Source: Clostridia bacterium (GTDB lineage: Bacteria > Bacillota > Clostridia > RGIG6154). From it: DNA of 64,000 nt. The notes under the pieces were generated by a model, which was not told where the DNA came from, did no database searches, and saw nothing but the letters and a program-made list of their open reading frames with translations. Below are positions 1-64,000 of this stretch, one piece after another. The translations under genes and the position numbers were made by a program. The stretch is taken from contig JAFQQW010000066.1 of assembly GCA_017410375.1 (NCBI GenBank), positions 53,042 through 117,041 on the forward strand, read 5' to 3'. Numbering within the stretch: the first letter of the stretch is position 1; every line of letters begins with the position of its first letter.

Positions 1-309
1 CTCCAAATGCCAGCCGTGCAGACCGTTGTTAAACAGCACCGCGTCCCGACGGGCTTCCTGCTTTGCAAAAAGTGCTATCGCATCGCAAAAAAACGGATTA
101 TCAAGCCCCTTTGAGGTGCCGAACCCGTCAAATAAAATCTGCTCCTCCGAACGCAGGGTTGCCACACGTCTTGTGCCGCAGGAAATGGAGTCGCCGATAT
201 ACAAAACCCGGTTGCGCTCTAAGTTTTTCGCCCGGTCAATCCACACATTGTCCCATTCATAGCCCTCGTATTTTTCTGTTCCGTTTTCTCGTTCGTAAGT
301 AAATTCCAT
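1..309 (-). CDS. SGNH/GDSL-type hydrolase, N-terminal part (runs off window)
   Basis: The reading frame is open from an ATG at 309 to the window edge, so only about 103 N-terminal residues are visible. Residues 37-42 read YIGDSI, the block I GDS motif of SGNH hydrolases, with Ser41 as the expected nucleophile. The later RDAVLFNNGLHGWHL stretch fits block II (the catalytic Asn/Gly region) of this superfamily. SGNH proteins of this kind usually deacylate sugars, but the substrate cannot be told. The gene starts 16 bp after the stop of the AraC regulator on the same strand, so the two are probably co-transcribed and the regulator may control it. No signal peptide is seen at the visible N-terminus, which suggests a cytoplasmic enzyme. 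The C-terminal Asp/His dyad lies outside the window. Confidence 0.75.
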   Translation of the reverse strand, partial: MEFTYERENGTEKYEGYEWDNVWIDRAKNLERNRVLYIGDSISCGTRRVATLRSEEQILFDGFGTSKGLDNPFFCDAIALFAKQEARRDAVLFNNGLHGWHLE

Positions 310-325
310 TTTTAATCACCTTTCT

Positions 326-1117
326 TTATTTTGATAATCGCGCTTTCCGATACCCGGTGGGGGAAAGGGAAAAACGCTCTTTAAAATGCCTTTCAAAATT
401 TGCATAATCATAAAAGCCCGACTCAAAGCAGATGTCCGTAACCGTCATATCGGAATACTCCAGCAGTTTTCTGGCATAATCATAACGGACGGTACTTAAA
501 TATTCCTTAAAATTCACACCGCATTCCTTTAAAAAAAGACTGCTCATGTAAGAGGGCGTGACCGATGCGGCAGAAGCGATATCCGAAAGCCCGATATCCT
601 CCCGGAAATGGTTTTGGATATACAGCATAGCCTTTTGCGTTCTTGTCATATAGCCGTGCTTGTGGGTGTTGTTTATCCGGCATATCTTCCCTAAAATGCT
701 GTTTAACAAATAAAAACTGTATGTATCATCATTTTCAGCCGAGGCAAGGTTTAACTCATGCATCACGCCTGCAAGATAATCTGCATCTTCATCCGAAAGG
801 TGGACGCTGTCCGAATCAAACACGGTTGAAAGCTTAAACAGCATATCGTTGTCGCAGACCTCGCCCATAAACATTAAGGTGATGACCTGCGCGCCCTCGG
901 TGACAACCTTGTGAAAGTTCACAGGCGTCATAAAAAACAACATGTTTTTCTCGATGTTCCGCTCCACCCCGTCTATGATATAACTTCCGCTTCCGGACAG
1001 AATCAGTTCCATCTCATAAAACTCATGCCAATGGGTGGGATAACTGCTGATAAACTTTTCCTTGACCATGATTTTTTCGTTTTTGATTTTCTGCAGCTTG
1101 GTATATCTGTCTATCAT
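326..1117 (-). CDS. AraC-family transcriptional regulator (cupin + HTH)
   Basis: A 263-aa regulator. The N-terminal half carries the cupin sensor pattern (HWHEFYEMELILSGSG, then a second strand pair around FMTPVNFHKV). The C-terminal 100 residues form the double helix-turn-helix of AraC proteins, ending in the usual F-x-x-H-F-K-x-F...SPTGYRK signature. The frame is open further upstream to 1552, but that extension would overlap the divergent transaldolase gene. A GGGGGTGAAG ribosome site sits directly before the ATG at 1117, so that start is chosen. Such regulators usually sense a sugar and activate neighbouring carbohydrate genes. The downstream SGNH hydrolase is the likely target. The transaldolase gene is divergently transcribed from the shared 130-bp upstream region. 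Confidence 0.85.
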   Translation of the reverse strand: MIDRYTKLQKIKNEKIMVKEKFISSYPTHWHEFYEMELILSGSGSYIIDGVERNIEKNMLFFMTPVNFHKVVTEGAQVITLMFMGEVCDNDMLFKLSTVFDSDSVHLSDEDADYLAGVMHELNLASAENDDTYSFYLLNSILGKICRINNTHKHGYMTRTQKAMLYIQNHFREDIGLSDIASAASVTPSYMSSLFLKECGVNFKEYLSTVRYDYARKLLEYSDMTVTDICFESGFYDYANFERHFKERFSLSPTGYRKARLSK

Positions 1118-1247
1118 ATCTTCACCCCCCTTGTTCAATTTTACAGCATAATCGTAAAAAAAGCAATACTTTTCCATAAATTTGCAATGCAAGGTCAAAA
1201 AAAAGATGGTATAGTATAGCCGTACAGAAAAAAGGAGGCATCTTACA

Positions 1248-1895
1248 ATGAAACTTTTTATTGACACAGCAAACATTGAAGAAATTAAAGAAGCAAACGA
1301 GCTTGGTGTAATCTGCGGTGTAACCACCAACCCGTCCTTAATTGCAAAAGAAGGCAGAGATTTTAAAACGGTCATTGACGAAATCACATCTATTGTAGAC
1401 GGCCCGATATCTGCTGAGGTTATCAGCACAAAGGCAGAGGGCATGGTGGAAGAAGCCGTTCCGCTGGCAAACATGCATAAAAATATTGTAATCAAAATTC
1501 CCATGACTGCAGAAGGGTTAAAAGCGGTCAAAAAGCTTAGTGCTATGGGCATTCATACAAATGTAACTTTGATTTTCTCGGCGGCACAGGCATTGCTTGC
1601 CGCCCGGGCAGGCGCAACCTATGTCAGTCCGTTTTTAGGCAGACTGGACGACATCAACGCAGACGGTCTTGGCTTGATTTCGGACATTGTGCAGATTTTT
1701 GAGGCACATGCCATTTCCACCGAAATTATTTGTGCCAGCATCCGCAGTGCAGGACATGTAACCGAAGCGGCAAAGCTTGGTGCGGACATCGCAACCGTGC
1801 CGTATAAGGTGATTTTGCAGATGCTTCAACATCCGCTTACCGATGCAGGCATCGAAAAATTCTTAAAGGATTGGGAAGGGCATTTAAATCGATAA
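1248..1895 (+). CDS. tal: Transaldolase (short TalC/FSA-type)
   Basis: A 215-aa TIM-barrel aldolase of the short transaldolase/fructose-6-phosphate aldolase family, starting [10 protein letters not shown]. Lys83 in VIKIPMT is the Schiff-base lysine. Two residues that separate the two activities in this family favour true transaldolase. Glu57 (SAEVIS) stands where E. coli FSA has Gln59, and Phe129 (SPFLGR) where FSA has Tyr131. It would move a dihydroxyacetone unit between sedoheptulose-7-P and glyceraldehyde-3-P in the cytoplasmic pentose phosphate pathway, which suits pentose catabolism. An AAAGGAGG ribosome site lies about 11 nt before the ATG. It is a single gene, divergent from the AraC regulator. 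The family assignment is firm; the activity call rests on two residues. Confidence 0.92.
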
Positions 1896-1966
1896 CAATA
1901 GCCTTGACGGCAACACGCTTTTGTGATACAATCAAGCAGGCGAAAAAATTTAAATGAGGTGGATGT

Positions 1967-2476
1967 ATGACGTCAATTGAAATTTTTGGGCATGCTTTGG
2001 GCATATTTGCCATGGCGTGGGGCTTTTGTACCCTACAGATTAAAGATGCAAAACGCATGATGCTGTTTTATGTGTTCCTGTGTCTGTTTTTCGGGATTCA
2101 TTATTTGTGTCTGGGGGCGTTTGTGGGCTTTTGCATGAACATGGTTGGTGTTTTGCGGAATGCAGTATACTATTTCGGCTATAATGTAAAATGGTTACAG
2201 CATCGTGCGGTACCGATTGTGTTTACGGTCATCTGTGGTGTTTTAGGCTTTATTTTCCGGGAAAACAATACATATGCTTTTCTGATGATTGCAGGGCTCA
2301 CCATCAACAGCTTCTGCTTATCCTTTAAAAACACCCAGAATATCCGAAAAAGCATCCTGGTTACCTCGCCCATGGTTTTGATTTATAACCTTTTAGTCCC
2401 CTCCTGGGGCGGTGCGATTTATGAATCCTTTGCCATACTGTCCGCTCTTATCGGCATTTTCAAAAATAAAGAGTAA
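1967..2476 (+). CDS. YgjV-like (Imp-YgjV) inner-membrane protein
   Basis: A 169-aa protein made almost entirely of hydrophobic helices (about six), with short polar links such as QIKDAKR and KNTQNIRKS. The pattern MAWGFCTLQIKD...GIHYLCLGAFVGFCMNMVGVLRN is typical of the YgjV family of small bacterial membrane proteins, whose biochemical role is unknown. Translation starts at the ATG at 1967 after a GAGGTGG ribosome site, 71 bp downstream of the transaldolase gene, so it may be read from the same transcript. It is followed at once by a strong terminator hairpin. Confidence 0.75.
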   Translation: MTSIEIFGHALGIFAMAWGFCTLQIKDAKRMMLFYVFLCLFFGIHYLCLGAFVGFCMNMVGVLRNAVYYFGYNVKWLQHRAVPIVFTVICGVLGFIFRENNTYAFLMIAGLTINSFCLSFKNTQNIRKSILVTSPMVLIYNLLVPSWGGAIYESFAILSALIGIFKNKE

Positions 2477-2507
2477 ACATCTCCCTCTGATGAGGGAGAT
2501 GTTTTTA
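2476..2507 (+). terminator. Intrinsic terminator after the YgjV-like gene
   Basis: An 11-bp perfect stem (ACATCTCCCTC / GAGGGAGATGT) with a 4-nt loop, followed by five T, directly after the stop codon. Confidence 0.85.
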
Positions 2508-2516
2508 TATCTACAA

Positions 2517-2556
2517 AAAAAGACGGAATTCTTTTTAAAAGAATTCCGTCTTTTTC
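2517..2556. terminator. Bidirectional terminator hairpin
   Basis: A stem of about 13 bp (AAGACGGAATTCTTTT and its complement) flanked by A and T runs. It ends just before the stop codon of the minus-strand lipoprotein gene and would stop transcription from either side. Confidence 0.8.
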
Positions 2557-2559
2557 AGA

Positions 2560-3057
2560 TTACTCTCCGGTTGTAAATACAAATGTTTCTTCTACAAATT
2601 TAGGACTCATCCAATCATCTTCATCATATACCGAAAGGGTGAATTCTATTTCCTCAACCTTTTCAATACCTAGCTCTTCAAACTCGGTATCAAAGAAAGA
2701 AATATCGCTCTTTGCTTTTTTTCCGCTTTGCACAGTTTCCGCCCAAAACGGATCACACATGTACCCGTTTACAGAAACATTTTTCATGGTAAACATCAGA
2801 TTTTTATCTGTCTTGTTTTCAAGCTCTGCTTTTAAAGTATAACCCCACAAATTGTCCTCTTCAATATCTGTGATTTTGAAAATACAATTTTCATCATCAA
2901 CAAATATTTTTTCAACCATCCCTTTACTGTCCTGCGCAGGTGCTTCTTTCGGTGCAACTTTTTCTGCGCCCGTTGTACTCGAATCGACTCCGCATCCAAC
3001 CAGTACAACAACCAGCATGCATGACAGAACCACTAACAACATTTTTTTGAAATTCAT
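2560..3057 (-). CDS. Predicted lipoprotein
   Basis: A 165-aa lipoprotein. A lipid-attachment signal runs MNFKKMLLVVLSCMLVVVLV then GC, with a lipobox ending LVGC at Cys22. The mature part is acidic, with a predicted beta-rich domain (residues about 50-165) rich in Asp and Glu, resembling small immunoglobulin-like lipoproteins of clostridia. No catalytic motif is visible. The ATG at 3057 is chosen over an upstream in-frame ATG because it follows an AGGAGG site. The gene is divergent from an XRE regulator, and two palindromes in the shared promoter region suggest that this regulator represses it. The function is unknown. Confidence 0.75.
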   Translation of the reverse strand: MNFKKMLLVVLSCMLVVVLVGCGVDSSTTGAEKVAPKEAPAQDSKGMVEKIFVDDENCIFKITDIEEDNLWGYTLKAELENKTDKNLMFTMKNVSVNGYMCDPFWAETVQSGKKAKSDISFFDTEFEELGIEKVEEIEFTLSVYDEDDWMSPKFVEETFVFTTGE

Positions 3058-3075
3058 AAAGATTCCTCCTATTTT

Positions 3076-3094
3076 TGACATTTAGTGAATGTCA
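3076..3094. promoter_or_regulatory. Palindromic operator 1 (XRE regulator)
   Basis: The sequence TGACATTTAGTGAATGTCA is a perfect 7+7 inverted repeat with a 5-nt centre. It lies just downstream of the minus-strand promoter of the lipoprotein gene (TTGTCA, 17 bp, TATAAT), so a bound repressor would block it. It shares the half TGACATTTAGT with operator 2. Confidence 0.65.
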
Positions 3095-3128
3095 TATTTT
3101 ACATCATTATATCATATAATTTACTTGT

Positions 3129-3147
3129 TGACAAGTACTAAATGTCA
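3129..3147. promoter_or_regulatory. Palindromic operator 2 (XRE regulator)
   Basis: The sequence TGACAAGTACTAAATGTCA has 5-bp arms. Its complement begins TGACATTTAGTAC and so matches operator 1. It overlaps the -35 box (TTGTCA) of the minus-strand lipoprotein promoter and lies 16 bp before the regulator ATG, so it could serve autoregulation. Confidence 0.6.
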
Positions 3148-3163
3148 AAAAGGGGATTTTTTT

Positions 3164-3403
3164 ATGTTTATAAATAAAAATGTTGACGGTTCAAATAATA
3201 TATGTGGGAAAAAAATCTCCGAATTACGGAAAAGTATGCATGTATCACAAAGAATTCTGGCAGACAAATTGCAATTATCCGGTCTGGATGTGGACAAAAA
3301 CGCAATTCAAAGAATCGAGTGCGGAAAAAGATTTGTAACGGATATTGAATTGTTGGCATTCTCTAAAATATTTAATGTAAGTGTTGATGATTTATTAAAA
3401 TAA
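3164..3403 (+). CDS. XRE-family helix-turn-helix regulator
   Basis: A 79-aa protein that is essentially one HTH_XRE domain: ISELRKSMHVSQRILADKLQ, then the recognition-helix region KNAIQRIECGKRFVTDIELLAFSKIFNVSVDDLL. It starts at the ATG at 3164 after an AAGGGG site. The longer frame upstream would read through the promoter and operators and is rejected. It is divergent from the lipoprotein gene at 2560-3057. Two related palindromes between the genes are the expected binding sites, so it is probably a repressor of that gene and of itself. No ligand or peptide-binding domain is present. Confidence 0.85.
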   Translation: MFINKNVDGSNNICGKKISELRKSMHVSQRILADKLQLSGLDVDKNAIQRIECGKRFVTDIELLAFSKIFNVSVDDLLK

Positions 3404-3419
3404 AAACTGCATAATACAA

Positions 3420-3447
3420 AAAAAGCTCCCGTTCGGGAGCTTTTTTT
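3420..3447. terminator. Bidirectional terminator between convergent genes
   Basis: A perfect stem AAGCTCCCG / CGGGAGCTT closed by TTCG's central bases, with A and T runs on the two sides. It serves the XRE gene on the plus strand and overlaps the stop codon of the lipoprotein gene on the minus strand. Confidence 0.85.
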
Positions 3448-3973
3448 ATCTTTCAATTATGTAGGCAAAGCTGTTGGAAGCAAGCACATTTTCTTCAACG
3501 GTATCAAAATACACCTGATGTCCTTCATAGGTTATGGAGTACACATACAAATCATCCATACCTATGCCGTGCGATTCAACCGCAAGCCCTGCAAGATCCG
3601 AAATCTCATCGGGCGTATATTCCTTGTCCTTTTCCATTCCGAACACGAAATCCGAAAGGGTTGCATTTACCGCATGGCAGATTGAATCCTCGGCAGGCTC
3701 CTGCAGGCTTAAATCATCCTGATTTACAAAGCAGAAATAGTTACCCGTTTTGGGAAAATGAAATGCAGTCCCCAAAATCCAGGTCGCACCGTCTGACGGT
3801 CCGTACTCTTCTTTGATTTCGCTGTAGGTCTTGCCCAGAACCTCTAAAAGCTTGGGATTAAATCCGCTCTGCACTTTCGGTTCTGCTTGCTTTTCAGGCT
3901 CTTTTCCGCCACAGCCCGCAAGCAAGCATGACAGAAGCATCACCGCAACCAATAATGAAATGATTTTTTTCAT
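3446..3973 (-). CDS. Predicted lipoprotein
   Basis: A 175-aa lipoprotein. The signal begins MKKIISLLVAVMLLSCLLAG, with the lipobox LAGC at Cys21 followed by a Lys/Glu-rich linker. The mature region (about 35-175) has no motif I can assign; it is acidic and contains GPSDGATWILGTAFHFPKTG and a closing beta-rich stretch. The ATG at 3973 follows AAAGGAGTGGG; the longer in-frame start at 4024 has no such site. It lies 58 bp downstream of the thiamine operon on the same strand, so read-through is possible, though no functional link to thiamine is visible. Confidence 0.75.
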   Translation of the reverse strand: MKKIISLLVAVMLLSCLLAGCGGKEPEKQAEPKVQSGFNPKLLEVLGKTYSEIKEEYGPSDGATWILGTAFHFPKTGNYFCFVNQDDLSLQEPAEDSICHAVNATLSDFVFGMEKDKEYTPDEISDLAGLAVESHGIGMDDLYVYSITYEGHQVYFDTVEENVLASNSFAYIIER

Positions 3974-4031
3974 ATGTACCCACTCCTTTGCTTTTATTAT
4001 ATACCGCTTCGCAACAAAAAGCAAGAGTTTG

Positions 4032-5471
4032 TTATTCTGTCAGGTTAAACGCGTGATTTAACGGTCCCGCGCCTTGTCCTAAATCCAACATGGCAGAGAG
4101 TGCGCCCGAAACATAATCTTTGGCGCTTTGTACGGCTTCCTCCAATGAAAGTCCTTTGGCAAGACCACAGGCGATGGCACTTGATACTGTACAGCCCGTA
4201 CCATGGGTGTTGGGATTGTCTATCCTTTTCCCGTAAAACCACTTAAAAATGCCGTTTGCATACAGCAAATCATTGGCATCACAAACAAGGTGACCGCCCT
4301 TTAATAACACCGCACAGCCAAAAGCATCCCCTATACTTTTGGCTACTGTTTCCATATCGTCGGCATTTTGAATGGTAAGCCCCGACAACGCTTCCGCCTC
4401 GGGGATGTTGGGGGTTACGAGGGTTGCAAGGGGAAAAAGCATTTTTGTAAGTGCTTCCACCGCTTCGTTTTTTATCAGAGGATTTCCGCTGGTTGCCACC
4501 ATAACCGGATCGACCACAATATTTTTGGCTTTGTAGAATCGAAGCCTTTCTGCAATCACCGCAATCAGTTCTTTGGAAGAAACCATGCCGATTTTTACCG
4601 CATCGGGGAAAATATCGGTAAACACCGCGTCCAGCTGTTGTTTTAAAAAGGCAGGAGAAGCTTCTTCAATGGCGCGCACGCCCATGGTATTTTGTGCTGT
4701 CATGGCGGTGATGGCACTCATGCCATACACACCGTTTGCAGTCATGGTTTTAAGGTCTGCCTGAATGCCTGCGCCGCCGCTTGAATCACTCCCTGCAATG
4801 GTGAGTGCCGTCCTCATTTTTCTTTTTCCAAACAGTACTTCTTCTGCTTTTTCAAAATCAGCAATATAAAAATCTGCAGTTTTTTGGAGTTGTTCCTGCT
4901 CTTGTTCATGGGAATCCAACACACCGACCGTAATAAAGCCGTCTCGCTTTGCGGTTTGCAGAGCATGCAGAGCATCCTCAACCACCGCCGTTTCCTCTTT
5001 TTCGGTTTCAAGATGCGCTTGTGCCTCACGGTAAATGTGCGGTTTTTCTTTTCCGTGCCCCACTTCGGCACAGGTGAAAATCTCTGAAAAACAGGAACGC
5101 ACACCAAGCCTTTGAAGGGCAGTTTCCGCTAAAGCTTTGTCCGTGACGGTGGCAACGCACATTTTTATGCCCCGTTTTTGCAGACACGCCAAAAAGGCTT
5201 TCACGCCTTTCTTTAACAAAACCTGTTCCTTATAAAAATCTTCAATCATTCGGGTGATGCCTGCTACAATTTCCTCTACCGAAAGAGAAACCCCGTAATT
5301 TTGCCGATAATACATGGCAGATTGCTCTAAGGTAAAGGTTTTAAAGGTTTCTTTTAAGTTTTCTTTGGGTTCTTTGCCCAAAGTACGGAGATAGTCCTCG
5401 GCAACGGTATCCCAGATACCCATGGAATCTAAAATTGTACCGTCCAGGTCGAATATTGCACCTTTAATCAT
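4032..5471 (-). CDS. thiD: Fusion: HAD-family phosphatase + hydroxymethylpyrimidine (phosphate) kinase ThiD
   Basis: A 479-aa two-domain protein. Residues 1-215 are a HAD phosphatase: the motif FDLDGT (nucleophile Asp8, acid/base Asp10), the VATVTDKA region of motif II, and KPHIYREA and VVEDA as motifs III and IV. Residues 219-479 are a complete ThiD ribokinase-fold kinase: [19 protein letters not shown] at the start, the [10 protein letters not shown] strand, and [14 protein letters not shown] with the anion hole and catalytic region. ThiD phosphorylates HMP and HMP-P. The HAD part may dephosphorylate a thiamine intermediate; that role is inferred. The gene overlaps thiE by 8 bp. No stop codon or frameshift separates the domains, so the fusion looks real. 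Confidence 0.92.
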
Positions 5472-6108
5472 CCTTTACCACCTGCTTTGTTAAATTCTTT
5501 AGCTCGCGGGTGGCATTTTCAATGTCGGCTGCTCCAAAAATCGCGCTGATGACCGCCACACCGCATATTCCGCTTCCCGAAAGCTTTAAAACATTTTGTT
5601 TGCCAATACCACCAATGGCGATGACGGGAATCCTGACCGCCGCACAGATTTCTTTTAGGGTTTCAAGGCTCACGTCCTCCGCATCGGCTTTAGAGCCTGT
5701 TTGAAACACCGCGCCGACCCCTAAATAATCCGCACCTGCTTTTTCTGCCAAAATGGCCTGCTCCACTGTTTGTGCCGACACGCCCAAAATTTTGTCCTCG
5801 CCAATCAAAGCACGCACCGCCGTTGCTTCCATATCTTTTTGTCCCACATGAATGCCGTCAGCGTTTGCCTTTCGCGCAATATCAATATTGTCGTTTACCA
5901 CAAAGGGAACGCCATATTTTGCACAAAGGGCTTTGATTTCCAGGGCTTCCTGCAAAAAAGTGTCCTCGTCTAATTCTTTTTCCCGAAGCTGAACAAAAGT
6001 CGCACCGCCCTTTAAGGCCTGCTCCACCTGCTCTGAAAGCGTGCTGTTTCCAAGCCATGTCCTGTCGGTCACCGCATAGAGCAGTAAATCTTTTTTATCG
6101 CACTTCAT
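5464..6108 (-). CDS. thiE: Thiamine-phosphate synthase ThiE
   Basis: A 214-aa TIM-barrel enzyme joining HMP-PP and thiazole phosphate to thiamine phosphate in the cytoplasm. Family signatures are complete: LYAVTDR at the start, GGATFVQLREKE, VPFVVNDNIDIARKANADG with IHVGQKD (diphosphate and Mg binding), LGVGAVFQTGSKAD and the phosphate-binding VIAIGGIG. The ATG at 6108 overlaps the end of thiM by 14 bp and its stop overlaps the thiD fusion by 8 bp, so translation of the operon is probably coupled. It is controlled by the TPP riboswitch upstream of thiM. Confidence 0.95.
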   Translation of the reverse strand: MKCDKKDLLLYAVTDRTWLGNSTLSEQVEQALKGGATFVQLREKELDEDTFLQEALEIKALCAKYGVPFVVNDNIDIARKANADGIHVGQKDMEATAVRALIGEDKILGVSAQTVEQAILAEKAGADYLGVGAVFQTGSKADAEDVSLETLKEICAAVRIPVIAIGGIGKQNVLKLSGSGICGVAVISAIFGAADIENATRELKNLTKQVVKDD

Positions 6109-6916
6109 AGCTTGCTCCTTTGTTCAATGTTTGCGCATCCATATTATAAATGGCATCAATAATACGGTTTCGTAACGTAGAATTCCCCTCGCCCGGCAAA
6201 AGATGCGCACAGCCGATTTCGCCCGCAAGACCCATCATGCAAACCGCCGCCGCTATGGCTTTTGTTTTGTCTTGCGGATTGGCAACGGCAAACGCGGTGG
6301 CAAGTCCCGAAAGCTGACAGCCCGTGCCGGTAATGCCGCTCATTTCAGGTCTGCCGTTGCGGATAACATAACAATTTTGCGTGTCCGCAACCAAATCTAT
6401 CGCGCCCGTAACCGCAATGACTGCGCCTGTTTTTTGGGAAAAATCCTTTACAAAGCGCACCATTTCGTCTAAATTCTCCTCTGTCACCGTGTCCGCAGAA
6501 TCGGCATCCACCCCTTTGGTGGTACCAAATCCTAAGGCTAAGGTTTTAATTTCCGAGATGTTTCCGCGAATGATATCGGGGCGAATTTTTTGCATCAGCG
6601 CCAAGGCTGTTTCGGTGCGGAGCTTGCTTGCACCTGCCCCGACCGGGTCAAGCAGTACCGCATGCCCCTCTTCCTTTGCTTTTGTGCCTGCCACAAACAT
6701 TCCCTCAATACTTCTTTCGTTTAAAGTTCCGATGTTGATGCAAAGACCACCGCAGATGGATGTGATATCTTCCACATCTTTAGGCTCGTCAGACATAATC
6801 GGACTTGCACCGCACGCCAAAATCGCGTTTGCCACATCGTTTACCGTCACATAGTTTGTGATGCAATGCACAAGCGGTTTGCTCTCTCTTACTTTTTCAA
6901 GCTGGTTTCCTAACAT
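6095..6916 (-). CDS. thiM: Hydroxyethylthiazole kinase ThiM
   Basis: A 273-aa ribokinase-like enzyme that phosphorylates hydroxyethylthiazole for salvage. The marks are PLVHCITNYVTVNDVANAIL near the N-terminus, the LDPVGAGASKLR segment, the IRGNISEI strand and the SGITGTGCQLSG anion-hole motif with the catalytic Cys. The ATG at 6916 follows GAGGCAAAAA; the frame extends upstream but without a ribosome site. It is the first gene of thiM-thiE-thiD. ThiC and the thiazole synthase genes are absent here, so the operon looks like a salvage set, with a TPP riboswitch in its leader. Confidence 0.95.
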   Translation of the reverse strand: MLGNQLEKVRESKPLVHCITNYVTVNDVANAILACGASPIMSDEPKDVEDITSICGGLCINIGTLNERSIEGMFVAGTKAKEEGHAVLLDPVGAGASKLRTETALALMQKIRPDIIRGNISEIKTLALGFGTTKGVDADSADTVTEENLDEMVRFVKDFSQKTGAVIAVTGAIDLVADTQNCYVIRNGRPEMSGITGTGCQLSGLATAFAVANPQDKTKAIAAAVCMMGLAGEIGCAHLLPGEGNSTLRNRIIDAIYNMDAQTLNKGASYEVR

Positions 6917-6980
6917 TTTTTGCCTCTTTCTCCGAATTTTTCGGGTTGTATTCAATTATCCAGCGGAAACCTTCCTTTTA

Positions 6981-7020
6981 AAAAACAAAAAGCGGAAATT
7001 ATCGATTTGATAACTTCCGC
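6981..7020 (-). terminator. Riboswitch-linked intrinsic terminator
   Basis: A stem (GCGGAAGTTATC / GATAATTTCCGC) followed by a T run lies between the TPP aptamer and the thiM ribosome site. This is the expected off-state of a transcriptional TPP riboswitch. Confidence 0.85.
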
Positions 7021-7036
7021 AAATATGCTTATTTTC

Positions 7037-7122
7037 AGGCATCCCTACGTTGGCATTATCCAAATCAGGTTATCGGTCGAAGGTCGCACCTTCCTCTCAG
7101 CCTGTATTACAAGCTCCCGTCT
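7037..7122 (-). promoter_or_regulatory. TPP (THI-box) riboswitch aptamer
   Basis: On the minus strand the region begins GGGAGC, continues with the conserved CTGAGAGGAAGG, then ACCTGATTTGGATAATGCC and CGTAGGGATGC. These are the P2-P3 and P4-P5 cores of the thiamine pyrophosphate aptamer. Together with the terminator at 6981-7020 it would shut off thiM-thiE-thiD when TPP is plentiful. Confidence 0.97.
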
Positions 7123-7138
7123 GTTTAATTGTAAGTCT

Positions 7139-7167
7139 ATTATACTCCTTTTTTCTTAAAAATGCAA
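7139..7167 (-). promoter_or_regulatory. Sigma-A promoter of the thiamine operon
   Basis: On the minus strand there is TTGCAT (plus-strand 7162-7167), a 17-bp spacer and TATAAT (7139-7144), placing the start of transcription a few bases before the riboswitch. Confidence 0.75.
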
Positions 7168-7296
7168 GCCTTTTTCTGCATTTTATTTATGCATATCCCT
7201 TTGGGATGGGTTAAAGCTTACCTTTTCAACATTTTCGTTCCATACCTTTTGCTATACTCACCTCTTATTCAGTATCCCGAATTCAGATGTAACTAT

Positions 7297-7333
7297 GCAA
7301 AAAAGGCTGTAAATTTAATACAGCCTCTTTTTT
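7297..7333 (-). terminator. Terminator of the LysR gene
   Basis: The stem GGCTGTA / TACAGCC with a 7-nt loop is flanked by A6 and T6 runs, immediately at the 3' end of the LysR gene. The flanking runs could let it act in both directions. Confidence 0.8.
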
Positions 7334-8243
7334 AGGATTTTGATACCTGCTCCGCTGACTCTTCTAACATTTTTATAAAACACTCTGTAAGGTCTGAGCG
7401 TGTTCTGTCCGTGTGCAGGATGTAACCTATGTTATAGTACGAATCGCTTTCGAGCGGTATGCTGATAATTTTTCCTTCGTTTAAGGTGGACGGCATAATC
7501 CCCGTGCCTACCGTATAGCTGTCGGTGGTCAGCAACACGTTCATCAGACTCGCTCTGTCGCTGATTTCTATGTGCTTCTTCACATCCGAAATTTCCATAA
7601 TTTCTTCAGTAAAAAAGGAAACATTATGGTTTCCCTGTTCGTATGAAACAAACGGATATTTAGCCAGCTCGCCATAAGTTAAAATGCTGTTGTTGCAAAC
7701 CGGATGCTCTTTTCTGACAAATACATGCGGTAATGTCTTCAGTACGGAGGTAAAGTTTAATTTTTTATTAGTCAGAATTCGTTTCATGATATCAAAATCC
7801 GTGTTTTTAATCGCAATAATTCCAATATCGCAATACCCGCTTTCCACATCATGGATGACGTTATATGTCTTTGTTTCAATCAAAGATATTTTATAGGTAT
7901 CCTCTGCAACCAAATTTAACATTTTCCCGAATATATCAGCCACAAAATCATAATGCTGTGTTGCGATATACAGCTTTTTGCATCTTTGATCTGAGTTATA
8001 TTTGGCAAGTATCAAATTGTTCTGTTCAATAATCTGGGAAGCATACCTGACAAACTCCGCACCGTCACTTGTAAGGCAAACACCGTTGTTGGAGCGCTCG
8101 AAAATTTTTATGTTCAGCTCCGATTCAAGCGCTTTGACAGCGGCAGATAAGCTTGACTGTGCGATATAAAGGGTTTTGGACGCCTCGTTAAAGGACCCCA
8201 TTTTTAATATTTCCAGAACATATTTGCATTGTTGTATTGTCAT
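7332..8243 (-). CDS. LysR-family transcriptional regulator
   Basis: A 303-aa LysR protein. The winged HTH is at residues 1-60: MTIQQCKYVLEILKMGSFNEASKTLYIAQSSLSAAVKALE in pieces, with ELNIKIFERSNNGV completing the wing. The effector-binding domain is at about 90-300, in two alpha/beta lobes (LYIATQHYDFVADIF; YCDIGIIAIKNTD). Start is the ATG at 8243, 6 bp after the stop of the DUF554 gene, so the two genes form an operon. The co-transcribed membrane protein may be related to its signal. The effector is unknown. LysR proteins normally also control a divergent gene, but none is present here. Confidence 0.88.
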   Translation of the reverse strand: MTIQQCKYVLEILKMGSFNEASKTLYIAQSSLSAAVKALESELNIKIFERSNNGVCLTSDGAEFVRYASQIIEQNNLILAKYNSDQRCKKLYIATQHYDFVADIFGKMLNLVAEDTYKISLIETKTYNVIHDVESGYCDIGIIAIKNTDFDIMKRILTNKKLNFTSVLKTLPHVFVRKEHPVCNNSILTYGELAKYPFVSYEQGNHNVSFFTEEIMEISDVKKHIEISDRASLMNVLLTTDSYTVGTGIMPSTLNEGKIISIPLESDSYYNIGYILHTDRTRSDLTECFIKMLEESAEQVSKS

Positions 8244-8249
8244 CTACAT

Positions 8250-8936
8250 CTACCTCCATAATCTGAGTATTACATTATAAAGCAATATGATAAAAATTCC
8301 GATAAGCATATTTATATTGTTTATCTTATATTTGCTTGCGCAAATGAGATTGAAGCCGGAAAAAAACAAAATAATGTACCCCATTGCGCACAATTGTTTG
8401 ATAACCATTGTATCAAAAAATGTTTTGGACAGCATTGTCAGCAAAACAATAATACCCTGCCCCAATGCCACAGGCACGGATGAAAATAAAACCTTTTTGC
8501 CGTAGCTGACACCAAACATCAAAGCAAACGGGAAATCTATAATGCTTTTTAAAATCAGCTGGCTGTTGTCGCCAACCGTTGCCAGCAGAATCGGTCCGCA
8601 TATTTGCATGCCGCCAACGCCAAAAAATATTGTCGCATCCATAAAACCGGTAAAGCTGCCATTTGCAAAGCTTGACAGATTTGAAATTTTTGATTCCAAC
8701 TGAATGGAATCCCCTGCTATTGTTCCGACAATCAGCGCAAAAACAATTACAAGTAAATCGTTGCTTTTTAACACCATTCCGTTCACATCAAATATGTTTT
8801 CAAAAAATCCCACCATGCTGATAATCATGATTGCAATACCAAACACCGTGAAATTTTTAAATTTTATATGTTTTCTGAAGATACCTCCAAAAAGAGAACC
8901 TGTTATGATTGTTAATGCATTTATCGCAATTCCCAC
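8250..8936 (-). CDS. DUF554 family membrane protein
   Basis: A 228-aa integral membrane protein of about six to seven helices that matches the DUF554 (YdfK/YqgA-like) family: MGIAINALTIITGSLFGG at the start, a GTIAGDSIQLE loop, then FVNGS-like and GGMQICGPI segments characteristic of the family. The role is unknown; a transport function is often assumed. It starts with GTG at 8936 after AGGTGATGAT. It heads a two-gene unit with the LysR regulator. Upstream on the same strand are a terminator hairpin and a structured RNA element. Confidence 0.85.
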   Translation of the reverse strand: MGIAINALTIITGSLFGGIFRKHIKFKNFTVFGIAIMIISMVGFFENIFDVNGMVLKSNDLLVIVFALIVGTIAGDSIQLESKISNLSSFANGSFTGFMDATIFFGVGGMQICGPILLATVGDNSQLILKSIIDFPFALMFGVSYGKKVLFSSVPVALGQGIIVLLTMLSKTFFDTMVIKQLCAMGYIILFFSGFNLICASKYKINNINMLIGIFIILLYNVILRLWR

Positions 8937-9044
8937 ATCATCACCTCAATGGTATTATAACACATCAGACAGCAAAAGTGGTAATACTAAAATTCTATCA
9001 CAAAAGAACAATAAAAGCGATACCCGATAACTTCAACTGCACTA

Positions 9045-9079
9045 TAAAAAGACAGCCCGCAATGCGAGCTGTCCTTTTT
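9045..9079. terminator. Intrinsic terminator (GACAGC stem)
   Basis: The stem GACAGCCCGC / GCGAGCTGTC is flanked by A5 and T5. On the minus strand it directly follows the structured RNA at 9100-9366. An almost identical hairpin follows the gene at 21648-25664. Confidence 0.8.
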
Positions 9080-9099
9080 GTATGCACCTCATGGATTAT

Positions 9100-9366
9100 G
9101 CATACATTGTACCGTCAAAACAAGAAAATCCGGTGCAAGGTGACGGGCCTTGCGACATTTCTTTGTCGCTGTCTTTTGGTTAGGAAGACCGAAAAGTTGG
9201 TTAGATTTTTCGGTCAAAGAATGCCGAATTTTCATATATTTAGCACAGATAAGAAAGGTCGAGTATATTTTACAACAAAGGCTAGCAACCTCTTTGTCGC
9301 CCCTTTAGGCAAGGGGAATTTCATTACCTGAGCTATGCAAACAAGGTTTTAACCCTGGTGCAAACA
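9100..9366 (-). ncRNA. Structured intergenic RNA candidate, copy 1
   Basis: A non-coding stretch between the beta-helix gene and the DUF554 operon that is clearly homologous to 25770-26021. Conserved strings include TGTCTTTTGGT, TATTTAGCACAGATAAGAA, CTGAGCTATGCAAACAAGG and GGTGCAAACA. Stems change sequence while keeping pairing: here GCAAGG/CCTTGC around TGACGGG, ACAAAG/CTTTGT around a TAGCAAC loop, and CCCCTT/AAGGGG. Read on the minus strand, it is followed by the terminator at 9045-9079, so that strand is preferred. I cannot match it to a known riboswitch or sRNA class. It could be a riboswitch-like leader of the DUF554 operon, a 3' UTR element or a free RNA. Confidence 0.5.
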
Positions 9367-9369
9367 AGT

Positions 9370-12300
9370 CTATGGCTGAACAATTACATTTTCAGCCTTT
9401 ACGTCAGAACCATCGCTATCTAGCCAATGGGGTCTGTTTTGTCTTGTATCGGTTATTGTTAATCTTCCCAGATCAACATCGGCAGAATTTTCAATCTGAA
9501 CCGCAGGCATTCCGTTCTGCACCGCATTCATGGTTATGAAATTGTTATCCATTATAATTTTGTGTGCGAACTCCAGTCGGATGCCTTTTCCGGCTGACGG
9601 TTTTATTTTGTTGTTTTCAAGTTGGATGTTCTGCTCTGCATCTCCCATTGTTTTTCCGACCGTTATCCCGCTCAAGTAAGTACCGTTTACTTCATTACCG
9701 GAAAGTATTACATTTTCGGAAAAAGGCCCTACGCCTGCTTCGTCCTGCACTCTGATGCCTATGGTACTGCCCTTAGACAAAACCTTGTTGTTTAAAATCC
9801 GTGCATCATTTAACCGAAGAAGCATTGCGTGTCTGAAAACGGGAATCAATGTGTTGCCTGTAATTTCTGTACCCCTCGAGGTTGCCGACTGATTAATGAC
9901 TCTGATATTTTCAAGGTTGTCATAATCTGATAGACCCGGAATTTCAGCATCTAACACAACCTGATGCGTTCGCTTCGAAGCATCCGCCTCTGCCGAGATA
10001 ACTTCTGCTGTCCCTAACACTTTACCGTTTTCTTTGTCCACAAACTGCAAAGTGTCCCCTTCTTGTATAGCGTAAAAATAATAAACAATTTCCGTAGATT
10101 GCAATACAAAGGTTTTGGTGTCGACCATTTCTTTAATCACCTCGTCCTTGGTGCTTACTGAAATCAAATCATCACCGCACGCCTCGATATAGGAATTTTG
10201 AATATTCACACTCCCTCGGTTGTTTTTCGCATGAATCCCGTCCGAACAGGTGGAAAGCATCCCGGTTGTGCCGGGCTTGGGCTCAATACGAACGCTGTCA
10301 AAGCAAATATCACCAACATTATCATACACTACATACCCCATGATAAGAGAGCGATAAAGGCTTACATTTTTAAAAGTAATGTCACTGCTTTTGGTAACAA
10401 GCACAGCGCCTGCCGCAAGCTTGCCCGAATCCCCTGCCGGAGAAGGAATATTTTTGCCCATTCCGTATGTTACAGTATCCCCGACAAAAATGCCTTCAAA
10501 TTGATCCCGGTAGCTTTCGCTAAATGTAAAACGGAATGTATCAGCGTCAACTTCCTCTATCTCAGATGCTTTAAAATGATCTAAATGTCCTCCGGTGATT
10601 CTTCTCGCTTTCGTTTCGGTGTCAAAAATCATGCCGTGCAAACCGCCACCGCCCGAAACCTGCGTTCCTGTGCCAATCGGCGCAGCTAAATATCCATCCT
10701 CCAACAGCACATCAATACTATAGTTTTCACTATCTACTGCCAAAATCTGCCCCTGAAAATATGTTAGCTCATTATAATCAACTTTTAAGTTTTTTAATGT
10801 AACATTTTCACAATTCTGAAGCAAAAACGGTGTGTTGCCACGGGTAAAGGTCAGTGTTGCCCCTTGTCCGTCTATGGTTGCATTTTTATACCCATCCAAC
10901 ACAAAATAGCTCGGAATTCCATCTTTTGTTTCTACAAAATAGTTTTTACCGGGGTCCAGCTTTAAGACACCACCATTTTGTATGGAAGAAAAAGCCCGGG
11001 CTAAAGCCGGGCCATCATCTGTTACACCATCACCAAGCGCACCAAATTCGGAAGCCTTTGCAACAGGAGAAACAACGCCGTTTATAACCGTTAATTCATA
11101 CTGCTGCAACATCGGAACCATGGTTGTCATAGATTCCCATACAAATATTTTGATTTGGTCAATATCCGTTTCTTCGCTTTCAAATGTATACACTTCCAAG
11201 CCGGTTTTCACTATTCTTTCCGACAGGTAATCCACATCAACCATTTCGTCGTCTTTATAAAAGCCTGCAACTACAATTCCTGATGCCTGTTTTTCGTTGT
11301 TCACGGAAGCCGAAACAGAAACTTTCCCATTTTCCACTTTTCCGCTTACCGTTTCAAATTGCAGCACACCCTCGGCTTCGACTTTTTTATACCGGATTGC
11401 GTCAACACGAAGGTTTGCACCACTTCCGGCTTCCGTCCGCTTTGCCACAACCGCTTCTGTTTCATTGCCGTTAAAATAGAAGGTGCCAAGTTCTAACCAC
11501 ACGGATTCAGAGCCGCCTTTGGCGATATCTATACTTTCCTCTTTGTTATTATGCTTTATCACAACCTCATGCGGAAGTGTCATTCTGACATTTACATATT
11601 CAACCTGATAAAAACCTGCTTCCGGTACACTTGTTTTCCACATTGCATATCCGGTATTTGCACCATTTAAGTTTCTGCCGTAGCTACCCTCTAAATAATA
11701 GCCTGCAGATGTAGTGCTTGCCCATGTAGCACCACTACCTGTTAAATGCTCTTCAAAATAACTGCCGTTGCCGGGAACGCCGTCTATAACATAATAGTCG
11801 ATAGGCGTAAGGCGCACAGCATCTACACGCAAATTCGCTCCGCTTCCCGCTGTTGTTCTCTGAGCAACTACAGCTTCTGTTTCATTTCCGTTAAAATAGA
11901 ATGTGCCAAGTTCTAACCACTCAGATGTTGAGCCACCACTGGGGATGTTAACCGTTTCTTCTTTGTTGCTATGCTTTATCACAACCTCATGTGCAATTGT
12001 AAGTTTAACATGTACATATTCCACCTTGTAAAACCCTGCTACCGGCACATTTGTTTTCCATGTTGCGGAACCGGTATTCGTACCGTTTAAATTTCTGCCA
12101 TAGCTACCTTCAAGATAATAATCTGCATTGGTAGTACTTGCCCATGTAGAACCGCTTCCTGTCAAATGTTCTTCAAAATAACTGCCATTTCCGGGAACAC
12201 CGTCTATAATATAGTCTATCGGTGTAAGACGAACAGCATCTACACGGAAGCGATAACTTGCATAGGAATCACCTTGCGAAACACATTCCGCTACAATTTT

Positions 12301-12732
12301 TTCGCTGCCGTTATCCTCAAAATAGTATGTACCTAAATCCATCCAAGCGGTTGATGAACCGCCGCCGGGGATAGAAACGGAAGCTTGTTTTTCTCCATGT
12401 GTAATTTTCAAATTATGTGCTAACGTTGCTTTCACATGTACATATTCAACTTTATAAAAGCCTGCAGAAGGAACATCAATATCAATTGTTGCTGTACCAC
12501 TGTTATTACCTCCTAAGCTTCTGGAAGCATTACCTGCCAGATAATAATCGGCATTTGTTGTATTTGTCCACGCCGCTCCGCTTCCGGTATAACTTTCTGT
12601 GTAATAATCCGCCCCTGCAATCGCATCAATTACAATACTGCCTTCTGACGCGTTTGTTGTTTCTGCCTGCACAGATAACACGCATGACAAAACCAACATC
12701 AAACATAACAGGAATGAATTTGCTTTTTTCAT
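9370..12732 (-). CDS. Secreted right-handed beta-helix protein with three golvesin-like domains (pectate-lyase-like)
   Basis: A 1120-aa secreted protein. Signal peptide at 1-26 (MKKANSFLLCLMLVLSCVLS then VQA). Three tandem domains of about 140 aa (residues ~30-440), each with Y-x-E-x-x-T-G-S-G, GFYKVEYV and LRVDAVRLTP patterns, resemble golvesin/Xly-type carbohydrate-binding modules. From about residue 560 a pectate-lyase-3-type beta-helix begins (FGALGDGVTDDGPALARAF) and runs to the end, with GGGGLHGMIFD, KPGTTGMLSTCSDGIHAKNN and CGDDLISVSTKDE stretches shared with the paralogue at 18612-21341. It probably binds or cleaves a cell-wall polysaccharide; lyase versus hydrolase cannot be decided. 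Start is the ATG at 12732 after GAAAGGG; an upstream GTG at 12741 is rejected. It has its own promoter and AraC-type operator. Confidence 0.82.
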   Translation of the reverse strand: MKKANSFLLCLMLVLSCVLSVQAETTNASEGSIVIDAIAGADYYTESYTGSGAAWTNTTNADYYLAGNASRSLGGNNSGTATIDIDVPSAGFYKVEYVHVKATLAHNLKITHGEKQASVSIPGGGSSTAWMDLGTYYFEDNGSEKIVAECVSQGDSYASYRFRVDAVRLTPIDYIIDGVPGNGSYFEEHLTGSGSTWASTTNADYYLEGSYGRNLNGTNTGSATWKTNVPVAGFYKVEYVHVKLTIAHEVVIKHSNKEETVNIPSGGSTSEWLELGTFYFNGNETEAVVAQRTTAGSGANLRVDAVRLTPIDYYVIDGVPGNGSYFEEHLTGSGATWASTTSAGYYLEGSYGRNLNGANTGYAMWKTSVPEAGFYQVEYVNVRMTLPHEVVIKHNNKEESIDIAKGGSESVWLELGTFYFNGNETEAVVAKRTEAGSGANLRVDAIRYKKVEAEGVLQFETVSGKVENGKVSVSASVNNEKQASGIVVAGFYKDDEMVDVDYLSERIVKTGLEVYTFESEETDIDQIKIFVWESMTTMVPMLQQYELTVINGVVSPVAKASEFGALGDGVTDDGPALARAFSSIQNGGVLKLDPGKNYFVETKDGIPSYFVLDGYKNATIDGQGATLTFTRGNTPFLLQNCENVTLKNLKVDYNELTYFQGQILAVDSENYSIDVLLEDGYLAAPIGTGTQVSGGGGLHGMIFDTETKARRITGGHLDHFKASEIEEVDADTFRFTFSESYRDQFEGIFVGDTVTYGMGKNIPSPAGDSGKLAAGAVLVTKSSDITFKNVSLYRSLIMGYVVYDNVGDICFDSVRIEPKPGTTGMLSTCSDGIHAKNNRGSVNIQNSYIEACGDDLISVSTKDEVIKEMVDTKTFVLQSTEIVYYFYAIQEGDTLQFVDKENGKVLGTAEVISAEADASKRTHQVVLDAEIPGLSDYDNLENIRVINQSATSRGTEITGNTLIPVFRHAMLLRLNDARILNNKVLSKGSTIGIRVQDEAGVGPFSENVILSGNEVNGTYLSGITVGKTMGDAEQNIQLENNKIKPSAGKGIRLEFAHKIIMDNNFITMNAVQNGMPAVQIENSADVDLGRLTITDTRQNRPHWLDSDGSDVKAENVIVQP
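11387..12640 (-). repeat. Three tandem ~420-bp coding repeats (golvesin-like domains)
   Basis: Within the beta-helix gene, the DNA encoding the second and third domains is nearly identical at a period of about 420 bp (for example, around 11760 and 12180). The first domain is more diverged. This is an intragenic domain duplication prone to copy-number change. Confidence 0.7.
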
Positions 12733-12759
12733 AGATAACACCCTTTCTTTACTACTACC

Positions 12760-12848
12760 ATTATACCAAATGCGCCGATGGTCAACAAGTAGTAAATGTT
12801 GTAAAAATATGGTTAAATGTTGACAAAATTCAATTTGTGTTTTATACT
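12760..12848. promoter_or_regulatory. Divergent promoters with AraC-type operator (site 1)
   Basis: The minus-strand promoter for the beta-helix gene is TTGTTG (plus 12783-12788), 17 bp, TATAAT (12760-12765). The plus-strand promoter for the AraC gene is TTGACA (12820-12825), 17 bp, TATACT (12843-12848). Between them, 12784-12823 holds two TAAATGTTG direct repeats 21 bp apart. The 40-bp block is 35/40 identical to 21390-21429 upstream of the paralogous beta-helix operon. It overlaps both -35 boxes, as expected for an AraC-family activator that also controls its own gene. Confidence 0.75.
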
Positions 12849-12868
12849 GATTTTAAAGGAGGGATATT

Positions 12869-13705
12869 ATGATTTACAGCTACGGTTATAAAATCTTCAA
12901 TCATCCGTCGGCAGATCTTAGCTTGTATGAGTGCGGATTTGAAGAGTGTATTCCTGAATACACCTACGGTCCCTGTGAACGTCAGCATTATGTTATGCAT
13001 TACATTTTATCCGGCAAGGGGACCTTTTGTGCCGAGGGCAAAACCTATTCTCTTGGGCAGGGCGATCTATTTTTGATTGTTCCGGGACAAACAACCGTTT
13101 ATTCTGCGGATAAACAGAATCCCTGGACCTATGTGTGGGTTGGATTTAACGGTTTAAAGGCTGAAAGCTATATGAATGCAATCGGACTTACAATACAGTC
13201 TCCCGTTATGCGCTACAGTCTGAAAAAAGAATTAAAACCGCTCTTTAGGGACATGATAAATGCACCTTCTGCCACACCCATGATACAGGAGACCGAACAG
13301 ATTGCAAACTTTTACCATATTATGTCCCGGTTACTGGAAAATGCCAAAAATACCCCTAAGAAAAAAATCCCTTCCAATCAAAAAGAGATCTATTTAAGAA
13401 AAGCATTAAGTTACATAGATATTCACTATGCCGAAGATATTTCGGTCGCTGAAATATCTGATTTTGTCAATATTGACCGCACATATCTTTTCAACCTGTT
13501 CAAAAGTCTGCTGAACATGTCTCCACAGCAGTATCTATTAAATTACCGCATCAGCAAAGCCGCACTGATGTTAGAGCACTCCGATTTATCTGTTGCAGAA
13601 ATTGCAAGCTATGTAGGCTACACAGACCCTCTTGCTTTTTCAAAAGCGTTTAAAAAATCCAAACAACTCTCTCCTTTGCAATACAGAAAGAAAAAAAGGG
13701 GATAA
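12869..13705 (+). CDS. AraC-family transcriptional regulator
   Basis: A 278-aa regulator with an N-terminal AraC-ligand (cupin) domain (residues ~20-140: HYVMHYILSGKGTFCAEGKTY, GDLFLIVPGQTTVY, PWTYVWVGFNG) and a C-terminal double HTH (~180-278) ending SPLQYRKKKRG. An AAAGGAGGG site precedes the ATG at 12869. It is divergent from the beta-helix gene and most likely activates it, and probably the similar operon starting at 21341, through a shared 40-bp operator. The cupin would sense a released sugar. Transcription ends at a bidirectional hairpin shared with the convergent esterase gene. Confidence 0.88.
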   Translation: MIYSYGYKIFNHPSADLSLYECGFEECIPEYTYGPCERQHYVMHYILSGKGTFCAEGKTYSLGQGDLFLIVPGQTTVYSADKQNPWTYVWVGFNGLKAESYMNAIGLTIQSPVMRYSLKKELKPLFRDMINAPSATPMIQETEQIANFYHIMSRLLENAKNTPKKKIPSNQKEIYLRKALSYIDIHYAEDISVAEISDFVNIDRTYLFNLFKSLLNMSPQQYLLNYRISKAALMLEHSDLSVAEIASYVGYTDPLAFSKAFKKSKQLSPLQYRKKKRG

Positions 13706-13765
13706 CTCGACTTTTTCAGTGTTTGCACCCTTTTTCAGGGATTTTTCTATGAGTTCTATATGTAC

Positions 13766-13809
13766 AAAAAGTCCGATTATTCACATTGTGTGAATAATCG
13801 GACTTTTTG
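13766..13809. terminator. Bidirectional terminator, long perfect stem
   Basis: AAAAAGTCCGATTATTCACA pairs perfectly with its complement across a 3-nt loop. It sits between the convergent AraC and esterase genes. Confidence 0.88.
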
Positions 13810-13828
13810 TATTTATCAACATCATTTC

Positions 13829-16800
13829 TTAATTTAACGTATAACTAAATGCCGGTATCGGAATATCGAGTGAATTTCTAACATAATCCACTGGTATTTT
13901 CATATGCGCATATCTCACAAAAGCCGGATTGTCTATATTCGAATTGAAAAGACGCACGGTGTTATTTGATATTTCAATTGTTGCAGGATAGAACACTCCA
14001 TCGCCACCTGCAATTTCAAATCCACCATTACCCACTATACTTAGTCCATCTCCGACATTATCAAATACCAAAGAAACCATTGAACCATTCAAGCTAACAT
14101 TACTCAATCTCGGTATTGAAATGATTTCGTTTCCATAAATATTTTGCAGTAATGATAGACATATTCTATCTGCAAAAGCTTGTTTGTTTTTGGGATGAAT
14201 ATCGTAATCGTCACCTATATCCAACGTTGATACTATATACGAATAATTATCTGTACTGCATACATCATACTGGGCTTCTCTTGTATAACTATAGTCATAC
14301 GTTTCTTTCTCATAGTTAGGAAGCTGAACTATAATAAATGGTAAACTTTGATCATTCCATTTATTTCTTATATCTTTAATCATAGATAAAAGTGCGTATT
14401 CATATAATTCTGCGGTTTCTTTTTGTTCCGATTCACTCGCCTTTGTTACAGAATTACTTTCACCTTGATACCACACAAAAGCTTTCGCCTGATATCCCAA
14501 CATAGGATTTAACATAAGGTTAAAACATTCACCCGAGTTATAACGCGATACATCCTGTGCTGAACCTTTCATTTCGGCAGCCATCTTTTTTGCCTCTGCA
14601 CTTGTCCAATAATCTATACTTGTTCCGCCTCGTGCTGCAAATAAAATCCCTACCGGTACTTCTTCCTCAAGTGCATCATACATTTTTTTACCTATTAGAT
14701 ATCCTAATCCGGAAAAATTTTCAGCAGACTCGGAATTACAAATCTCCCAACGCCCATTTTTCGCATTTATCTCCGGCAGACTGCTTCCTCCCGTATCCTG
14801 ACAAAACAATCTGACATTTGGATAATTTTCCGCTTGTTTAATTTCATTTTCAGCGTCTGCAACAGTTGAAAGGGAATAAGCCATATTCGACTGTCCCGAA
14901 CAAACAAATACATCTCCTATCAATACATTATTGAATGTTATTGTTTCTCCTGCCGCAGTTACAGAAAGGGTATATGGCCCGCCGGCTTGTTGAGGAGGCA
15001 AATCACAACTCCAATCACCCGAAGCATCTGACGTTGTTGTAGCTCTTACATCGTTTAAAGTCACTACCACTTCTTCGCTTGCTAAAGTTTCTCCCCATAT
15101 TTTAATATTTTTATCTCTTTGCAACACCATGTTGTCGCCAAAGACTGTCGGTATTGTTAATACCTCTCCGTATAAAGCCTTTTTGACATCTATAAATTCG
15201 GTTAAATCTCTCAATGATAAAACCAAATAATCATTGTCTTTCAAATAATCCAATGTTTTGATAAAGGCTTCTTTATTGTGTTGATTAACATCGTGATACA
15301 TAAGAACAGGTATTTCACCATTTTTTGCGTAACTAACTTTCGTAATAAACGCGTCATAGTTAAATAAATCTGTTCCGTTTGCAGCTTTAACCTCAAGCGG
15401 ATCTTGAGTTAAAGGATTATAGGCATCGGCATGTGCTGTTCTTGCAAACACATACCCCTTCTGCTTCAGATAGTCTTTTCCTTCCTGCGTAACTTGCAAC
15501 CCCGGATACGCAAATGTTGTAGGCAACGTAACCCCGTAAGTTTTGCAACGCTCTTCCAATCCCTCTATATCTTCTTTAATGACGTCAAAATTATTTGCTT
15601 CATTTATGAATCCTCTATGATGCAATCCATGATTTCCGATTTCAAAACCTCTGTCGTCTAAATCCGCGATTTCAGACCATGACATGTAAATACCTTTATT
15701 TACGCCATCTTCATAATTCGCCGCTCCATACTCTTCTCTGTCAAATTCTGTTATGTAAAATGTAGCATTAAATCCTCGTTTCTCTAATTCAGGCGCCACT
15801 ATAGTATAATGGTTTTTCAATGTATCATCAAATGATAAAACTACAGTTTTGTCAGGAACAGGTTTTAATAACAACGAGTCAATAAGTGAATATTCGTACA
15901 CCTGAGCTTCAGGTATGATATCTTTCGTTGCGTTCCATACAAAAAATTTTACGGTTTCATCTTGTTTCGGCACTATATCAAACTCATAAACATTTCTGTT
16001 GTTTATTTCTATATCTATGTTTTGCATTGATATATTCTTCAGCATTCTGTTCTCTGCATATAAGGCTGTAATCAATATGGCTTTTCTTTCTTCATCTGAG
16101 TTGTTTCTGACACAGACCTCTACTCCGCCTTTTTTCCATGCTGCTGAAAGAATAGAATATTTATCGCTGCTTCCCAGGCGTACATTAACTGATTCTGTAA
16201 ACGATTTATTTCCGACAGCATCAAACGCCGCAATCTTTATATCATAATCAGTATTAAGCTCTAAACCTTCGAGTTTATATTCGTGCACACTTGCATCTAC
16301 CGTATCTGCTAATTCGTTATTTTTGTATATTTGATAAAAACATACACCTTTATTATCTGTTGCTGATGTCCAGCTCACAACCGCACTGTCCGGCTGTATG
16401 CCGGTATAACTCAACGGATTTTCATTCCAAACAGGATTTACCAAATCTCTCATTCCTTGAAATTCCGTTGTGTTTGCTCCAGGAGGAGTGTATAAATTAT
16501 CACTTGTTATTACTATAGAATCAAAACGCGCTTCCATGTTTGCTGTATAAAAACTTATTTTATGCCAGCCTTTTTTCAATTCTGTTTTTTGACTTTTTTC
16601 CCATACAAAATTATTGTTTTCAGATTTTACATCTCCAAAGTAATTATCAGCATTTTCACTATGCGTAACTATTTTATCGTCTACAAAAATCCGATAATAT
16701 CTTGGACCTTTTGTTTCTCCGTAATCTCTTGAATGTGCCCAAATAATATATTCACCGTCTTTTTTCAGATATATATATTTTGTTGCCGCATTTTCTTTGT

Positions 16801-16993
16801 TTTTCGCTAAACCTTCCAGCATAGCACCATCCCATGCAGTACCGCTTAAAGCTATTCTCCAATCTCCTCTTTCATCTTCTTGAAAATTTCTTGCTTTGAT
16901 AAGCAGTGTTTCTAGTTCTTGCGAAAACACAGTCGTTATACTTAACATCAATGCCAACATAGTCATTATTATCATTAAACATATCTTTCTCAT
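13829..16993 (-). CDS. Secreted polysaccharide deacetylase (NodB) fused to SASA-type acetylesterase
   Basis: A 1054-aa secreted multidomain protein. Signal peptide ~1-24. N-terminal CBM-like beta domain (to ~180), one fibronectin type III domain (~190-275) and a further beta domain. NodB polysaccharide deacetylase domain (~380-600): VVLSFDD with the metal Asp pair, and EIGNHGLHHRGF carrying the H-x-x-x-H metal site. Sialate O-acetylesterase (SASA) SGNH domain (~640-1000): FVCSGQSNMAY with the nucleophile Ser, FVWYQGESN and YDIHPKNK with Asp/His. Two deacetylating activities on one chain point to removal of acetyl groups from a heavily O-acetylated polysaccharide. Start is the ATG at 16993 after GAGGGAG. 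It is the third gene of the operon 21341-13829, 25 bp after the GH127-like gene. Confidence 0.85.
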   Translation of the reverse strand: MRKICLMIIMTMLALMLSITTVFSQELETLLIKARNFQEDERGDWRIALSGTAWDGAMLEGLAKNKENAATKYIYLKKDGEYIIWAHSRDYGETKGPRYYRIFVDDKIVTHSENADNYFGDVKSENNNFVWEKSQKTELKKGWHKISFYTANMEARFDSIVITSDNLYTPPGANTTEFQGMRDLVNPVWNENPLSYTGIQPDSAVVSWTSATDNKGVCFYQIYKNNELADTVDASVHEYKLEGLELNTDYDIKIAAFDAVGNKSFTESVNVRLGSSDKYSILSAAWKKGGVEVCVRNNSDEERKAILITALYAENRMLKNISMQNIDIEINNRNVYEFDIVPKQDETVKFFVWNATKDIIPEAQVYEYSLIDSLLLKPVPDKTVVLSFDDTLKNHYTIVAPELEKRGFNATFYITEFDREEYGAANYEDGVNKGIYMSWSEIADLDDRGFEIGNHGLHHRGFINEANNFDVIKEDIEGLEERCKTYGVTLPTTFAYPGLQVTQEGKDYLKQKGYVFARTAHADAYNPLTQDPLEVKAANGTDLFNYDAFITKVSYAKNGEIPVLMYHDVNQHNKEAFIKTLDYLKDNDYLVLSLRDLTEFIDVKKALYGEVLTIPTVFGDNMVLQRDKNIKIWGETLASEEVVVTLNDVRATTTSDASGDWSCDLPPQQAGGPYTLSVTAAGETITFNNVLIGDVFVCSGQSNMAYSLSTVADAENEIKQAENYPNVRLFCQDTGGSSLPEINAKNGRWEICNSESAENFSGLGYLIGKKMYDALEEEVPVGILFAARGGTSIDYWTSAEAKKMAAEMKGSAQDVSRYNSGECFNLMLNPMLGYQAKAFVWYQGESNSVTKASESEQKETAELYEYALLSMIKDIRNKWNDQSLPFIIVQLPNYEKETYDYSYTREAQYDVCSTDNYSYIVSTLDIGDDYDIHPKNKQAFADRICLSLLQNIYGNEIISIPRLSNVSLNGSMVSLVFDNVGDGLSIVGNGGFEIAGGDGVFYPATIEISNNTVRLFNSNIDNPAFVRYAHMKIPVDYVRNSLDIPIPAFSYTLN

Positions 16994-17018
16994 AAGCACT
17001 CCCTCATAATTTCACAAA

Positions 17019-18593
17019 TCACATATCCGGATATAAAACCTGATATTTAATACCCATATCACACATATCCTTTGTAATGCCGATGTCCATAAGAGGAACA
17101 TTGTTTTCTCTGTCCTCTGCTAAGATTAAAACTCCTTTTCGCTTGGTAAATCCGGGATAACGAAGTGCCTTTTTCTTTCCCTCTGTCAATTCAAAATTAT
17201 ATTGAATTGTAATCTTCTCATTGGTTTGAACAGGAATACTCGCAAAGCCTTTTTCAATAGAAAAAGAAACAGTTTTTCCGTTTACGGAAACAGAAAATTT
17301 TGTTGCGCTTTCCGGAATATACAGACGCACTGTTCCGTCAAAGTGTTTTTTTGTTCGAATTATAATTTCGCCTTTTCCACGGTAAGGATAATCGGTTGCA
17401 TGATTAATTCCAGTTACAGCATCGTGTTTCGGCTCTGTCGAAAAGGAATTGTATATGGGAAAAGTAATAGTATTTTCTTCAATCAAAACACTTTTTTCCA
17501 GATATCGAAGAAAACCCTCTGCTCCACGCATTGAGCAACACCAATACGCCTCATAGTACTTAGGTATAATATGCACGCTTTCCAAATCCGCTCCCGTGCA
17601 TAATTCGCAGCCAAACCCACCATTATCTCTTTGGCTTGAAAGAAATCCATTATAAAAAATATTCTCTGCCAAATCAAGCCACTCGGCATCCTTTGTCATT
17701 TCCCACAATTCCAATGCTACAATAAACGAATCTGTAACCGCACACGGCTCTGTGGCTTTCGGCACACCGAACCAGTTGTAATTCTGATAGTTCTCTGTCA
17801 TGGCATTTTCCACATACGCCTGCATTCTTTCCACAGTCTGTGTCAGATACCGTGTCGTGTTTTCGGTTTTCATAAACCGTAAAACGCCTCTTAATGCCGT
17901 TAAGGTCGCATGGGTCTGAAAGGACTCTTGCACTACATCCGTCTTAAAAAAGTGCGCAATCATCTCTTCAATCAGTTCCCGAAGTGTTGTACCGCCAAAG
18001 AAGTCGTATACATCTGTTACACCGTCCAGCAAAATAAACGCGCATCCCACATCGGTAGACAGCTTCCAGCCGTTTGCGATTTCATGTGTCGTTGTTCCCA
18101 TCGCTTCTCCGAGCCTTGCTCTTTCGGTACTGCCTGCAGGATATTGCTTATAACACCCTTTTGTTTGCATAACTAAGTTTTCGATAATGGTTTGAATCTG
18201 TGCCTTGACTTTTTCGTCTCCGGTAAGCTTCACATAAGCCAAAAGTCCGCGCAACAGCCAGCTGTGTCCGGCAAGCTGTTGCTCATCCTTTACACCGTCT
18301 GTATAAACCGGTCCCATATATCCCTTTTCATTGAAATGCATCGGTAGCTTTCGTATAATCTCTTGCAGATTCGCCATACTTTCCCCGGTGGTCATGGTTG
18401 CATGGGAAAGGGCTAAAATAGCTCTGCCTTCCCAGTCTCCGTACCAGTTATAACTTGCTTTGCGAAACACATTTTCGGGTGTATAATGCTCTGTTTGCAA
18501 GCGCTGATAATTCAGCAAGCTCCGTTTCAGGATTAACCTCTTAGCTTTGAGTTCCTGTATTTTTTTGTTGTCGTTTATGCCTGTTGCTTTCAT
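17019..18593 (-). CDS. GH127-type glycoside hydrolase (beta-L-arabinofuranosidase, DUF1680)
   Basis: A 524-aa (alpha/alpha)6-barrel protein without signal peptide. The zinc/catalytic set known for GH127 (Bifidobacterium HypBA1 Glu338, Cys340, Cys417, Cys418) appears here as Glu330-x-Cys332 (GCELCTG) and Cys352-Cys353 (YWCCSMRG). This makes a beta-L-arabinofuranosidase or a close relative acting on short imported arabino-oligosaccharides the best call; other sugars are used by sister families. A C-terminal beta-sandwich follows (~400-524). The chain is shorter than typical GH127 (about 650 aa). The ATG at 18593 follows GAGGAA. It lies between the beta-helix and esterase genes with 18- and 25-bp gaps, so it is in the same operon. 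Confidence 0.82.
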   Translation of the reverse strand: MKATGINDNKKIQELKAKRLILKRSLLNYQRLQTEHYTPENVFRKASYNWYGDWEGRAILALSHATMTTGESMANLQEIIRKLPMHFNEKGYMGPVYTDGVKDEQQLAGHSWLLRGLLAYVKLTGDEKVKAQIQTIIENLVMQTKGCYKQYPAGSTERARLGEAMGTTTHEIANGWKLSTDVGCAFILLDGVTDVYDFFGGTTLRELIEEMIAHFFKTDVVQESFQTHATLTALRGVLRFMKTENTTRYLTQTVERMQAYVENAMTENYQNYNWFGVPKATEPCAVTDSFIVALELWEMTKDAEWLDLAENIFYNGFLSSQRDNGGFGCELCTGADLESVHIIPKYYEAYWCCSMRGAEGFLRYLEKSVLIEENTITFPIYNSFSTEPKHDAVTGINHATDYPYRGKGEIIIRTKKHFDGTVRLYIPESATKFSVSVNGKTVSFSIEKGFASIPVQTNEKITIQYNFELTEGKKKALRYPGFTKRKGVLILAEDRENNVPLMDIGITKDMCDMGIKYQVLYPDM

Positions 18594-18611
18594 TGCTTTA
18601 TTCCTCTTTTG

Positions 18612-21341
18612 TTAATCTTTATAAAGTATGGACTCCATATCCGCACGCAAATCAAATTGCGTGTTGGAAATTTTTATTCGGGACTCTGCCATCTTTTCTA
18701 CAGAGATCGCACAGTCAACTGTATCTCTTTTATCCTGCAGTTTAAGTCCGTCAATCTCAATGTCCGTGCCGTTTACAATCTGTATCGCATTATAATCTTC
18801 CTGACCGGTTACATGCATAATAATGCTGTTATTTAAGAATTGTATGCCGTTGCCGTTTTCGGAAAGAAATGCGTTGCCACGGTTCATTTCAATGCTGTTG
18901 TTTTGCACCAGAATATTCTGCCGGTATCCGCCTTTTTTGTAAATATTAAAATGTGCAGACCCGACACGAATACCCCATAGATTGATATTTTTAAAGGTAT
19001 TGTCCGAAATAATCAGATTGCTGTTTACAACACCTGTGTTACCTTCGCACATTGCAGCAACCCCGACCTTGCCGCCGCCTACACCGTCAACCAAATTATT
19101 TTTCACGGTGCCGTTTGCAATACGGAGCAGCATTGCGTGACGCATAACCGGTCTGAATACATTGCCTTCAATGATAGTGCCGGAAGAATTTGCCGTCTGG
19201 TTCATGACATAAATCTTGCTCATATTGGTCGCATCGCTTACGCCTGCAATTTCCCGGTCAATGGTGACGGTGTTGGAACGCTTGTCTTCGTTTCTTACCA
19301 CATTAGCCACAACAGCTTCTCCGTAAATCTTGCCGGTGGTGCGGTTGATGAAAAGCAGTTCATCGCCCTCATAAATATGATAATTGTAATATGCATCATC
19401 TGTAGTCTGTAATTCAAATGTAGTTGAATCAATTTTGGTTTTGATTTTCTCATCCTTGGTGCTGATGCTCAGAATATCATCAGCACAAGCCTCTAATTCG
19501 CAATTTTTGAAAATCAATGCACCGCGGTTGTTTTTCGGATGAATGCCGTCCGAAGGTGTTGCCAGCATACGGGTCGTTCCGGGTTTTCTCTCAATCTTAA
19601 CACCCAGGAACGCAATATCTCCAAGATTGTCAAACACTCTGAAGCCCATAGTAATCGCAGAATACAGCGTAACATTTTCGAGTCTTACATCCCTGCACCC
19701 GGTAATCACGATATTACCGGCAGGCATATATCCGCGTGCCATGATATTTTCCTGCGGATAATACTTTGTAGCGTTGCCATGCGTTATAATATGACCCGTT
19801 TTTATATACGGAAGCAAATTCTGATTTGCGGATGCAATATAAAATCTGTATACATCGTTAGACACTTCCTCAATAGATGCACATTTGAAATGGTCAGACA
19901 TGTGTGTAAGCTCGCGATATCCGGTTTGCTTATCAAAAATCATGCCATGCAAGCCACCACCGCCGGCAATTTCGCTTCCCTCTCCCAAAGGCGGAGCAGG
20001 ATATACACCCTCTTTTTGCACGTCGATGTAGCCTTTTTCGGTATTCACACCAACAACCTCACCCTGGAAGTAAGTCGGTGTCACATGGTCAATAAATAAA
20101 TCTCTGACAATCAGATTAGAACAGCTATCCAAAGCAAGCGCCGTGTTGGTTCTTGACACTAAAATGGTTGCGTTATTTCCCTCCAAAACGACCTGCTTTG
20201 CATCTTTTACCACGAAATACGGCCATCTTTCATGCAACTCTCCCGTAAAATACGTTGCATTCGGTTCAAACACAACTTTCGCGTAGCCCTCTGCAACAGC
20301 CTTGTCAATCGCCTTTTGAATGGCAGGTCCGTCGTCTGTTTTGCCGTCTCCCACCGCACCGAAATCCTTTACATAAACCGCAGTAAAATCGGAGCCTATG
20401 TTTTCTTTTGTAATGATAACGGTTTGGGTTGTATCCTCCCAATCCACTTTTGCACCGACACTTTCCGCAATAAACCGGACAGGTACCATAGTTCTTCCGT
20501 TGTCCGAAAGCATTGCACCCTGATCAAGGGTAACCGTTTGACCGTTTACCGTTGCTTCTGTTTCACCTATAGTCAGCGAAAGCTTGGTCGAGGGCAGTTC
20601 TGCTGTTACGGTTTGTGTTGCGTCATTCCATTCAATTTTTGCACCAAGTGCTTCAAAAATTCCGCGTAACGGTACCAGAGTGCGGTTGTTCACAAGCATA
20701 GGCATCTGGTCGTATTTTTGCGGAACGCCGTTGATTTCTACTGATATTTCGGGTTTTTCCTTTTCTTTCGGTGTGAAAACATAATCAAACACACCCTTTG
20801 CCTCCGGCTCAACATCCGGTGCCGATGCAGGATCGATTTTCAGCTCAATCGCAGGTGCTGCAGGTTCATTTGTCGGTACAAATTTTACAGCACTGGCACG
20901 AATGGTCCCGTTCCCGGATTTGGAAACCGTAACCTCCGCAGTTTTTGACTTTTTAAAGCTGTACACACCTAAATCCAGAAACCCATCCACACCGGTGGTG
21001 TTGCTGAATGTGAACTCTGTTTTTCCCTCCGCGTGGGTAACCGTAAGCTTCGGTGATTTATGCCCTACACTATGTACAATATTCCAATAGTATACGCGAT
21101 AATTCCCCGTAGGCAGTTTAGCCGAAAAGGTCGCATATTCATCTGTATCATCCTCCTGCACCGCATAACGGCTCTTCTGCCCGTCATACCCCGCAAGCCC
21201 GCTGTCTCTCCATTTCCCATCCGATTCGCTGTATCCACTGTCATTCACCGTCACAATAATCGCTTCATTTTCAGCAAATATAAGCGTGACATCTGTACAC
21301 AACAAACATAAACATAACACCGTGCATATCCATTTTTTCAA
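18612..21341 (-). CDS. Secreted beta-helix protein with golvesin-like and stalk domains (pectate-lyase-like)
   Basis: A secreted protein of about 909 aa. Signal peptide 1-23 (KKWICTVLCLCLLCTDVTLI). One golvesin-like domain (~28-165). A PF07833 stalk domain (~195-315: EINGVPQKYDQMPMLVNNRT, then LRGIFEALGAKIEW). Then a pectate-lyase-3-type beta-helix (~325-end: FGAVGDGKTDDGPAIQKAI), homologous to 9370-12732 with shared GGGGLHGMIFD, SDGIH and CADDILSISTKDE blocks. No ATG lies in frame near the ribosome site. I choose the TTG at 21341 (spacing 9 nt from AGGGGG), giving an N-terminus MKKW; the TTG at 21347 is the alternative. First gene of a three-gene operon with the GH127-like and deacetylase genes. 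Confidence 0.82.
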   Translation of the reverse strand: MKKWICTVLCLCLLCTDVTLIFAENEAIIVTVNDSGYSESDGKWRDSGLAGYDGQKSRYAVQEDDTDEYATFSAKLPTGNYRVYYWNIVHSVGHKSPKLTVTHAEGKTEFTFSNTTGVDGFLDLGVYSFKKSKTAEVTVSKSGNGTIRASAVKFVPTNEPAAPAIELKIDPASAPDVEPEAKGVFDYVFTPKEKEKPEISVEINGVPQKYDQMPMLVNNRTLVPLRGIFEALGAKIEWNDATQTVTAELPSTKLSLTIGETEATVNGQTVTLDQGAMLSDNGRTMVPVRFIAESVGAKVDWEDTTQTVIITKENIGSDFTAVYVKDFGAVGDGKTDDGPAIQKAIDKAVAEGYAKVVFEPNATYFTGELHERWPYFVVKDAKQVVLEGNNATILVSRTNTALALDSCSNLIVRDLFIDHVTPTYFQGEVVGVNTEKGYIDVQKEGVYPAPPLGEGSEIAGGGGLHGMIFDKQTGYRELTHMSDHFKCASIEEVSNDVYRFYIASANQNLLPYIKTGHIITHGNATKYYPQENIMARGYMPAGNIVITGCRDVRLENVTLYSAITMGFRVFDNLGDIAFLGVKIERKPGTTRMLATPSDGIHPKNNRGALIFKNCELEACADDILSISTKDEKIKTKIDSTTFELQTTDDAYYNYHIYEGDELLFINRTTGKIYGEAVVANVVRNEDKRSNTVTIDREIAGVSDATNMSKIYVMNQTANSSGTIIEGNVFRPVMRHAMLLRIANGTVKNNLVDGVGGGKVGVAAMCEGNTGVVNSNLIISDNTFKNINLWGIRVGSAHFNIYKKGGYRQNILVQNNSIEMNRGNAFLSENGNGIQFLNNSIIMHVTGQEDYNAIQIVNGTDIEIDGLKLQDKRDTVDCAISVEKMAESRIKISNTQFDLRADMESILYKD

Positions 21342-21365
21342 AGTCAAGCGCCCCCTTTTTTCTTT

Positions 21366-21429
21366 ATTATAGCAAATAAGTACTTATATAACAAGTGATA
21401 AATGTTGTAAAAACATGGTCAGATGTTGA
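21366..21429 (-). promoter_or_regulatory. Promoter with AraC-type operator (site 2)
   Basis: On the minus strand the promoter is TTGTTA (plus 21389-21394), 17 bp, TATAAT (21366-21371). Directly upstream, 21390-21429 repeats the 40-bp operator at 12784-12823, with 35 of 40 bases identical and the same direct repeat AATGTTG at 21-bp spacing. It drives the beta-helix/GH127/esterase operon. Confidence 0.75.
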
Positions 21430-21510
21430 TTTTTGCGACATATAATTTGCCTTTTACGTCCTCTTTAGCAAAGAAAAAGCCCACTGTATAAAGACTTCAA
21501 GGATAATAAA

Positions 21511-21556
21511 TAACGAACCGATAGTTGATACAAAATCAGCTATCGGTTCTTTTTTG
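21511..21556. terminator. Terminator hairpin (GAACCGATAG stem)
   Basis: The stem GAACCGATAGTTGAT pairs with ATCAGCTATCGGTTC (one mismatch) and is followed by T7. An almost identical hairpin is at 46798-46838. No gene ends next to it on the plus strand. Confidence 0.65.
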
Positions 21557-21606
21557 GCAAATAACTTATTAAATAATGCAATGCACACCGAAGCAACGAT
21601 GGGTGC
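21556..21606. repeat. ~50-bp dispersed repeat, copy 1 (pairs with 48069-48122)
   Basis: Begins GGCAAATAACTTATTAAATA and ends in a TGCAC...GTGCA imperfect hairpin. The same unit follows a terminator hairpin at 48069-48122. No coding capacity. Confidence 0.65.
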
Positions 21607-21611
21607 AAAAC

Positions 21612-21646
21612 AAAAAGACAGCCCGCAATGCGGGCTGTCCTTTTTG
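21612..21646 (-). terminator. Terminator of the fibronectin/dockerin-like gene
   Basis: The perfect stem GACAGCCCGC / GCGGGCTGTC with flanking A5/T5 lies directly after the stop codon at 21648. It is nearly identical to the hairpin at 9045-9079. Confidence 0.85.
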
Positions 21647-21647
21647 T

Positions 21648-24600
21648 TTAATAATTGATTTCAAGGGGGAGATATGCGTTGTTTGTCATATCCAATACAA
21701 AATACTTAACCTGCGTTTGTGCCGATGAAAGTTTCATCAACGGTTTAATTGCCTTTGCATGGTTTTCCAGATCAAATGTTGCGGTCTCGGCAAGAAGCAA
21801 GTCTACCGTTTTTACATGCTTCTCAATTGCACGGTTTCCTTTGTAAACAACCGCCATAATGGTAACTGTTTTTGCTGTACCCGTCGGATTGGTGGCTGTA
21901 ATGGTAACAGAATCCACCAGGTCGGTATCCTGCTCATCCATAACCTCCGAAACCTGAATCTGAAGCAGGGTTTCAATTTCTATGGTCTTGGTAATCACCA
22001 CTTCGTTTCCTGCTTCGTCGGTTGCCACAAATTCAAGTGTATTTGTACCTGTTTTCAATCCGTCTTCTGACGAGAAGATATATCTTCTTGCATTATTTCT
22101 CAAAACAACAGGTCTGCCGTTGTTTAAGGTAAGCTCATAGAGTACGGTCATATCTTTTGCCACGTCATTGGGAATCCAGTTTACCAGAATAGATTCGGTA
22201 CCAAGCTGTGTCACTTTAACATTGGCTTCGGAAATGACGGCAGTTGGCTGACCGAATGACGATTCGAGCAAATCGACAGTATTTGCCGCAGTATATTTAT
22301 TTAAAGCCTCCTGCTTGGACTCTGCAGGAATAAATACCATATGGTCAAAACGTACAATGGCGCCGCCACCTGTCAGGGTGACTTCATTTGCACCTTCATG
22401 CAAAGTAACGGGCACATCTGACACGAATCTTTCGTTCATGCTGGTGGCGCTGAGTCTTGCAACATTTGTACCGTTTACAGAAACGTCAACATAACGACCT
22501 GCCGCATAGCAATAAAGCTGCGCACCGAGATACAACTGAAGCTCCATAGGACTTTCAACCGTAAGTGTTACAGAGTTACCTGCATTGATATAGAGCATGG
22601 GCACACCTGCTGAGCCGAATATACCCTTATAAGAGTCAGCGGAATTATAATTCCACTTGCCGTTATTGGTCGGAGAGCTTGTATCATCCCCGAGCTTGCC
22701 CTGGGCTTTTGCCAGATTGCCGTTGATAATCGGCAGACCGCTTGTATAAGTCGCCTCGCCAACCGCTTCTCCGGCTGTGGTAAAGCTGAACTTATCATGC
22801 ACATAGGTAACCGCTTCATCCGCATAAGGAGAGGAAATAGTGGATTTAACGGTTACCTCATACTTAGTACCCGGAAGTAATTTGTTCAGGGTGACCGTGC
22901 CATTGTCATTTAAGGTCCAGTCTGCCGCCGAGCTGTACAAAGCAATTTCATAGTCCTTGGCTTCAAACATATCGGTAATCTGCAAAACGGCTTGTGTCTC
23001 GTCTGCTTCGCTTGCCAGCGAAACTTTTGGAATGTTTGCAGTGGTAAAAACTCCGGTTAAAGCCGTAACGGAAGAATCCAGCACTTCGCCGTTTTCTACA
23101 ATTGCGATCTTAATTGCATATTCTGTGCCGGGCGTTAACCCTGTAATTTCGTATTCAGATACGGTGGTGTTGGCAATCAGCTCGTCGTTTACATATACGT
23201 TATAAGAGCCGTTGAATGCACCGCTGTTTGAAACGGCATCTGTCCAGTCCAAAGCCAGAGCTTGCGCCATATCTTCGTAAGAAGTTGTTTTATTGTAAGG
23301 CGTTTCAAGCACAGCACCATTGAAATAAGCTGTGGTCATATCCTCTGCGGAGAACGTAAAGGTCTCCTCTGCTGTGCAGAGCACCTCGTCACCGTTTTTG
23401 GCAACCAGTTTCACCACATTGTCGCCAATGCCGATACCGCCGTTTTCCGGGTCTGTGGACATCGTATAAGTGTGTTTTCTGCCCTGATAATCATATGTCT
23501 TTGTCTTGCGTCCGTTGATATACAACTCAAAGGTAAGGTCCTTGTTGCCTTCTGCCGTTTCTTTCGGGCTCCAGGTTACTTCAATTTCGTTGGCATCGTT
23601 AAGCTCCATAGACACATTTTCTGCATCCATCATACCAAAGCCATAGAAATTCATAACCCCTGCCTTGGAATTTAAAACGTTTTCTAGCAACCAGGCAATA
23701 TCTTCATTATTGGCTACGTTATCGTTGTTATAGTCCGCTTCTTTTACCAAACCCACATAATCTATACGAATCCAGCCGTTTTTGGTTTTTGCGGACAAGG
23801 TATGGGTGCCTGCGGTTAAAGTAACAGGTGTTTCTGCGTAATCATTAAACATGGTATAGTCGGAATAAACCGGCTCATTATTGCCGCCGCCCCAGCCACC
23901 AAATTTAATGCCTTCTACAGCATTTGCCTGTACTGCGGTGCCATCAATTTTAATCTCAACGTGTCTGTCGTTGCCGTCCTTCCAGACCGCTGTACGGATT
24001 ACTACATAATAGTTTCCGTCTTCTGTAAGGTTTACGGTTGCGGATTGTTCGGCACTATTATTGTTACCCACAAAGTAGCAAGGTGCGCCCTCGCCGATGG
24101 TTGCCGCTTCATCGGGAGAATTCCAGTATCGGCCACGCATTGCACCGGCACTTAAAGAGGAATCGGTCACATTTCCTGACCAGCCGTTGCCACTGTTTGC
24201 AGTTTCAAAGGCAAGCAATGGGCCTGCATTTACCGCACTATAGGTCAGCTCACCCGTTAAAAATCTCCCTGTTAAAACAGAAAATGTGCCTTCCGCACCG
24301 TTCAGTGTCGGAATAACCTTAAATTCGTATTCTGTTTCTGCATTCAAGCCGATAATTTCCATGGAAGTGGCTGTTGTTTCGCCAAAATATTCGTCATTGA
24401 CATAAACAGCATACCCGATTTCGCCCGATGCCTCCGCGCCAAGCAATGCTTCGGACCAGGCAATGGTCATACCGGTTGTCTGTACATTAAAAGCCGACAT
24501 TTCCGCATCCGAATCAAAATACGCTTCGTCCGAATCTGCTGCGCTTAAAGTGCTGAAAGTACCTGTCGCAACATTACCTTTGTTGCCCACCATATCCATT

Positions 24601-25664
24601 GCGGAAACAGTATAGGTATATTCGGTATCGGACGGCATGCCTTCAAAAGAAGCCTCTTCGCCGACAACTGTCAAGGTTTCTTCATAGCCATTACCCGAAA
24701 CGGTAACTTCATAGGCGTATGCATCATTGTAAGCAACATTTTCAGAGATTGCAGCCCATGTAAGGGTTGACTCGGTATATCTCGCCTGCACCTCTACGCC
24801 GGATACTGCTTCAGGTGCAGTAAAATCAATCAATCCGGCTTCGCCAAAGGTGTTTGCAAATTCTGTGCAGTTAACCTGTGAGCCGCCATAATAGTTATTA
24901 AGCTGTGTAATTTTGGTCCAGTCATAGCCGGTTGCGGTAGACAGAATTAAGCCGTAAAAGCCTGCACCGGAGCCGTTGGTTACTTCGATATGAACGGTAT
25001 GCACGCCAGGCTCTAAGGTAACGGTTTTACCCCAGTCCCAACGAGGATTTAGCGCCCAGTAATCACCATGCACATATTCCGTGTACCCGTTATCATACCC
25101 TGCATCTACCATATAATTTGCAGAAACGTGACCGCCACCTAAAGCATCGTCCTCCAGCTCACCATCAATATAAACATCAACGGTACCGGCATAATTGCTG
25201 AGATAAGGAGAGCGCGCGATGGTAACCAGCTGAAATTCCTGAGGCTCATTCCCCGGAACAATAATGGTCGCATTTACATCGGCGGTCTGCCGAACGCCTT
25301 TTGCATTTGTGTCCTGCAAAATGGGGTTGTTCAGATTACAGGATGTCATTTCCCCTGTAAAATTGGATTTGGAAGGATTGGTCGATGCAACCAGAAGATA
25401 AGTTAATTCACCATCTCCCGGCAAATCTGCAGCCGTTGCATTTTCCGGCTCCGCATTGAATGCAAAGCTGTCCGGCAAAGCGATAGGCTCATTTTTGGGT
25501 GTGCCGTTTTCGTCTAAGCCGTTTATCATTTTACGGAGATACGGTATACCCTCGGTATACACATCATCTGCTACAGTTTCAGCGAAAGCATTTATTGTAA
25601 ATGCAGGAATCATGGTACAAACCATTACCAATGCCAAAACCATGCTCAGTGCTTTTTTAAACAT
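21648..25664 (-). CDS. Secreted multidomain fibronectin-III / CBM-like protein with dockerin-like repeat
   Basis: A 1338-aa secreted protein. Signal peptide ~1-28 (ends INAFA). Beta-sandwich N-terminus with KWD-type carbohydrate-binding features (~30-280), FN3 domains at ~285-375, ~385-470 and ~790-870, a CBM-like domain at ~480-640 (GNYYVVIRTAVW), a single EF-hand-like segment at ~655-680 (ADYNNDNVANNEDIAWLLEN) resembling one half of a dockerin, and another CBM-like domain (~990-1120). No catalytic domain is recognisable, so it is probably a binding or scaffolding surface protein of the glycan system. The ATG at 25664 follows AAGGAGTGAG. A structured RNA and a hairpin lie in its leader (25707-26021). 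It has its own terminator. Confidence 0.75.
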   Translation of the reverse strand: MFKKALSMVLALVMVCTMIPAFTINAFAETVADDVYTEGIPYLRKMINGLDENGTPKNEPIALPDSFAFNAEPENATAADLPGDGELTYLLVASTNPSKSNFTGEMTSCNLNNPILQDTNAKGVRQTADVNATIIVPGNEPQEFQLVTIARSPYLSNYAGTVDVYIDGELEDDALGGGHVSANYMVDAGYDNGYTEYVHGDYWALNPRWDWGKTVTLEPGVHTVHIEVTNGSGAGFYGLILSTATGYDWTKITQLNNYYGGSQVNCTEFANTFGEAGLIDFTAPEAVSGVEVQARYTESTLTWAAISENVAYNDAYAYEVTVSGNGYEETLTVVGEEASFEGMPSDTEYTYTVSAMDMVGNKGNVATGTFSTLSAADSDEAYFDSDAEMSAFNVQTTGMTIAWSEALLGAEASGEIGYAVYVNDEYFGETTATSMEIIGLNAETEYEFKVIPTLNGAEGTFSVLTGRFLTGELTYSAVNAGPLLAFETANSGNGWSGNVTDSSLSAGAMRGRYWNSPDEAATIGEGAPCYFVGNNNSAEQSATVNLTEDGNYYVVIRTAVWKDGNDRHVEIKIDGTAVQANAVEGIKFGGWGGGNNEPVYSDYTMFNDYAETPVTLTAGTHTLSAKTKNGWIRIDYVGLVKEADYNNDNVANNEDIAWLLENVLNSKAGVMNFYGFGMMDAENVSMELNDANEIEVTWSPKETAEGNKDLTFELYINGRKTKTYDYQGRKHTYTMSTDPENGGIGIGDNVVKLVAKNGDEVLCTAEETFTFSAEDMTTAYFNGAVLETPYNKTTSYEDMAQALALDWTDAVSNSGAFNGSYNVYVNDELIANTTVSEYEITGLTPGTEYAIKIAIVENGEVLDSSVTALTGVFTTANIPKVSLASEADETQAVLQITDMFEAKDYEIALYSSAADWTLNDNGTVTLNKLLPGTKYEVTVKSTISSPYADEAVTYVHDKFSFTTAGEAVGEATYTSGLPIINGNLAKAQGKLGDDTSSPTNNGKWNYNSADSYKGIFGSAGVPMLYINAGNSVTLTVESPMELQLYLGAQLYCYAAGRYVDVSVNGTNVARLSATSMNERFVSDVPVTLHEGANEVTLTGGGAIVRFDHMVFIPAESKQEALNKYTAANTVDLLESSFGQPTAVISEANVKVTQLGTESILVNWIPNDVAKDMTVLYELTLNNGRPVVLRNNARRYIFSSEDGLKTGTNTLEFVATDEAGNEVVITKTIEIETLLQIQVSEVMDEQDTDLVDSVTITATNPTGTAKTVTIMAVVYKGNRAIEKHVKTVDLLLAETATFDLENHAKAIKPLMKLSSAQTQVKYFVLDMTNNAYLPLEINY

Positions 25665-25706
25665 GCAAAACTCACTCCTTATGTAATTTTTTTATATATT
25701 TTTATC

Positions 25707-25726
25707 GGAATTCTTTTTAAAATTCC
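25707..25726 (-). terminator. Hairpin in the leader of the 1338-aa protein gene
   Basis: GGAATT / AATTCC stem extended by A/T pairs and followed on the minus strand by a weak U-rich tail. It lies between structured RNA copy 2 and the ribosome site, where a riboswitch terminator would be expected. Thermodynamically modest. Confidence 0.45.
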
Positions 25727-25769
25727 AAAATCATTTTCTTGTACAATTCGTTTAGCATATATCTTATGG

Positions 25770-26021
25770 ATTGTACATGCCTGCGTCAAATCAGAAAATT
25801 CCTGAAGCAGGATGACGCGTCCTGCACCCTTCCCGGTTGCTGTCTTTTGGTCAGGAAGACAGTATTTTAAAAGAGAAAGTGGAATTTTCCTTATATTTAG
25901 CACAGATAAGAACGGTTGAGTATGTTTTCAGACAAAGGTTAGCAACGCCTTTGCTGCCCCGGATGATAACGGGATTTCATTATCTGAGCTATGCAAACAA
26001 GGCAAAAGCCTTGGTGCAAAC
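25770..26021 (-). ncRNA. Structured intergenic RNA candidate, copy 2
   Basis: Homologous to 9100-9366 with roughly two-thirds identity. Stems covary: GCAGGA/TCCTGC around TGACGCG, CAAAGG/CCTTTG around TTAGCAACG, CAAGGC/GCCTTG around AAAA. Unpaired strings such as TATTTAGCACAGATAAGAA and GAGCTATGCAAACAAGG are kept. On the minus strand it forms the leader of the gene starting at 25664, with a hairpin at 25707-25726 just before the ribosome site. No known class recognised. Confidence 0.5.
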
Positions 26022-26067
26022 ATTTTTATAAGCAGATGCTTTTTTCTTCACCTTGCCTGTATTTTAT

Positions 26068-28932
<2,865 letters not shown>

Positions 28933-28963
28933 TCAAGTCTTTTTTCTGTTTGTTTTTTAAGCT

Positions 28964-31900
28964 TTATTTTGTAATCGGCTCACAAAGTGGTGCTAAGGTC
29001 GAGCCGCCGGGTGCATCTGCCCCTGCATACGGTTTTGCACTCCATACATATACCTTCCGGTTATCCGAAATGGCGCCCACATATGGAGTAAGAGGCGTAA
29101 TTACAACATCTTCGATGGATTCTACGCCCAGCATTTCTCCACCGCTTCCGTAATTTACCACAAAGAGCCTTGCGGTTACGGTTCCGTCACTTGAAAGTGC
29201 AAATTTATCCTCTCTCTTTGTCACTTCCACCTTAAAGGTTGTGCCGGCATCCACCAGATACAGGTTGGTCTTATCCAGCTTGGGATTGCTTGACATGTGA
29301 TACGGTTTCCAGGTCGCGGTAGTTGTACTGTCGGGCAATGCAACCAAAGCATTTTCTTTATCTTTATAGGTTAAATGATCCACATACACATCTAAACGGG
29401 TGTTGTTTTTTGCATCGTAGCCCACAAGCGGATGATGTTCCGGATGTGTGAGAAGCTGTTTTGTATTTGCAGGTACGGTAACGCCGTTTAATGTATAATC
29501 GGTTGTATTCTGTAGATATCCCGTAATGTATGCACCCAAAAGACCCTCACCGTCTGTTTCATTTTCCACATAAGAGCCGTCCTCTGCATAAGTGAGGGCA
29601 AAGTTGAGCTTTGCATTGTGCAGTTGTGCCACATTAAAGCAGAGCTTAAATTTCAACGCCTCACCACATGCAGAAAACAGACTTTCCACACTAACCGGCG
29701 AGAATGCATTTAAGGTTGCCTCGGAAACGGTAATCACATCGTTTGCATGCAACGGAATCTTATGCACGTTTACAGCTTCTTTTCCGTTTACCGTAATGTA
29801 TTCGGCAGTCGTACCGTCTGCTCTTGCCGTAAGACCTGCTGCTGCAACAGCATCTGCAACGGTAGGCGTTAAAATATCGTCTCCGAAAATATCGGTGCTG
29901 ATTTTGCTTGCAACCACATCATATTCGGTTCCGTTTACCGTAGCCTGAACCGGCTCCTTGCTTAACACAACTTTTTCCAGATACAGAGGTCTTAGTATCT
30001 CTGCAGTTTCCTGCGAAATTGCAGTGGGACCTGAATAAATATCAGTGCTTGTGAGAAAAAGATTCGTCTCCTCTGAAGAAGGAACGAGTGCAATCATGGC
30101 AAGACGGCAATAGGTGTCGGACTGCTTTGCATACTGCACTTTAAATTTCTGATCTTTTTTAAGGGTTACGGTTGCACCGTCCTGCTTGGACCAGAAGAAG
30201 TATCGGTCTTTTGCCGCTTCTCCTGCAAAAGCTTCAGGTCTTGCGGTTGAGTTGTACAATACATCATCAATATAGAATTTTGCAGCACGGGTTGTGGCAT
30301 TTGTCTGATCAAGGTCGGCACGCATAACCCAGACATCATAAGTGCCTTCCACCTTGGATTTGTATACCATAGACGGGCCTTTGCCGTTTTGCATGGCTGT
30401 ATTTTGTTCGTCCCAGACTTTGTATTCATGCTCATTGTTAGCGGTCATGACAGATTTTGAAAGCGTACCCGGCCATACACTGTCTGCTTCATTTACAAAT
30501 TCCGTTACGGGAATAAAGATGGTTCCCTCCGGAAATCTGCCCGTATCATAATAAATACCCGTCGTCTGCGACTGATTGCTCAGCACCGCATTGGAAAGCT
30601 TTTCGGTAAACATCTTTGCTTTAGCAGCCGAATAACGTCTGTTTACACCAACCTTTTGCGTGCCCGTCGCATCATAGTAGTCCTCGCCGTTGATTTCAAC
30701 AACCAGCGCTGTACCTGCGCTGTTTGTGCGGAAACCGATAACAGGTGCATTCACCAATTTATAGGTATACTCAAATTCCTCGGTTTTTACGGTTGTGCCA
30801 TCTTCTTCATAAACAAACGAGCCATCTCCATTTTGCACAGCAGCAACACCTTTATAGCTGATGTCACCGTTCAGCACAAGACCATCATAGTTATTGCCTG
30901 TATTATACACTGAAAATTTAAGACCTTTTTCCAGTTTAAAACCAAGGGCTTTTGCAATCTCTTCTCCGTTTCTAAGAACAAAAGATACCGTTTCCCCTTT
31001 GTAGCCTGCATATCCGGAATCAGCACCCGTGGAGCTATATGACAGGTCAACCGGTGCTTTAAGGAGATTGGGATTTTCAACCATTGCTTTGTGTGTCTCA
31101 AAGTTTCCGTTAGGCGAAATGATTTTTGCGGTTGTCGCGGTTTTGATGCTTGCATAAATATCCGCCTTTGCATTTTCTGTTGGCGGCACAACCAGAACAG
31201 TTGTCCCATTTTCACGAACTTCATTGGAAAGAATTGTGCTTTCGAGCAGGGCTATTCCCTCGCCTGCTTTGTCATACAAAACCGCACTGACCTTTGCGCC
31301 TGCCATTTCGCCGTCTGCAACGGTTTCAAGTCCTGTACCTTTTAAAAGTTCCTCGGTGGACACCACAAGACGGAACAGCTTTGTATCACTCAATCCGATT
31401 GCAGTAACCGGTATGGTAAAACTCTCAAAATCAGACAACAGAGAAATCTGTTTTTCCTCTTCATACGCACCATAGGTATACGGCTTAATTTCGTCTGCGG
31501 ATAGCGGACGCAAAAAGCTTTTGGCAAGCACGGAATTTGTTCCGTCAAGAGCTGTTGCGGTTACTTTAAACTGAATATCCTGATCCGCAGGCACTTTGAT
31601 GATGGTTTCAAAAGGATATTCGTCCACCACTACACTTTCTTCCTTTTCGCCGATGGTATAGTCAAAGGTTACGGATTTTGTATCCTCTGCCATTTTGGTG
31701 GTATAAATATAGGCATAATAATTCTCGCCATTAAACTGTAAAACATGCGCCTTACCGTCTTTAAACGCCTTACTTGTGTCGCCCAAAGTATTTGAAACGG
31801 TGTAGTCGCGCGCAAACAATGGCACATCCACCTCCGGATGTAAAACAACAGATACAATGTCCCTTCCGGGAATGGTTACCGTAAATTTTCCGTCTGTAAT

Positions 31901-34900
31901 TGCAACGGTGGATTGGTTGCCGTCTTTGTCATAAAGGGTTGCCGTTTCGCTGTAAGATGCAGCGTTTGGAATTTTTTCACCGAGTGTAACGGTAGTGGTA
32001 AGCGGTTTTTCGCTCTCATTTACAAGGGCAACGCCAAGGGTATTTTCTTTTCTCGCAGTAAGATAGCTCACCTCAATGCTGTCCGGCTCAACAATCCCTC
32101 GGTCCAGCCACAGCCACATATCTTCTTCATCATAAAATTTCCCCGGCTTAAAACCGTACTGATTGGATGTAAAGTATGCATAGCCCGAATTGACAACAGA
32201 GGGAAATTCTATATTTTTCTCCGAACGCAGCCACACTTCATTGATCAGGAAATCTTCTAAAAGTCCTAAGAATACAGGGATATGATGCCAGTAAATCATG
32301 TTGTAGTCGGGACCGTCGTAGGGATAGCGTGCCTGCTTGTCATGCAGAAGATAGCGATCCCAATAATAGCCGCCATAGTTACCGAATTTGCCGACTATGG
32401 CATTTCTTGCCTGGGTCAGAAGAAATGCATCATCTGTGTACTCCGACATACGGAGCATGGTGCCTGCCCACATGTTCATGGTAATGGCATTGGCGTTTGC
32501 CGGCGTTGCAAAATGCTCGGTAGACATTCCTGCTCTTGCAGGTACCCAGCCCGGTGCAGATTCTTCCTTTAGTTTGTTCTGTGCATCCGATGCCTTGGTT
32601 ACAACGCCATAAGGGTTGCCCACTCTCCATTGCACACCGTCTTTATGGAAAAACCATTTTGCGTTCCCGTTTGCTTCCATTCTTTCTGCGGTTTTAACGG
32701 GATCGACTGTATACGTTTTTGTGGCATAATCATTCTGGTAGCCCGTTGTCCAGAGGGTAGACATACTTAAATGCGCCGCCTCTGTTGCCGCATCTAAATA
32801 TTTCTGCTCGCCCGTGACTTCATAAGCCTGAATAAAGGTGTTTAGCAAGTTATTGGAATCTTCCGGCACATAACCTCCGACAAAAGGTCTGTTGTTAAAG
32901 TCACTTTGGGGGTTGTTAAGATCACTTTCAATAAAGCTGTCTGCTTTTGCTTTCAAAGCATCTATGTATCTTTGATCGGGAAACATATCGTTCATTGCGT
33001 TATAACCTGAAACAGCCCCGAGATTTGAGGCAGCCGAAAAGCTGGCAAGACCTAAATTTAAAAGATACGGTGTTCTTCCCTGCGAAAACTGATACATTCC
33101 GATATATGCCGCCGGCGAAATGGTTTTATCCGGGCCGGTAAGCGGTGCAGGTGCAAACCGGGTATAAGACGCTTCGCCCGCAACACTTTTAAAATGCTTA
33201 CCGCCTCTGGACAGCGCAAAAGCAACAGAAGGAACCAGTCTTTCCTCCAGAATCTGCTCGTTTTCGGTTAAGGCATAGCGCTGTGCAAGTTCAATGATAT
33301 TGGACTGACTTACATACCCGCTCGCTTCCATATTATAAAAGCCCTTGTCTTTATCGTCCCAACCACCATAGACATCGTCCAAAACAAGATCCGTGGTATT
33401 ATAAATGGCTTCGTTAATGGAATGATAGTAATTGGTTCTTAAGTCCACACAGTTATACATATCCTCTGCCACATGAACATAATTTTCATACCAATCGGCA
33501 TTGTTATACACAATTCTGTATGCAAAATCGTATGATTCTCCTGCTTTAAACTGTGAACCCTTATCATTTAAAAGCGGTGCAACCAGCTGGCCGCGAACGT
33601 AGCCGTTCGGGGAACGGAACATCACACCGAATGCTGAATCACCGGGAGTTGCAACCCCTTGTCGCACATAAGTCGGATCCACCACAACCCCTTTGGTCAT
33701 CGCATTTTCCCCTTCTCCGAAGGTAAAGGTTACCATGGGTGTAAACATCATGTATTCCGAAAGCACACAGCTGTCCTCGGGTACAAAATCCTTAACAAAG
33801 CTCAGCGGTGCAGTTACTCTGCTGAAAGAACCGTCTTCAAATTCATTGCCCGTAAAAAAGGCAAAGGAATACGCACCGTCTGTTTTCATGGTTGCGTTAA
33901 AAGTCGCCTTGGGTTCCTGACACAGTGCATCAAATTCAAAGGTTAACGTTGCGTTCAGATTATCGGAAGACATTCCTAAAACAATGGCATCTCCATTTCT
34001 TGTCATGGAGGTGGGAATCAGCCATTCCGGTCTGCCTGTTTTGTAAAATTCCTGTGTTGCACCAAATGTTACTTCTCTGTCAAAGCCCTCATAGGTTGCA
34101 CGAAATACCATTTTCGAAAGGGCTGAAAGATCCACTAAGGGACGTTCGGCATTGTAGGGTGCCTCCAAAGCACGCATTGCAAGAACGCCCAATTCCTCGC
34201 TTCTTGCTTTGACCAAAATCCATTCATTATCCTTCTTCATATAGATTTCGTTCTGAACAAGTGAACCCTTCTCGCCGTTGCCCTGATAAAACACCATTTT
34301 CATTTTGTCGTTTTCAATGGTTTCGGTTTTGGTATCAGACATTGCCCGTGTTGCCCACAGGGGATACCGGGCAGGCACAAGCTGACTGTTGGTTCCGTCA
34401 TCTGCGTAATATACCGCGTATTCCGCTTCAACATTGGAGGGAACATAATCTAAATCGCCGGTTATGATTACACCACCGCAACGGGCATAATAAGCAGAGG
34501 TATCCTGAAGATTCAGCGTATGCGTTCCTTCGTCAAAGTCATAGACGCCTGCTTCCTGCCACGCATAGCCTGATTTGCCGTGGGCACCGAAGGTAACGTC
34601 GGAGCGAACACCGTCAACTGCCACGCGGAAAAATCTTCTGCCCGGATGGTCATTCGGGAAGTCTTTAGAGCTTACCCATACTTTGTATGTACCCGGAGCT
34701 ACAATGTTAAAATTCAAAACTGCATCGTCTGTTGTGTTTTCGATAAAAATATCGGAATCAACGGAAGTCGCAGATTTGCCTCTCATGGCATAATTCCCCT
34801 CGGGAATCCAACATCCCAAATCAAAATGCGCGCTCCCGTAAAAATAAATAACGCTGTCCGCGGTTATTTGTTTGCTTGTCAGGGAAGCGGTATACGTTTC

Positions 34901-35302
34901 AGCATCCCACCGGGATGTAAAGTTCAGGCTATCACAAAGAAATTCCAGCGGAACAAGTGCTTCGCTGTCTGCTGAAATTGCAGCTGCATCTAATTTCACG
35001 GGTGTGCCGTCAACCGTTGCAATATCAGACTTCAAAGTAACGGTCAGACGTTTCCCGTTTTTACCTGCGACAACAAATGTTTCATTTGCTTCATTCCACT
35101 GCACGGTTGCACCAAGTGCCTCTGAAACAGCGCGTAGCGGAATCAGAATTGCCGAGTCTGTAACCACAGGGGAAACCGCGGATACAAGTGGTGTTCCGTT
35201 TATCAATACTGTAACATCCCTTTGCTCTGCCATAATGGGAAGTGTAGCCAAAATTGAAAACAATATTGCAAAGCAAACCAGTAAAGCAACAAATCTTTTC
35301 AA
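28964..35302 (-). CDS. Giant secreted protein: stalk domain, CBM-like domain, putative (alpha/alpha) catalytic module, duplicated C-terminal module
   Basis: About 2112 aa. Signal peptide 1-25, then a PF07833 stalk domain (~27-145), a CBM-like domain (~150-285), and a large region (~300-1200) with helix-rich motifs such as YHSINEAIYNTTDL, YGGWDDKDKGFYNME and IYWHHIPVFLGLLEDFLIN, suggesting an (alpha/alpha) toroid enzyme. I cannot name a CAZy family. Residues up to about 1350 are homologous to 40594-45528. The last ~730 residues are homologous to the separate protein at 36846-39059. The ATG at 35311 directly abuts its AAAGG, so the TTG at 35302 (9 nt away, matching the paralogue's start) is preferred. 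It lies between the GH20-like and GH2 genes, probably co-transcribed. Confidence 0.75.
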   Translation of the reverse strand: MKRFVALLVCFAILFSILATLPIMAEQRDVTVLINGTPLVSAVSPVVTDSAILIPLRAVSEALGATVQWNEANETFVVAGKNGKRLTVTLKSDIATVDGTPVKLDAAAISADSEALVPLEFLCDSLNFTSRWDAETYTASLTSKQITADSVIYFYGSAHFDLGCWIPEGNYAMRGKSATSVDSDIFIENTTDDAVLNFNIVAPGTYKVWVSSKDFPNDHPGRRFFRVAVDGVRSDVTFGAHGKSGYAWQEAGVYDFDEGTHTLNLQDTSAYYARCGGVIITGDLDYVPSNVEAEYAVYYADDGTNSQLVPARYPLWATRAMSDTKTETIENDKMKMVFYQGNGEKGSLVQNEIYMKKDNEWILVKARSEELGVLAMRALEAPYNAERPLVDLSALSKMVFRATYEGFDREVTFGATQEFYKTGRPEWLIPTSMTRNGDAIVLGMSSDNLNATLTFEFDALCQEPKATFNATMKTDGAYSFAFFTGNEFEDGSFSRVTAPLSFVKDFVPEDSCVLSEYMMFTPMVTFTFGEGENAMTKGVVVDPTYVRQGVATPGDSAFGVMFRSPNGYVRGQLVAPLLNDKGSQFKAGESYDFAYRIVYNNADWYENYVHVAEDMYNCVDLRTNYYHSINEAIYNTTDLVLDDVYGGWDDKDKGFYNMEASGYVSQSNIIELAQRYALTENEQILEERLVPSVAFALSRGGKHFKSVAGEASYTRFAPAPLTGPDKTISPAAYIGMYQFSQGRTPYLLNLGLASFSAASNLGAVSGYNAMNDMFPDQRYIDALKAKADSFIESDLNNPQSDFNNRPFVGGYVPEDSNNLLNTFIQAYEVTGEQKYLDAATEAAHLSMSTLWTTGYQNDYATKTYTVDPVKTAERMEANGNAKWFFHKDGVQWRVGNPYGVVTKASDAQNKLKEESAPGWVPARAGMSTEHFATPANANAITMNMWAGTMLRMSEYTDDAFLLTQARNAIVGKFGNYGGYYWDRYLLHDKQARYPYDGPDYNMIYWHHIPVFLGLLEDFLINEVWLRSEKNIEFPSVVNSGYAYFTSNQYGFKPGKFYDEEDMWLWLDRGIVEPDSIEVSYLTARKENTLGVALVNESEKPLTTTVTLGEKIPNAASYSETATLYDKDGNQSTVAITDGKFTVTIPGRDIVSVVLHPEVDVPLFARDYTVSNTLGDTSKAFKDGKAHVLQFNGENYYAYIYTTKMAEDTKSVTFDYTIGEKEESVVVDEYPFETIIKVPADQDIQFKVTATALDGTNSVLAKSFLRPLSADEIKPYTYGAYEEEKQISLLSDFESFTIPVTAIGLSDTKLFRLVVSTEELLKGTGLETVADGEMAGAKVSAVLYDKAGEGIALLESTILSNEVRENGTTVLVVPPTENAKADIYASIKTATTAKIISPNGNFETHKAMVENPNLLKAPVDLSYSSTGADSGYAGYKGETVSFVLRNGEEIAKALGFKLEKGLKFSVYNTGNNYDGLVLNGDISYKGVAAVQNGDGSFVYEEDGTTVKTEEFEYTYKLVNAPVIGFRTNSAGTALVVEINGEDYYDATGTQKVGVNRRYSAAKAKMFTEKLSNAVLSNQSQTTGIYYDTGRFPEGTIFIPVTEFVNEADSVWPGTLSKSVMTANNEHEYKVWDEQNTAMQNGKGPSMVYKSKVEGTYDVWVMRADLDQTNATTRAAKFYIDDVLYNSTARPEAFAGEAAKDRYFFWSKQDGATVTLKKDQKFKVQYAKQSDTYCRLAMIALVPSSEETNLFLTSTDIYSGPTAISQETAEILRPLYLEKVVLSKEPVQATVNGTEYDVVASKISTDIFGDDILTPTVADAVAAAGLTARADGTTAEYITVNGKEAVNVHKIPLHANDVITVSEATLNAFSPVSVESLFSACGEALKFKLCFNVAQLHNAKLNFALTYAEDGSYVENETDGEGLLGAYITGYLQNTTDYTLNGVTVPANTKQLLTHPEHHPLVGYDAKNNTRLDVYVDHLTYKDKENALVALPDSTTTATWKPYHMSSNPKLDKTNLYLVDAGTTFKVEVTKREDKFALSSDGTVTARLFVVNYGSGGEMLGVESIEDVVITPLTPYVGAISDNRKVYVWSAKPYAGADAPGGSTLAPLCEPITK

Positions 35303-35329
35303 AAAAAGCATCCTTTCTAACTTTTCATC

Positions 35330-36766
35330 CTATACAAGTCTTTTTTCTATTTCAAGCAGTCCTTGGACTGCACCGTCAAATGCTTCGGTGTCGACATAGC
35401 CGGTGGTGTTCCAGGTTCTGTCCGACAATGCCGGAAGGTCTTTTAAAACTCTTTTTATTTCCTGTTCATATGTACAGCTCCAGGTACAGAGCATACCACC
35501 GATAACACTGTTGTCCGGCTGAATTTCCATACCGCCGTATGCCTTTGAAAACTTTGCCCAGTTGTCCCATTTATAAAGGTTCCAGTCGTATCCTGCAACA
35601 GACCAATTCAAATCTTCCGCATCAGCGAAAGAAGCGGTGGGTGGCAGGATATACAGAGGCTTCCAGGAGGCGTTGATAATTTTAAAGCCGCCGTCTAAAA
35701 GCTCGTTTGTGGTCTGATAAAAGTTTTCCCACGAAACAACGATTGTGTCTCTTGAAATCTCTTCCGACCCCTCTTTAGGGAATCCCTCCCATACAATGGG
35801 CGTTCTTCCGAGAGAAAAACAAATGTCTATAATTTTCCTGGCAAAATGGCTGTACATACTTCGGGTTGAGGCAAACCCGTTTTCTTTCATATATTTTCGG
35901 CAATGCTTACAAGAAAGCCAGTTCTGATGTCTTGCCTCGTCACATCCTACATGAATATATTTTGATTGTTTAAAAATTTCGGCAATTTCAGTAAGCATTG
36001 CGCGGATGTCTTCAAAAATAGTGGGTCTTCCGATACACATAATGTTATCATTAAATGTAGCTTCTACGTTAATTGCGCCATCTGTCTCGCTTGATTTTTC
36101 AGTATCATATTCATTTCCGAAGCGATTCGGATAAACGGCATTTAAATGAGCGGAATGTCCGATTCCCTCAAATTCGGGAACAAGCTCAATTTCCGCATCT
36201 TTTGCGTATTCAACCAAAAAAGAAAGTTCTGTTTTTGTGTACGCCTTTCCCTTGGTTGCTGCCTCAGGCAAGCAATCCAAGGGAAGCGTCCACAGCTCGT
36301 TATCCGTAAAATGAAGTTGTAAAAATTTAATCTTGTTGACATAACATAAGTCAACATAGGATATAAGGGTTTCAAAGGGATGAAACTGTCTTCCGAGATC
36401 AATCATAAGACCGCGGAAGGCGTTATCGGGTTTATCTGTAATTTCGGTATTCCTTAAAAGATACTGATCTCCGTCGCGTTCTAAAAGCTGAAGCAAGGTA
36501 GAAAGCCCGTAAGACGCACCGGCTTTTGTTTTGGCAAAAACGGTGTTTCCCTGTATCTCATATTCCTCTTCGGCTAAAGCTTCCTTGTGCTTAACATAAA
36601 TTCCGCCCTCGCCCTCTTTAAAACACAAACCGAAAACCTTGTAAGCAATGCGTGAAAACGCCTTTTTACAGGAAGAAAATATATCGTCAGAAGCGATGCA
36701 GGGTAAAATATTTAAAACACCGCTTTCTTTGTAATGCTTGGGCTTTGGTATAATCAACGGAATCAC
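35330..36766 (-). CDS. GH20-like beta-N-acetylhexosaminidase
   Basis: A 478-aa protein with the GH20 layout: an N-terminal zincin-like alpha/beta domain (~1-110) and a TIM barrel beginning FRGLMIDLGRQFHP (compare RGLMLDVARHF in the family). The catalytic Asp-Glu pair is at 276-277 in YIHVGCDEARH, where GH20 usually has H-x-GGDE; here Cys replaces the second Gly. Substrate-assisted removal of terminal N-acetylhexosamines is the family reaction, but the unusual motif leaves room for another sugar. No signal peptide, so intracellular. The ATG at 36766 follows AAGGAGTG. It ends 27 bp before the giant protein gene and is preceded by a terminator, so it starts a new transcription unit. Confidence 0.8.
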   Translation of the reverse strand: MIPLIIPKPKHYKESGVLNILPCIASDDIFSSCKKAFSRIAYKVFGLCFKEGEGGIYVKHKEALAEEEYEIQGNTVFAKTKAGASYGLSTLLQLLERDGDQYLLRNTEITDKPDNAFRGLMIDLGRQFHPFETLISYVDLCYVNKIKFLQLHFTDNELWTLPLDCLPEAATKGKAYTKTELSFLVEYAKDAEIELVPEFEGIGHSAHLNAVYPNRFGNEYDTEKSSETDGAINVEATFNDNIMCIGRPTIFEDIRAMLTEIAEIFKQSKYIHVGCDEARHQNWLSCKHCRKYMKENGFASTRSMYSHFARKIIDICFSLGRTPIVWEGFPKEGSEEISRDTIVVSWENFYQTTNELLDGGFKIINASWKPLYILPPTASFADAEDLNWSVAGYDWNLYKWDNWAKFSKAYGGMEIQPDNSVIGGMLCTWSCTYEQEIKRVLKDLPALSDRTWNTTGYVDTEAFDGAVQGLLEIEKRLV

Positions 36767-36804
36767 TCCTTATAAAAAATCGCGAATATAAACCTCTGTT
36801 TTTT

Positions 36805-36833
36805 AAAAGCACCCTAGGGTTAAGGGTGCTTTT
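36805..36833. terminator. Intrinsic terminator after the 737-aa protein gene
   Basis: The stem AAAAGCACCCT / AGGGTGCTTTT closed by a 7-nt loop is AT-flanked on both sides. It separates the 36846-39059 gene from the GH20-like gene downstream on the minus strand. Confidence 0.85.
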
Positions 36834-36845
36834 ATTCTGTTGTTC

Positions 36846-39059
36846 TTATTCTTTCGTAATGGGGTCACACAAGGGAATCATTTCAGTGCCTCCGGGTGCA
36901 TCTGCACCTGCGTACGGCGTTGTGTTCCATACATATACTGTCTGATTGTCCGAAACGGTGCCCACATACGGGGTAAGCGGTGTAATTACAACATCTTCAA
37001 TGGTTGCTACACTCGTCATTTTTCCATCATTACCGCAGTTGATTACAAACAGCTTTGCGGTTACTGTGCCATCACTTGAAAGTGCAAATTTGTTGTCTCT
37101 CTTCGTAACCTCAACCTTAAAGGTTGTGTTTGCATCTACAAGGTAAAGGTTGGTTTTATTGAGCTTCGGTGTGCTCGAAATACGATAGGGCATCCAGGTT
37201 GCTGTTGTTGTGCTGCCGGGCATTAGTGTCATCGCGTTTTCTCTGTCCTTATAAGCCAGGTTGCTGACATTAAAGTCAAGACGATTGTTGCTGCTTGCAA
37301 CAAAAGAGGTAATCTTATGTCCAGCAGGATGCGCAATGATCTGCTTAGAATTTGCAGGAACAGTAACACCGTTTAATGTATAATCGGTTGTATTCTGTAC
37401 ATATCCCGTAATGTATGCACCCATAAGTCCTTCACCGTCTGTTTCGTTTTCCACATAAGAGCCGTCCTCTGCATAAGTGAGTGCAAAGTTGAGCTTTGCA
37501 TTATGTACAGCCGTAGGATTCAGACAAAGCTTGGTCGGCACACCTGTAGTATAGGAAGAACCGCATGCCGCAAACAGAGCTTCCACACTAACCGGGGAAA
37601 ACGCATTTAAGGTTGCCTCAGATACTGTAATCACATCGTTTGCTTGCAAGGGAATCTTGTGTGCATTTACAACCTCTTTGCCGTTTACCGTAATGTATTC
37701 AGCAGTCGTGCCGTCTGCCTTTGCAGTAAGACCTGCTGCTTTGATTGCATCTGCAACGGTAGGTGTTAAAATATCGTCACCGAAAATATCGGTGTTGATT
37801 TCACTTGCAACCACATCGTATTCGGTGCCGTTTACAGTCGCTTTAACAGCATCCTTGCTCAATATAACCTTATCTAAGTAAAGTGCTCTTAATGCAACAG
37901 CCGTATCCTGCGAAATCGCGGTCGGGCCTGAATAAATATCTGTACTTGTAAGCGGAAGATCAATTGCCGCGTTGGACGGAACAAGTGCAATCATGGCAAG
38001 ACGGCAATAGGTGTCCGACTGCTGTGCGCACTGCACTTTAATTTTCTGGTTCTTTGCAAGGGTTACGGTTGCACCGTCCTGCTTGGACCAGAAGAAGTAA
38101 CGGTCTTTTGCACCTGTGCCTGCAAAATCATCGGGTCTTGCGGTTGAGTTGTACAAGACATTATCAATATAAAATTTTGCGGGACGGGTGGTATCATTTG
38201 TTTTATCAAGGTCTGCACGCATAACCCAAATGTCATAAGTGCCTGCAACCTTGGATTTAAATACAGCAGAAGGTCCTAAACCTGTTGTCATAGCCGCATT
38301 GTTTTCGTCCCATACTTTGTATTTGTGTTCATTGTTTACCATAGAACCACAGTCGGCAAGATTGCCGGGCCATACACTGTCGGACTCATTATCAAATTCG
38401 GTTACAGAAATGAAGATTGTACCTTCAGGGAATTTACCTGTATTGTAGGTTGAACCAATGCTCTGAGACTTATTGCTAAGCACTGCATTGGAAAGCTTTT
38501 CGGTAAAAAGTTTTGCCTTTGCGTCTTTATAGCGTCTGGTTACACCAATCTTGGTTGTACCGGTTTCGTCATAGTAGTCTGCACCGTTGATTTCAAGAAC
38601 CAGTGCTGTACCTGCGTTGTTTGCACGGAAGCCGATAACGGGTGCATCAACCAGCTTATAAGTATAAGAAAACTCTTCCATTTTAATGGTTGTACCGTCT
38701 TCTTCATACACAAGCGAGCCATCTGCATTCTGCATGGCAGCGGTGCCTGTATAAGTGATATCTGCGTTGACCACAAGACCGTCAAAATCGTTTCCTGTGT
38801 TGTATGCCGAAATCTTAAGCCCTTTTTCCAGCTTAAAGCCAAGCGCTTCGGCAACCTCGCCTCCGTTTTGCAAAACGAAGGATACAGTTTCACCACTATA
38901 ACCTGCATAGCCCGAGCTTGCACCTGTACTGCCGTAGGAAAGCGACACGGGTGCTTTAAGGTAGTTCATGTTGTCTTCAATGGTGATTGTAGCTGCCATT
39001 GCGGGAACAACCGAAAGAACCATGCAGATTGTAAGTAACAGTGATACTAATTTTCTCAT
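36846..39059 (-). CDS. Secreted protein duplicating the C-terminal module of the 2112-aa protein
   Basis: A 737-aa secreted protein. Signal peptide ~1-22 (MRKLVSLLLTICMVLSVVPA then MA). The rest matches the final ~730 residues of the protein at 28964-35302 almost throughout; for example KAPVSLSYGSTGASSGYAGY against KAPVDLSYSSTGADSGYAGY, then shared YFFWSKQDGATVTL and TPLTPYVG blocks. Several beta-sandwich (CBM-like) domains are likely. No catalytic motif is seen, so it is probably a glycan-binding surface protein. The ATG at 39059 follows TTAAGGAGTG. Its promoter appears to lie about 580 bp upstream, under AraC operator A, leaving a very long structured leader. A terminator follows the gene. 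Confidence 0.75.
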   Translation of the reverse strand: MRKLVSLLLTICMVLSVVPAMAATITIEDNMNYLKAPVSLSYGSTGASSGYAGYSGETVSFVLQNGGEVAEALGFKLEKGLKISAYNTGNDFDGLVVNADITYTGTAAMQNADGSLVYEEDGTTIKMEEFSYTYKLVDAPVIGFRANNAGTALVLEINGADYYDETGTTKIGVTRRYKDAKAKLFTEKLSNAVLSNKSQSIGSTYNTGKFPEGTIFISVTEFDNESDSVWPGNLADCGSMVNNEHKYKVWDENNAAMTTGLGPSAVFKSKVAGTYDIWVMRADLDKTNDTTRPAKFYIDNVLYNSTARPDDFAGTGAKDRYFFWSKQDGATVTLAKNQKIKVQCAQQSDTYCRLAMIALVPSNAAIDLPLTSTDIYSGPTAISQDTAVALRALYLDKVILSKDAVKATVNGTEYDVVASEINTDIFGDDILTPTVADAIKAAGLTAKADGTTAEYITVNGKEVVNAHKIPLQANDVITVSEATLNAFSPVSVEALFAACGSSYTTGVPTKLCLNPTAVHNAKLNFALTYAEDGSYVENETDGEGLMGAYITGYVQNTTDYTLNGVTVPANSKQIIAHPAGHKITSFVASSNNRLDFNVSNLAYKDRENAMTLMPGSTTTATWMPYRISSTPKLNKTNLYLVDANTTFKVEVTKRDNKFALSSDGTVTAKLFVINCGNDGKMTSVATIEDVVITPLTPYVGTVSDNQTVYVWNTTPYAGADAPGGTEMIPLCDPITKE

Positions 39060-39062
39060 GGA

Positions 39063-39650
39063 TTTACACTCCTTAATTATTAAAATATGAAATGGGCGCT
39101 CCGTTGGGTGATGGAAAAGCTTATGCTGTCATTTTCCTTAAGCCTTGTGGTGAAAGGAGTAAGGCTCAAAACGCAAACATTCGGCAGGTTAAACCAAAGG
39201 CTCACTTTTTGAAAGCAGATTGAAAGCATTCGCTTTTCCGGAGCTTTTCAGAGGGGAGTTTCAGAAACCGGAGCAGAAATCAATTAAAAGGGCTAAAATG
39301 ATTCAGTGGTTAAATAAATCATATCGGGTTCCGGTCCCCTTAGCACCTTTCTAAGACTCTCTGTCCCGGAAACTTTATGCATATAAACTTTTAAAGGCTG
39401 TATACCGCCGGTGAGAAACCGCGCACATCTATCTTGCGTGTGGATGAAGGACCGTCCGGAACGCTTCAAACGTAAGGAGTGATATCCGAAACGGATCACG
39501 CAGATGTTACGCGGCTTAATCCTGCCGGTTACGCCTGTTGCATGAAAATCGGCTGTGCCGATTGGAAACTTTCCTCAAAGTAGTGCTGCGGGATCGTATT
39601 CTGTCGCAGTTTATCATGCATTTTCTACATTTTTCTTGACACTTCCACCT
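39063..39650 (-). ncRNA. ~580-nt structured leader / large RNA candidate
   Basis: Between a consensus minus-strand promoter (39663-39691) and the ATG at 39059 there is a long stretch with no coding capacity. On the minus strand it holds several strong hairpins: AATCGGC/GCCGATT with a 3-nt loop, ATCCG/CGGAT, CTTAG/CTAAG nested inside GTTTCCGG/CCGGAAC, TGATT/AATCA and GAGCCTT/AAGGCTT. GC content is higher than in the AT-rich promoter DNA. It may be an unusually long riboswitch-like leader or a large stand-alone RNA. I could not match it to a T-box, cobalamin, group II intron or RNase P core. Confidence 0.4.
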
Positions 39651-39728
39651 CTTTATGATATAATTATATTGCATTTTATAGCGAGTGTCAATGAAAACAT
39701 ATTGCAAAAATATAAGGATATTGGAAAT
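39636..39728. promoter_or_regulatory. Overlapping opposed promoters and AraC operator A
   Basis: Plus-strand promoter: TTGACA (39636-39641), 17 bp, TATAAT (39659-39664), leading to the AraC gene at 39729. Minus-strand promoter: TTGACA (plus 39686-39691), 17 bp, TATAAT (plus 39663-39668), leading to the 39059 gene. The two -10 boxes overlap by 2 bp, so only one polymerase can bind. Operator A (39686-39727), starting TGTCAATGAAAACATATTG, covers the minus-strand -35 and the region downstream of the plus promoter. It recurs at 45586 and 46576. Confidence 0.8.
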
Positions 39729-40517
39729 ATGAGGAAAATACAAGACTTTTATGAATTGGAAAAATACCGTCCCGAGGACTACCCCTTCGTTGCAGCCACA
39801 ATCGGGCACATTGATGTACAACCATACATAGACCGCGTAAATGGCTGGGATTTAAATCAATTCCTTTGGGTAACAGACGGCGAAGGCATATTTAAAGCTC
39901 AGGGCGAGACCTTTCAGCTCAGAAAAGGACAAGGGCTTTTTACCCGAAAGAATATACCGCACGGGTATGTACCGTTAGGCGACTCTTTTTCCACTTCCTG
40001 GGTTACATTTTTAAACGGCGACGGACTTTTAAAGCTTTACGACGTGGGAGATTGGTTTGTTTTTGACGTTCCGGATTTTCTGGAAAGCTCTCGTGAACAG
40101 CTATACGCTCTTTGTCAGACAGCAAAAACTCTCACATCCCGTGCAGCACACGGATACATGTGGGCAACAGAGCTTTTAGACGCCATCTCTGCCCGCGAGC
40201 TGTCGGCTACCGAAAAAATTCATCAATTCCTGGAGGAAAATTGCGGTTCGCCCATAACGTTGGATCAGATTGCAGAAGAAATCGGCATGGATAGATTTTC
40301 TCTTTGCAAATACTACCGTAAGGAAACCGGCGAGACCATTATGGACACCTTAAAAGCCATCCGCATACGGCGCGCCAAAAAACTGCTCCGCTACGGATTC
40401 GATCCGGTCGCGGAAATTGGTAGGCAATGTGGGTATGACAGTGTAAGCTACTTCATTAAAAACTTCCGGGAAGAAACCGGCTACACACCGCTTCAATATC
40501 GACAAAAAAGAAAATAA
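39729..40517 (+). CDS. AraC-family regulator of the local glycan regulon
   Basis: A 262-aa regulator: N-terminal cupin (residues ~25-110: NQFLWVTDGEGIFKAQGETF, LRKGQGLFTRKNIPHGY) and C-terminal double HTH (~165-262), ending TGYTPLQYRQKRK. Start is the ATG at 39729 with AAGGATATTGGA upstream; longer frames read through the promoter. Operator A overlaps its own leader. The same operator lies upstream of the 1644-aa protein gene and the DMT permease gene, each time overlapping the -35 box of a consensus promoter. It is therefore the likely activator of all three minus-strand units and a repressor of itself. The inducer is unknown, probably a sugar. Confidence 0.87.
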   Translation: MRKIQDFYELEKYRPEDYPFVAATIGHIDVQPYIDRVNGWDLNQFLWVTDGEGIFKAQGETFQLRKGQGLFTRKNIPHGYVPLGDSFSTSWVTFLNGDGLLKLYDVGDWFVFDVPDFLESSREQLYALCQTAKTLTSRAAHGYMWATELLDAISARELSATEKIHQFLEENCGSPITLDQIAEEIGMDRFSLCKYYRKETGETIMDTLKAIRIRRAKKLLRYGFDPVAEIGRQCGYDSVSYFIKNFREETGYTPLQYRQKRK

Positions 40518-40531
40518 AACGCAGAAAACTG

Positions 40532-40570
40532 ATATGCACCCCAAAAGTTAGACACTTTTGGGGTGCATAT
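40532..40570. terminator. Bidirectional terminator between convergent genes
   Basis: ATATGCACCCCAAAAGT pairs perfectly with its complement around a 5-nt loop. The sequence TGTCTAACTTTTGGGGTGCA on the minus strand resembles ends of IS3-type elements, so it may derive from one. Confidence 0.8.
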
Positions 40571-40593
40571 TATTTTTGCGTGTTTTCTTTTGC

Positions 40594-43500
40594 TTATTTA
40601 TCCATAAAGATTATATCGGGTCTGAAGGAGCTTTGGGCAGCACTGTCCGGGAACATTTCCAGAAGCTCGGGAGAATCAATATTTAAAACGGTCTGATCCG
40701 TACCGCGGGCTTCGTTTGATACAACAACCGAATCGATGCTGTACTTTTTGCCGCCATGGCTGAATTCCACCTTAATCTTCAAGCCGTCAAGTGTCCCTGC
40801 CGCAACCTCAAAGGGAAACTCCGAAAGATTGCAAACCGCCCGAAGATACTTGGATGCACCTACGCCTGTAGGTCTAACCGTAAACGCCTTGAACGTATCC
40901 GGCACGGCAACAACCTTATCCTTTACACTTTCGGGATCGGGGATTTCGACATCCACATTCTGATCCGGCTTTGAAATGGTGAGTTTAAAGGTATGTGTCG
41001 TTACATAATCGGCAGCTTTTAAACCTTCAGGTGCCTGAATCTGCAAAACGGTTGTATCATCACGCATTTCATTTTTTTCGATTATGCATTCGTAAACCTT
41101 GCTCTCGCCCGTCTTGTTTTCGGTCATAACCATTGTAAGCTTAAGACCTTTGAGCAGGTTTTCTGATAAGTCGAAAGGATAATCAAAAAAAGGTGTTAAA
41201 AATCTGAGTGCAGTGCCGGAGCATCCCTGCCCTCTGTAAGTCACCGCAAACGGCTTAAAATCAGGAAGCTTGGATACATCAGGTGTGTTACTGTCTCCTG
41301 AAGCATTACCTTCTTCCACCTTATAGTCCTCAAATTTCCCGCTGGCAGGAATTATTTTTGCGGTTGTGCTGGTTTTAATATCGTGGTAAATCTCAGCAGG
41401 TGCATTCTTTGTGGGTGTTACAATGAGAACCGTTGTTCCGTTATCTCTTACCTCGTTTGAAATGATGGTGTTTTCAAGCAAAGCTGTGCCATCTCCCGCT
41501 TTCATGTGTAAAACTGCCTGCACCTTTGCACCTAACATTTCACCTTCGTTAAGTGTTTTAATGCCTATATTCTTCAGCAACTCTTCGGTCGGCACAACTA
41601 ACCGGAAGGTTTTGGCATCGCTTAATCCGATTGCAGACACATTTATGTCAAAGGCTTTGAATTGAGGAAGTGAAGAAGTAATTTCTTCCTCCTCATATGT
41701 TCCGTAAACATAGGGTTTAATTTCATCGTCTGACAGCGGACTTAATACATTCTCTGTAACGACTGTCGTCTTCCCGTCAAGCCCTGTTGCAGTAACTTTA
41801 AATTGAATATCTTGATCGGCAGGCACCTTGATGATTGTTTCAAAGGGATATTCATCAATTACTACACTTTCTTTTTTGCCGTCGATGGTGTAGTCAAAGG
41901 TTACAGATTTTGTGTTCTGCGGTCTCTTCGTCGTGTAAATGTATGCATAATAATTTTCATCGTTAAACTGCAGGAGATATGCTTTACCGCCGTTAAATGT
42001 CTTGCAGGTGTCACCCATAGTGTTTGAAACGGTATAGTCACGGGCAAATGCAGGTGTTTTCACATCGGGATGCAATACAACCGACTGTATACCGCGCGCA
42101 GGAATGGTAACGGTAAATTTTCCGTTAACAATTTCTACCGTGGACTTGTTGCCGTCTTTATCATAAAAGGTTGCGGTTTCGGTATAGGTTTCATGATTCG
42201 GGATTTTTTCACCCAATGTGATGGTTGTAGTAAGGGCGGTATCATTTTCGTTTACCATTGCCAGACCTAAAACGCCGTCTTTCTTTGCTGTGATATAGTC
42301 AACCGCCACGCTGTCGGGCTCAATAATGCCTCTGTCAAGCCAAAGCCACATACCGTCTTCATCATAGAATTTACCCGGCGCAAAGCCGTACTGATTGGTT
42401 GTGAAATATGCATAACCTGTCTGCAGTACTGTGGGGAATTCAATATTTGCATCTGAACGAAGCCAGATATTGTTAATAAGGAAATCCTCTAACATGCCTA
42501 AAAATACGGGGATATGATGCCAGTAAATCAAGTTAAAGTCAGGTCCTTTGTAAGGATAGTCTGCTTGCTTATCGTGGAGCAGATACCGTTCGTTATAATA
42601 ACCGGGATAGTTACCGAATCTGCCTACGATCGCATTTCTTGCCTGCGTTAAGAAGAATTCGTCGCCGGTGTATTTATAAATTCTAAGCATCGAACCGGGC
42701 CACATATTCATGTAGATAGCGTTACCGTTTGCAGGAGTCATGATATGCTCTGTGGTCATGCCCGTTCTTGCAGGCACCCAACCGGGTGCGGTTTCTTCCT
42801 TGAGCTTGGTTTCGCTGTCCTTTGCCAGCGTTACCACACCAAAAGGATTGCCCACTCTCCAACGAATGCCGTCCTTATGATAGTACCAGCCAAAGCCGTC
42901 ATTTACCAGGGGTCTTTCAACCGTTTTTACCGGGTCAACGGTGTAATCTGATGTCGCATAATCGTTCTGATAACCGGTTGTCCAAAGGGTATACATGCTG
43001 TACTGCGCAGCATCTTCCGCCGCATCCAGGTACTTTTGCTCGCCTGTTGCTTCATACGCCTGTAAGAAAGCATTCAGCATAGCATTGGAGTCACCTGCAA
43101 CGAAACCGTCAACATACGGTCTGTTATTAAATGAACTATCAGGGTTATCCATTGTTTCTGCAATATACTTATCGGCTTTCTCGATTATGGACGCAACATA
43201 TCTGTCATCCGGCTGCAGATTATTCATTGCGTTTAATCCTGCTATACTCCAAAGTTCTGTATCGATTTCAGACTTTTGTGCTGCATAATTTAAGAAGAAC
43301 GGCGTTCTGCCCTGAGACATACGGTATAAACCAACAAAAGTTGCAGCAGAGTTATATTCGTCAACACCTTTTAAAGGAGCCGGCGGATCCGGGAAATAGG
43401 TGCTGAAAGTCATGGTTCTGCCAAAGTGCTTTCCGCCTCTTGTAAGCAAATATGCCAACGAAGGAATTGCTCTTTCCTCTAAAATTGCTTCATTTTCTGT

Positions 43501-45528
43501 GAGCATATAGCGTTGCATCATTTCAATGATGTTTGATTGGGTTATATGATGCTCATGCTCCATGTAATAAAAGCCCATGCTCTTATCATCCCAACCACCG
43601 TACATATCATCCATAAGAAGATCGGTTGTGTTATAAATCGCCTCATTGATGGAATGATAGTAATTGCTTCTTATATCATTACACTTATACAAATCTTCTG
43701 CCACATGCACATAATTTGCATAGGCATCTTCGTTATTGTACAGAAGTCTGTAGGAGAAAGCATAGCTGTCCCCGGCATTGAAAAGAGAGCCTTCGCTGTT
43801 AAATACAGGGGCAACCAGCTGTCCGCGCGCTAATCCGTTAGGTGAACGGAACATCACGCCAAAGTCCATTCTTCCGGGGGTTGCAACATCCTGTCTTACC
43901 TCGGTCGGGTCAACAACCAAGCCCTTTGTGATTGCATTGTTGCCTTCGCCGAAGGTGAAGGTAACCATAGGCGTGAACATTAAATATTCACCCAAAACAC
44001 AATCCTCTTCAGGAATGAAATCCTTTACATAGGTTACAGGCGCAGTAACTCTGTCGAATTCGTCATCCTTAAATTCATCTCCGGTGAAATAGGCAAAGGA
44101 ATATGCGCCCTCTTTCTTCATGGTAGCATTAAACGTAACTTTTGGCTCAAATGACAATTCATCAAACGAATACGTTAAAGTTGCATCCACATTTTCAGAG
44201 GACATGCCCAGCACGATTTTATCGCCGTCCTTTTGCATGAAGGTCGGAATCAGCCATTCCGGCTTACCGCTTTTGTAGAAAGATTGATTTACTTTGGTTG
44301 ATATTTCACCATAAAATCCATCATAATTCGTTTCATATGCTAATTTAGGAATCTCGGTTAAAGAGACGGCAGGTGTATCATATTTAATGGGTGCTTCGTT
44401 TGCACGCATTGCTAAAACACCTAAATCTTCAGATTTTGCTTTAACCAATCTCCATTCGTTGCCGACCTTTAAGAAAATTTCGTTTTGCACGAATCTTCCG
44501 CGCGGAACTGTACCCTCATAGAACACCATTTTAATCTTTTCATTTTCAATGGTTTCCGTTTTAGCAATATCTGTCATTTCTGCCTTAGCCCATGCAGGAT
44601 ACTGCGAAGGAACTATACCGTCTTCACTTGTGTTAATCGCATAATATTGGCCGTATTCTTCTTCACTGTCGGTAGGAACATAACTTAAATCTCTTGATAA
44701 AATAAGACCGTAACAGCGAGCATAGAAGCCTGATGTGTCTAAAAGACAAATATCGTGCTTACCTTTTGTTAAGTTATATGTACCAACTTCCTGCCACGCA
44801 AAGCCTTCTTTGCCATGGGCACCCAGCTTAACATCAGAGATTACGCCATCAATCGATGCATGGAAAAAGCGAGCACCGGGATTGTTGGTTTCAAAATCCT
44901 TTGCATATGCCCAAAGCTTATACTGTCCTTCAACCGCAATGTCAGCGGTAAGAATTGCAGGTGCACTTTCAGCCGGCACATCGCCAACACCGTCAGTTCT
45001 GCCTCTTAGTCCGGTTTCTCCCTCCAGAATCCAAACACCAAGCTCTCTGAAATGACTTGGGGTGTAAAAATAGGTTGTATCAGACACCGCCGGTTGATTA
45101 TCCTGAATGGTAACGGTATAGGTTGCGTCATCCCAACCCACCTCGCAGTCAAAGCTTTCAGAAATAAAACGCAACGGAACCAGGGTTCTTCCGTCTACCA
45201 ATACAGGCGGTGCATCAATCTCCACAGGCACACCGTCAACGGTTGCTCTGTTAGAACCAATGGAAATCACAATCTTTTTTCCTGTTTTGGATATGCCCGA
45301 AACAGATTCGTTAAATTCGCTCCAATTTACCTTCGCACCAAGTGCTTCAAAAATCGCACGCATCGGAACCATGGTACGTCCGTTCATGAGCATCGGCGGA
45401 ACATCAAATGTAACCGGAGACCCATTTAACAGAACAGTAACCTGCTTTTCTGCTGCCACAACCGGCATTGCACCGAAAAGCGAAAACAAAACTGCCAAAC
45501 AAACCATTAAAGCTATAATCCTTTCCAT
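40594..45528 (-). CDS. Giant secreted protein, paralogue of the 2112-aa protein (putative polysaccharide-degrading enzyme)
   Basis: 1644 aa. Signal peptide ~1-25 (MERIIALMVCLAVLFSLFGA then MPVVAA). PF07833 stalk domain (~27-150: VTVLLNGSPVTFDVPPMLMN then GRTMVPMRAIFEALGAKVNW), CBM-like domain (~155-290), and a large helix-rich region (~300-1190) sharing YHSINEAIYNTTDLLMDDMY, YGGWDDKSMGFYYME and LIYWHHIPVFLGMLEDFLIN with its paralogue, then beta domains. The C-terminal ~270 residues (from FKPFAVTYRGQG) differ from the paralogue. The helical module is probably catalytic, but no active-site set of a known family is recognised. The ATG at 45528 follows GAAAGG. Its promoter carries AraC operator B. 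Confidence 0.75.
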   Translation of the reverse strand: MERIIALMVCLAVLFSLFGAMPVVAAEKQVTVLLNGSPVTFDVPPMLMNGRTMVPMRAIFEALGAKVNWSEFNESVSGISKTGKKIVISIGSNRATVDGVPVEIDAPPVLVDGRTLVPLRFISESFDCEVGWDDATYTVTIQDNQPAVSDTTYFYTPSHFRELGVWILEGETGLRGRTDGVGDVPAESAPAILTADIAVEGQYKLWAYAKDFETNNPGARFFHASIDGVISDVKLGAHGKEGFAWQEVGTYNLTKGKHDICLLDTSGFYARCYGLILSRDLSYVPTDSEEEYGQYYAINTSEDGIVPSQYPAWAKAEMTDIAKTETIENEKIKMVFYEGTVPRGRFVQNEIFLKVGNEWRLVKAKSEDLGVLAMRANEAPIKYDTPAVSLTEIPKLAYETNYDGFYGEISTKVNQSFYKSGKPEWLIPTFMQKDGDKIVLGMSSENVDATLTYSFDELSFEPKVTFNATMKKEGAYSFAYFTGDEFKDDEFDRVTAPVTYVKDFIPEEDCVLGEYLMFTPMVTFTFGEGNNAITKGLVVDPTEVRQDVATPGRMDFGVMFRSPNGLARGQLVAPVFNSEGSLFNAGDSYAFSYRLLYNNEDAYANYVHVAEDLYKCNDIRSNYYHSINEAIYNTTDLLMDDMYGGWDDKSMGFYYMEHEHHITQSNIIEMMQRYMLTENEAILEERAIPSLAYLLTRGGKHFGRTMTFSTYFPDPPAPLKGVDEYNSAATFVGLYRMSQGRTPFFLNYAAQKSEIDTELWSIAGLNAMNNLQPDDRYVASIIEKADKYIAETMDNPDSSFNNRPYVDGFVAGDSNAMLNAFLQAYEATGEQKYLDAAEDAAQYSMYTLWTTGYQNDYATSDYTVDPVKTVERPLVNDGFGWYYHKDGIRWRVGNPFGVVTLAKDSETKLKEETAPGWVPARTGMTTEHIMTPANGNAIYMNMWPGSMLRIYKYTGDEFFLTQARNAIVGRFGNYPGYYNERYLLHDKQADYPYKGPDFNLIYWHHIPVFLGMLEDFLINNIWLRSDANIEFPTVLQTGYAYFTTNQYGFAPGKFYDEDGMWLWLDRGIIEPDSVAVDYITAKKDGVLGLAMVNENDTALTTTITLGEKIPNHETYTETATFYDKDGNKSTVEIVNGKFTVTIPARGIQSVVLHPDVKTPAFARDYTVSNTMGDTCKTFNGGKAYLLQFNDENYYAYIYTTKRPQNTKSVTFDYTIDGKKESVVIDEYPFETIIKVPADQDIQFKVTATGLDGKTTVVTENVLSPLSDDEIKPYVYGTYEEEEITSSLPQFKAFDINVSAIGLSDAKTFRLVVPTEELLKNIGIKTLNEGEMLGAKVQAVLHMKAGDGTALLENTIISNEVRDNGTTVLIVTPTKNAPAEIYHDIKTSTTAKIIPASGKFEDYKVEEGNASGDSNTPDVSKLPDFKPFAVTYRGQGCSGTALRFLTPFFDYPFDLSENLLKGLKLTMVMTENKTGESKVYECIIEKNEMRDDTTVLQIQAPEGLKAADYVTTHTFKLTISKPDQNVDVEIPDPESVKDKVVAVPDTFKAFTVRPTGVGASKYLRAVCNLSEFPFEVAAGTLDGLKIKVEFSHGGKKYSIDSVVVSNEARGTDQTVLNIDSPELLEMFPDSAAQSSFRPDIIFMDK

Positions 45529-45562
45529 AAAACCATCCTTTCTATAACTCTTTTCTAATTTA

Positions 45563-45626
45563 ATTTTATATTGAAAAAAAATCTCTGTCAATGAAAACAT
45601 ATTGGTAAAATATAATGATATTGAAA
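45563..45626 (-). promoter_or_regulatory. Promoter with AraC operator B
   Basis: Minus strand TTGACA (plus 45586-45591), 17 bp, TAAAAT (plus 45563-45568). The operator TGTCAATGAAAACATATTG followed by an A/T-rich stretch and ATATTG matches copies A and C and overlaps the -35. The start of transcription is about 30 bp before the ATG of the 1644-aa protein. Confidence 0.78.
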
Positions 45627-45640
45627 CCCGAAATCAACTG

Positions 45641-46504
45641 TTATAAATTCATCAGCACCACCGCTAAAATTCCGATCATTACACTCAAAAACTGCGTTTT
45701 GCTGAATTTTTCCTTATACAGAAACAGCGAAAGCGAAAAGCTGAATACAATTCCCAGCCCCGATTTAATCGGAGAAGAAACCGAAAGAGGCAAGTAATTA
45801 TATGTCACAAGGGTCAGCAAATTGTTGATTCCGTTAAATACGCCGGCACCTGCCCCATACAGCAAGCCGTAACGGATTGTCGCTTTAAAGCTGTTTCTTT
45901 CCATAAGAATGCCCAGTGCAAAAAGGACTACCGCCGCACCCCCTAACGAAAGAATCAGAAACTCATTTTTGTATGTATCGCCAAACGCGCCAAACTGCAC
46001 TCTGCCAATAATTACAAGAGCTGCATTGGCAAGAACTGCAAGCACCACATTCAAAACCCATTTGGATGTGACCTTCTGCCCGTTTCCCTCGCCTTTTTGG
46101 TAATGCATCAAAAACAGAGATACTAAAATCATGCCCAATGCAACATACGTCATCGTCGAAGCCGACTCGTTTAAAATTAAAATACCGTAAAAAGTGGGAA
46201 TCATAACCGAAAAGGAAATAAAAAGCCTTGTCAACGCAAAAGAGCCGGATTTTATTGCCACATAGGTACTGTAAAAGCCTACGGCATACATCAGGGAATT
46301 TAAAAGACCGTAGCCCCATATTTTACCGGGAAAATGCAATCCCCCCTGATCCGTTATGAAAAAGTACACCATCGCAAACAGGCAAATAATCCCGTTAAAT
46401 ACCATGCCGCCTTCGCCATGTTTTTCTCCATATCGTTTTATGAGCATTGCCTCCAACTGCTGTACCGCAAGCACGCAGGCAATTAAAAGCATTCCTGTTC
46501 CCAT
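45641..46504 (-). CDS. EamA/DMT-superfamily permease
   Basis: A 287-aa membrane protein with ten hydrophobic helices in two halves of five, the layout of drug/metabolite transporters (GTGMLLIACVLAVQQLEAML first, closing with FSKTQFLSVMIGILAVVLMNL). The loop GLLNSLMYAVGFYSTYVAIK in the first half and GVFNGINNLLTLVTYNYL in the second reflect the internal duplication. Being controlled by the same operator as the giant glycan-active proteins, it may move a sugar or a by-product; this is inference. The ATG at 46504 has AATGGAGG five bases upstream, better than the in-frame ATG at 46516. Operator C lies upstream. Confidence 0.8.
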   Translation of the reverse strand: MGTGMLLIACVLAVQQLEAMLIKRYGEKHGEGGMVFNGIICLFAMVYFFITDQGGLHFPGKIWGYGLLNSLMYAVGFYSTYVAIKSGSFALTRLFISFSVMIPTFYGILILNESASTMTYVALGMILVSLFLMHYQKGEGNGQKVTSKWVLNVVLAVLANAALVIIGRVQFGAFGDTYKNEFLILSLGGAAVVLFALGILMERNSFKATIRYGLLYGAGAGVFNGINNLLTLVTYNYLPLSVSSPIKSGLGIVFSFSLSLFLYKEKFSKTQFLSVMIGILAVVLMNL

Positions 46505-46552
46505 ATAAACCTCCATTCGTGTTTCTGCCGCTTATGCAATCTCTATAATATA

Positions 46553-46617
46553 ATTATATTGCTTTATATCTCTTGTGTCAATGAAAACATATTGCATAAA
46601 TATAATAATATTGGAAA
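46553..46617 (-). promoter_or_regulatory. Promoter with AraC operator C
   Basis: Minus strand TTGACA (plus 46576-46581), 17 bp, TATAAT (plus 46553-46558). The operator starting TGTCAATGAAAACATATTG and ending ATATTGGAAA is nearly identical to A and B. It drives the DMT permease gene. Confidence 0.8.
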
Positions 46618-46755
46618 CAACCGAATTTTGAACCCAGTTTCAAAAAATTTAACAATGGGGGTACAAAATAACGGAAGAAAAGAGAAAAACAAATATTTCT
46701 GAACAAATTCTAATTTTTTTATGCACGTTTTACTTAGGAAGGTCACCCCAAAAAG

Positions 46756-46783
46756 AAAAAGCCCTTTATCTAAAGGACTTTTA
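46756..46783. terminator. Terminator-like hairpin
   Basis: AAAAGCCCTTTA pairs with TAAAGGACTTTT (one mismatch) around a 2-nt loop, with A/T runs. It lies between operator C and the next minus-strand gene; no coding sequence is seen in 46618-46890. Confidence 0.6.
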
Positions 46784-46797
46784 GGCAAAAAAATAAC

Positions 46798-46838
46798 GAA
46801 CCGATAGTTGAGATTGAATCAACTATCGGTTCTTTTTT
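46798..46838. terminator. Terminator hairpin (GAACCGATAG stem), second copy
   Basis: GAACCGATAGTTGA pairs perfectly with TCAACTATCGGTTC around a 7-nt loop, then T6. It is nearly identical to 21511-21556. Confidence 0.7.
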
Positions 46839-46889
46839 GAAAGAGCCGAATGATTTAGATGCCGTTGTTTTATAGAGAAACAAAATGGT

Positions 46890-46922
46890 AAAAGCACCGC
46901 TTACATTGTAGGCGGTGCTTTA
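46890..46922 (-). terminator. Terminator of the 46931 gene
   Basis: AAAGCACCGC / GCGGTGCTTT stem directly downstream of the stop codon of the minus-strand membrane protein gene. Confidence 0.8.
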
Positions 46923-46930
46923 TGTAGTTT

Positions 46931-47476
46931 TTATTTGTTTCTTATTTCATTCAAAAGTTTGATTATTTCTGCAAAACCAAGAAACATTGTTCCACTTATC
47001 AAAGAAGCACACCAATAGACAAAAGCGATAGCAAAGGAAAACTCTGTATCAGTATATGTATAATAATATCCTCTTTCTACCTCTACTGTTCCCAATACAA
47101 TACCAGCAATAAATCCACCAATAAATACAATCCACGCTATAACAGTTAATGCTGTTGCAATAGGATTGTCTTTGTTAAAATGATTAAGAATTACATCTTC
47201 TGTTTGTTTGGAATATTTTTTAACTTCTTCATATTCTTCATCAGATACATCTATTGGCACTTTTTTATAATACTTGCTAGTTTGAGTTTGGCTATCCCAT
47301 TCATAACAGGAAAACTCATCACTTTGTTTATTATCAGGTGAATATACTTTTTCAAACAAGCCCAAGTCAATTAAAGTTTTTTTCTTTGCTTCTTCCTGTT
47401 TTTTGTTTAGTTCTTCTTGCTTTTTTAATTCTTCCTCTTTTTTTGCTTCAAAAAAGGCTTTTAATTTTTCATTCAT
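46931..47476 (-). CDS. Small membrane protein with charged coiled-coil N-terminus
   Basis: About 181 aa. Residues ~8-40 are a highly charged helix (EAKKEEELKKQEELNKK and on), likely a coiled coil. A soluble middle part follows (~45-115), then two transmembrane helices (~120-145 and ~150-180: ALTVIAWIVFIGGFIAGIVL and FAIAFVYWCASLISGTMFL). No family is recognised. The ATG follows TTGGAGGG. It is divergent from a small ribbon-helix-helix gene at the edge of the defence-type island, and has a terminator. The function is unknown. Confidence 0.7.
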   Translation of the reverse strand: MNEKLKAFFEAKKEEELKKQEELNKKQEEAKKKTLIDLGLFEKVYSPDNKQSDEFSCYEWDSQTQTSKYYKKVPIDVSDEEYEEVKKYSKQTEDVILNHFNKDNPIATALTVIAWIVFIGGFIAGIVLGTVEVERGYYYTYTDTEFSFAIAFVYWCASLISGTMFLGFAEIIKLLNEIRNK

Positions 47477-47620
47477 TTTTATTCCCTCCAAAATATGTAT
47501 ATAGATATTATAACAGAAATACATATAAAAGTCAATCCTTGTGAATACATTTTGAATATCTTTGTAATATATATTTTGATATTTATAAACATTATAATTG
47601 TATCAAGGAGTGAATACATT

Positions 47621-47803
47621 ATGGCAAAAAGTGTTATTAAGATAAATAAAAAAGGTGAAGATGGTTATAAAATAATTTCTGTTCGCATTAAAGAAGGCAC
47701 ATTACAGAAAATAGATGATTTAGCAACTAAAAGTAATCGCTCAAGAAATGAATTGATAAATATAATACTTGAAAACTCTGTTGATGATGTAGAAATTAAT
47801 TAA
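47621..47803 (+). CDS. Ribbon-helix-helix DNA-binding protein
   Basis: A 60-aa protein with an RHH fold: strand YKIISVRIKEGTLQKIDDLA, helix 1, the turn SNRSRNELI, then helix 2 INIILENSV. Such proteins are CopG/Arc-like repressors or antitoxin-type regulators; no toxin gene adjoins. The ATG at 47621 follows AAGGAGTG; a longer upstream frame is hydrophobic and has no ribosome site. It is divergent from the membrane protein gene and could repress it. A terminator follows at once. Confidence 0.8.
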   Translation: MAKSVIKINKKGEDGYKIISVRIKEGTLQKIDDLATKSNRSRNELINIILENSVDDVEIN

Positions 47804-47808
47804 CTATT

Positions 47809-47842
47809 GACCGCACAAAACGACTTGTGCGGTATTTTTTTG
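47809..47842 (+). terminator. Terminator of the RHH gene
   Basis: ACCGCACAA / TTGTGCGGT stem with a 6-nt loop and T7 tail, just after the stop codon. Confidence 0.85.
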
Positions 47843-48280
47843 TCCTCCGTCACTTTAAAATTATAAACCCCTACTAAAAAAGCATACTGTATAAAAGGTT
47901 GAAACCTTTGGAACATTAGGTTAAAACCTAATGGCACTATTGCTAATGCGAACAATAAAAAATAAAAAGATACAGGATGCTTACTACAAATAAAACTTAT
48001 TTGAGAAAGTTATAAAAGTAATAAAAAACAGAACGACTTAGAATGTCATCTAAATCGTTCTGTTTTGGTGGCAAATAACTTATTAAATAATACAATGCAC
48101 CCCGAATTAACGATAGGTGCAATTACTCTGTTTTTTCAACATTATTTACTTTTTCATCTTTTAAGATATCCATCAATCTGCATATTACTTTTTTATCTAA
48201 TTCGTTTGTTTCTTCTGCAAGTTCTTCGCGCTTGCACTCGTTCAACAAATTCTGTAGGTTATTTATTTCTTGGATGATAC
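47843..48280. other. Gene-free spacer with hairpins and a dispersed repeat
   Basis: No supportable gene. It holds two adjacent small hairpins at 47893-47934 (AAAGGTTGAAACCTTT and ATTAGGTTAAAACCTAAT), a terminator-like stem at 48027-48066 (AAAACAGAACGA...TCGTTCTGTTTT), and copy 2 of the 50-bp repeat (48069-48122), which also follows a terminator at its first site (21556). Confidence 0.6.
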
Positions 48281-48357
48281 TGCTTTTGAAAATAAAAAAT
48301 GACCGGCATAACCGGTCGTCAAATACAAAAGCGACTGACTCTCGTCAGCCGCTGTTT
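48281..48357. repeat. 77-bp repeat, copy 1 (downstream of the phosphoesterase-STAND gene)
   Basis: Begins TGCTTTTG and contains GACCGGCATAACCGGTCGTC (hairpin) followed by GCGACTGACTCTCGTCAGCC (second hairpin). The same 77 bp with about ten changes lies at 53221-53297, over the 3' end of the KAP NTPase gene. It is ~100 bp past the stop of the 48456 gene and may act as a terminator. Confidence 0.75.
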
Positions 48358-48455
48358 GCATTTACTCTTTACATTTTAGTTTTAATTTATCTTAGTCTTC
48401 AAATTTGACAAAAAGTTGTTGCGTTGTTTTTAACCTGTGCAAACACAACTTTACA

Positions 48456-51400
48456 TTAATTTAGCAAATTTTTGTGTTGGGCCAAAATTGTTTCTTGCTT
48501 GGAAAATCCACAAAGGTTACAAAATTTCGTTCTTAAACCATGGTCACATTTATTATAGTTTAGGTAATGACCGATTATGGAATCTAATATACGCGAAGCA
48601 AACATTTCATTAGAACTTTCAAACGTTTTCTTTAAACTCTGAATTTCATCATATGAAAACTTATTTAAACAATTCATTTTCAAGTCTGCTAAAATCAATT
48701 TTGATGAAATCGAATCATCCTCCGTAAATGTTTTTTGTGCTGCAGGTAGTAAATGTTCACTATTAAGGGAAATAGCAACTTGATGAACCATACCTCTCGC
48801 CATACCAGAAACAAGCATATTAATAAATCTACGGGTTGCCTTTTCTACATCTTCACGACGGAATTTCTTTTTATCCTTTAATGCCCGCTCCATAACATAC
48901 TCTATTAAGTCTTTTTCAACATAACCCATAGTATTAATAATAGCCTGAATCGAACGCATACCAAGTTTGTGCATTTCAGTTATTATTTCTAACTTTTCTT
49001 TCCCTCTTATCGCTACAGGATAATTTTGAAGTATTTGACCTAAAACCTCAATCGTTTTTAAGGCAGAGGTCACAGAAGCCATCTCTTTTTCTTTCTCTGA
49101 AATCTCAGTATCAATGACTGACTCGCCTTCGGTTGCCGTTCCATCATTTATTCCTATTTCGTCTAACCTTAACAATTCTTTTTCTTTGTTAGCTTCTACA
49201 TTAGAGTCGCTAGCTACAGTCTTTGGAATAAGTGCATTAACAGCTTCTTTAATTTCATCAAAAATAGGATTGGATTTTTGGAAATCAAAGGCTTCATAGT
49301 TTTCAAAAGTAGCATAAGCATTCAGTAGGACGGTGTCTATAATTTCATTACTACCAGCAAAATGGCATACAAATATGATAATGTTACCATATGTTTCGTT
49401 ATATAGAGCCGAACTCATTTTTTCAACTATGCTGATAACATCAGGATCCTTTAGGTTGTATGCTATATATCTTCCTGCAAAATAATAAAAAATATACGGA
49501 TACTTAAATCGATAAACAGAGCCTTCTCCATAACTCAAGCGAATAATATTTGCCTCTATCATCTTAGCCAAAAAATCGGTTGCAGATAATTTTAAAAAGT
49601 AAGTTTCGCCTATTTCTGATATAGCATCGGTTAACTGTTCTTCAGAAAAGCTAGTTTTACCGTTTTTTAGCATTTCAAAACTCAATCTTGATAATACACT
49701 TTGGTCAATATTGTATTCTCCTGCTTTTGAATAGCTATCAGACACCTTTGATAAACAACTACCAATAAGCGATTCGTATAAAAAGCCATATTTGCTACCA
49801 CTAAAGGTTTGTTTAAATGCATCACTATTTTGCAAGGTACCAATAATAAAAACAGGCAATGCAGGTATAAATGCAGCACCGTTACCTAAAAACGTATCTA
49901 TTTGATTTCTAGCTATTTCTATTCGACTCGAAATTTCTTCTTCAGTCAAATCGTTTTCGTCCAAATGATACCATTTTGAAATCAGTTCTTTTCGTTTAGT
50001 ATTTCCTAACGGCAATATATCATAATAGATTAATTGGTCTAACGAAGCAATATATTCTGACGTCAATATTGTTGGTAACTCCATAGAAGACGAAAGAAAA
50101 ATTGTAACACGACCAAAAAAGCCGCACAAGAAATCCAAAACTTTTGCCCGTCTATCCTTGTTATATTTTATCAAATCAAAGTCATCAACAATTGCTATTC
50201 TTTTGTTTTTTGGTAATTGGTTGAAATCCTCTAAACAATCGGCATGGTATTGAGATACAAAAGTATTTTCGATCGTTTCTCTTATTTTACTTATATCAGA
50301 AGAAGTAAATGATTTTCCATTAAGAAATACACAACAAGAATCCTTTGCTTCCTCTATCAAAAACAGACGTTTTGCCAAAGCAGTCTTTCCACCTGTAGAA
50401 GCCCCTACCAAAATATTCAACGCATTATCTGACAATTCTTCAGCAATATTGGTTCGGATTGTTTTATTTCCTCTCTTTTCATTATGGTAATCACTTTTAA
50501 CCAAATCAGGCCAAACAAATAAATCGGTCAACGTTACATCATCTTTTGCAAAATGATTTATAGTAATACCGATATCATTTGCTTCTGACAATGTTTTTTC
50601 ATTTGGATGATATGTATTTCGAGCGGCCGAAATATTTTTATGATATTGATTACTTCTTTGTTCGCCTCTTTTATATGCTTCATTTGACCATATAAAATCA
50701 ATCAAATTATAGTTTTGAAAAGACGAATCAAAATTAAGTACTGTAAAACCGCTGTTTTCGCTATAACTGTCTTGTAATTCCTTGCCGTGGTTGCAAAAAA
50801 CAGAAAAAGAGGTTCCTTCTATTTTATAACTATCCCTTTCGTGCTCGTGTCCTACTAAAATCATATCCGCATTTGTACGAACATAATCAACAAATCCTCT
50901 TTTGTAGTCTGGGTTCAACCAGCCATCCGGATGGTGATACATACAAAAAACAACCTTATATTCATCCAGTTTTACAGTTGGGAAAAGGCTAGTTGGCATT
51001 ATTATTTTACCTGGATTTTCCTTAAGAACTGACATCCATGATGTGTTCATCAAAAGAAAAAGCACCTTATTGTTGCCAACTGACACTTCTTTAGTTGGAA
51101 GACATTGCGAACTATCAATGTCATAATATGTTGCGAGGTTGTTATACTCTTGTTGCACACTGTTTACCACATTATAATATTCACGATCTATATTCGATTG
51201 CTTTGCAGATTGTATAAGTGCATTGCGTACTTCTGATGACGTGCTTTCAAAATCACAATCATGGTTACCAGGCACAAATAATATATTAACATCTGAATTC
51301 TTTTCTTGTTTAATGTATTCGGCGATTTCCGTTAACATATTTTTTGCAAGATCATATTGTTCTTTTTTGCCAGAATATGCAATATCTCCTGAAATCGCAA

Positions 51401-51527
51401 TAATTACACTCCCATTTGATGGAAGCGAACTAACACACGCTGCTTTAAGTTTTCCAACCTTGTTGAAAATAGAATCTCTGTCGTTGTTTATATGTATATC
51501 AGAAAAATGAATAACAGATAGACTCAT
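48456..51527 (-). CDS. Metallophosphoesterase-STAND NTPase fusion (candidate antiviral protein)
   Basis: 1023 aa. Residues 1-270 are a calcineurin-like metallophosphoesterase with all metal motifs: Asp10-x-His12, SGD48, GNHD (87-90), HH (198-199) and GHEH (226-229). Residues ~360-560 are a P-loop STAND/NACHT-like NTPase: Walker A GASTGGKT (375-382) and Walker B RIAIVDDFD (448-449). A helical region (~600-1000) and a Cys-rich end (CDHGLRTKFCNLCGF) follow and probably sense the trigger. STAND fusions with a nuclease or phosphatase head are known antiphage designs; this role is inferred from architecture and from the neighbouring KAP NTPase, AbiE and recombinase genes. The ATG at 51527 follows AGGAGGG. 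Confidence 0.82.
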   Translation of the reverse strand: MSLSVIHFSDIHINNDRDSIFNKVGKLKAACVSSLPSNGSVIIAISGDIAYSGKKEQYDLAKNMLTEIAEYIKQEKNSDVNILFVPGNHDCDFESTSSEVRNALIQSAKQSNIDREYYNVVNSVQQEYNNLATYYDIDSSQCLPTKEVSVGNNKVLFLLMNTSWMSVLKENPGKIIMPTSLFPTVKLDEYKVVFCMYHHPDGWLNPDYKRGFVDYVRTNADMILVGHEHERDSYKIEGTSFSVFCNHGKELQDSYSENSGFTVLNFDSSFQNYNLIDFIWSNEAYKRGEQRSNQYHKNISAARNTYHPNEKTLSEANDIGITINHFAKDDVTLTDLFVWPDLVKSDYHNEKRGNKTIRTNIAEELSDNALNILVGASTGGKTALAKRLFLIEEAKDSCCVFLNGKSFTSSDISKIRETIENTFVSQYHADCLEDFNQLPKNKRIAIVDDFDLIKYNKDRRAKVLDFLCGFFGRVTIFLSSSMELPTILTSEYIASLDQLIYYDILPLGNTKRKELISKWYHLDENDLTEEEISSRIEIARNQIDTFLGNGAAFIPALPVFIIGTLQNSDAFKQTFSGSKYGFLYESLIGSCLSKVSDSYSKAGEYNIDQSVLSRLSFEMLKNGKTSFSEEQLTDAISEIGETYFLKLSATDFLAKMIEANIIRLSYGEGSVYRFKYPYIFYYFAGRYIAYNLKDPDVISIVEKMSSALYNETYGNIIIFVCHFAGSNEIIDTVLLNAYATFENYEAFDFQKSNPIFDEIKEAVNALIPKTVASDSNVEANKEKELLRLDEIGINDGTATEGESVIDTEISEKEKEMASVTSALKTIEVLGQILQNYPVAIRGKEKLEIITEMHKLGMRSIQAIINTMGYVEKDLIEYVMERALKDKKKFRREDVEKATRRFINMLVSGMARGMVHQVAISLNSEHLLPAAQKTFTEDDSISSKLILADLKMNCLNKFSYDEIQSLKKTFESSNEMFASRILDSIIGHYLNYNKCDHGLRTKFCNLCGFSKQETILAQHKNLLN

Positions 51528-51593
51528 AAGCATCCCTCCTATATCGACATTATACATCAAAATAGAAGATTTTACAACAAAAATTGCAGATAT

Positions 51594-51815
51594 TTAAATA
51601 TCATTTACTTTTACAGTCCATTTTTTATTATTTAATGTCAATTTATATTCGCCTTTTTCAGTAAAGCATATAAATTCTGATTGTTTAGAACTTGTTTGTT
51701 TGTTTTCAATATATTTATGAATATATATTGTCTCTCCACCCACTCCTGTAATACCTAAGGGGACAATTTGTCCATTCGGATAAAAATCTGCTCGAACAAT
51801 ATATTCTTCTTTCAT
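51594..51815 (-). CDS. Small conserved-looking protein of unknown function
   Basis: A 73-aa protein, probably all beta (DFYPNGQIVPLGITGVGGET, EYKLTLNNKKWTVKV), resembling a small SH3-like or Ig-like barrel, but no family is recognised. The ATG at 51815 follows AAGGATGA. It lies 66 bp upstream of the phosphoesterase-STAND gene on the same strand, so it could be co-expressed with it. No terminator separates them. Confidence 0.65.
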   Translation of the reverse strand: MKEEYIVRADFYPNGQIVPLGITGVGGETIYIHKYIENKQTSSKQSEFICFTEKGEYKLTLNNKKWTVKVNDI

Positions 51816-51900
51816 ATTATCATCCTTTCTTAAAATAAATAATCTTATTATACAATATTGAGAGTGTTATTTTTGTCATAAATTGCGATAATATAAAAAA

Positions 51901-51952
51901 ACATCAAGTCGCCGACTGAGCTACTCGTGTACTCAATCTCCAACTTGATGCC
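51901..51952 (-). terminator. Long imperfect hairpin
   Basis: CATCAAGT pairs with ACTTGATG and, inside, GATTGAGTAC pairs with GTAGCTCAGTC with one bulge. It lies between the genes at 51594 and 52003 on the minus strand. A probable terminator or RNA-processing structure; the T run is short. Confidence 0.5.
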
Positions 51953-52002
51953 TATCCATAATTCCCATATTCACAGATGGGTGGATGTATCACTAATAGT
52001 AT

Positions 52003-52242
52003 TTAGGTTTGAACAATCATCGGAATATTAACCATGCTTTGATTCCAAATTATTAAATGCGACTTACATTTAGGACAAATCACAATATAGTCTGCGCACA
52101 TGTTATCTTTAGCATCCTTAAGCAACATAATCTTCGAATGATTAAATATATTTTTATTTGCAGCAAACGCAATATTTTTTGCTCCACATAAAGGATTAGG
52201 ACATTTAAACCCTGGTAATTTGTATATTTTTTCTTTACTCAT
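52003..52242 (-). CDS. Small zinc-ribbon-like protein
   Basis: A 79-aa protein with paired cysteines, CPNPLCG near residue 14-19 and CPKC near residue 56-59, which could bind one zinc ion. The rest has no recognised motif. It starts at the ATG at 52242, 3 bp after the stop codon of the LexA-like gene, so the two are co-transcribed and probably share the operator at 52879-52903. Function unknown. Confidence 0.7.
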   Translation of the reverse strand: MSKEKIYKLPGFKCPNPLCGAKNIAFAANKNIFNHSKIMLLKDAKDNMCADYIVICPKCKSHLIIWNQSMVNIPMIVQT

Positions 52243-52245
52243 GCA

Positions 52246-52866
52246 TTATAACACTTTCTTAAGACTATGAATTACACTAATAGCAACGCCTTGTATTTTA
52301 AGGTCTTGCACATAAATGTCGGGATACTCTATTTTGTTGGAATTACATGACTCCAAGAAATATTTTTTGCCATCATCAGTTTTCTTTAAAACCTTAAGAT
52401 TATTCTTTCCTTCATACAATGCCACGACAATATCACCAATATTAGGTTTTTGACTTCTGTTGATAACAACATAGTCCCCTGGATGTATCCCTGCATCTAT
52501 CATAGATTCACCTTTGGAAATAAGAACAAAAAATTCTCCTTTGCCGATTAATGATTCAGGCAATCTAATATATTCAATAATTTCTTCGCTTTCCTCTTGT
52601 CCTTCTCCACATGCGACATACCCCAAAACCGGCATTGAATAAGATGAATGCTCTTTATCCATACGATATGTCTGAATTTGACGCCGTCCCTTATATGCAA
52701 GCACTCCATCATCGTTTAAGGACTGCAAATATCTGTGCACAGTAGAAAGAGAAATACCGGTTTCTTCTGCTATCTGTCTCAGTGATGGGGATTCCCTATA
52801 GTTATCAAAATAAGAATCAATATAATCAACTATTATCTTTTTCTTAAAATCATCTTTAATACGCAT
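52246..52866 (-). CDS. LexA-like self-cleaving repressor (S24 peptidase)
   Basis: 206 aa. Residues 1-65 are a winged HTH of the LexA type (SLRQIAEETGISLSTVHRYL). Residues ~78-206 are an S24 peptidase domain: cleavage site Cys86-Gly87 in GYVACGEG (Cys-Gly as in UmuD), catalytic Ser121 in KGESM and Lys158 in NLKVLK. It should repress until DNA damage triggers RecA-assisted self-cleavage. The ATG at 52866 follows GGAGGAG. Its leader has a perfect 25-bp palindrome downstream of a consensus promoter, so it is self-regulated. It is not certain that this is the host LexA rather than a mobile-element regulator; its island context favours the latter. Confidence 0.88.
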   Translation of the reverse strand: MRIKDDFKKKIIVDYIDSYFDNYRESPSLRQIAEETGISLSTVHRYLQSLNDDGVLAYKGRRQIQTYRMDKEHSSYSMPVLGYVACGEGQEESEEIIEYIRLPESLIGKGEFFVLISKGESMIDAGIHPGDYVVINRSQKPNIGDIVVALYEGKNNLKVLKKTDDGKKYFLESCNSNKIEYPDIYVQDLKIQGVAISVIHSLKKVL

Positions 52867-52878
52867 GAAATCTCCTCC

Positions 52879-52936
52879 ATACTGAAACATTTTGTTTCAG
52901 TATAGATATTATAGCACTACGATATAAAATTGTCAA
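52879..52936 (-). promoter_or_regulatory. Promoter and palindromic operator of the LexA-like gene
   Basis: Minus strand TTGACA (plus 52931-52936), 17 bp, TATAAT (plus 52908-52913). The operator ATACTGAAAC-N5-GTTTCAGTAT (52879-52903) is a perfect 10+10 inverted repeat over the transcription start. It differs from the clostridial/Bacillus LexA box GAAC-N4-GTTC, though GAAAC-N5-GTTTC is reminiscent of it. Confidence 0.85.
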
Positions 52937-53014
52937 GTACTTTATAGAAGTTATTTGATTTTAATTTGTTAAATTTAATGTAAGAACTAATCTTAGTAAA
53001 CCCTCCTTTGGAGA

Positions 53015-53162
53015 TTAATTTTTTTGTTTATAATACTCACTCAATGCTCGTTTTTCTATATTTTCTTTCCATTTCTCCATTTCATCTTCATTTAGACTAG
53101 AAATCGTTTATATCCTGCTCATCATCGCTCGCTATGAAGAGTTCAACCACAAATTCATTCAT
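53015..53162 (-). pseudogene. Small frameshifted ORF
   Basis: On the minus strand MNEFVVELFIASDDEQDINDF ends at a stop, and one frame over the sequence continues SLNEDEMEKWKENIEKRALS then EYYKQKN. A single extra T would account for the break. The intact product would be about 50 aa, acidic then helical. No family recognised and no strong ribosome site. It may be a decayed gene or chance. Confidence 0.35.
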
Positions 53163-53220
53163 TGATACCACATCTCATAACTTCATATTATAATTTCAAC
53201 TTAAATAACAATGTACTTTC

Positions 53221-53297
53221 TGCTTTTGTGTATAAAAAACGACCGGCATAACCGATCGTTAAACACTAAAGCGACAGACTTTCGTCAGCCGATGTTA
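53221..53297. repeat. 77-bp repeat, copy 2 (overlaps 3' end of the KAP NTPase gene)
   Basis: Matches 48281-48357 with about ten substitutions, including GACCGGCATAACCGATCGT and the second hairpin around CGTCAGCC. It overlaps the last few codons and the stop of the NTPase gene. Confidence 0.75.
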
Positions 53298-55081
53298 GCA
53301 ACACTATTTTCTTCCGCTATCTTTGCATTCATTTCTTTTATGTATGTCGTTGTTTCTTCAATAATGTATATTGTAAACGAATCCTTTTCTTTGCTTAGCA
53401 TTTCTAAAAGTATCTTAACAAGTTTATCAAGGTTTTTCACTGTTTCTGCTATATCGTCATGACTTGACACGTATTTATAATCAAATACAAGACCGTTTAA
53501 AGTATGATACAACTCTCGCTTCTCACTATTTTCAACCCTTCTATACGCGGAAACAAAGCATTCTAACAACTCGTCATCAAATGAAACTACACTTTGACTA
53601 CGAAGGTTTGAATTGTCGACCAAATCAGGCGATTTTAAGTATTCTATAAACTTACGCCGATATTCCCATGCTGCCTTTCTGTCTCGCATTCTTTCAATTT
53701 CTTTGTATAACACTTGGGCATGCTCACACAATTTAGATACATGTTCGGGAGTCATAAACGATGAATTCTTGGGCTCTGTTAACCTCCCAGCCTTAATTTC
53801 AGCTTCTCTTGTTCTAAACCCCGAAAGCAATTTTTGATAATCCACATCACACGGTAAAGGGATTTTATATTCATTTAACGCCTGCACTCGACTAAGCAAA
53901 CTTATAATTTCCTGACAGCAAAGCCCACCGGTATATCCGAGCTCAAGTGCGTCTGGCAAACCTTTGGATATAATCTCATCATCCAAATTCCAAAAATCCC
54001 AATTAAGAAAAATCTCATAATAAGTAACTGCTTTAGGCTCAAAATGTACTCGCAACGAATTAATAAGTTCCTCTTCGTCCCATATCCCTTCAACACTCCA
54101 TTTTTGAAGCGGCCTTAGTTGATACGATAGCAGTAGTTTGCTGTACTTTTCTTTTGCATTTGTTTCTGCAAACATATACCCATATTTTTCGTGCTTCACA
54201 TAATTATTTGCTGCTGTCTCGAAATGTATGGCCCCGAACGAATATAAAATTTGAGCCATTTTTTCAGTTGGAATAGAACTCCTTTTCCAAGTACCATATA
54301 TCCGTTCAAAAGCAATAATATATGTTTTGAATGTTCTAATATTCTCATGTTTGCTTTCACTAAAAATTTGTATTAAAACGTCTAAATTTTTCTGCAAAAA
54401 TTCGACATATCCAGCGGTCGTTTCTTTATAGTTTTTCACAATCTCCGTGATTATATTTTTGTAATCAGAAACTAAATGCACGGTGCGTGATATAACTTTT
54501 TCCTTGAAATCATTATACTTGCTGCCAAATATATGCTTTTCGTCTGCAACAATTATTGTTTTGATGCCTGCATTTTCAGAATATTCATTTATAGCCCCTA
54601 ATAATTTTGTGCTATCAACGTTGCATCTTTCGAAATCATCAAAAACTAATACCAATTTCTTGCTGATAATTGTTTTTTCACAATAACATTGTATTTCAGA
54701 AGAAGGCACAACGAAATCATATAAGTTAATAGATAACGCAGTGTTTATTCCCTTCGCAAAATTCGAATACTCGCTCAAAGCGTATGCAATGGATTTAATG
54801 CGCTCTTTGATAGGACCTATTACTTTTGCAGTACCACTTGCATTTTTGCGTAAGATTTGTGCGCAAAAAACGTTTTCTTTCACTTTTTTATGAAGCTGTT
54901 CTACAGTTTCTATACCAAAAAGAGAGATTGTAACAACAATGTATTTTTCACCATTATTTAATTCGCGAGCAATTTCCCTAATCAAATAAGTTTTTCCACA
55001 ACCCCACTGTCCCGTAAGCAAAAGGGCTCCTGCAGATTCATTTGAAGAAACGAACTCACATATTTCCTTTTTGACATCCAT
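53285..55081 (-). CDS. KAP-type P-loop NTPase (candidate defence protein)
   Basis: 598 aa. Walker A is GQWGCGKT (24-31) and Walker B LVLVFDDFERC with Asp148-Asp149, followed by a sensor-like strand TIIVADEKHIFG. This is the KAP family layout of STAND-related NTPases. The C-terminal ~400 residues are helical with no enzymatic motif; no transmembrane insertion is seen, unlike many KAP proteins. KAP NTPases occur in antiphage systems, and the neighbourhood (AbiE, phosphoesterase-STAND) supports that use by inference. The ATG at 55081 has an unusual leader: ten consecutive G (minus strand) from 9 nt upstream serve in place of a normal ribosome site. The 77-bp repeat overlaps its 3' end. Confidence 0.8.
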   Translation of the reverse strand: MDVKKEICEFVSSNESAGALLLTGQWGCGKTYLIREIARELNNGEKYIVVTISLFGIETVEQLHKKVKENVFCAQILRKNASGTAKVIGPIKERIKSIAYALSEYSNFAKGINTALSINLYDFVVPSSEIQCYCEKTIISKKLVLVFDDFERCNVDSTKLLGAINEYSENAGIKTIIVADEKHIFGSKYNDFKEKVISRTVHLVSDYKNIITEIVKNYKETTAGYVEFLQKNLDVLIQIFSESKHENIRTFKTYIIAFERIYGTWKRSSIPTEKMAQILYSFGAIHFETAANNYVKHEKYGYMFAETNAKEKYSKLLLSYQLRPLQKWSVEGIWDEEELINSLRVHFEPKAVTYYEIFLNWDFWNLDDEIISKGLPDALELGYTGGLCCQEIISLLSRVQALNEYKIPLPCDVDYQKLLSGFRTREAEIKAGRLTEPKNSSFMTPEHVSKLCEHAQVLYKEIERMRDRKAAWEYRRKFIEYLKSPDLVDNSNLRSQSVVSFDDELLECFVSAYRRVENSEKRELYHTLNGLVFDYKYVSSHDDIAETVKNLDKLVKILLEMLSKEKDSFTIYIIEETTTYIKEMNAKIAEENSVANIG

Positions 55082-55089
55082 GAAACTTT

Positions 55090-55099
55090 CCCCCCCCCC
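55090..55099 (-). repeat. G10 homopolymer in the KAP gene leader
   Basis: Ten C on the plus strand (G10 on the coding strand) end 8 nt before the ATG. Such tracts slip in replication, and here a length change would alter the Shine-Dalgarno region. Confidence 0.85.
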
Positions 55100-55236
55100 A
55101 CTACTTTTATACGTCCTTAATTTTTATTTCCTTAAATTTTCCCGTTTGTACCACTTTAGAGCGTTCCGCTCATAAATCTCTCGCTTATTTTAACAACATT
55201 TTTCCGCAAAATAGACGAAAACCGCTCTATGAACTT

Positions 55237-56061
55237 TTATAAAACTAGGATTTTCAAGATATCCATAATCTGAACATACTCTATTTCTGCGGCATACGCA
55301 AACTGTTTTCGGTACTTGCCCCACATAGCTCTCAGTTCATCGCTTTCTTCAATGTTTTTCAATATATCAGATACATTCGTGATTTGATTAGCAGTACCTC
55401 GATGTGCGGCAGTAGCTTTCAGCGCTTCTTTAAATAAAACTTTATCATATTTTTGAGCAGTGGTAAGTATGTAAACATCATAAAAATCTCTGGGTCTGGT
55501 ATTAAATACCCCTCTTCTGAGAATGGTTTCAACTTTTTCAGCCATAACAGTTTCAATGTTATACGCCCATAATTCATAATACATATCATCATTAAAAATT
55601 TCCGTAAATCTATATGGGATTGCACGAGGCGTAATCACATCACCTGTAGACACATCAACACTAAGAGATATCACGAGAGTCTCAAATTTTGCATCCAGCA
55701 TTACCCGATAACCACCATATATATCATCTTCTCGAATAGGCGAAATTTTACCAACCTCGAAACAGATGCCATCATCACAAGAAATTTCACAAACACTTTC
55801 TAATGCAGAACGAATTGACTCCGTCGTAAGAGGTAAATTTTTGAGGGTAGTGTCCAAATCCATTGTTGCGCGGTTATCAAGCCCTACAATTGCAGCAACA
55901 AGCATTCCGCCTTTCATCACAAACTTATCTTTGTATTCAGACATCGAAAGTCGTACTAACAAACGTTCAAACATATAGTTTTGCAATATTACCTGGGCAG
56001 GAATATTTTTTTGTTTTGCTATGTTCCTTATTTTAGCTTTTAAGCTCATTGCATTACTCAC
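55237..56061 (-). CDS. abiEii: AbiEii-type nucleotidyltransferase toxin
   Basis: 274 aa, nucleotidyltransferase-like (DUF1814/AbiEii). Signatures: MKGGM (50-52) followed by R64-x-T-x-D-x-D70 (RATMDLD), then a LSVDVSTGD strand with the third acidic residue, and the helical VMAEKVETILRRGVFNTRPRDFYDVY region. In type IV systems it acts as a toxin that modifies tRNA ends; here that is by family. The start is the GTG at 56061, which overlaps the antitoxin stop (GTGA) and has GGAGG seven bases upstream. Phage-abortive infection is the known role of AbiE pairs. Confidence 0.88.
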   Translation of the reverse strand: MSNAMSLKAKIRNIAKQKNIPAQVILQNYMFERLLVRLSMSEYKDKFVMKGGMLVAAIVGLDNRATMDLDTTLKNLPLTTESIRSALESVCEISCDDGICFEVGKISPIREDDIYGGYRVMLDAKFETLVISLSVDVSTGDVITPRAIPYRFTEIFNDDMYYELWAYNIETVMAEKVETILRRGVFNTRPRDFYDVYILTTAQKYDKVLFKEALKATAAHRGTANQITNVSDILKNIEESDELRAMWGKYRKQFAYAAEIEYVQIMDILKILVL

Positions 56062-56651
56062 AACAACACCTCCAGATATTGACGAACAAGTTTTTCCACT
56101 CTTAATTTTTTTGCATACTCATTTAGTTTGTTCAAATCTTTTTCGGGATTAGATATATACATTTTGAGCGCTGATAAAAATGTTTCTGTTCCCACTTTAT
56201 TACGGCTACGGATTATATCGCATATGGTACGTTCCATATCATATGCCGGCACACCGTTTCCCGCCACCGTTTTTACTACTGTTTTCCCTAATGAAAACAG
56301 TTCTTTTTTTATATAATATACTTTGCATTCCGACTTAATTGATTCGGACGGAATACATCCGGATGGAGCAGTAACTGTATGCTCAAAGGGGGTTCGATCT
56401 GAAATCCCATGTAAAAATAAAGCCGTCTCATGTGAAAAAATAATTTTTCCGGAACGCTTGCTGATGGATAAAAGTTCGTCCTGCATATCATCAGGAAGAA
56501 TATATTGACCCCTTGCAATTCTTTGAATTTTGTTTTCTTTACACATTTTACAAAGCACCGCCTTGGACACACCATGTTCTGCAGCGATTTTGGTTTCTAT
56601 AATTCCACCATTATTTTTTGCTATATTAATAAGCTCTGCCATACAATTCAT
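56058..56651 (-). CDS. abiEi: AbiEi-type antitoxin / transcriptional regulator
   Basis: 197 aa. An N-terminal winged HTH (residues ~5-55: NNGGIIETKIAAEHGVSKAV, then MCKENKIQRIARGQYIL) and a C-terminal AbiEi antitoxin domain (~60-197: IFSHETALFLHGISDRTPFE, AYDMERTICDIIRSRNKV). It neutralises the AbiEii toxin and represses the operon. The ATG at 56651 follows GAGGTGATTG. A consensus promoter with an inverted repeat around the -10 box lies directly upstream, fitting autorepression. Overlap of 4 bp with the toxin gene ensures coupled translation. Confidence 0.88.
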   Translation of the reverse strand: MNCMAELINIAKNNGGIIETKIAAEHGVSKAVLCKMCKENKIQRIARGQYILPDDMQDELLSISKRSGKIIFSHETALFLHGISDRTPFEHTVTAPSGCIPSESIKSECKVYYIKKELFSLGKTVVKTVAGNGVPAYDMERTICDIIRSRNKVGTETFLSALKMYISNPEKDLNKLNEYAKKLRVEKLVRQYLEVLL

Positions 56652-56676
56652 ACAATCACCTCTTCGTAACTACTCT

Positions 56677-56711
56677 CGTAATATTATACTCCAAATTACG
56701 ACGTAAGTCAA
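56677..56711 (-). promoter_or_regulatory. AbiE promoter and operator
   Basis: Minus strand TTGACT (plus 56706-56711), 17 bp, TATAAT (plus 56683-56688). CGTAAT...ATTACG (56677-56700) forms an inverted repeat bracketing the -10 box, as expected for AbiEi binding. Confidence 0.8.
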
Positions 56712-57335
56712 TGTTTTCTTTTGTTTTTATAGCCTGCCTAATTGTAAATTCAGTTTCACCACGTCGACACACCAAAAAAATTAGAAATTTTGAGCATGTC
56801 CGACTTTTCATTACGCCGCTAAATACGGCAATTGCAGCCTATTTTGGTTTGTGTCAAATTGTAGCACAAACCTCTTTTGGATATGCACGTATCCCGAGAA
56901 ACGGAAATCTATATATTGGTTTTCCGTTGGATTTGGAACGGAACACCTATTGTATATAGTCACTTACGTTCCAAGCGTACACGTGTGTGGGAAAGGCTAA
57001 AAGCCATGCCTTTCCCCACTACGAACGCCGGACTGAAAAAATTTTCCATGAAGCTCGAATACAGTTGCGTATCCGCGTGATAAAAGGGAGGTTAGTGCTA
57101 CAATTTGACACAAACCAAACCCAAGCCTTCGTGGTCAACACTGCGGAGTCTTTTTGTATGCTCCAAAGGAGGCGGTGCTTATGCTTGCAGTATGCCCGTA
57201 TGAAAACTAAAATAAAAGCAATGAAATGTTAATTGAATTTTTTCACTTCTGAATTTTTTATTTTTGCTGAACAAAGATGCTTCTCTCATCTCACAACCGG
57301 ATAAAATAGTGTTGATTTTTGTTCTCATTGAAAAC
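56712..57335. other. Gene-free mobile-element spacer with hairpin and short leader ORF
   Basis: No gene of normal size. It includes the hairpin GGGAAAGGC/GCCTTTCCC at 56989-57017, which recurs with flanks at 58686-58716, and the phrase AAGCCTTCG...GGAG.CTTTTT at 57123-57153, which recurs at 57790 and 58850. These are diverged copies of one module. Confidence 0.55.
57181..57210 (+). CDS. Possible 9-aa leader peptide
   Basis: ATG to TAA encodes MLAVCPYEN, preceded by the strong site AAAGGAGGCGG. A similar arrangement (GAAAGGAGGAGATG, then MIGVM) occurs at 58904-58921 in the second copy of the module. Translation is likely; the function (attenuation or simply a relic) is not known. Confidence 0.35.
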   Translation: MLAVCPYEN

Positions 57336-57363
57336 GCCGGAAACATCTTGGGGTGTTTCCGGC
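57336..57363. terminator. Strong GC-rich hairpin
   Basis: GCCGGAAACA / TGTTTCCGGC with an 8-nt loop. Both strands have open frames nearby (57325-57654 minus, 109 codons; 57353-57616 plus, 87 codons), each with one hydrophobic helix, but neither has a clear family or ribosome site. It may be the terminator of a decayed minus-strand gene. Confidence 0.55.
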
Positions 57364-57707
57364 ATTTCCGTTTTTGAGCATAGTCAACAAATTAGGCAAC
57401 TCTGAAGCCTCTCTTGTGGTAAGCCTTTCCGCTTTGTTGTTTCTTATGTTTCTCATTTTCTTTATATATAATAAAAATATAAGAAATAATAGAAATAAAG
57501 CAACGCAAACACATATACGCGCACGTAAGAGTTTTTTTGCGTTAAGAAACAGCAATCGGAAATATGGTGTGATTTGTCCAACATTGTCACAAATGTCACG
57601 GCAATCTGTTATATGATAATATCCTGAGGAATTGAAAGTTGTGGCCGGTATCAAAAGATGTCCGTTTTGTCCAGTGCATCTGTGTTACAATGATAATGTA
57701 AAACGAG

Positions 57708-57753
57708 TGGACTGTTTTGGACTTAAATGGACTTAAATGGACTTGAATGGACT
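57708..57753 (+). repeat. Iteron-like array: five TGGACT at exact 10-bp period
   Basis: TGGACT begins at 57708, 57718, 57728, 57738 and 57748, with the fuller unit TGGACTTAAA in the middle copies. Two GTCC motifs in the opposite sense lie 40-50 bp upstream. One helical turn per unit puts all sites on one face of DNA. Confidence 0.8.
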
Positions 57754-58036
57754 CTCAATATTTGTTAAACTACATAATAGAGAAATATAATCTTAAGCCT
57801 TCGGAGTAAATGTGCTTCGGGGGACTTTTGCTATAAGAAAAAGCGAAGTGAAACAATATATAAAAAAGATTCACCCTGGGGGCGGTAAAATCTTTGGGCC
57901 TTTTTTCTCGGTCAACGGGCGCCCCCCTTCACGCAAAAATTCGCAAAAGTTTTCAGGGGAATAGGCATAAAAGACTTGCTTTCTTTGACATTCAGAGGTA
58001 ATATGTGACCACACGAATGAGAAAGACGGTGCGAAT
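57754..58036. other. Gene-free spacer before the zinc-ribbon gene
   Basis: Holds a diverged copy of the AAGCCTTCG module (57790-57830) and C/G-rich sequence around 57880-57930. No gene or clear promoter seen. Confidence 0.4.
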
Positions 58037-58276
58037 ATGAACGACAAATTTTTTACAAAACAGAACTGTGACCGTTGCGGTGGTTCATTGGAAAAAGGTC
58101 GAATGATGTCTATGTTCAACCAAAATTGCCTTTGTATGGGCTGCATCGCCAAAGAACGGAAGCATGCGGACTACACCCAAGCATTAGAAGCGGATATGGA
58201 CCAAATACGCAAAGGGAACTTCAATTTCGAAGGAATCGGATTTCCTGCGGTTGGAAATTCTGAAAAAGTGGAGTAA
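58037..58276 (+). CDS. Small zinc-ribbon protein of a mobile element
   Basis: A 79-aa protein with a Cys4 ribbon: C11-x-x-C14 (NCDRCGG) and CLCMGC (Cys31/33, Cys36). The remaining sequence (DYTQALEADMDQIRKGNFN, then FEGIGFP) is helical with a short conserved-looking tail. Small proteins of this type accompany integrative elements in clostridia; I do not know a function. The ATG at 58037 has only a weak ribosome site. It stands alone between repeat-rich spacers. Confidence 0.68.
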   Translation: MNDKFFTKQNCDRCGGSLEKGRMMSMFNQNCLCMGCIAKERKHADYTQALEADMDQIRKGNFNFEGIGFPAVGNSEKVE

Positions 58277-58393
58277 AATGGTGTAGAATGAGGGGTTGAC
58301 TTGTGATATCATTATAATCGGAGTCGAAGCAAAACAACTTTAACACCATAAATTGCTTGCATGTGTCCTATAAGAGTAGCTTAAATAAAGGCT

Positions 58394-58516
58394 TAGGACA
58401 CATAGGACACGAGAAAGTACATTATAGCGAAAATTAAATTGAAAAATTTTCAGCAAAAGTAATATTTTTTAATACATATATGTGAAAATAGAATTTCTGC
58501 TGTCCTATGTGTCCTA
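58394..58516. repeat. 16-bp perfect inverted repeat pair
   Basis: TAGGACACATAGGACA at 58394-58409 and its exact complement at 58501-58516, 91 bp apart. Each arm is itself a tandem of AGGACA at 9-bp spacing, and a further partial copy (TGTCCTA) is near 58364. A protein-binding array or element end is likely. Confidence 0.75.
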
Positions 58517-58544
58517 TGATTTGGATACCTAAAACCATAGAATG

Positions 58545-58564
58545 ATACCATAAAACTATGGTAT
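58545..58564. repeat. Perfect hairpin nested in a longer inverted repeat
   Basis: ATACCATA / TATGGTAT with a 4-nt loop, nested within AGAATGA...TCATTCT. It is followed by the second copy of the GGGGAAAGGC hairpin module (58686-58716) and the AAGCCTTCG module (58850-58921). No gene between 58277 and 59051. Confidence 0.6.
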
Positions 58565-59051
58565 AATTACAATGGTTTCATTCTGAATAATCGGAAAACG
58601 GAAAACTGATGCTGTTTACGTTTCAAATTCAGAACGGAAAACTGCATATAAATATAGATATTTATTTGGGCTGTTCATGTGTGTAGGGGAAAGGCTGATA
58701 GCCTGGCCTTTCCCCCACACGAACAATGGACCCGGCGGAATTCTGTTTAGGTGGCGAAAACCAAACTTTAGTGCCGATAAATTTACAGTAAAATCCACTT
58801 GATTACAGTTTGTTCTTCGTGCTATGATACAGTCAAACAAAACTTAAGCCTTCGCAGGTAAAACTGTGGAGGCTTTTTATATGCCCGAAAGGAGGAGATG
58901 CTTATGATTGGGGTAATGTAAAACGAGAAACAAAAACACTCCCGGGTTAATACCCCCTTTGATTTTTAATTTTTTTGCATAAAGGGAGCCGCCCGTTGTT
59001 CAAGGCAATACCCGTAGAGATTTGACCGCCCCGGGGCAGAAAGGAAATGTT

Positions 59052-59429
59052 ATGAAATTAGCAATGCAGAACCAAATCAAAAATTTAGCGTTAAACGGTC
59101 TTGGCTATAAAAAGATAGCTGATATACTCGGCATCTCTCCCGATACCGTTAAATCACATTTACGCAGGCATCCGGCAGAGAAAAGCAGTTTAGTCTGTCA
59201 GCAATGCGGTAAGCCCATTGAGCAAAGACCGAACCGCAAAGAAAAGAAGTACTGTTCAGACAGATGTCGCATGGCGTATTGGAACAGTCACCAGGAGCTT
59301 GTCAAAAAGCAAGCCTATTACACTCTGGTTTGTAAATGCTGTGGAAAGGAGTTTGTAAGTTATGGCAACAAGAACCGTAAATACTGTAACCGCGAGTGCT
59401 ACAACCGAATCCGCAGAAAGTCCGCTTGA
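59052..59429 (+). CDS. Sigma-70-region-4-like HTH protein with two zinc ribbons
   Basis: 125 aa. Residues ~8-40 form an HTH close to sigma-70 region 4 (NGLGYKKIADILGISPDTVK). Two Cys4 ribbons follow: C49-C52-C68-C72 and C94/96-C97-C112-C116, each ending in the SDRCRMAYWN or NRECYNRIRR type. Probably a DNA-binding regulator of the recombinase module. The ATG at 59052 follows AAAGGAAATG; the in-frame start at 59022 is less good. Its end overlaps the next small gene by 68 bp in another frame, and both precede the serine recombinases on the same strand. Confidence 0.82.
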   Translation: MKLAMQNQIKNLALNGLGYKKIADILGISPDTVKSHLRRHPAEKSSLVCQQCGKPIEQRPNRKEKKYCSDRCRMAYWNSHQELVKKQAYYTLVCKCCGKEFVSYGNKNRKYCNRECYNRIRRKSA

Positions 59430-59580
59430 TTATAAGAGCGGGCTTTTTTCATACCGTTTAAGCCTGTCACTTTTAAAAACTATGCTGAAAAACAACATCA
59501 TCACCGAAACCGACTACAACAAGTGCCGCAATACATTCGCACAAAAACACGGCATATCTTTGTGCAGTATTTTTGCCTGA
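59362..59580 (+). CDS. Small SHOCT-like protein upstream of recombinase
   Basis: A 72-aa protein; the C-terminal part (LLKTMLKNNIITETDYNKC) has the short helix-turn pattern seen in SHOCT-type domains (long polar helix followed by I-T-x-x-E/D-Y). The ATG at 59362 has AAAGGAG ten bases upstream, supporting real translation despite the 68-bp overlap with the preceding gene. It lies 71 bp before the first serine recombinase and is probably part of the same operon. Function unknown. Confidence 0.65.
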   Translation: MATRTVNTVTASATTESAESPLDYKSGLFSYRLSLSLLKTMLKNNIITETDYNKCRNTFAQKHGISLCSIFA

Positions 59581-59651
59581 AAAGACTTGCTATTTGTTCG
59601 GTTCAGAGTGATATATGTAGTACCCAAACTATGATACAAAGGAGAACCGAC

Positions 59652-60893
59652 ATGGAACGAAAAATCAGACAAGTTAAATTTCAAACCTTGCATATACCAA
59701 AGCTGACAAAAGTTGCGGCGTATGCAAGAGTATCTTCCGGCAAAGAAACTATGCTGCATTCTTTGTCCGCTCAAGTCAGCTTTTACAAAGACCTGATTCA
59801 AGAACATCCCGGCTGGGAATTTTGCGGAATGTATGCAGACGAGGCTACGACCGGCACTAAAGCCGACCGAGAGAATTTTGTTCGGTTGCTTAATGACTGC
59901 AGAGCGGGAAAGATTGATATGATAATTACAAAATCCATTTCCCGTTTTGCTCGCAACACGCTTACATTGCTTGAAACGATAAGAGAGCTTAAAAGCATTG
60001 GAGTGGATGTATACTTTGAAGAACAAAACATTCACTCCGCAAGCGCCGACGGTGAACTGATGCTCACCATCCTCGCCTCTTATGCCCAGGAAGAAAGCTT
60101 ATCCGCAAGTGAAAATCAGAAGTGGCGCATCAAGCACAATTTTGAAAACGGCATACCCTGGAGTGAAAACATATTCGGCTACCGATACCGCAAAGGTGTG
60201 TTTACGGTCGTCCCCGAAGAAGCCAAAGTTGTAAAGCTCATTTTCGAGAACTATCTTTCGGGTCTGGGCATTACCGCCATTATGAAAATGCTGAACGAAA
60301 AGGGGTATGTTACAAGATACGGCAACGCATGGAGTGATAAAGGCGTATCCATTATTCTTCGAAACTACACATACACCGGCAATCTGATATTACAAAAGAC
60401 ATACCGCGAAAACCATCTTACCAAACGCATCCTAACAAACAACGGGGAGCTACCGAAATACCATATAGCAAACAATCACGAACCAATCATTTCTCTTGAG
60501 CAATTTAACGCTGTGCAACAAGAAATTAAACGTCGTGCCGAAAAATACAGTTCGAAAGATTCTGTCAACAAAACATACCCATATACAGGACTTATGGTAT
60601 GTGCCAACTGCGGAAAGCGTTATCGCAGAAAGATACGGCCAACCGGTCCTGTATGGATTTGCACCACCTACAACACCTACGGCAAAAAGCATTGTGCATC
60701 AAAGCAGATACCCGAAAGAATCTTAAACGACATAACATTGAAAGCAGTAGGGACTTTAAATGCCCTTCACAATAAAATAACGGCTATACACGTTGAAAAC
60801 AATAACAAGTTGATATTCATCTTCAAAAACGGAGAAGAATCCGTTAAATTATGGACAGGCAACGCAGAAGAAAGGAGCCAAGAACATGAATAA
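59652..60893 (+). CDS. Large serine recombinase 1
   Basis: 413 aa. Resolvase catalytic domain (~20-160: VAAYARVSSG with nucleophile Ser28, then ITKSISRFARNT), recombinase domain (~170-290: FGYRYRKGVFTVVPEEAKVV) and a zinc-ribbon domain (~305-350: VCANCGKRYRRK). No long coiled coil, so shorter than phage integrases of this class. It would excise or insert the element by Ser-DNA intermediates. The ATG at 59652 follows AAAGGAG. The end overlaps recombinase 2 by 8 bp, so the two are translated together and may act as a heteromer. Confidence 0.92.
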   Translation: MERKIRQVKFQTLHIPKLTKVAAYARVSSGKETMLHSLSAQVSFYKDLIQEHPGWEFCGMYADEATTGTKADRENFVRLLNDCRAGKIDMIITKSISRFARNTLTLLETIRELKSIGVDVYFEEQNIHSASADGELMLTILASYAQEESLSASENQKWRIKHNFENGIPWSENIFGYRYRKGVFTVVPEEAKVVKLIFENYLSGLGITAIMKMLNEKGYVTRYGNAWSDKGVSIILRNYTYTGNLILQKTYRENHLTKRILTNNGELPKYHIANNHEPIISLEQFNAVQQEIKRRAEKYSSKDSVNKTYPYTGLMVCANCGKRYRRKIRPTGPVWICTTYNTYGKKHCASKQIPERILNDITLKAVGTLNALHNKITAIHVENNNKLIFIFKNGEESVKLWTGNAEERSQEHE

Positions 60894-62460
60894 GAACATT
60901 ACCGTTATCCCTGCAACCAGGAACATACATGCAAGAACGCCTAAAACGGAGGCTCCGTACAAGCGAAGAGTTGCAGCATATGCAAGAGTTTCCACCGACA
61001 GCGAAGAACAGCTCACAAGCTATGAAGCGCAGGTGCATTATTACACCAACTACATTCTTTCAAACCGGGATTGGAAATTTGTGAAAGTGTATACGGACGA
61101 AGGAATATCTGCCACCAACACAAAAAAACGAGAAGGTTTCAACACCATGATAGAAGATGCACTTTCGGGAGAAATAGACCTTATTGTTACAAAATCGGTA
61201 AGCCGATTTGCCCGTAACACTGTAGATAGTTTAACCACCGTGAGAAAACTGAAGGAAAAGGGCGTGGAAGTATACTTTGAAAAAGAGAACATTTACACCC
61301 TTGACAGCAAAGGCGAGCTTTTGATTACCATCATGTCTTCCCTTGCCCAGGAGGAAAGCCGCTCCATTTCCGAGAACGTGACCTGGGGTCAGCGGAAACG
61401 ATTTGCAGACGGCAAAGTCAGCCTGCCATACAAACAATTTCTCGGCTATAAAAAGGGCGAAAACGGTCTTCCCGAGATTGTACCCGACCAAGCGGAGCTG
61501 GTAAGGCGGATTTATCGTATGTTCATGCAAGGAAACGCGCCGAGCTCCATTGCCCGCAAGCTTACCGAAGAAGAAATCCCAACGCCCGGTGGCAAGACAA
61601 AATGGCAAAGTTCAACTGTGAAAAGCATACTACAAAATGAAAAATATCGCGGTGATGCCCGACTCCAGAAATCTTTTACGGTGGATTTTCTGCAAAAGAA
61701 AACCAAAATAAACGAGGGCGAAGTGCCCCAGTATTATGTGGAAAACAGCCATCCCGCAATCATACCTCCTCAAGAGTGGGACATGGTACAAGCCGAAATC
61801 AAACGGCGAAAAGAAACGGGGCACCGCTTCTCCTCTTCAAGCATTTTTTCATCCAGCATTTTCTGCGGTGATTGCGGCAGTCCTTACGGCTCAAAAGTGT
61901 GGCACTCCAACAGTAAGTACAAAAGAATCGTTTGGCAATGCAACAACAAATTCAATGGCACTTGCAAGTGTACCACGCCCCATTTTTACGAAGAGGAGCT
62001 CAAAGAACTGTTTCTGCACGCCCTCGGCAAGATAACAACATTTAAAGAAAGCATATTAGAAGATTGTCGTCTGATGCAACAAACCCTTTCAGACTGCACA
62101 GAACTGGACACAGAACAAAAACGCCTCACAGAAGAACTCGAAACAACTGAAATTCTTATCCGGAAAAGCATAAACGAAAATACACGCCGGTCTCAAACCC
62201 GTAACGATCGCCAACAACTTATGGAAAAATACGAAACCCTCAAAAGTCAATTGGTTGCCCTCGAAACGGAACGTCAAAGAAAAGCTGACCAAACTTCAGC
62301 AGTAAACTCTTTCATTCGCACACTACAAAAACAACAAACGCCCTTCACTGAATTTGATGATGACCTCTGGCACACTCTTATAGAACGCGTAACCGTAAAC
62401 GACGACGAAAGCGTCCTGTTCAAATTCAAAGGCGGCATGGAAATAGCTACGCAAAAATAA
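60886..62460 (+). CDS. Large serine recombinase 2
   Basis: 524 aa. Catalytic domain (~28-180: RRVAAYARVSTDSEEQLTSY with nucleophile Ser36; ARNTVDSLTTVRKL), recombinase domain (~195-300), zinc ribbon (~325-375: FCGDCGSPYG and CKCTTPHF) and a coiled coil (~390-480: EQKRLTEELETTEILIRKSI), which is typical of large serine integrases and controls directionality. Its relation to recombinase 1 is distant. It is the last gene of the mobile module; the att sites are not obvious from one sequence. The ATG at 60886 follows AAAGGAG within the end of recombinase 1. Confidence 0.92.
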   Translation: MNKNITVIPATRNIHARTPKTEAPYKRRVAAYARVSTDSEEQLTSYEAQVHYYTNYILSNRDWKFVKVYTDEGISATNTKKREGFNTMIEDALSGEIDLIVTKSVSRFARNTVDSLTTVRKLKEKGVEVYFEKENIYTLDSKGELLITIMSSLAQEESRSISENVTWGQRKRFADGKVSLPYKQFLGYKKGENGLPEIVPDQAELVRRIYRMFMQGNAPSSIARKLTEEEIPTPGGKTKWQSSTVKSILQNEKYRGDARLQKSFTVDFLQKKTKINEGEVPQYYVENSHPAIIPPQEWDMVQAEIKRRKETGHRFSSSSIFSSSIFCGDCGSPYGSKVWHSNSKYKRIVWQCNNKFNGTCKCTTPHFYEEELKELFLHALGKITTFKESILEDCRLMQQTLSDCTELDTEQKRLTEELETTEILIRKSINENTRRSQTRNDRQQLMEKYETLKSQLVALETERQRKADQTSAVNSFIRTLQKQQTPFTEFDDDLWHTLIERVTVNDDESVLFKFKGGMEIATQK

Positions 62461-62490
62461 GAGTCTACCGCACAAAAACATATGTTTTTG

Positions 62491-62519
62491 TTGGCAAAAT
62501 TAAAAATTTATGATATAAT
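62491..62519 (+). promoter_or_regulatory. Sigma-A promoter of the AraC gene at 62556
   Basis: TTGGCA (62491-62496), 17 bp, TATAAT (62514-62519), ending about 37 bp before the ATG. A small CAAAAACATATGTTTTTG palindrome lies just upstream (62474-62491) and could be an operator or the recombinase terminator. Confidence 0.75.
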
Positions 62520-62555
62520 ATAACTAACGAATCATGAAAGAAAGGACGGCTGTTT

Positions 62556-63398
62556 ATGTCAGGTAAAAACAAAGAACTGTGGTTTTCACCAAACGATATA
62601 CATAATTTAAACGAAAACAGACTGATTAACATTGAAAAAACAACCCTTGACGAAGACTTTGCTATGCACTGGCATGAGCATTTTGAAATAGAGTTTATTA
62701 TAGGCGGATTGGGCAAAGGAAAAATTAACGGCGTCGAATATAACCTGACCCCGGGAGACATCTATATTTTAAGCACTACCGATTTCCATGATTTATATAA
62801 CAAAGAAAATCCGCTCACCCTATATACCTTAAACTTTGAGCAAAATGCTTTGGAATACGAATTGTCCGAAAAAATTCTTTCCAACAAAAGCGGAAATTTG
62901 TTTTTTCATTTAGAATCCTCCGAATACCAATGGATGAAAACCATTTTTGATATGATATATCAGGAGCTCACCGTAGAAACAGAAATTCGAAAAAAATGTG
63001 CACAGAATTTATTAAATGCAGTTGTTTACTTTTTGCTGCAACACACAAAGCTATCCGATGAAAACGTCAACACTGAAAAAACACATATTTCTTTGGCAAT
63101 TGCATATCTGGAATTGAATTTCAGAAAAGAAATTACATTGGATGAAGTTGCCGATTACGTGGGATTGAACAAGAATTACTTATGCTCTCTGTTTCATAAA
63201 GAAACGGGTAAAAAAATGGTACGCTATTTAAATGATCTGCGCTTACACTACAGCCGTAAACTGCTACGTTCTACCTATTTATCTGTCAGCGAGGTAAGCT
63301 CACATTGTGGTTTCAAAACCCTATCCACTTATTTACACGAATTTAAATCCAAATACAACGAAACCCCTCAACAATACCGAACTCGAAAAGCAAAATAA
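62556..63398 (+). CDS. AraC-family transcriptional regulator
   Basis: 280 aa. Cupin domain (residues ~35-110: FAMHWHEHFEIEFIIGGLGK, NGVEYNLTPGDIYILSTTDF) and C-terminal double HTH (~180-280) with FKSKYNETPQQYRTRKAK at the end. It differs in sequence from the other three AraC proteins. The ATG at 62556 follows GAAAGGACGG. It lies just outside the recombinase module and is followed by a terminator and repeat; its target genes are not in the window unless they lie beyond 64 kb. Confidence 0.87.
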   Translation: MSGKNKELWFSPNDIHNLNENRLINIEKTTLDEDFAMHWHEHFEIEFIIGGLGKGKINGVEYNLTPGDIYILSTTDFHDLYNKENPLTLYTLNFEQNALEYELSEKILSNKSGNLFFHLESSEYQWMKTIFDMIYQELTVETEIRKKCAQNLLNAVVYFLLQHTKLSDENVNTEKTHISLAIAYLELNFRKEITLDEVADYVGLNKNYLCSLFHKETGKKMVRYLNDLRLHYSRKLLRSTYLSVSEVSSHCGFKTLSTYLHEFKSKYNETPQQYRTRKAK

Positions 63399-63402
63399 AA
63401 AT

Positions 63403-63421
63403 CCACCGGCATAGCCGGTGG
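63403..63421 (+). terminator. Terminator of the AraC gene
   Basis: CCACCGGC / GCCGGTGG stem with a 3-nt loop right after the stop codon, AT-flanked. A second hairpin AACGCAC/GTGCGTT with T6 follows at 63459-63479. Confidence 0.75.
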
Positions 63422-63539
63422 TATTTCATTTTCGGGCATAGCCCTACCCTTTACTGGCAACGCACAAGTGCGTTTTTTATTGGCCTGCCAGCCATGCAAC
63501 TATTACTTGCTCCCCATAAATGGGTTGTTTCTTCGCAGG

Positions 63540-63745
63540 CTTCCCCTTGAGGGGCGATGATTGCCAGTGGCAATCGATTATCGCCGACCGAGTCGGCAGA
63601 CGAGACAGCAGTCGAGCAAAGCGAGACTGATGAGGCGTTGTAGGGAACGCCCTGCGTGGCGTTCCGCGGAATGACACATAGGTCATTCCCTACGATTTCC
63701 ACCTCATCCACCGCTAACGCGGTCCCCCTTCCCCTCAAGGGGAAG
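63540..63745. repeat. Palindromic MITE-like element
   Basis: Outer 15-bp perfect inverted repeats CTTCCCCTTGAGGGG (63540-63554) and its complement (63731-63745). Inside are two consecutive hairpins, GGAACGCC/GGCGTTCC and GGAATGAC/GTCATTCC. No protein is encoded that I can support. The GC content is above its surroundings. Confidence 0.65.
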
Positions 63746-63874
63746 GCTTCCGACATATTTTGTTTGTACTATGCTTCAATCTTTCAACTCGCACCGCGTT
63801 CTTCTAAATTTTTATTTATTTCTCTTTCATCGGTTAACCTCTTTTGAACCACGCGACTATTGAAGTAGTAAAAT

Positions 63875-63916
63875 AAAAGTAGACACATGGAAAACCACCA
63901 TGTATCTACTTTTTTG
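63875..63916 (+). terminator. Hairpin upstream of probable transposase
   Basis: AAAAGTAGACACATGG / CCATGTATCTACTTTT with a short loop and T6. It may protect the transposase gene from outside transcription and probably lies near the left end of an insertion sequence. Confidence 0.6.
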
Positions 63917-63947
63917 TTTTTGTGTTAAAATAATTGTGGAGGTGTTT

Positions 63948-64000
63948 ATGTTGAAAAAAGGACAAACAAAACGAATTTGGACAAAAGAACAAAAGCTATC
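63948..64000 (+). CDS. Probable IS3-type transposase orfA, N-terminus only
   Basis: The frame opens with ATG at 63948 after GTGGAGG and reads MLKKGQTKRIWTKEQKLS to the window edge. The K-R-x-W/Y-T-K-E-Q/F-K pattern is typical of the HTH start of IS3-group orfA transposases. Only 17 residues are visible, so the call is tentative. Confidence 0.5.
   Translation, partial: MLKKGQTKRIWTKEQKL

Follow-up and report, generated by a model that had tools for sequence, protein, structure and literature searches.

A single intact gene in a low-GC stretch

The window, a 64,000-nt stretch of contig JAFQQW010000066.1 from a Clostridia bacterium whose end is also the end of the contig, carries on its minus strand an intact open reading frame (48456-51527) for a single 1,023-residue protein, with an ATG at 51527 and an AGGAGG ribosome-binding site just upstream. 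GC content drops from 0.42–0.45 (36–46 kb) to 0.32–0.35 (46–56 kb), and the gene lies within the low-GC stretch together with the AbiE, KAP and LexA-like genes, with two serine recombinases further on:

48456-51527, minus strand: DS-8 family coding sequence, whole (ATG and AGGAGG; family score over cut-off)
51549-51577, minus strand: promoter-like site TTGTAA-17-TATAAT (10/12, consensus scan alone)
51597-51815 and 52003-52242, minus strand: two small ORFs between the LexA-like and DS-8 genes
52246-52890, minus strand: LexA-like protein with an S24 peptidase domain (100.3 bits against a LexA cut-off of 110.95)
53285-55081, minus strand: KAP-family NTPase, 598 aa, PDC-S49 candidate (PADLOC, 1.5e-46)
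55237-56651, minus strand: pair of AbiEii toxin (274 aa) and AbiEi antitoxin (197 aa) (PADLOC, 1.9e-98 and 3.9e-71)
59523-62460, plus strand: two tandem serine recombinases near the contig end

Of the small ORFs, the 73-codon one stops 69 bases before the DS-8 start and the other encodes two CxxC-type pairs. The consensus scan also placed a 12/12 promoter-like site (52936-52908) at the LexA-like gene; overall such sites were not commoner than in shuffles (64 against a mean of 57.2, s.d. 7.4). In the same genome, contigs C61, C56 and C9 also carry relatives of the first serine recombinase. Two terminator-like hairpins on the minus strand, at 48301-48317 and 53238-53260, share the core CGGTTATGCCGG; one lies downstream of the DS-8 gene and the other downstream of the KAP gene. 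An Rfam scan of 36000-64000 returned nothing at gathering scores. The minus strand also encodes a 197-aa protein (46931-47524) that has two hydrophobic segments close to the C terminus and gave no match at 0.01 in Pfam, PADLOC or NCBIfam, and, further left (26068-36766), carbohydrate-degradation genes that include a GH2 beta-galactosidase and GH20.

In a comparison of six family genomes that counted its own, KAP was present in one (own), AbiEii in two and the flanking EamA gene in three; with EamA in just 3/6, the comparison did not bear out a clean island and its empty site. Around annotated relatives of the protein, the neighbours included an Eco57I-type enzyme and a Pycsar-type effector (L003), a type II restriction enzyme (L007) and recombinases (L005 and L042), and one relative (L041) adjoins type VI secretion genes and a transposase remnant.

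The protein belongs to a named defence family

The protein scored 819 bits against the NCBIfam model NF053861 ('DS8_antiphage'; cut-off 790), with residues 7–1007 aligned to positions 1–993 of the 994 in the model, and a PADLOC search, which the earlier note had suggested, matched both models of the defence-candidate class PDC-S60 (2.3e-69 and 2.1e-23). In a control set of 14 well-known genomes, NF053861 exceeded its cut-off in none; seven gave a weak match at a looser limit, and one, B. subtilis, at 1e-20. The earlier note had been unable to match the architecture to a named defence system; that view is contradicted by DS-8 and PDC-S60, and a new, unnamed system is ruled out, as the family is named by both NCBIfam and PADLOC. 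Literature searches found no paper on PDC-S60 or on nSTAND4.

DS-8 was published in 2026 (DefensePredictor) as a single E. coli protein with metallophosphatase and NACHT domains that protects against phages; the published text does not identify the nucleotide degraded (PMC13092281). Changing any one of three residues there, two of them predicted phosphatase residues and the third an ATPase residue, abolished defence (PMC13092281), which is the same kind of mutant test that the earlier note had proposed, carried out on a relative. Phosphoesterase and ATPase site residues are present in the window protein, at predicted positions that may not equal those mutated in PMC13092281. Using a relative as DNA query, we obtained homologues from E. 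coli, which may differ from the cloned DS-8; 'anti-phage protein' is the annotation of some. Two of them (perhaps not the cloned DS-8) scored 954 and 966.7 bits against NF053861, and one labelled 'anti-phage protein' was 24% identical to the window protein (246/1020). Relatives of the window protein scored 791 (P0119), 796.8 (P0056), 798.3 (P0003) and 895.4 bits (L019). In a quickly built tree of 32 backbones, the clade of the window protein was separate from the E. coli rows, with a stem length of 1.37 and 100% support. By sequence, the window protein is thus a divergent member of the already named DS-8 family. This membership supports the earlier proposal of a STAND-switched phosphoesterase effector in phage defence.

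Conserved head and NLR-like backbone

The protein is ordered as a metallophosphoesterase (MPP) head, a STAND/NACHT-type NTPase (K381, D448), a helical sensor and a short cysteine-containing tail:

50634-51527, minus strand: MPP head, residues about 1–298 (PF00149; fold alignment of model residues 1–298; ligand conservation)
48456-50582, minus strand: NTPase and helical sensor backbone, residues 316–1023 (homologous to TIR-bearing backbones; predicted model)
50382-50405, minus strand: Walker A motif GASTGGKT, residues 375–382
49476-49652, minus strand: nSTAND_NTPase4 Pfam region, residues 626–684 (9.6e-11)
48507-48545, minus strand: cysteine-containing tail, residues 994–1006 (cysteine counts in 71 aligned rows)

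Pfam Metallophos (PF00149) covered residues 4–230 (2.4e-11), and we take D10, H12, D48, N88, H198, H227 and H229 to be the metal ligands, as in the superfamily. Conservation was counted over 133 distinct proteins, drawn from the best 120 of 157 hits and the best 120 of 137 hits of a second protein search that returned mainly the same MPP-headed proteins; the window's own (P0001) is among them. All seven predicted ligands were kept in 127/133, and the other six are shorter proteins with gaps at ligand positions, so that no ligand was substituted in any. The Walker B aspartate D448 was kept in 132/133 and the GK[ST] of Walker A in 123/133, the exceptions being five GRT, two CKT and three gaps. 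The claims of the earlier note that the metal motifs and both Walker motifs are intact therefore held, and the counts for the full ligand set and for GK[ST] indicate that the MPP site is under stricter conservation than Walker A.

In fold alignment, residues 1–298 of the model fitted several phosphoesterase families about equally, SMPDL3A scoring level with purple acid phosphatase (19.3) and with Rv0805 (18.8); a Protein Data Bank profile search gave three distant phosphohydrolase sequences. The full-length model, built from 71 aligned rows (the window protein and 70 of the best 120 listed proteins, fragments omitted), had a mean pLDDT of 86.0 and a pTM of 0.69. Its C-terminal region was helical, in agreement with the helical sensor described before. 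A model of the backbone (residues 316–1023) reached a pLDDT of 84.9, and its best fold alignments were to NLRC4 and NLRP3. Walker A, Walker B and an NLR-like predicted arrangement, as expected of a STAND/NACHT protein, were all found. Searched against BFVD, the backbone had seven matches that passed 0.001, most of them to unnamed or AAA-type proteins. The top-ranked viral fold match was a Siphoviridae sp. cteDy1 phage protein titled NLR family (A0A8S5V3T3, E = 1.1e-8).

The Cys-rich tail of the earlier note was upheld in part: cysteines are present at C994, C1003 and C1006, but the set is not general. Over the 71 aligned rows C994 was found in 71, C1003 in 67 and C1006 in 32, and the tail of both E. 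coli relatives has retained a single cysteine. The C1006 count rules out a zinc-finger tail as a general feature; judged from the alignment, the tail is a subclade feature and not a strict zinc finger.

Distribution of the family

The family is sparsely distributed. In 99 related genomes, own included, one genome (own) held a protein over the family cut-off and one other a head-only match. In a phylum sample of 398 genomes, own included, at least nine matched at 1e-20; at most two candidates were scored per listed genome, which makes these counts lower bounds. Full DS-8 was found in two of the nine (own and L012) and a divergent MPP–nSTAND4 protein in one (L013). The MPP head was joined to NACHT in two (L017 over and L016 under the Pfam cut-off) and to a GTPase-associated adaptor domain in three (L011, L014, L018), and in one (L015) no second domain was found. 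The MPP head is thus also found on other backbones (NACHT, GTPase-system). The nearest named relative found, from Mogibacterium, was 49% identical over the backbone. A tblastn search of 50,697 phage records, a set that may lack those closest to the window's genome, gave no match. Of plasmid records 26 matched, and in two of these the match spanned over 80% of the query.

TIR heads on homologous backbones

The plasmid search also returned TIR proteins that matched solely from residue 266 or 310 onward. Against NF053861, the TIR-headed L005, L006 and L007 aligned over 299–994, 309–993 and 310–993, with 558.7, 392.4 and 365.8 bits. When named genomes were scanned with a backbone alignment of four rows, 84 pattern matches yielded 22 confirmed loci. 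Eleven of the 22 carried an MPP head assigned by motif (L019–L024, L028, L030–L032, L035), with GNHD in 11/11 and GH[EVA]H in 10/11 (absent from L021). Seven carried a TIR head (L025–L027, L033, L036, L040 and L039, where the TIR piece is in another frame), one had a broken MPP head (L037), and three at or near contig ends were assigned no head (L029, L034, L038). TIR_2 was over its cut-off in 9/9 heads scanned (L005, L006, L007, L025, L027, L033, L036, L039, L040); L026, nearly identical to L025, was left out of that scan. TIR-headed cousins occur in other bacteria and in an archaeal MAG. In the Acinetobacter locus L039 (7474-14111) the TIR piece and the backbone lie in different frames and the adjoining genes look by eye like a phage tail, a hint of a prophage-borne relative.

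Backbone trees, which included six of the 133 listed proteins and omitted L029, L037 and L040, gave two head changes with all rows (30 rows; 32 rows). A tree of 29 rows, without the long rows L028, L035 and L039, gave one change with 99% support, and this rules out frequent head swapping. The exchange of MPP and TIR on a DS-8-type backbone is therefore old and may have been a single event, as far as these trees go; a single old exchange makes the analogy from TIR to MPP weaker than repeated swapping would. Calcineurin-type effectors have been described earlier among the exchangeable heads of other conflict systems (PMC7159879, PMC8195603), so the principle of exchangeable MPP heads was already known. 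Our literature searches found no statement of TIR heads on the DS-8 backbone, and the whole word 'TIR' is absent from the main text of the DS-8 paper (PMC13092281).

Proposed mechanism and alternatives

We propose, at a probability of roughly two in three, that the protein is a single-gene DS-8 member in which a phage-triggered NLR-like switch fires an MPP that stops the infected cell. The helical C terminus would sense a phage component, and the NLR-like STAND NTPase would then assemble with ATP. Assembly would turn on the N-terminal MPP, whose predicted targets are the phosphodiester or pyrophosphate bonds of nucleotides or nucleic acid, and the infected cell would stop. What this analysis contributes is that the gene is intact, its score for the family, the order of its domains, the invariance of the ligand positions, the NLR-like fold of the model and the TIR-headed homologues; the trigger, assembly, substrate and cell stop or death we infer. 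Against this explanation stand the identity of just 24% to the E. coli homologue, the position of the protein near the bottom of the NF053861 cut-off, with close relatives at 791–798 bits, the head fold that fits several phosphoesterase families, and the altered Walker A (GRT or CKT) in 7/133.

The reading that survives best beside it, although we consider it unlikely, keeps the protein defensive but has its head clear a signal: the MPP would degrade one specific cyclic or linear nucleotide needed by phage or host, and the cell would not be stopped. SMPDL3A, which degrades cGAMP, is the model for such an enzyme. It was not singled out among the tied head folds, however, and the scan of neighbours turned up no cyclase. 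On homologous backbones the same place is taken by TIR heads, in other settings mostly NAD consumers (NADases). For this reason the MPP head leans to a cell-stopping effector over a signal-clearing enzyme, one old exchange being modest evidence.

Two further readings are far less probable. The gene might work as a multi-gene system together with its upstream minus-strand neighbours at 51597-55081 (LexA-like gene, two small ORFs, KAP NTPase); however, it has its own ribosome-binding site and promoter-like site, the neighbours vary among annotated relatives, and E. coli DS-8 is reported to act as a single protein (PMC13092281). A repair nuclease of the SbcD/Mre11 type, or another housekeeping phosphoesterase, under NTPase control is about as improbable, given the sparse distribution and the defence-type neighbours. 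The protein had no match at 0.01 to the SbcD model TIGR00619, and the nine proteins scanned around the DS-8 gene included none of SbcC/Rad50 type.

Returning to the cell-stopping switch, we give about even odds to a broader version of it, in which DS-8 is one head-version of wider prokaryotic NLR-like receptors and its MPP is a cell-stopping equivalent of the TIR NADase and not an SMPDL3A-like clearer of signals. In this version a single backbone that appears to span many bacterial phyla and an archaeal MAG carries an MPP or a TIR head, the MPP head sits also on NACHT and GTPase-system backbones, and the MPP would use up an essential nucleotide or nucleic acid. The recently validated DS-8 family now extends from E. 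coli to a divergent lineage, and its TIR-headed cousins make the question of signal clearing versus cell stopping directly testable.

Comparison with known systems

The animal NLRs NLRC4 and NLRP3 align with the window backbone at about 14% identity and an rmsd of 5.6, with the final part of the sensor hardly covered, and their effector and sensor are other than those of the window protein. DS-9A and the GTPase-associated (GASH/GAAD) phosphoesterases have a related MPP head but lack the nSTAND4 backbone and have other partners; the window protein scored 40.8 bits against the DS-9 model NF053862 (cut-off 420), and the nine proteins scanned held no HAD family. The TIR-STAND proteins (L005, L006, L007, L025, L027, L033, L036, L040) share a homologous NTPase–sensor backbone at about 20–25% identity, but carry TIR instead of the MPP head and fall on the opposite side of the tree. 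The match to the PDC-S60 model PDLC05050 is confined to this backbone, and the three TIR-headed proteins L005, L006 and L007 match that model too. Closest is DS-8 itself, which like the window protein is a single chain with an MPP head, a NACHT/STAND switch and a helical C terminus, co-linear over its full length. The predicted ligand columns of an E. coli homologue agree with those of the window protein, which differs from the E. coli homologues in its extra tail cysteines, its lower NF053861 score and its separate, long-stemmed clade.
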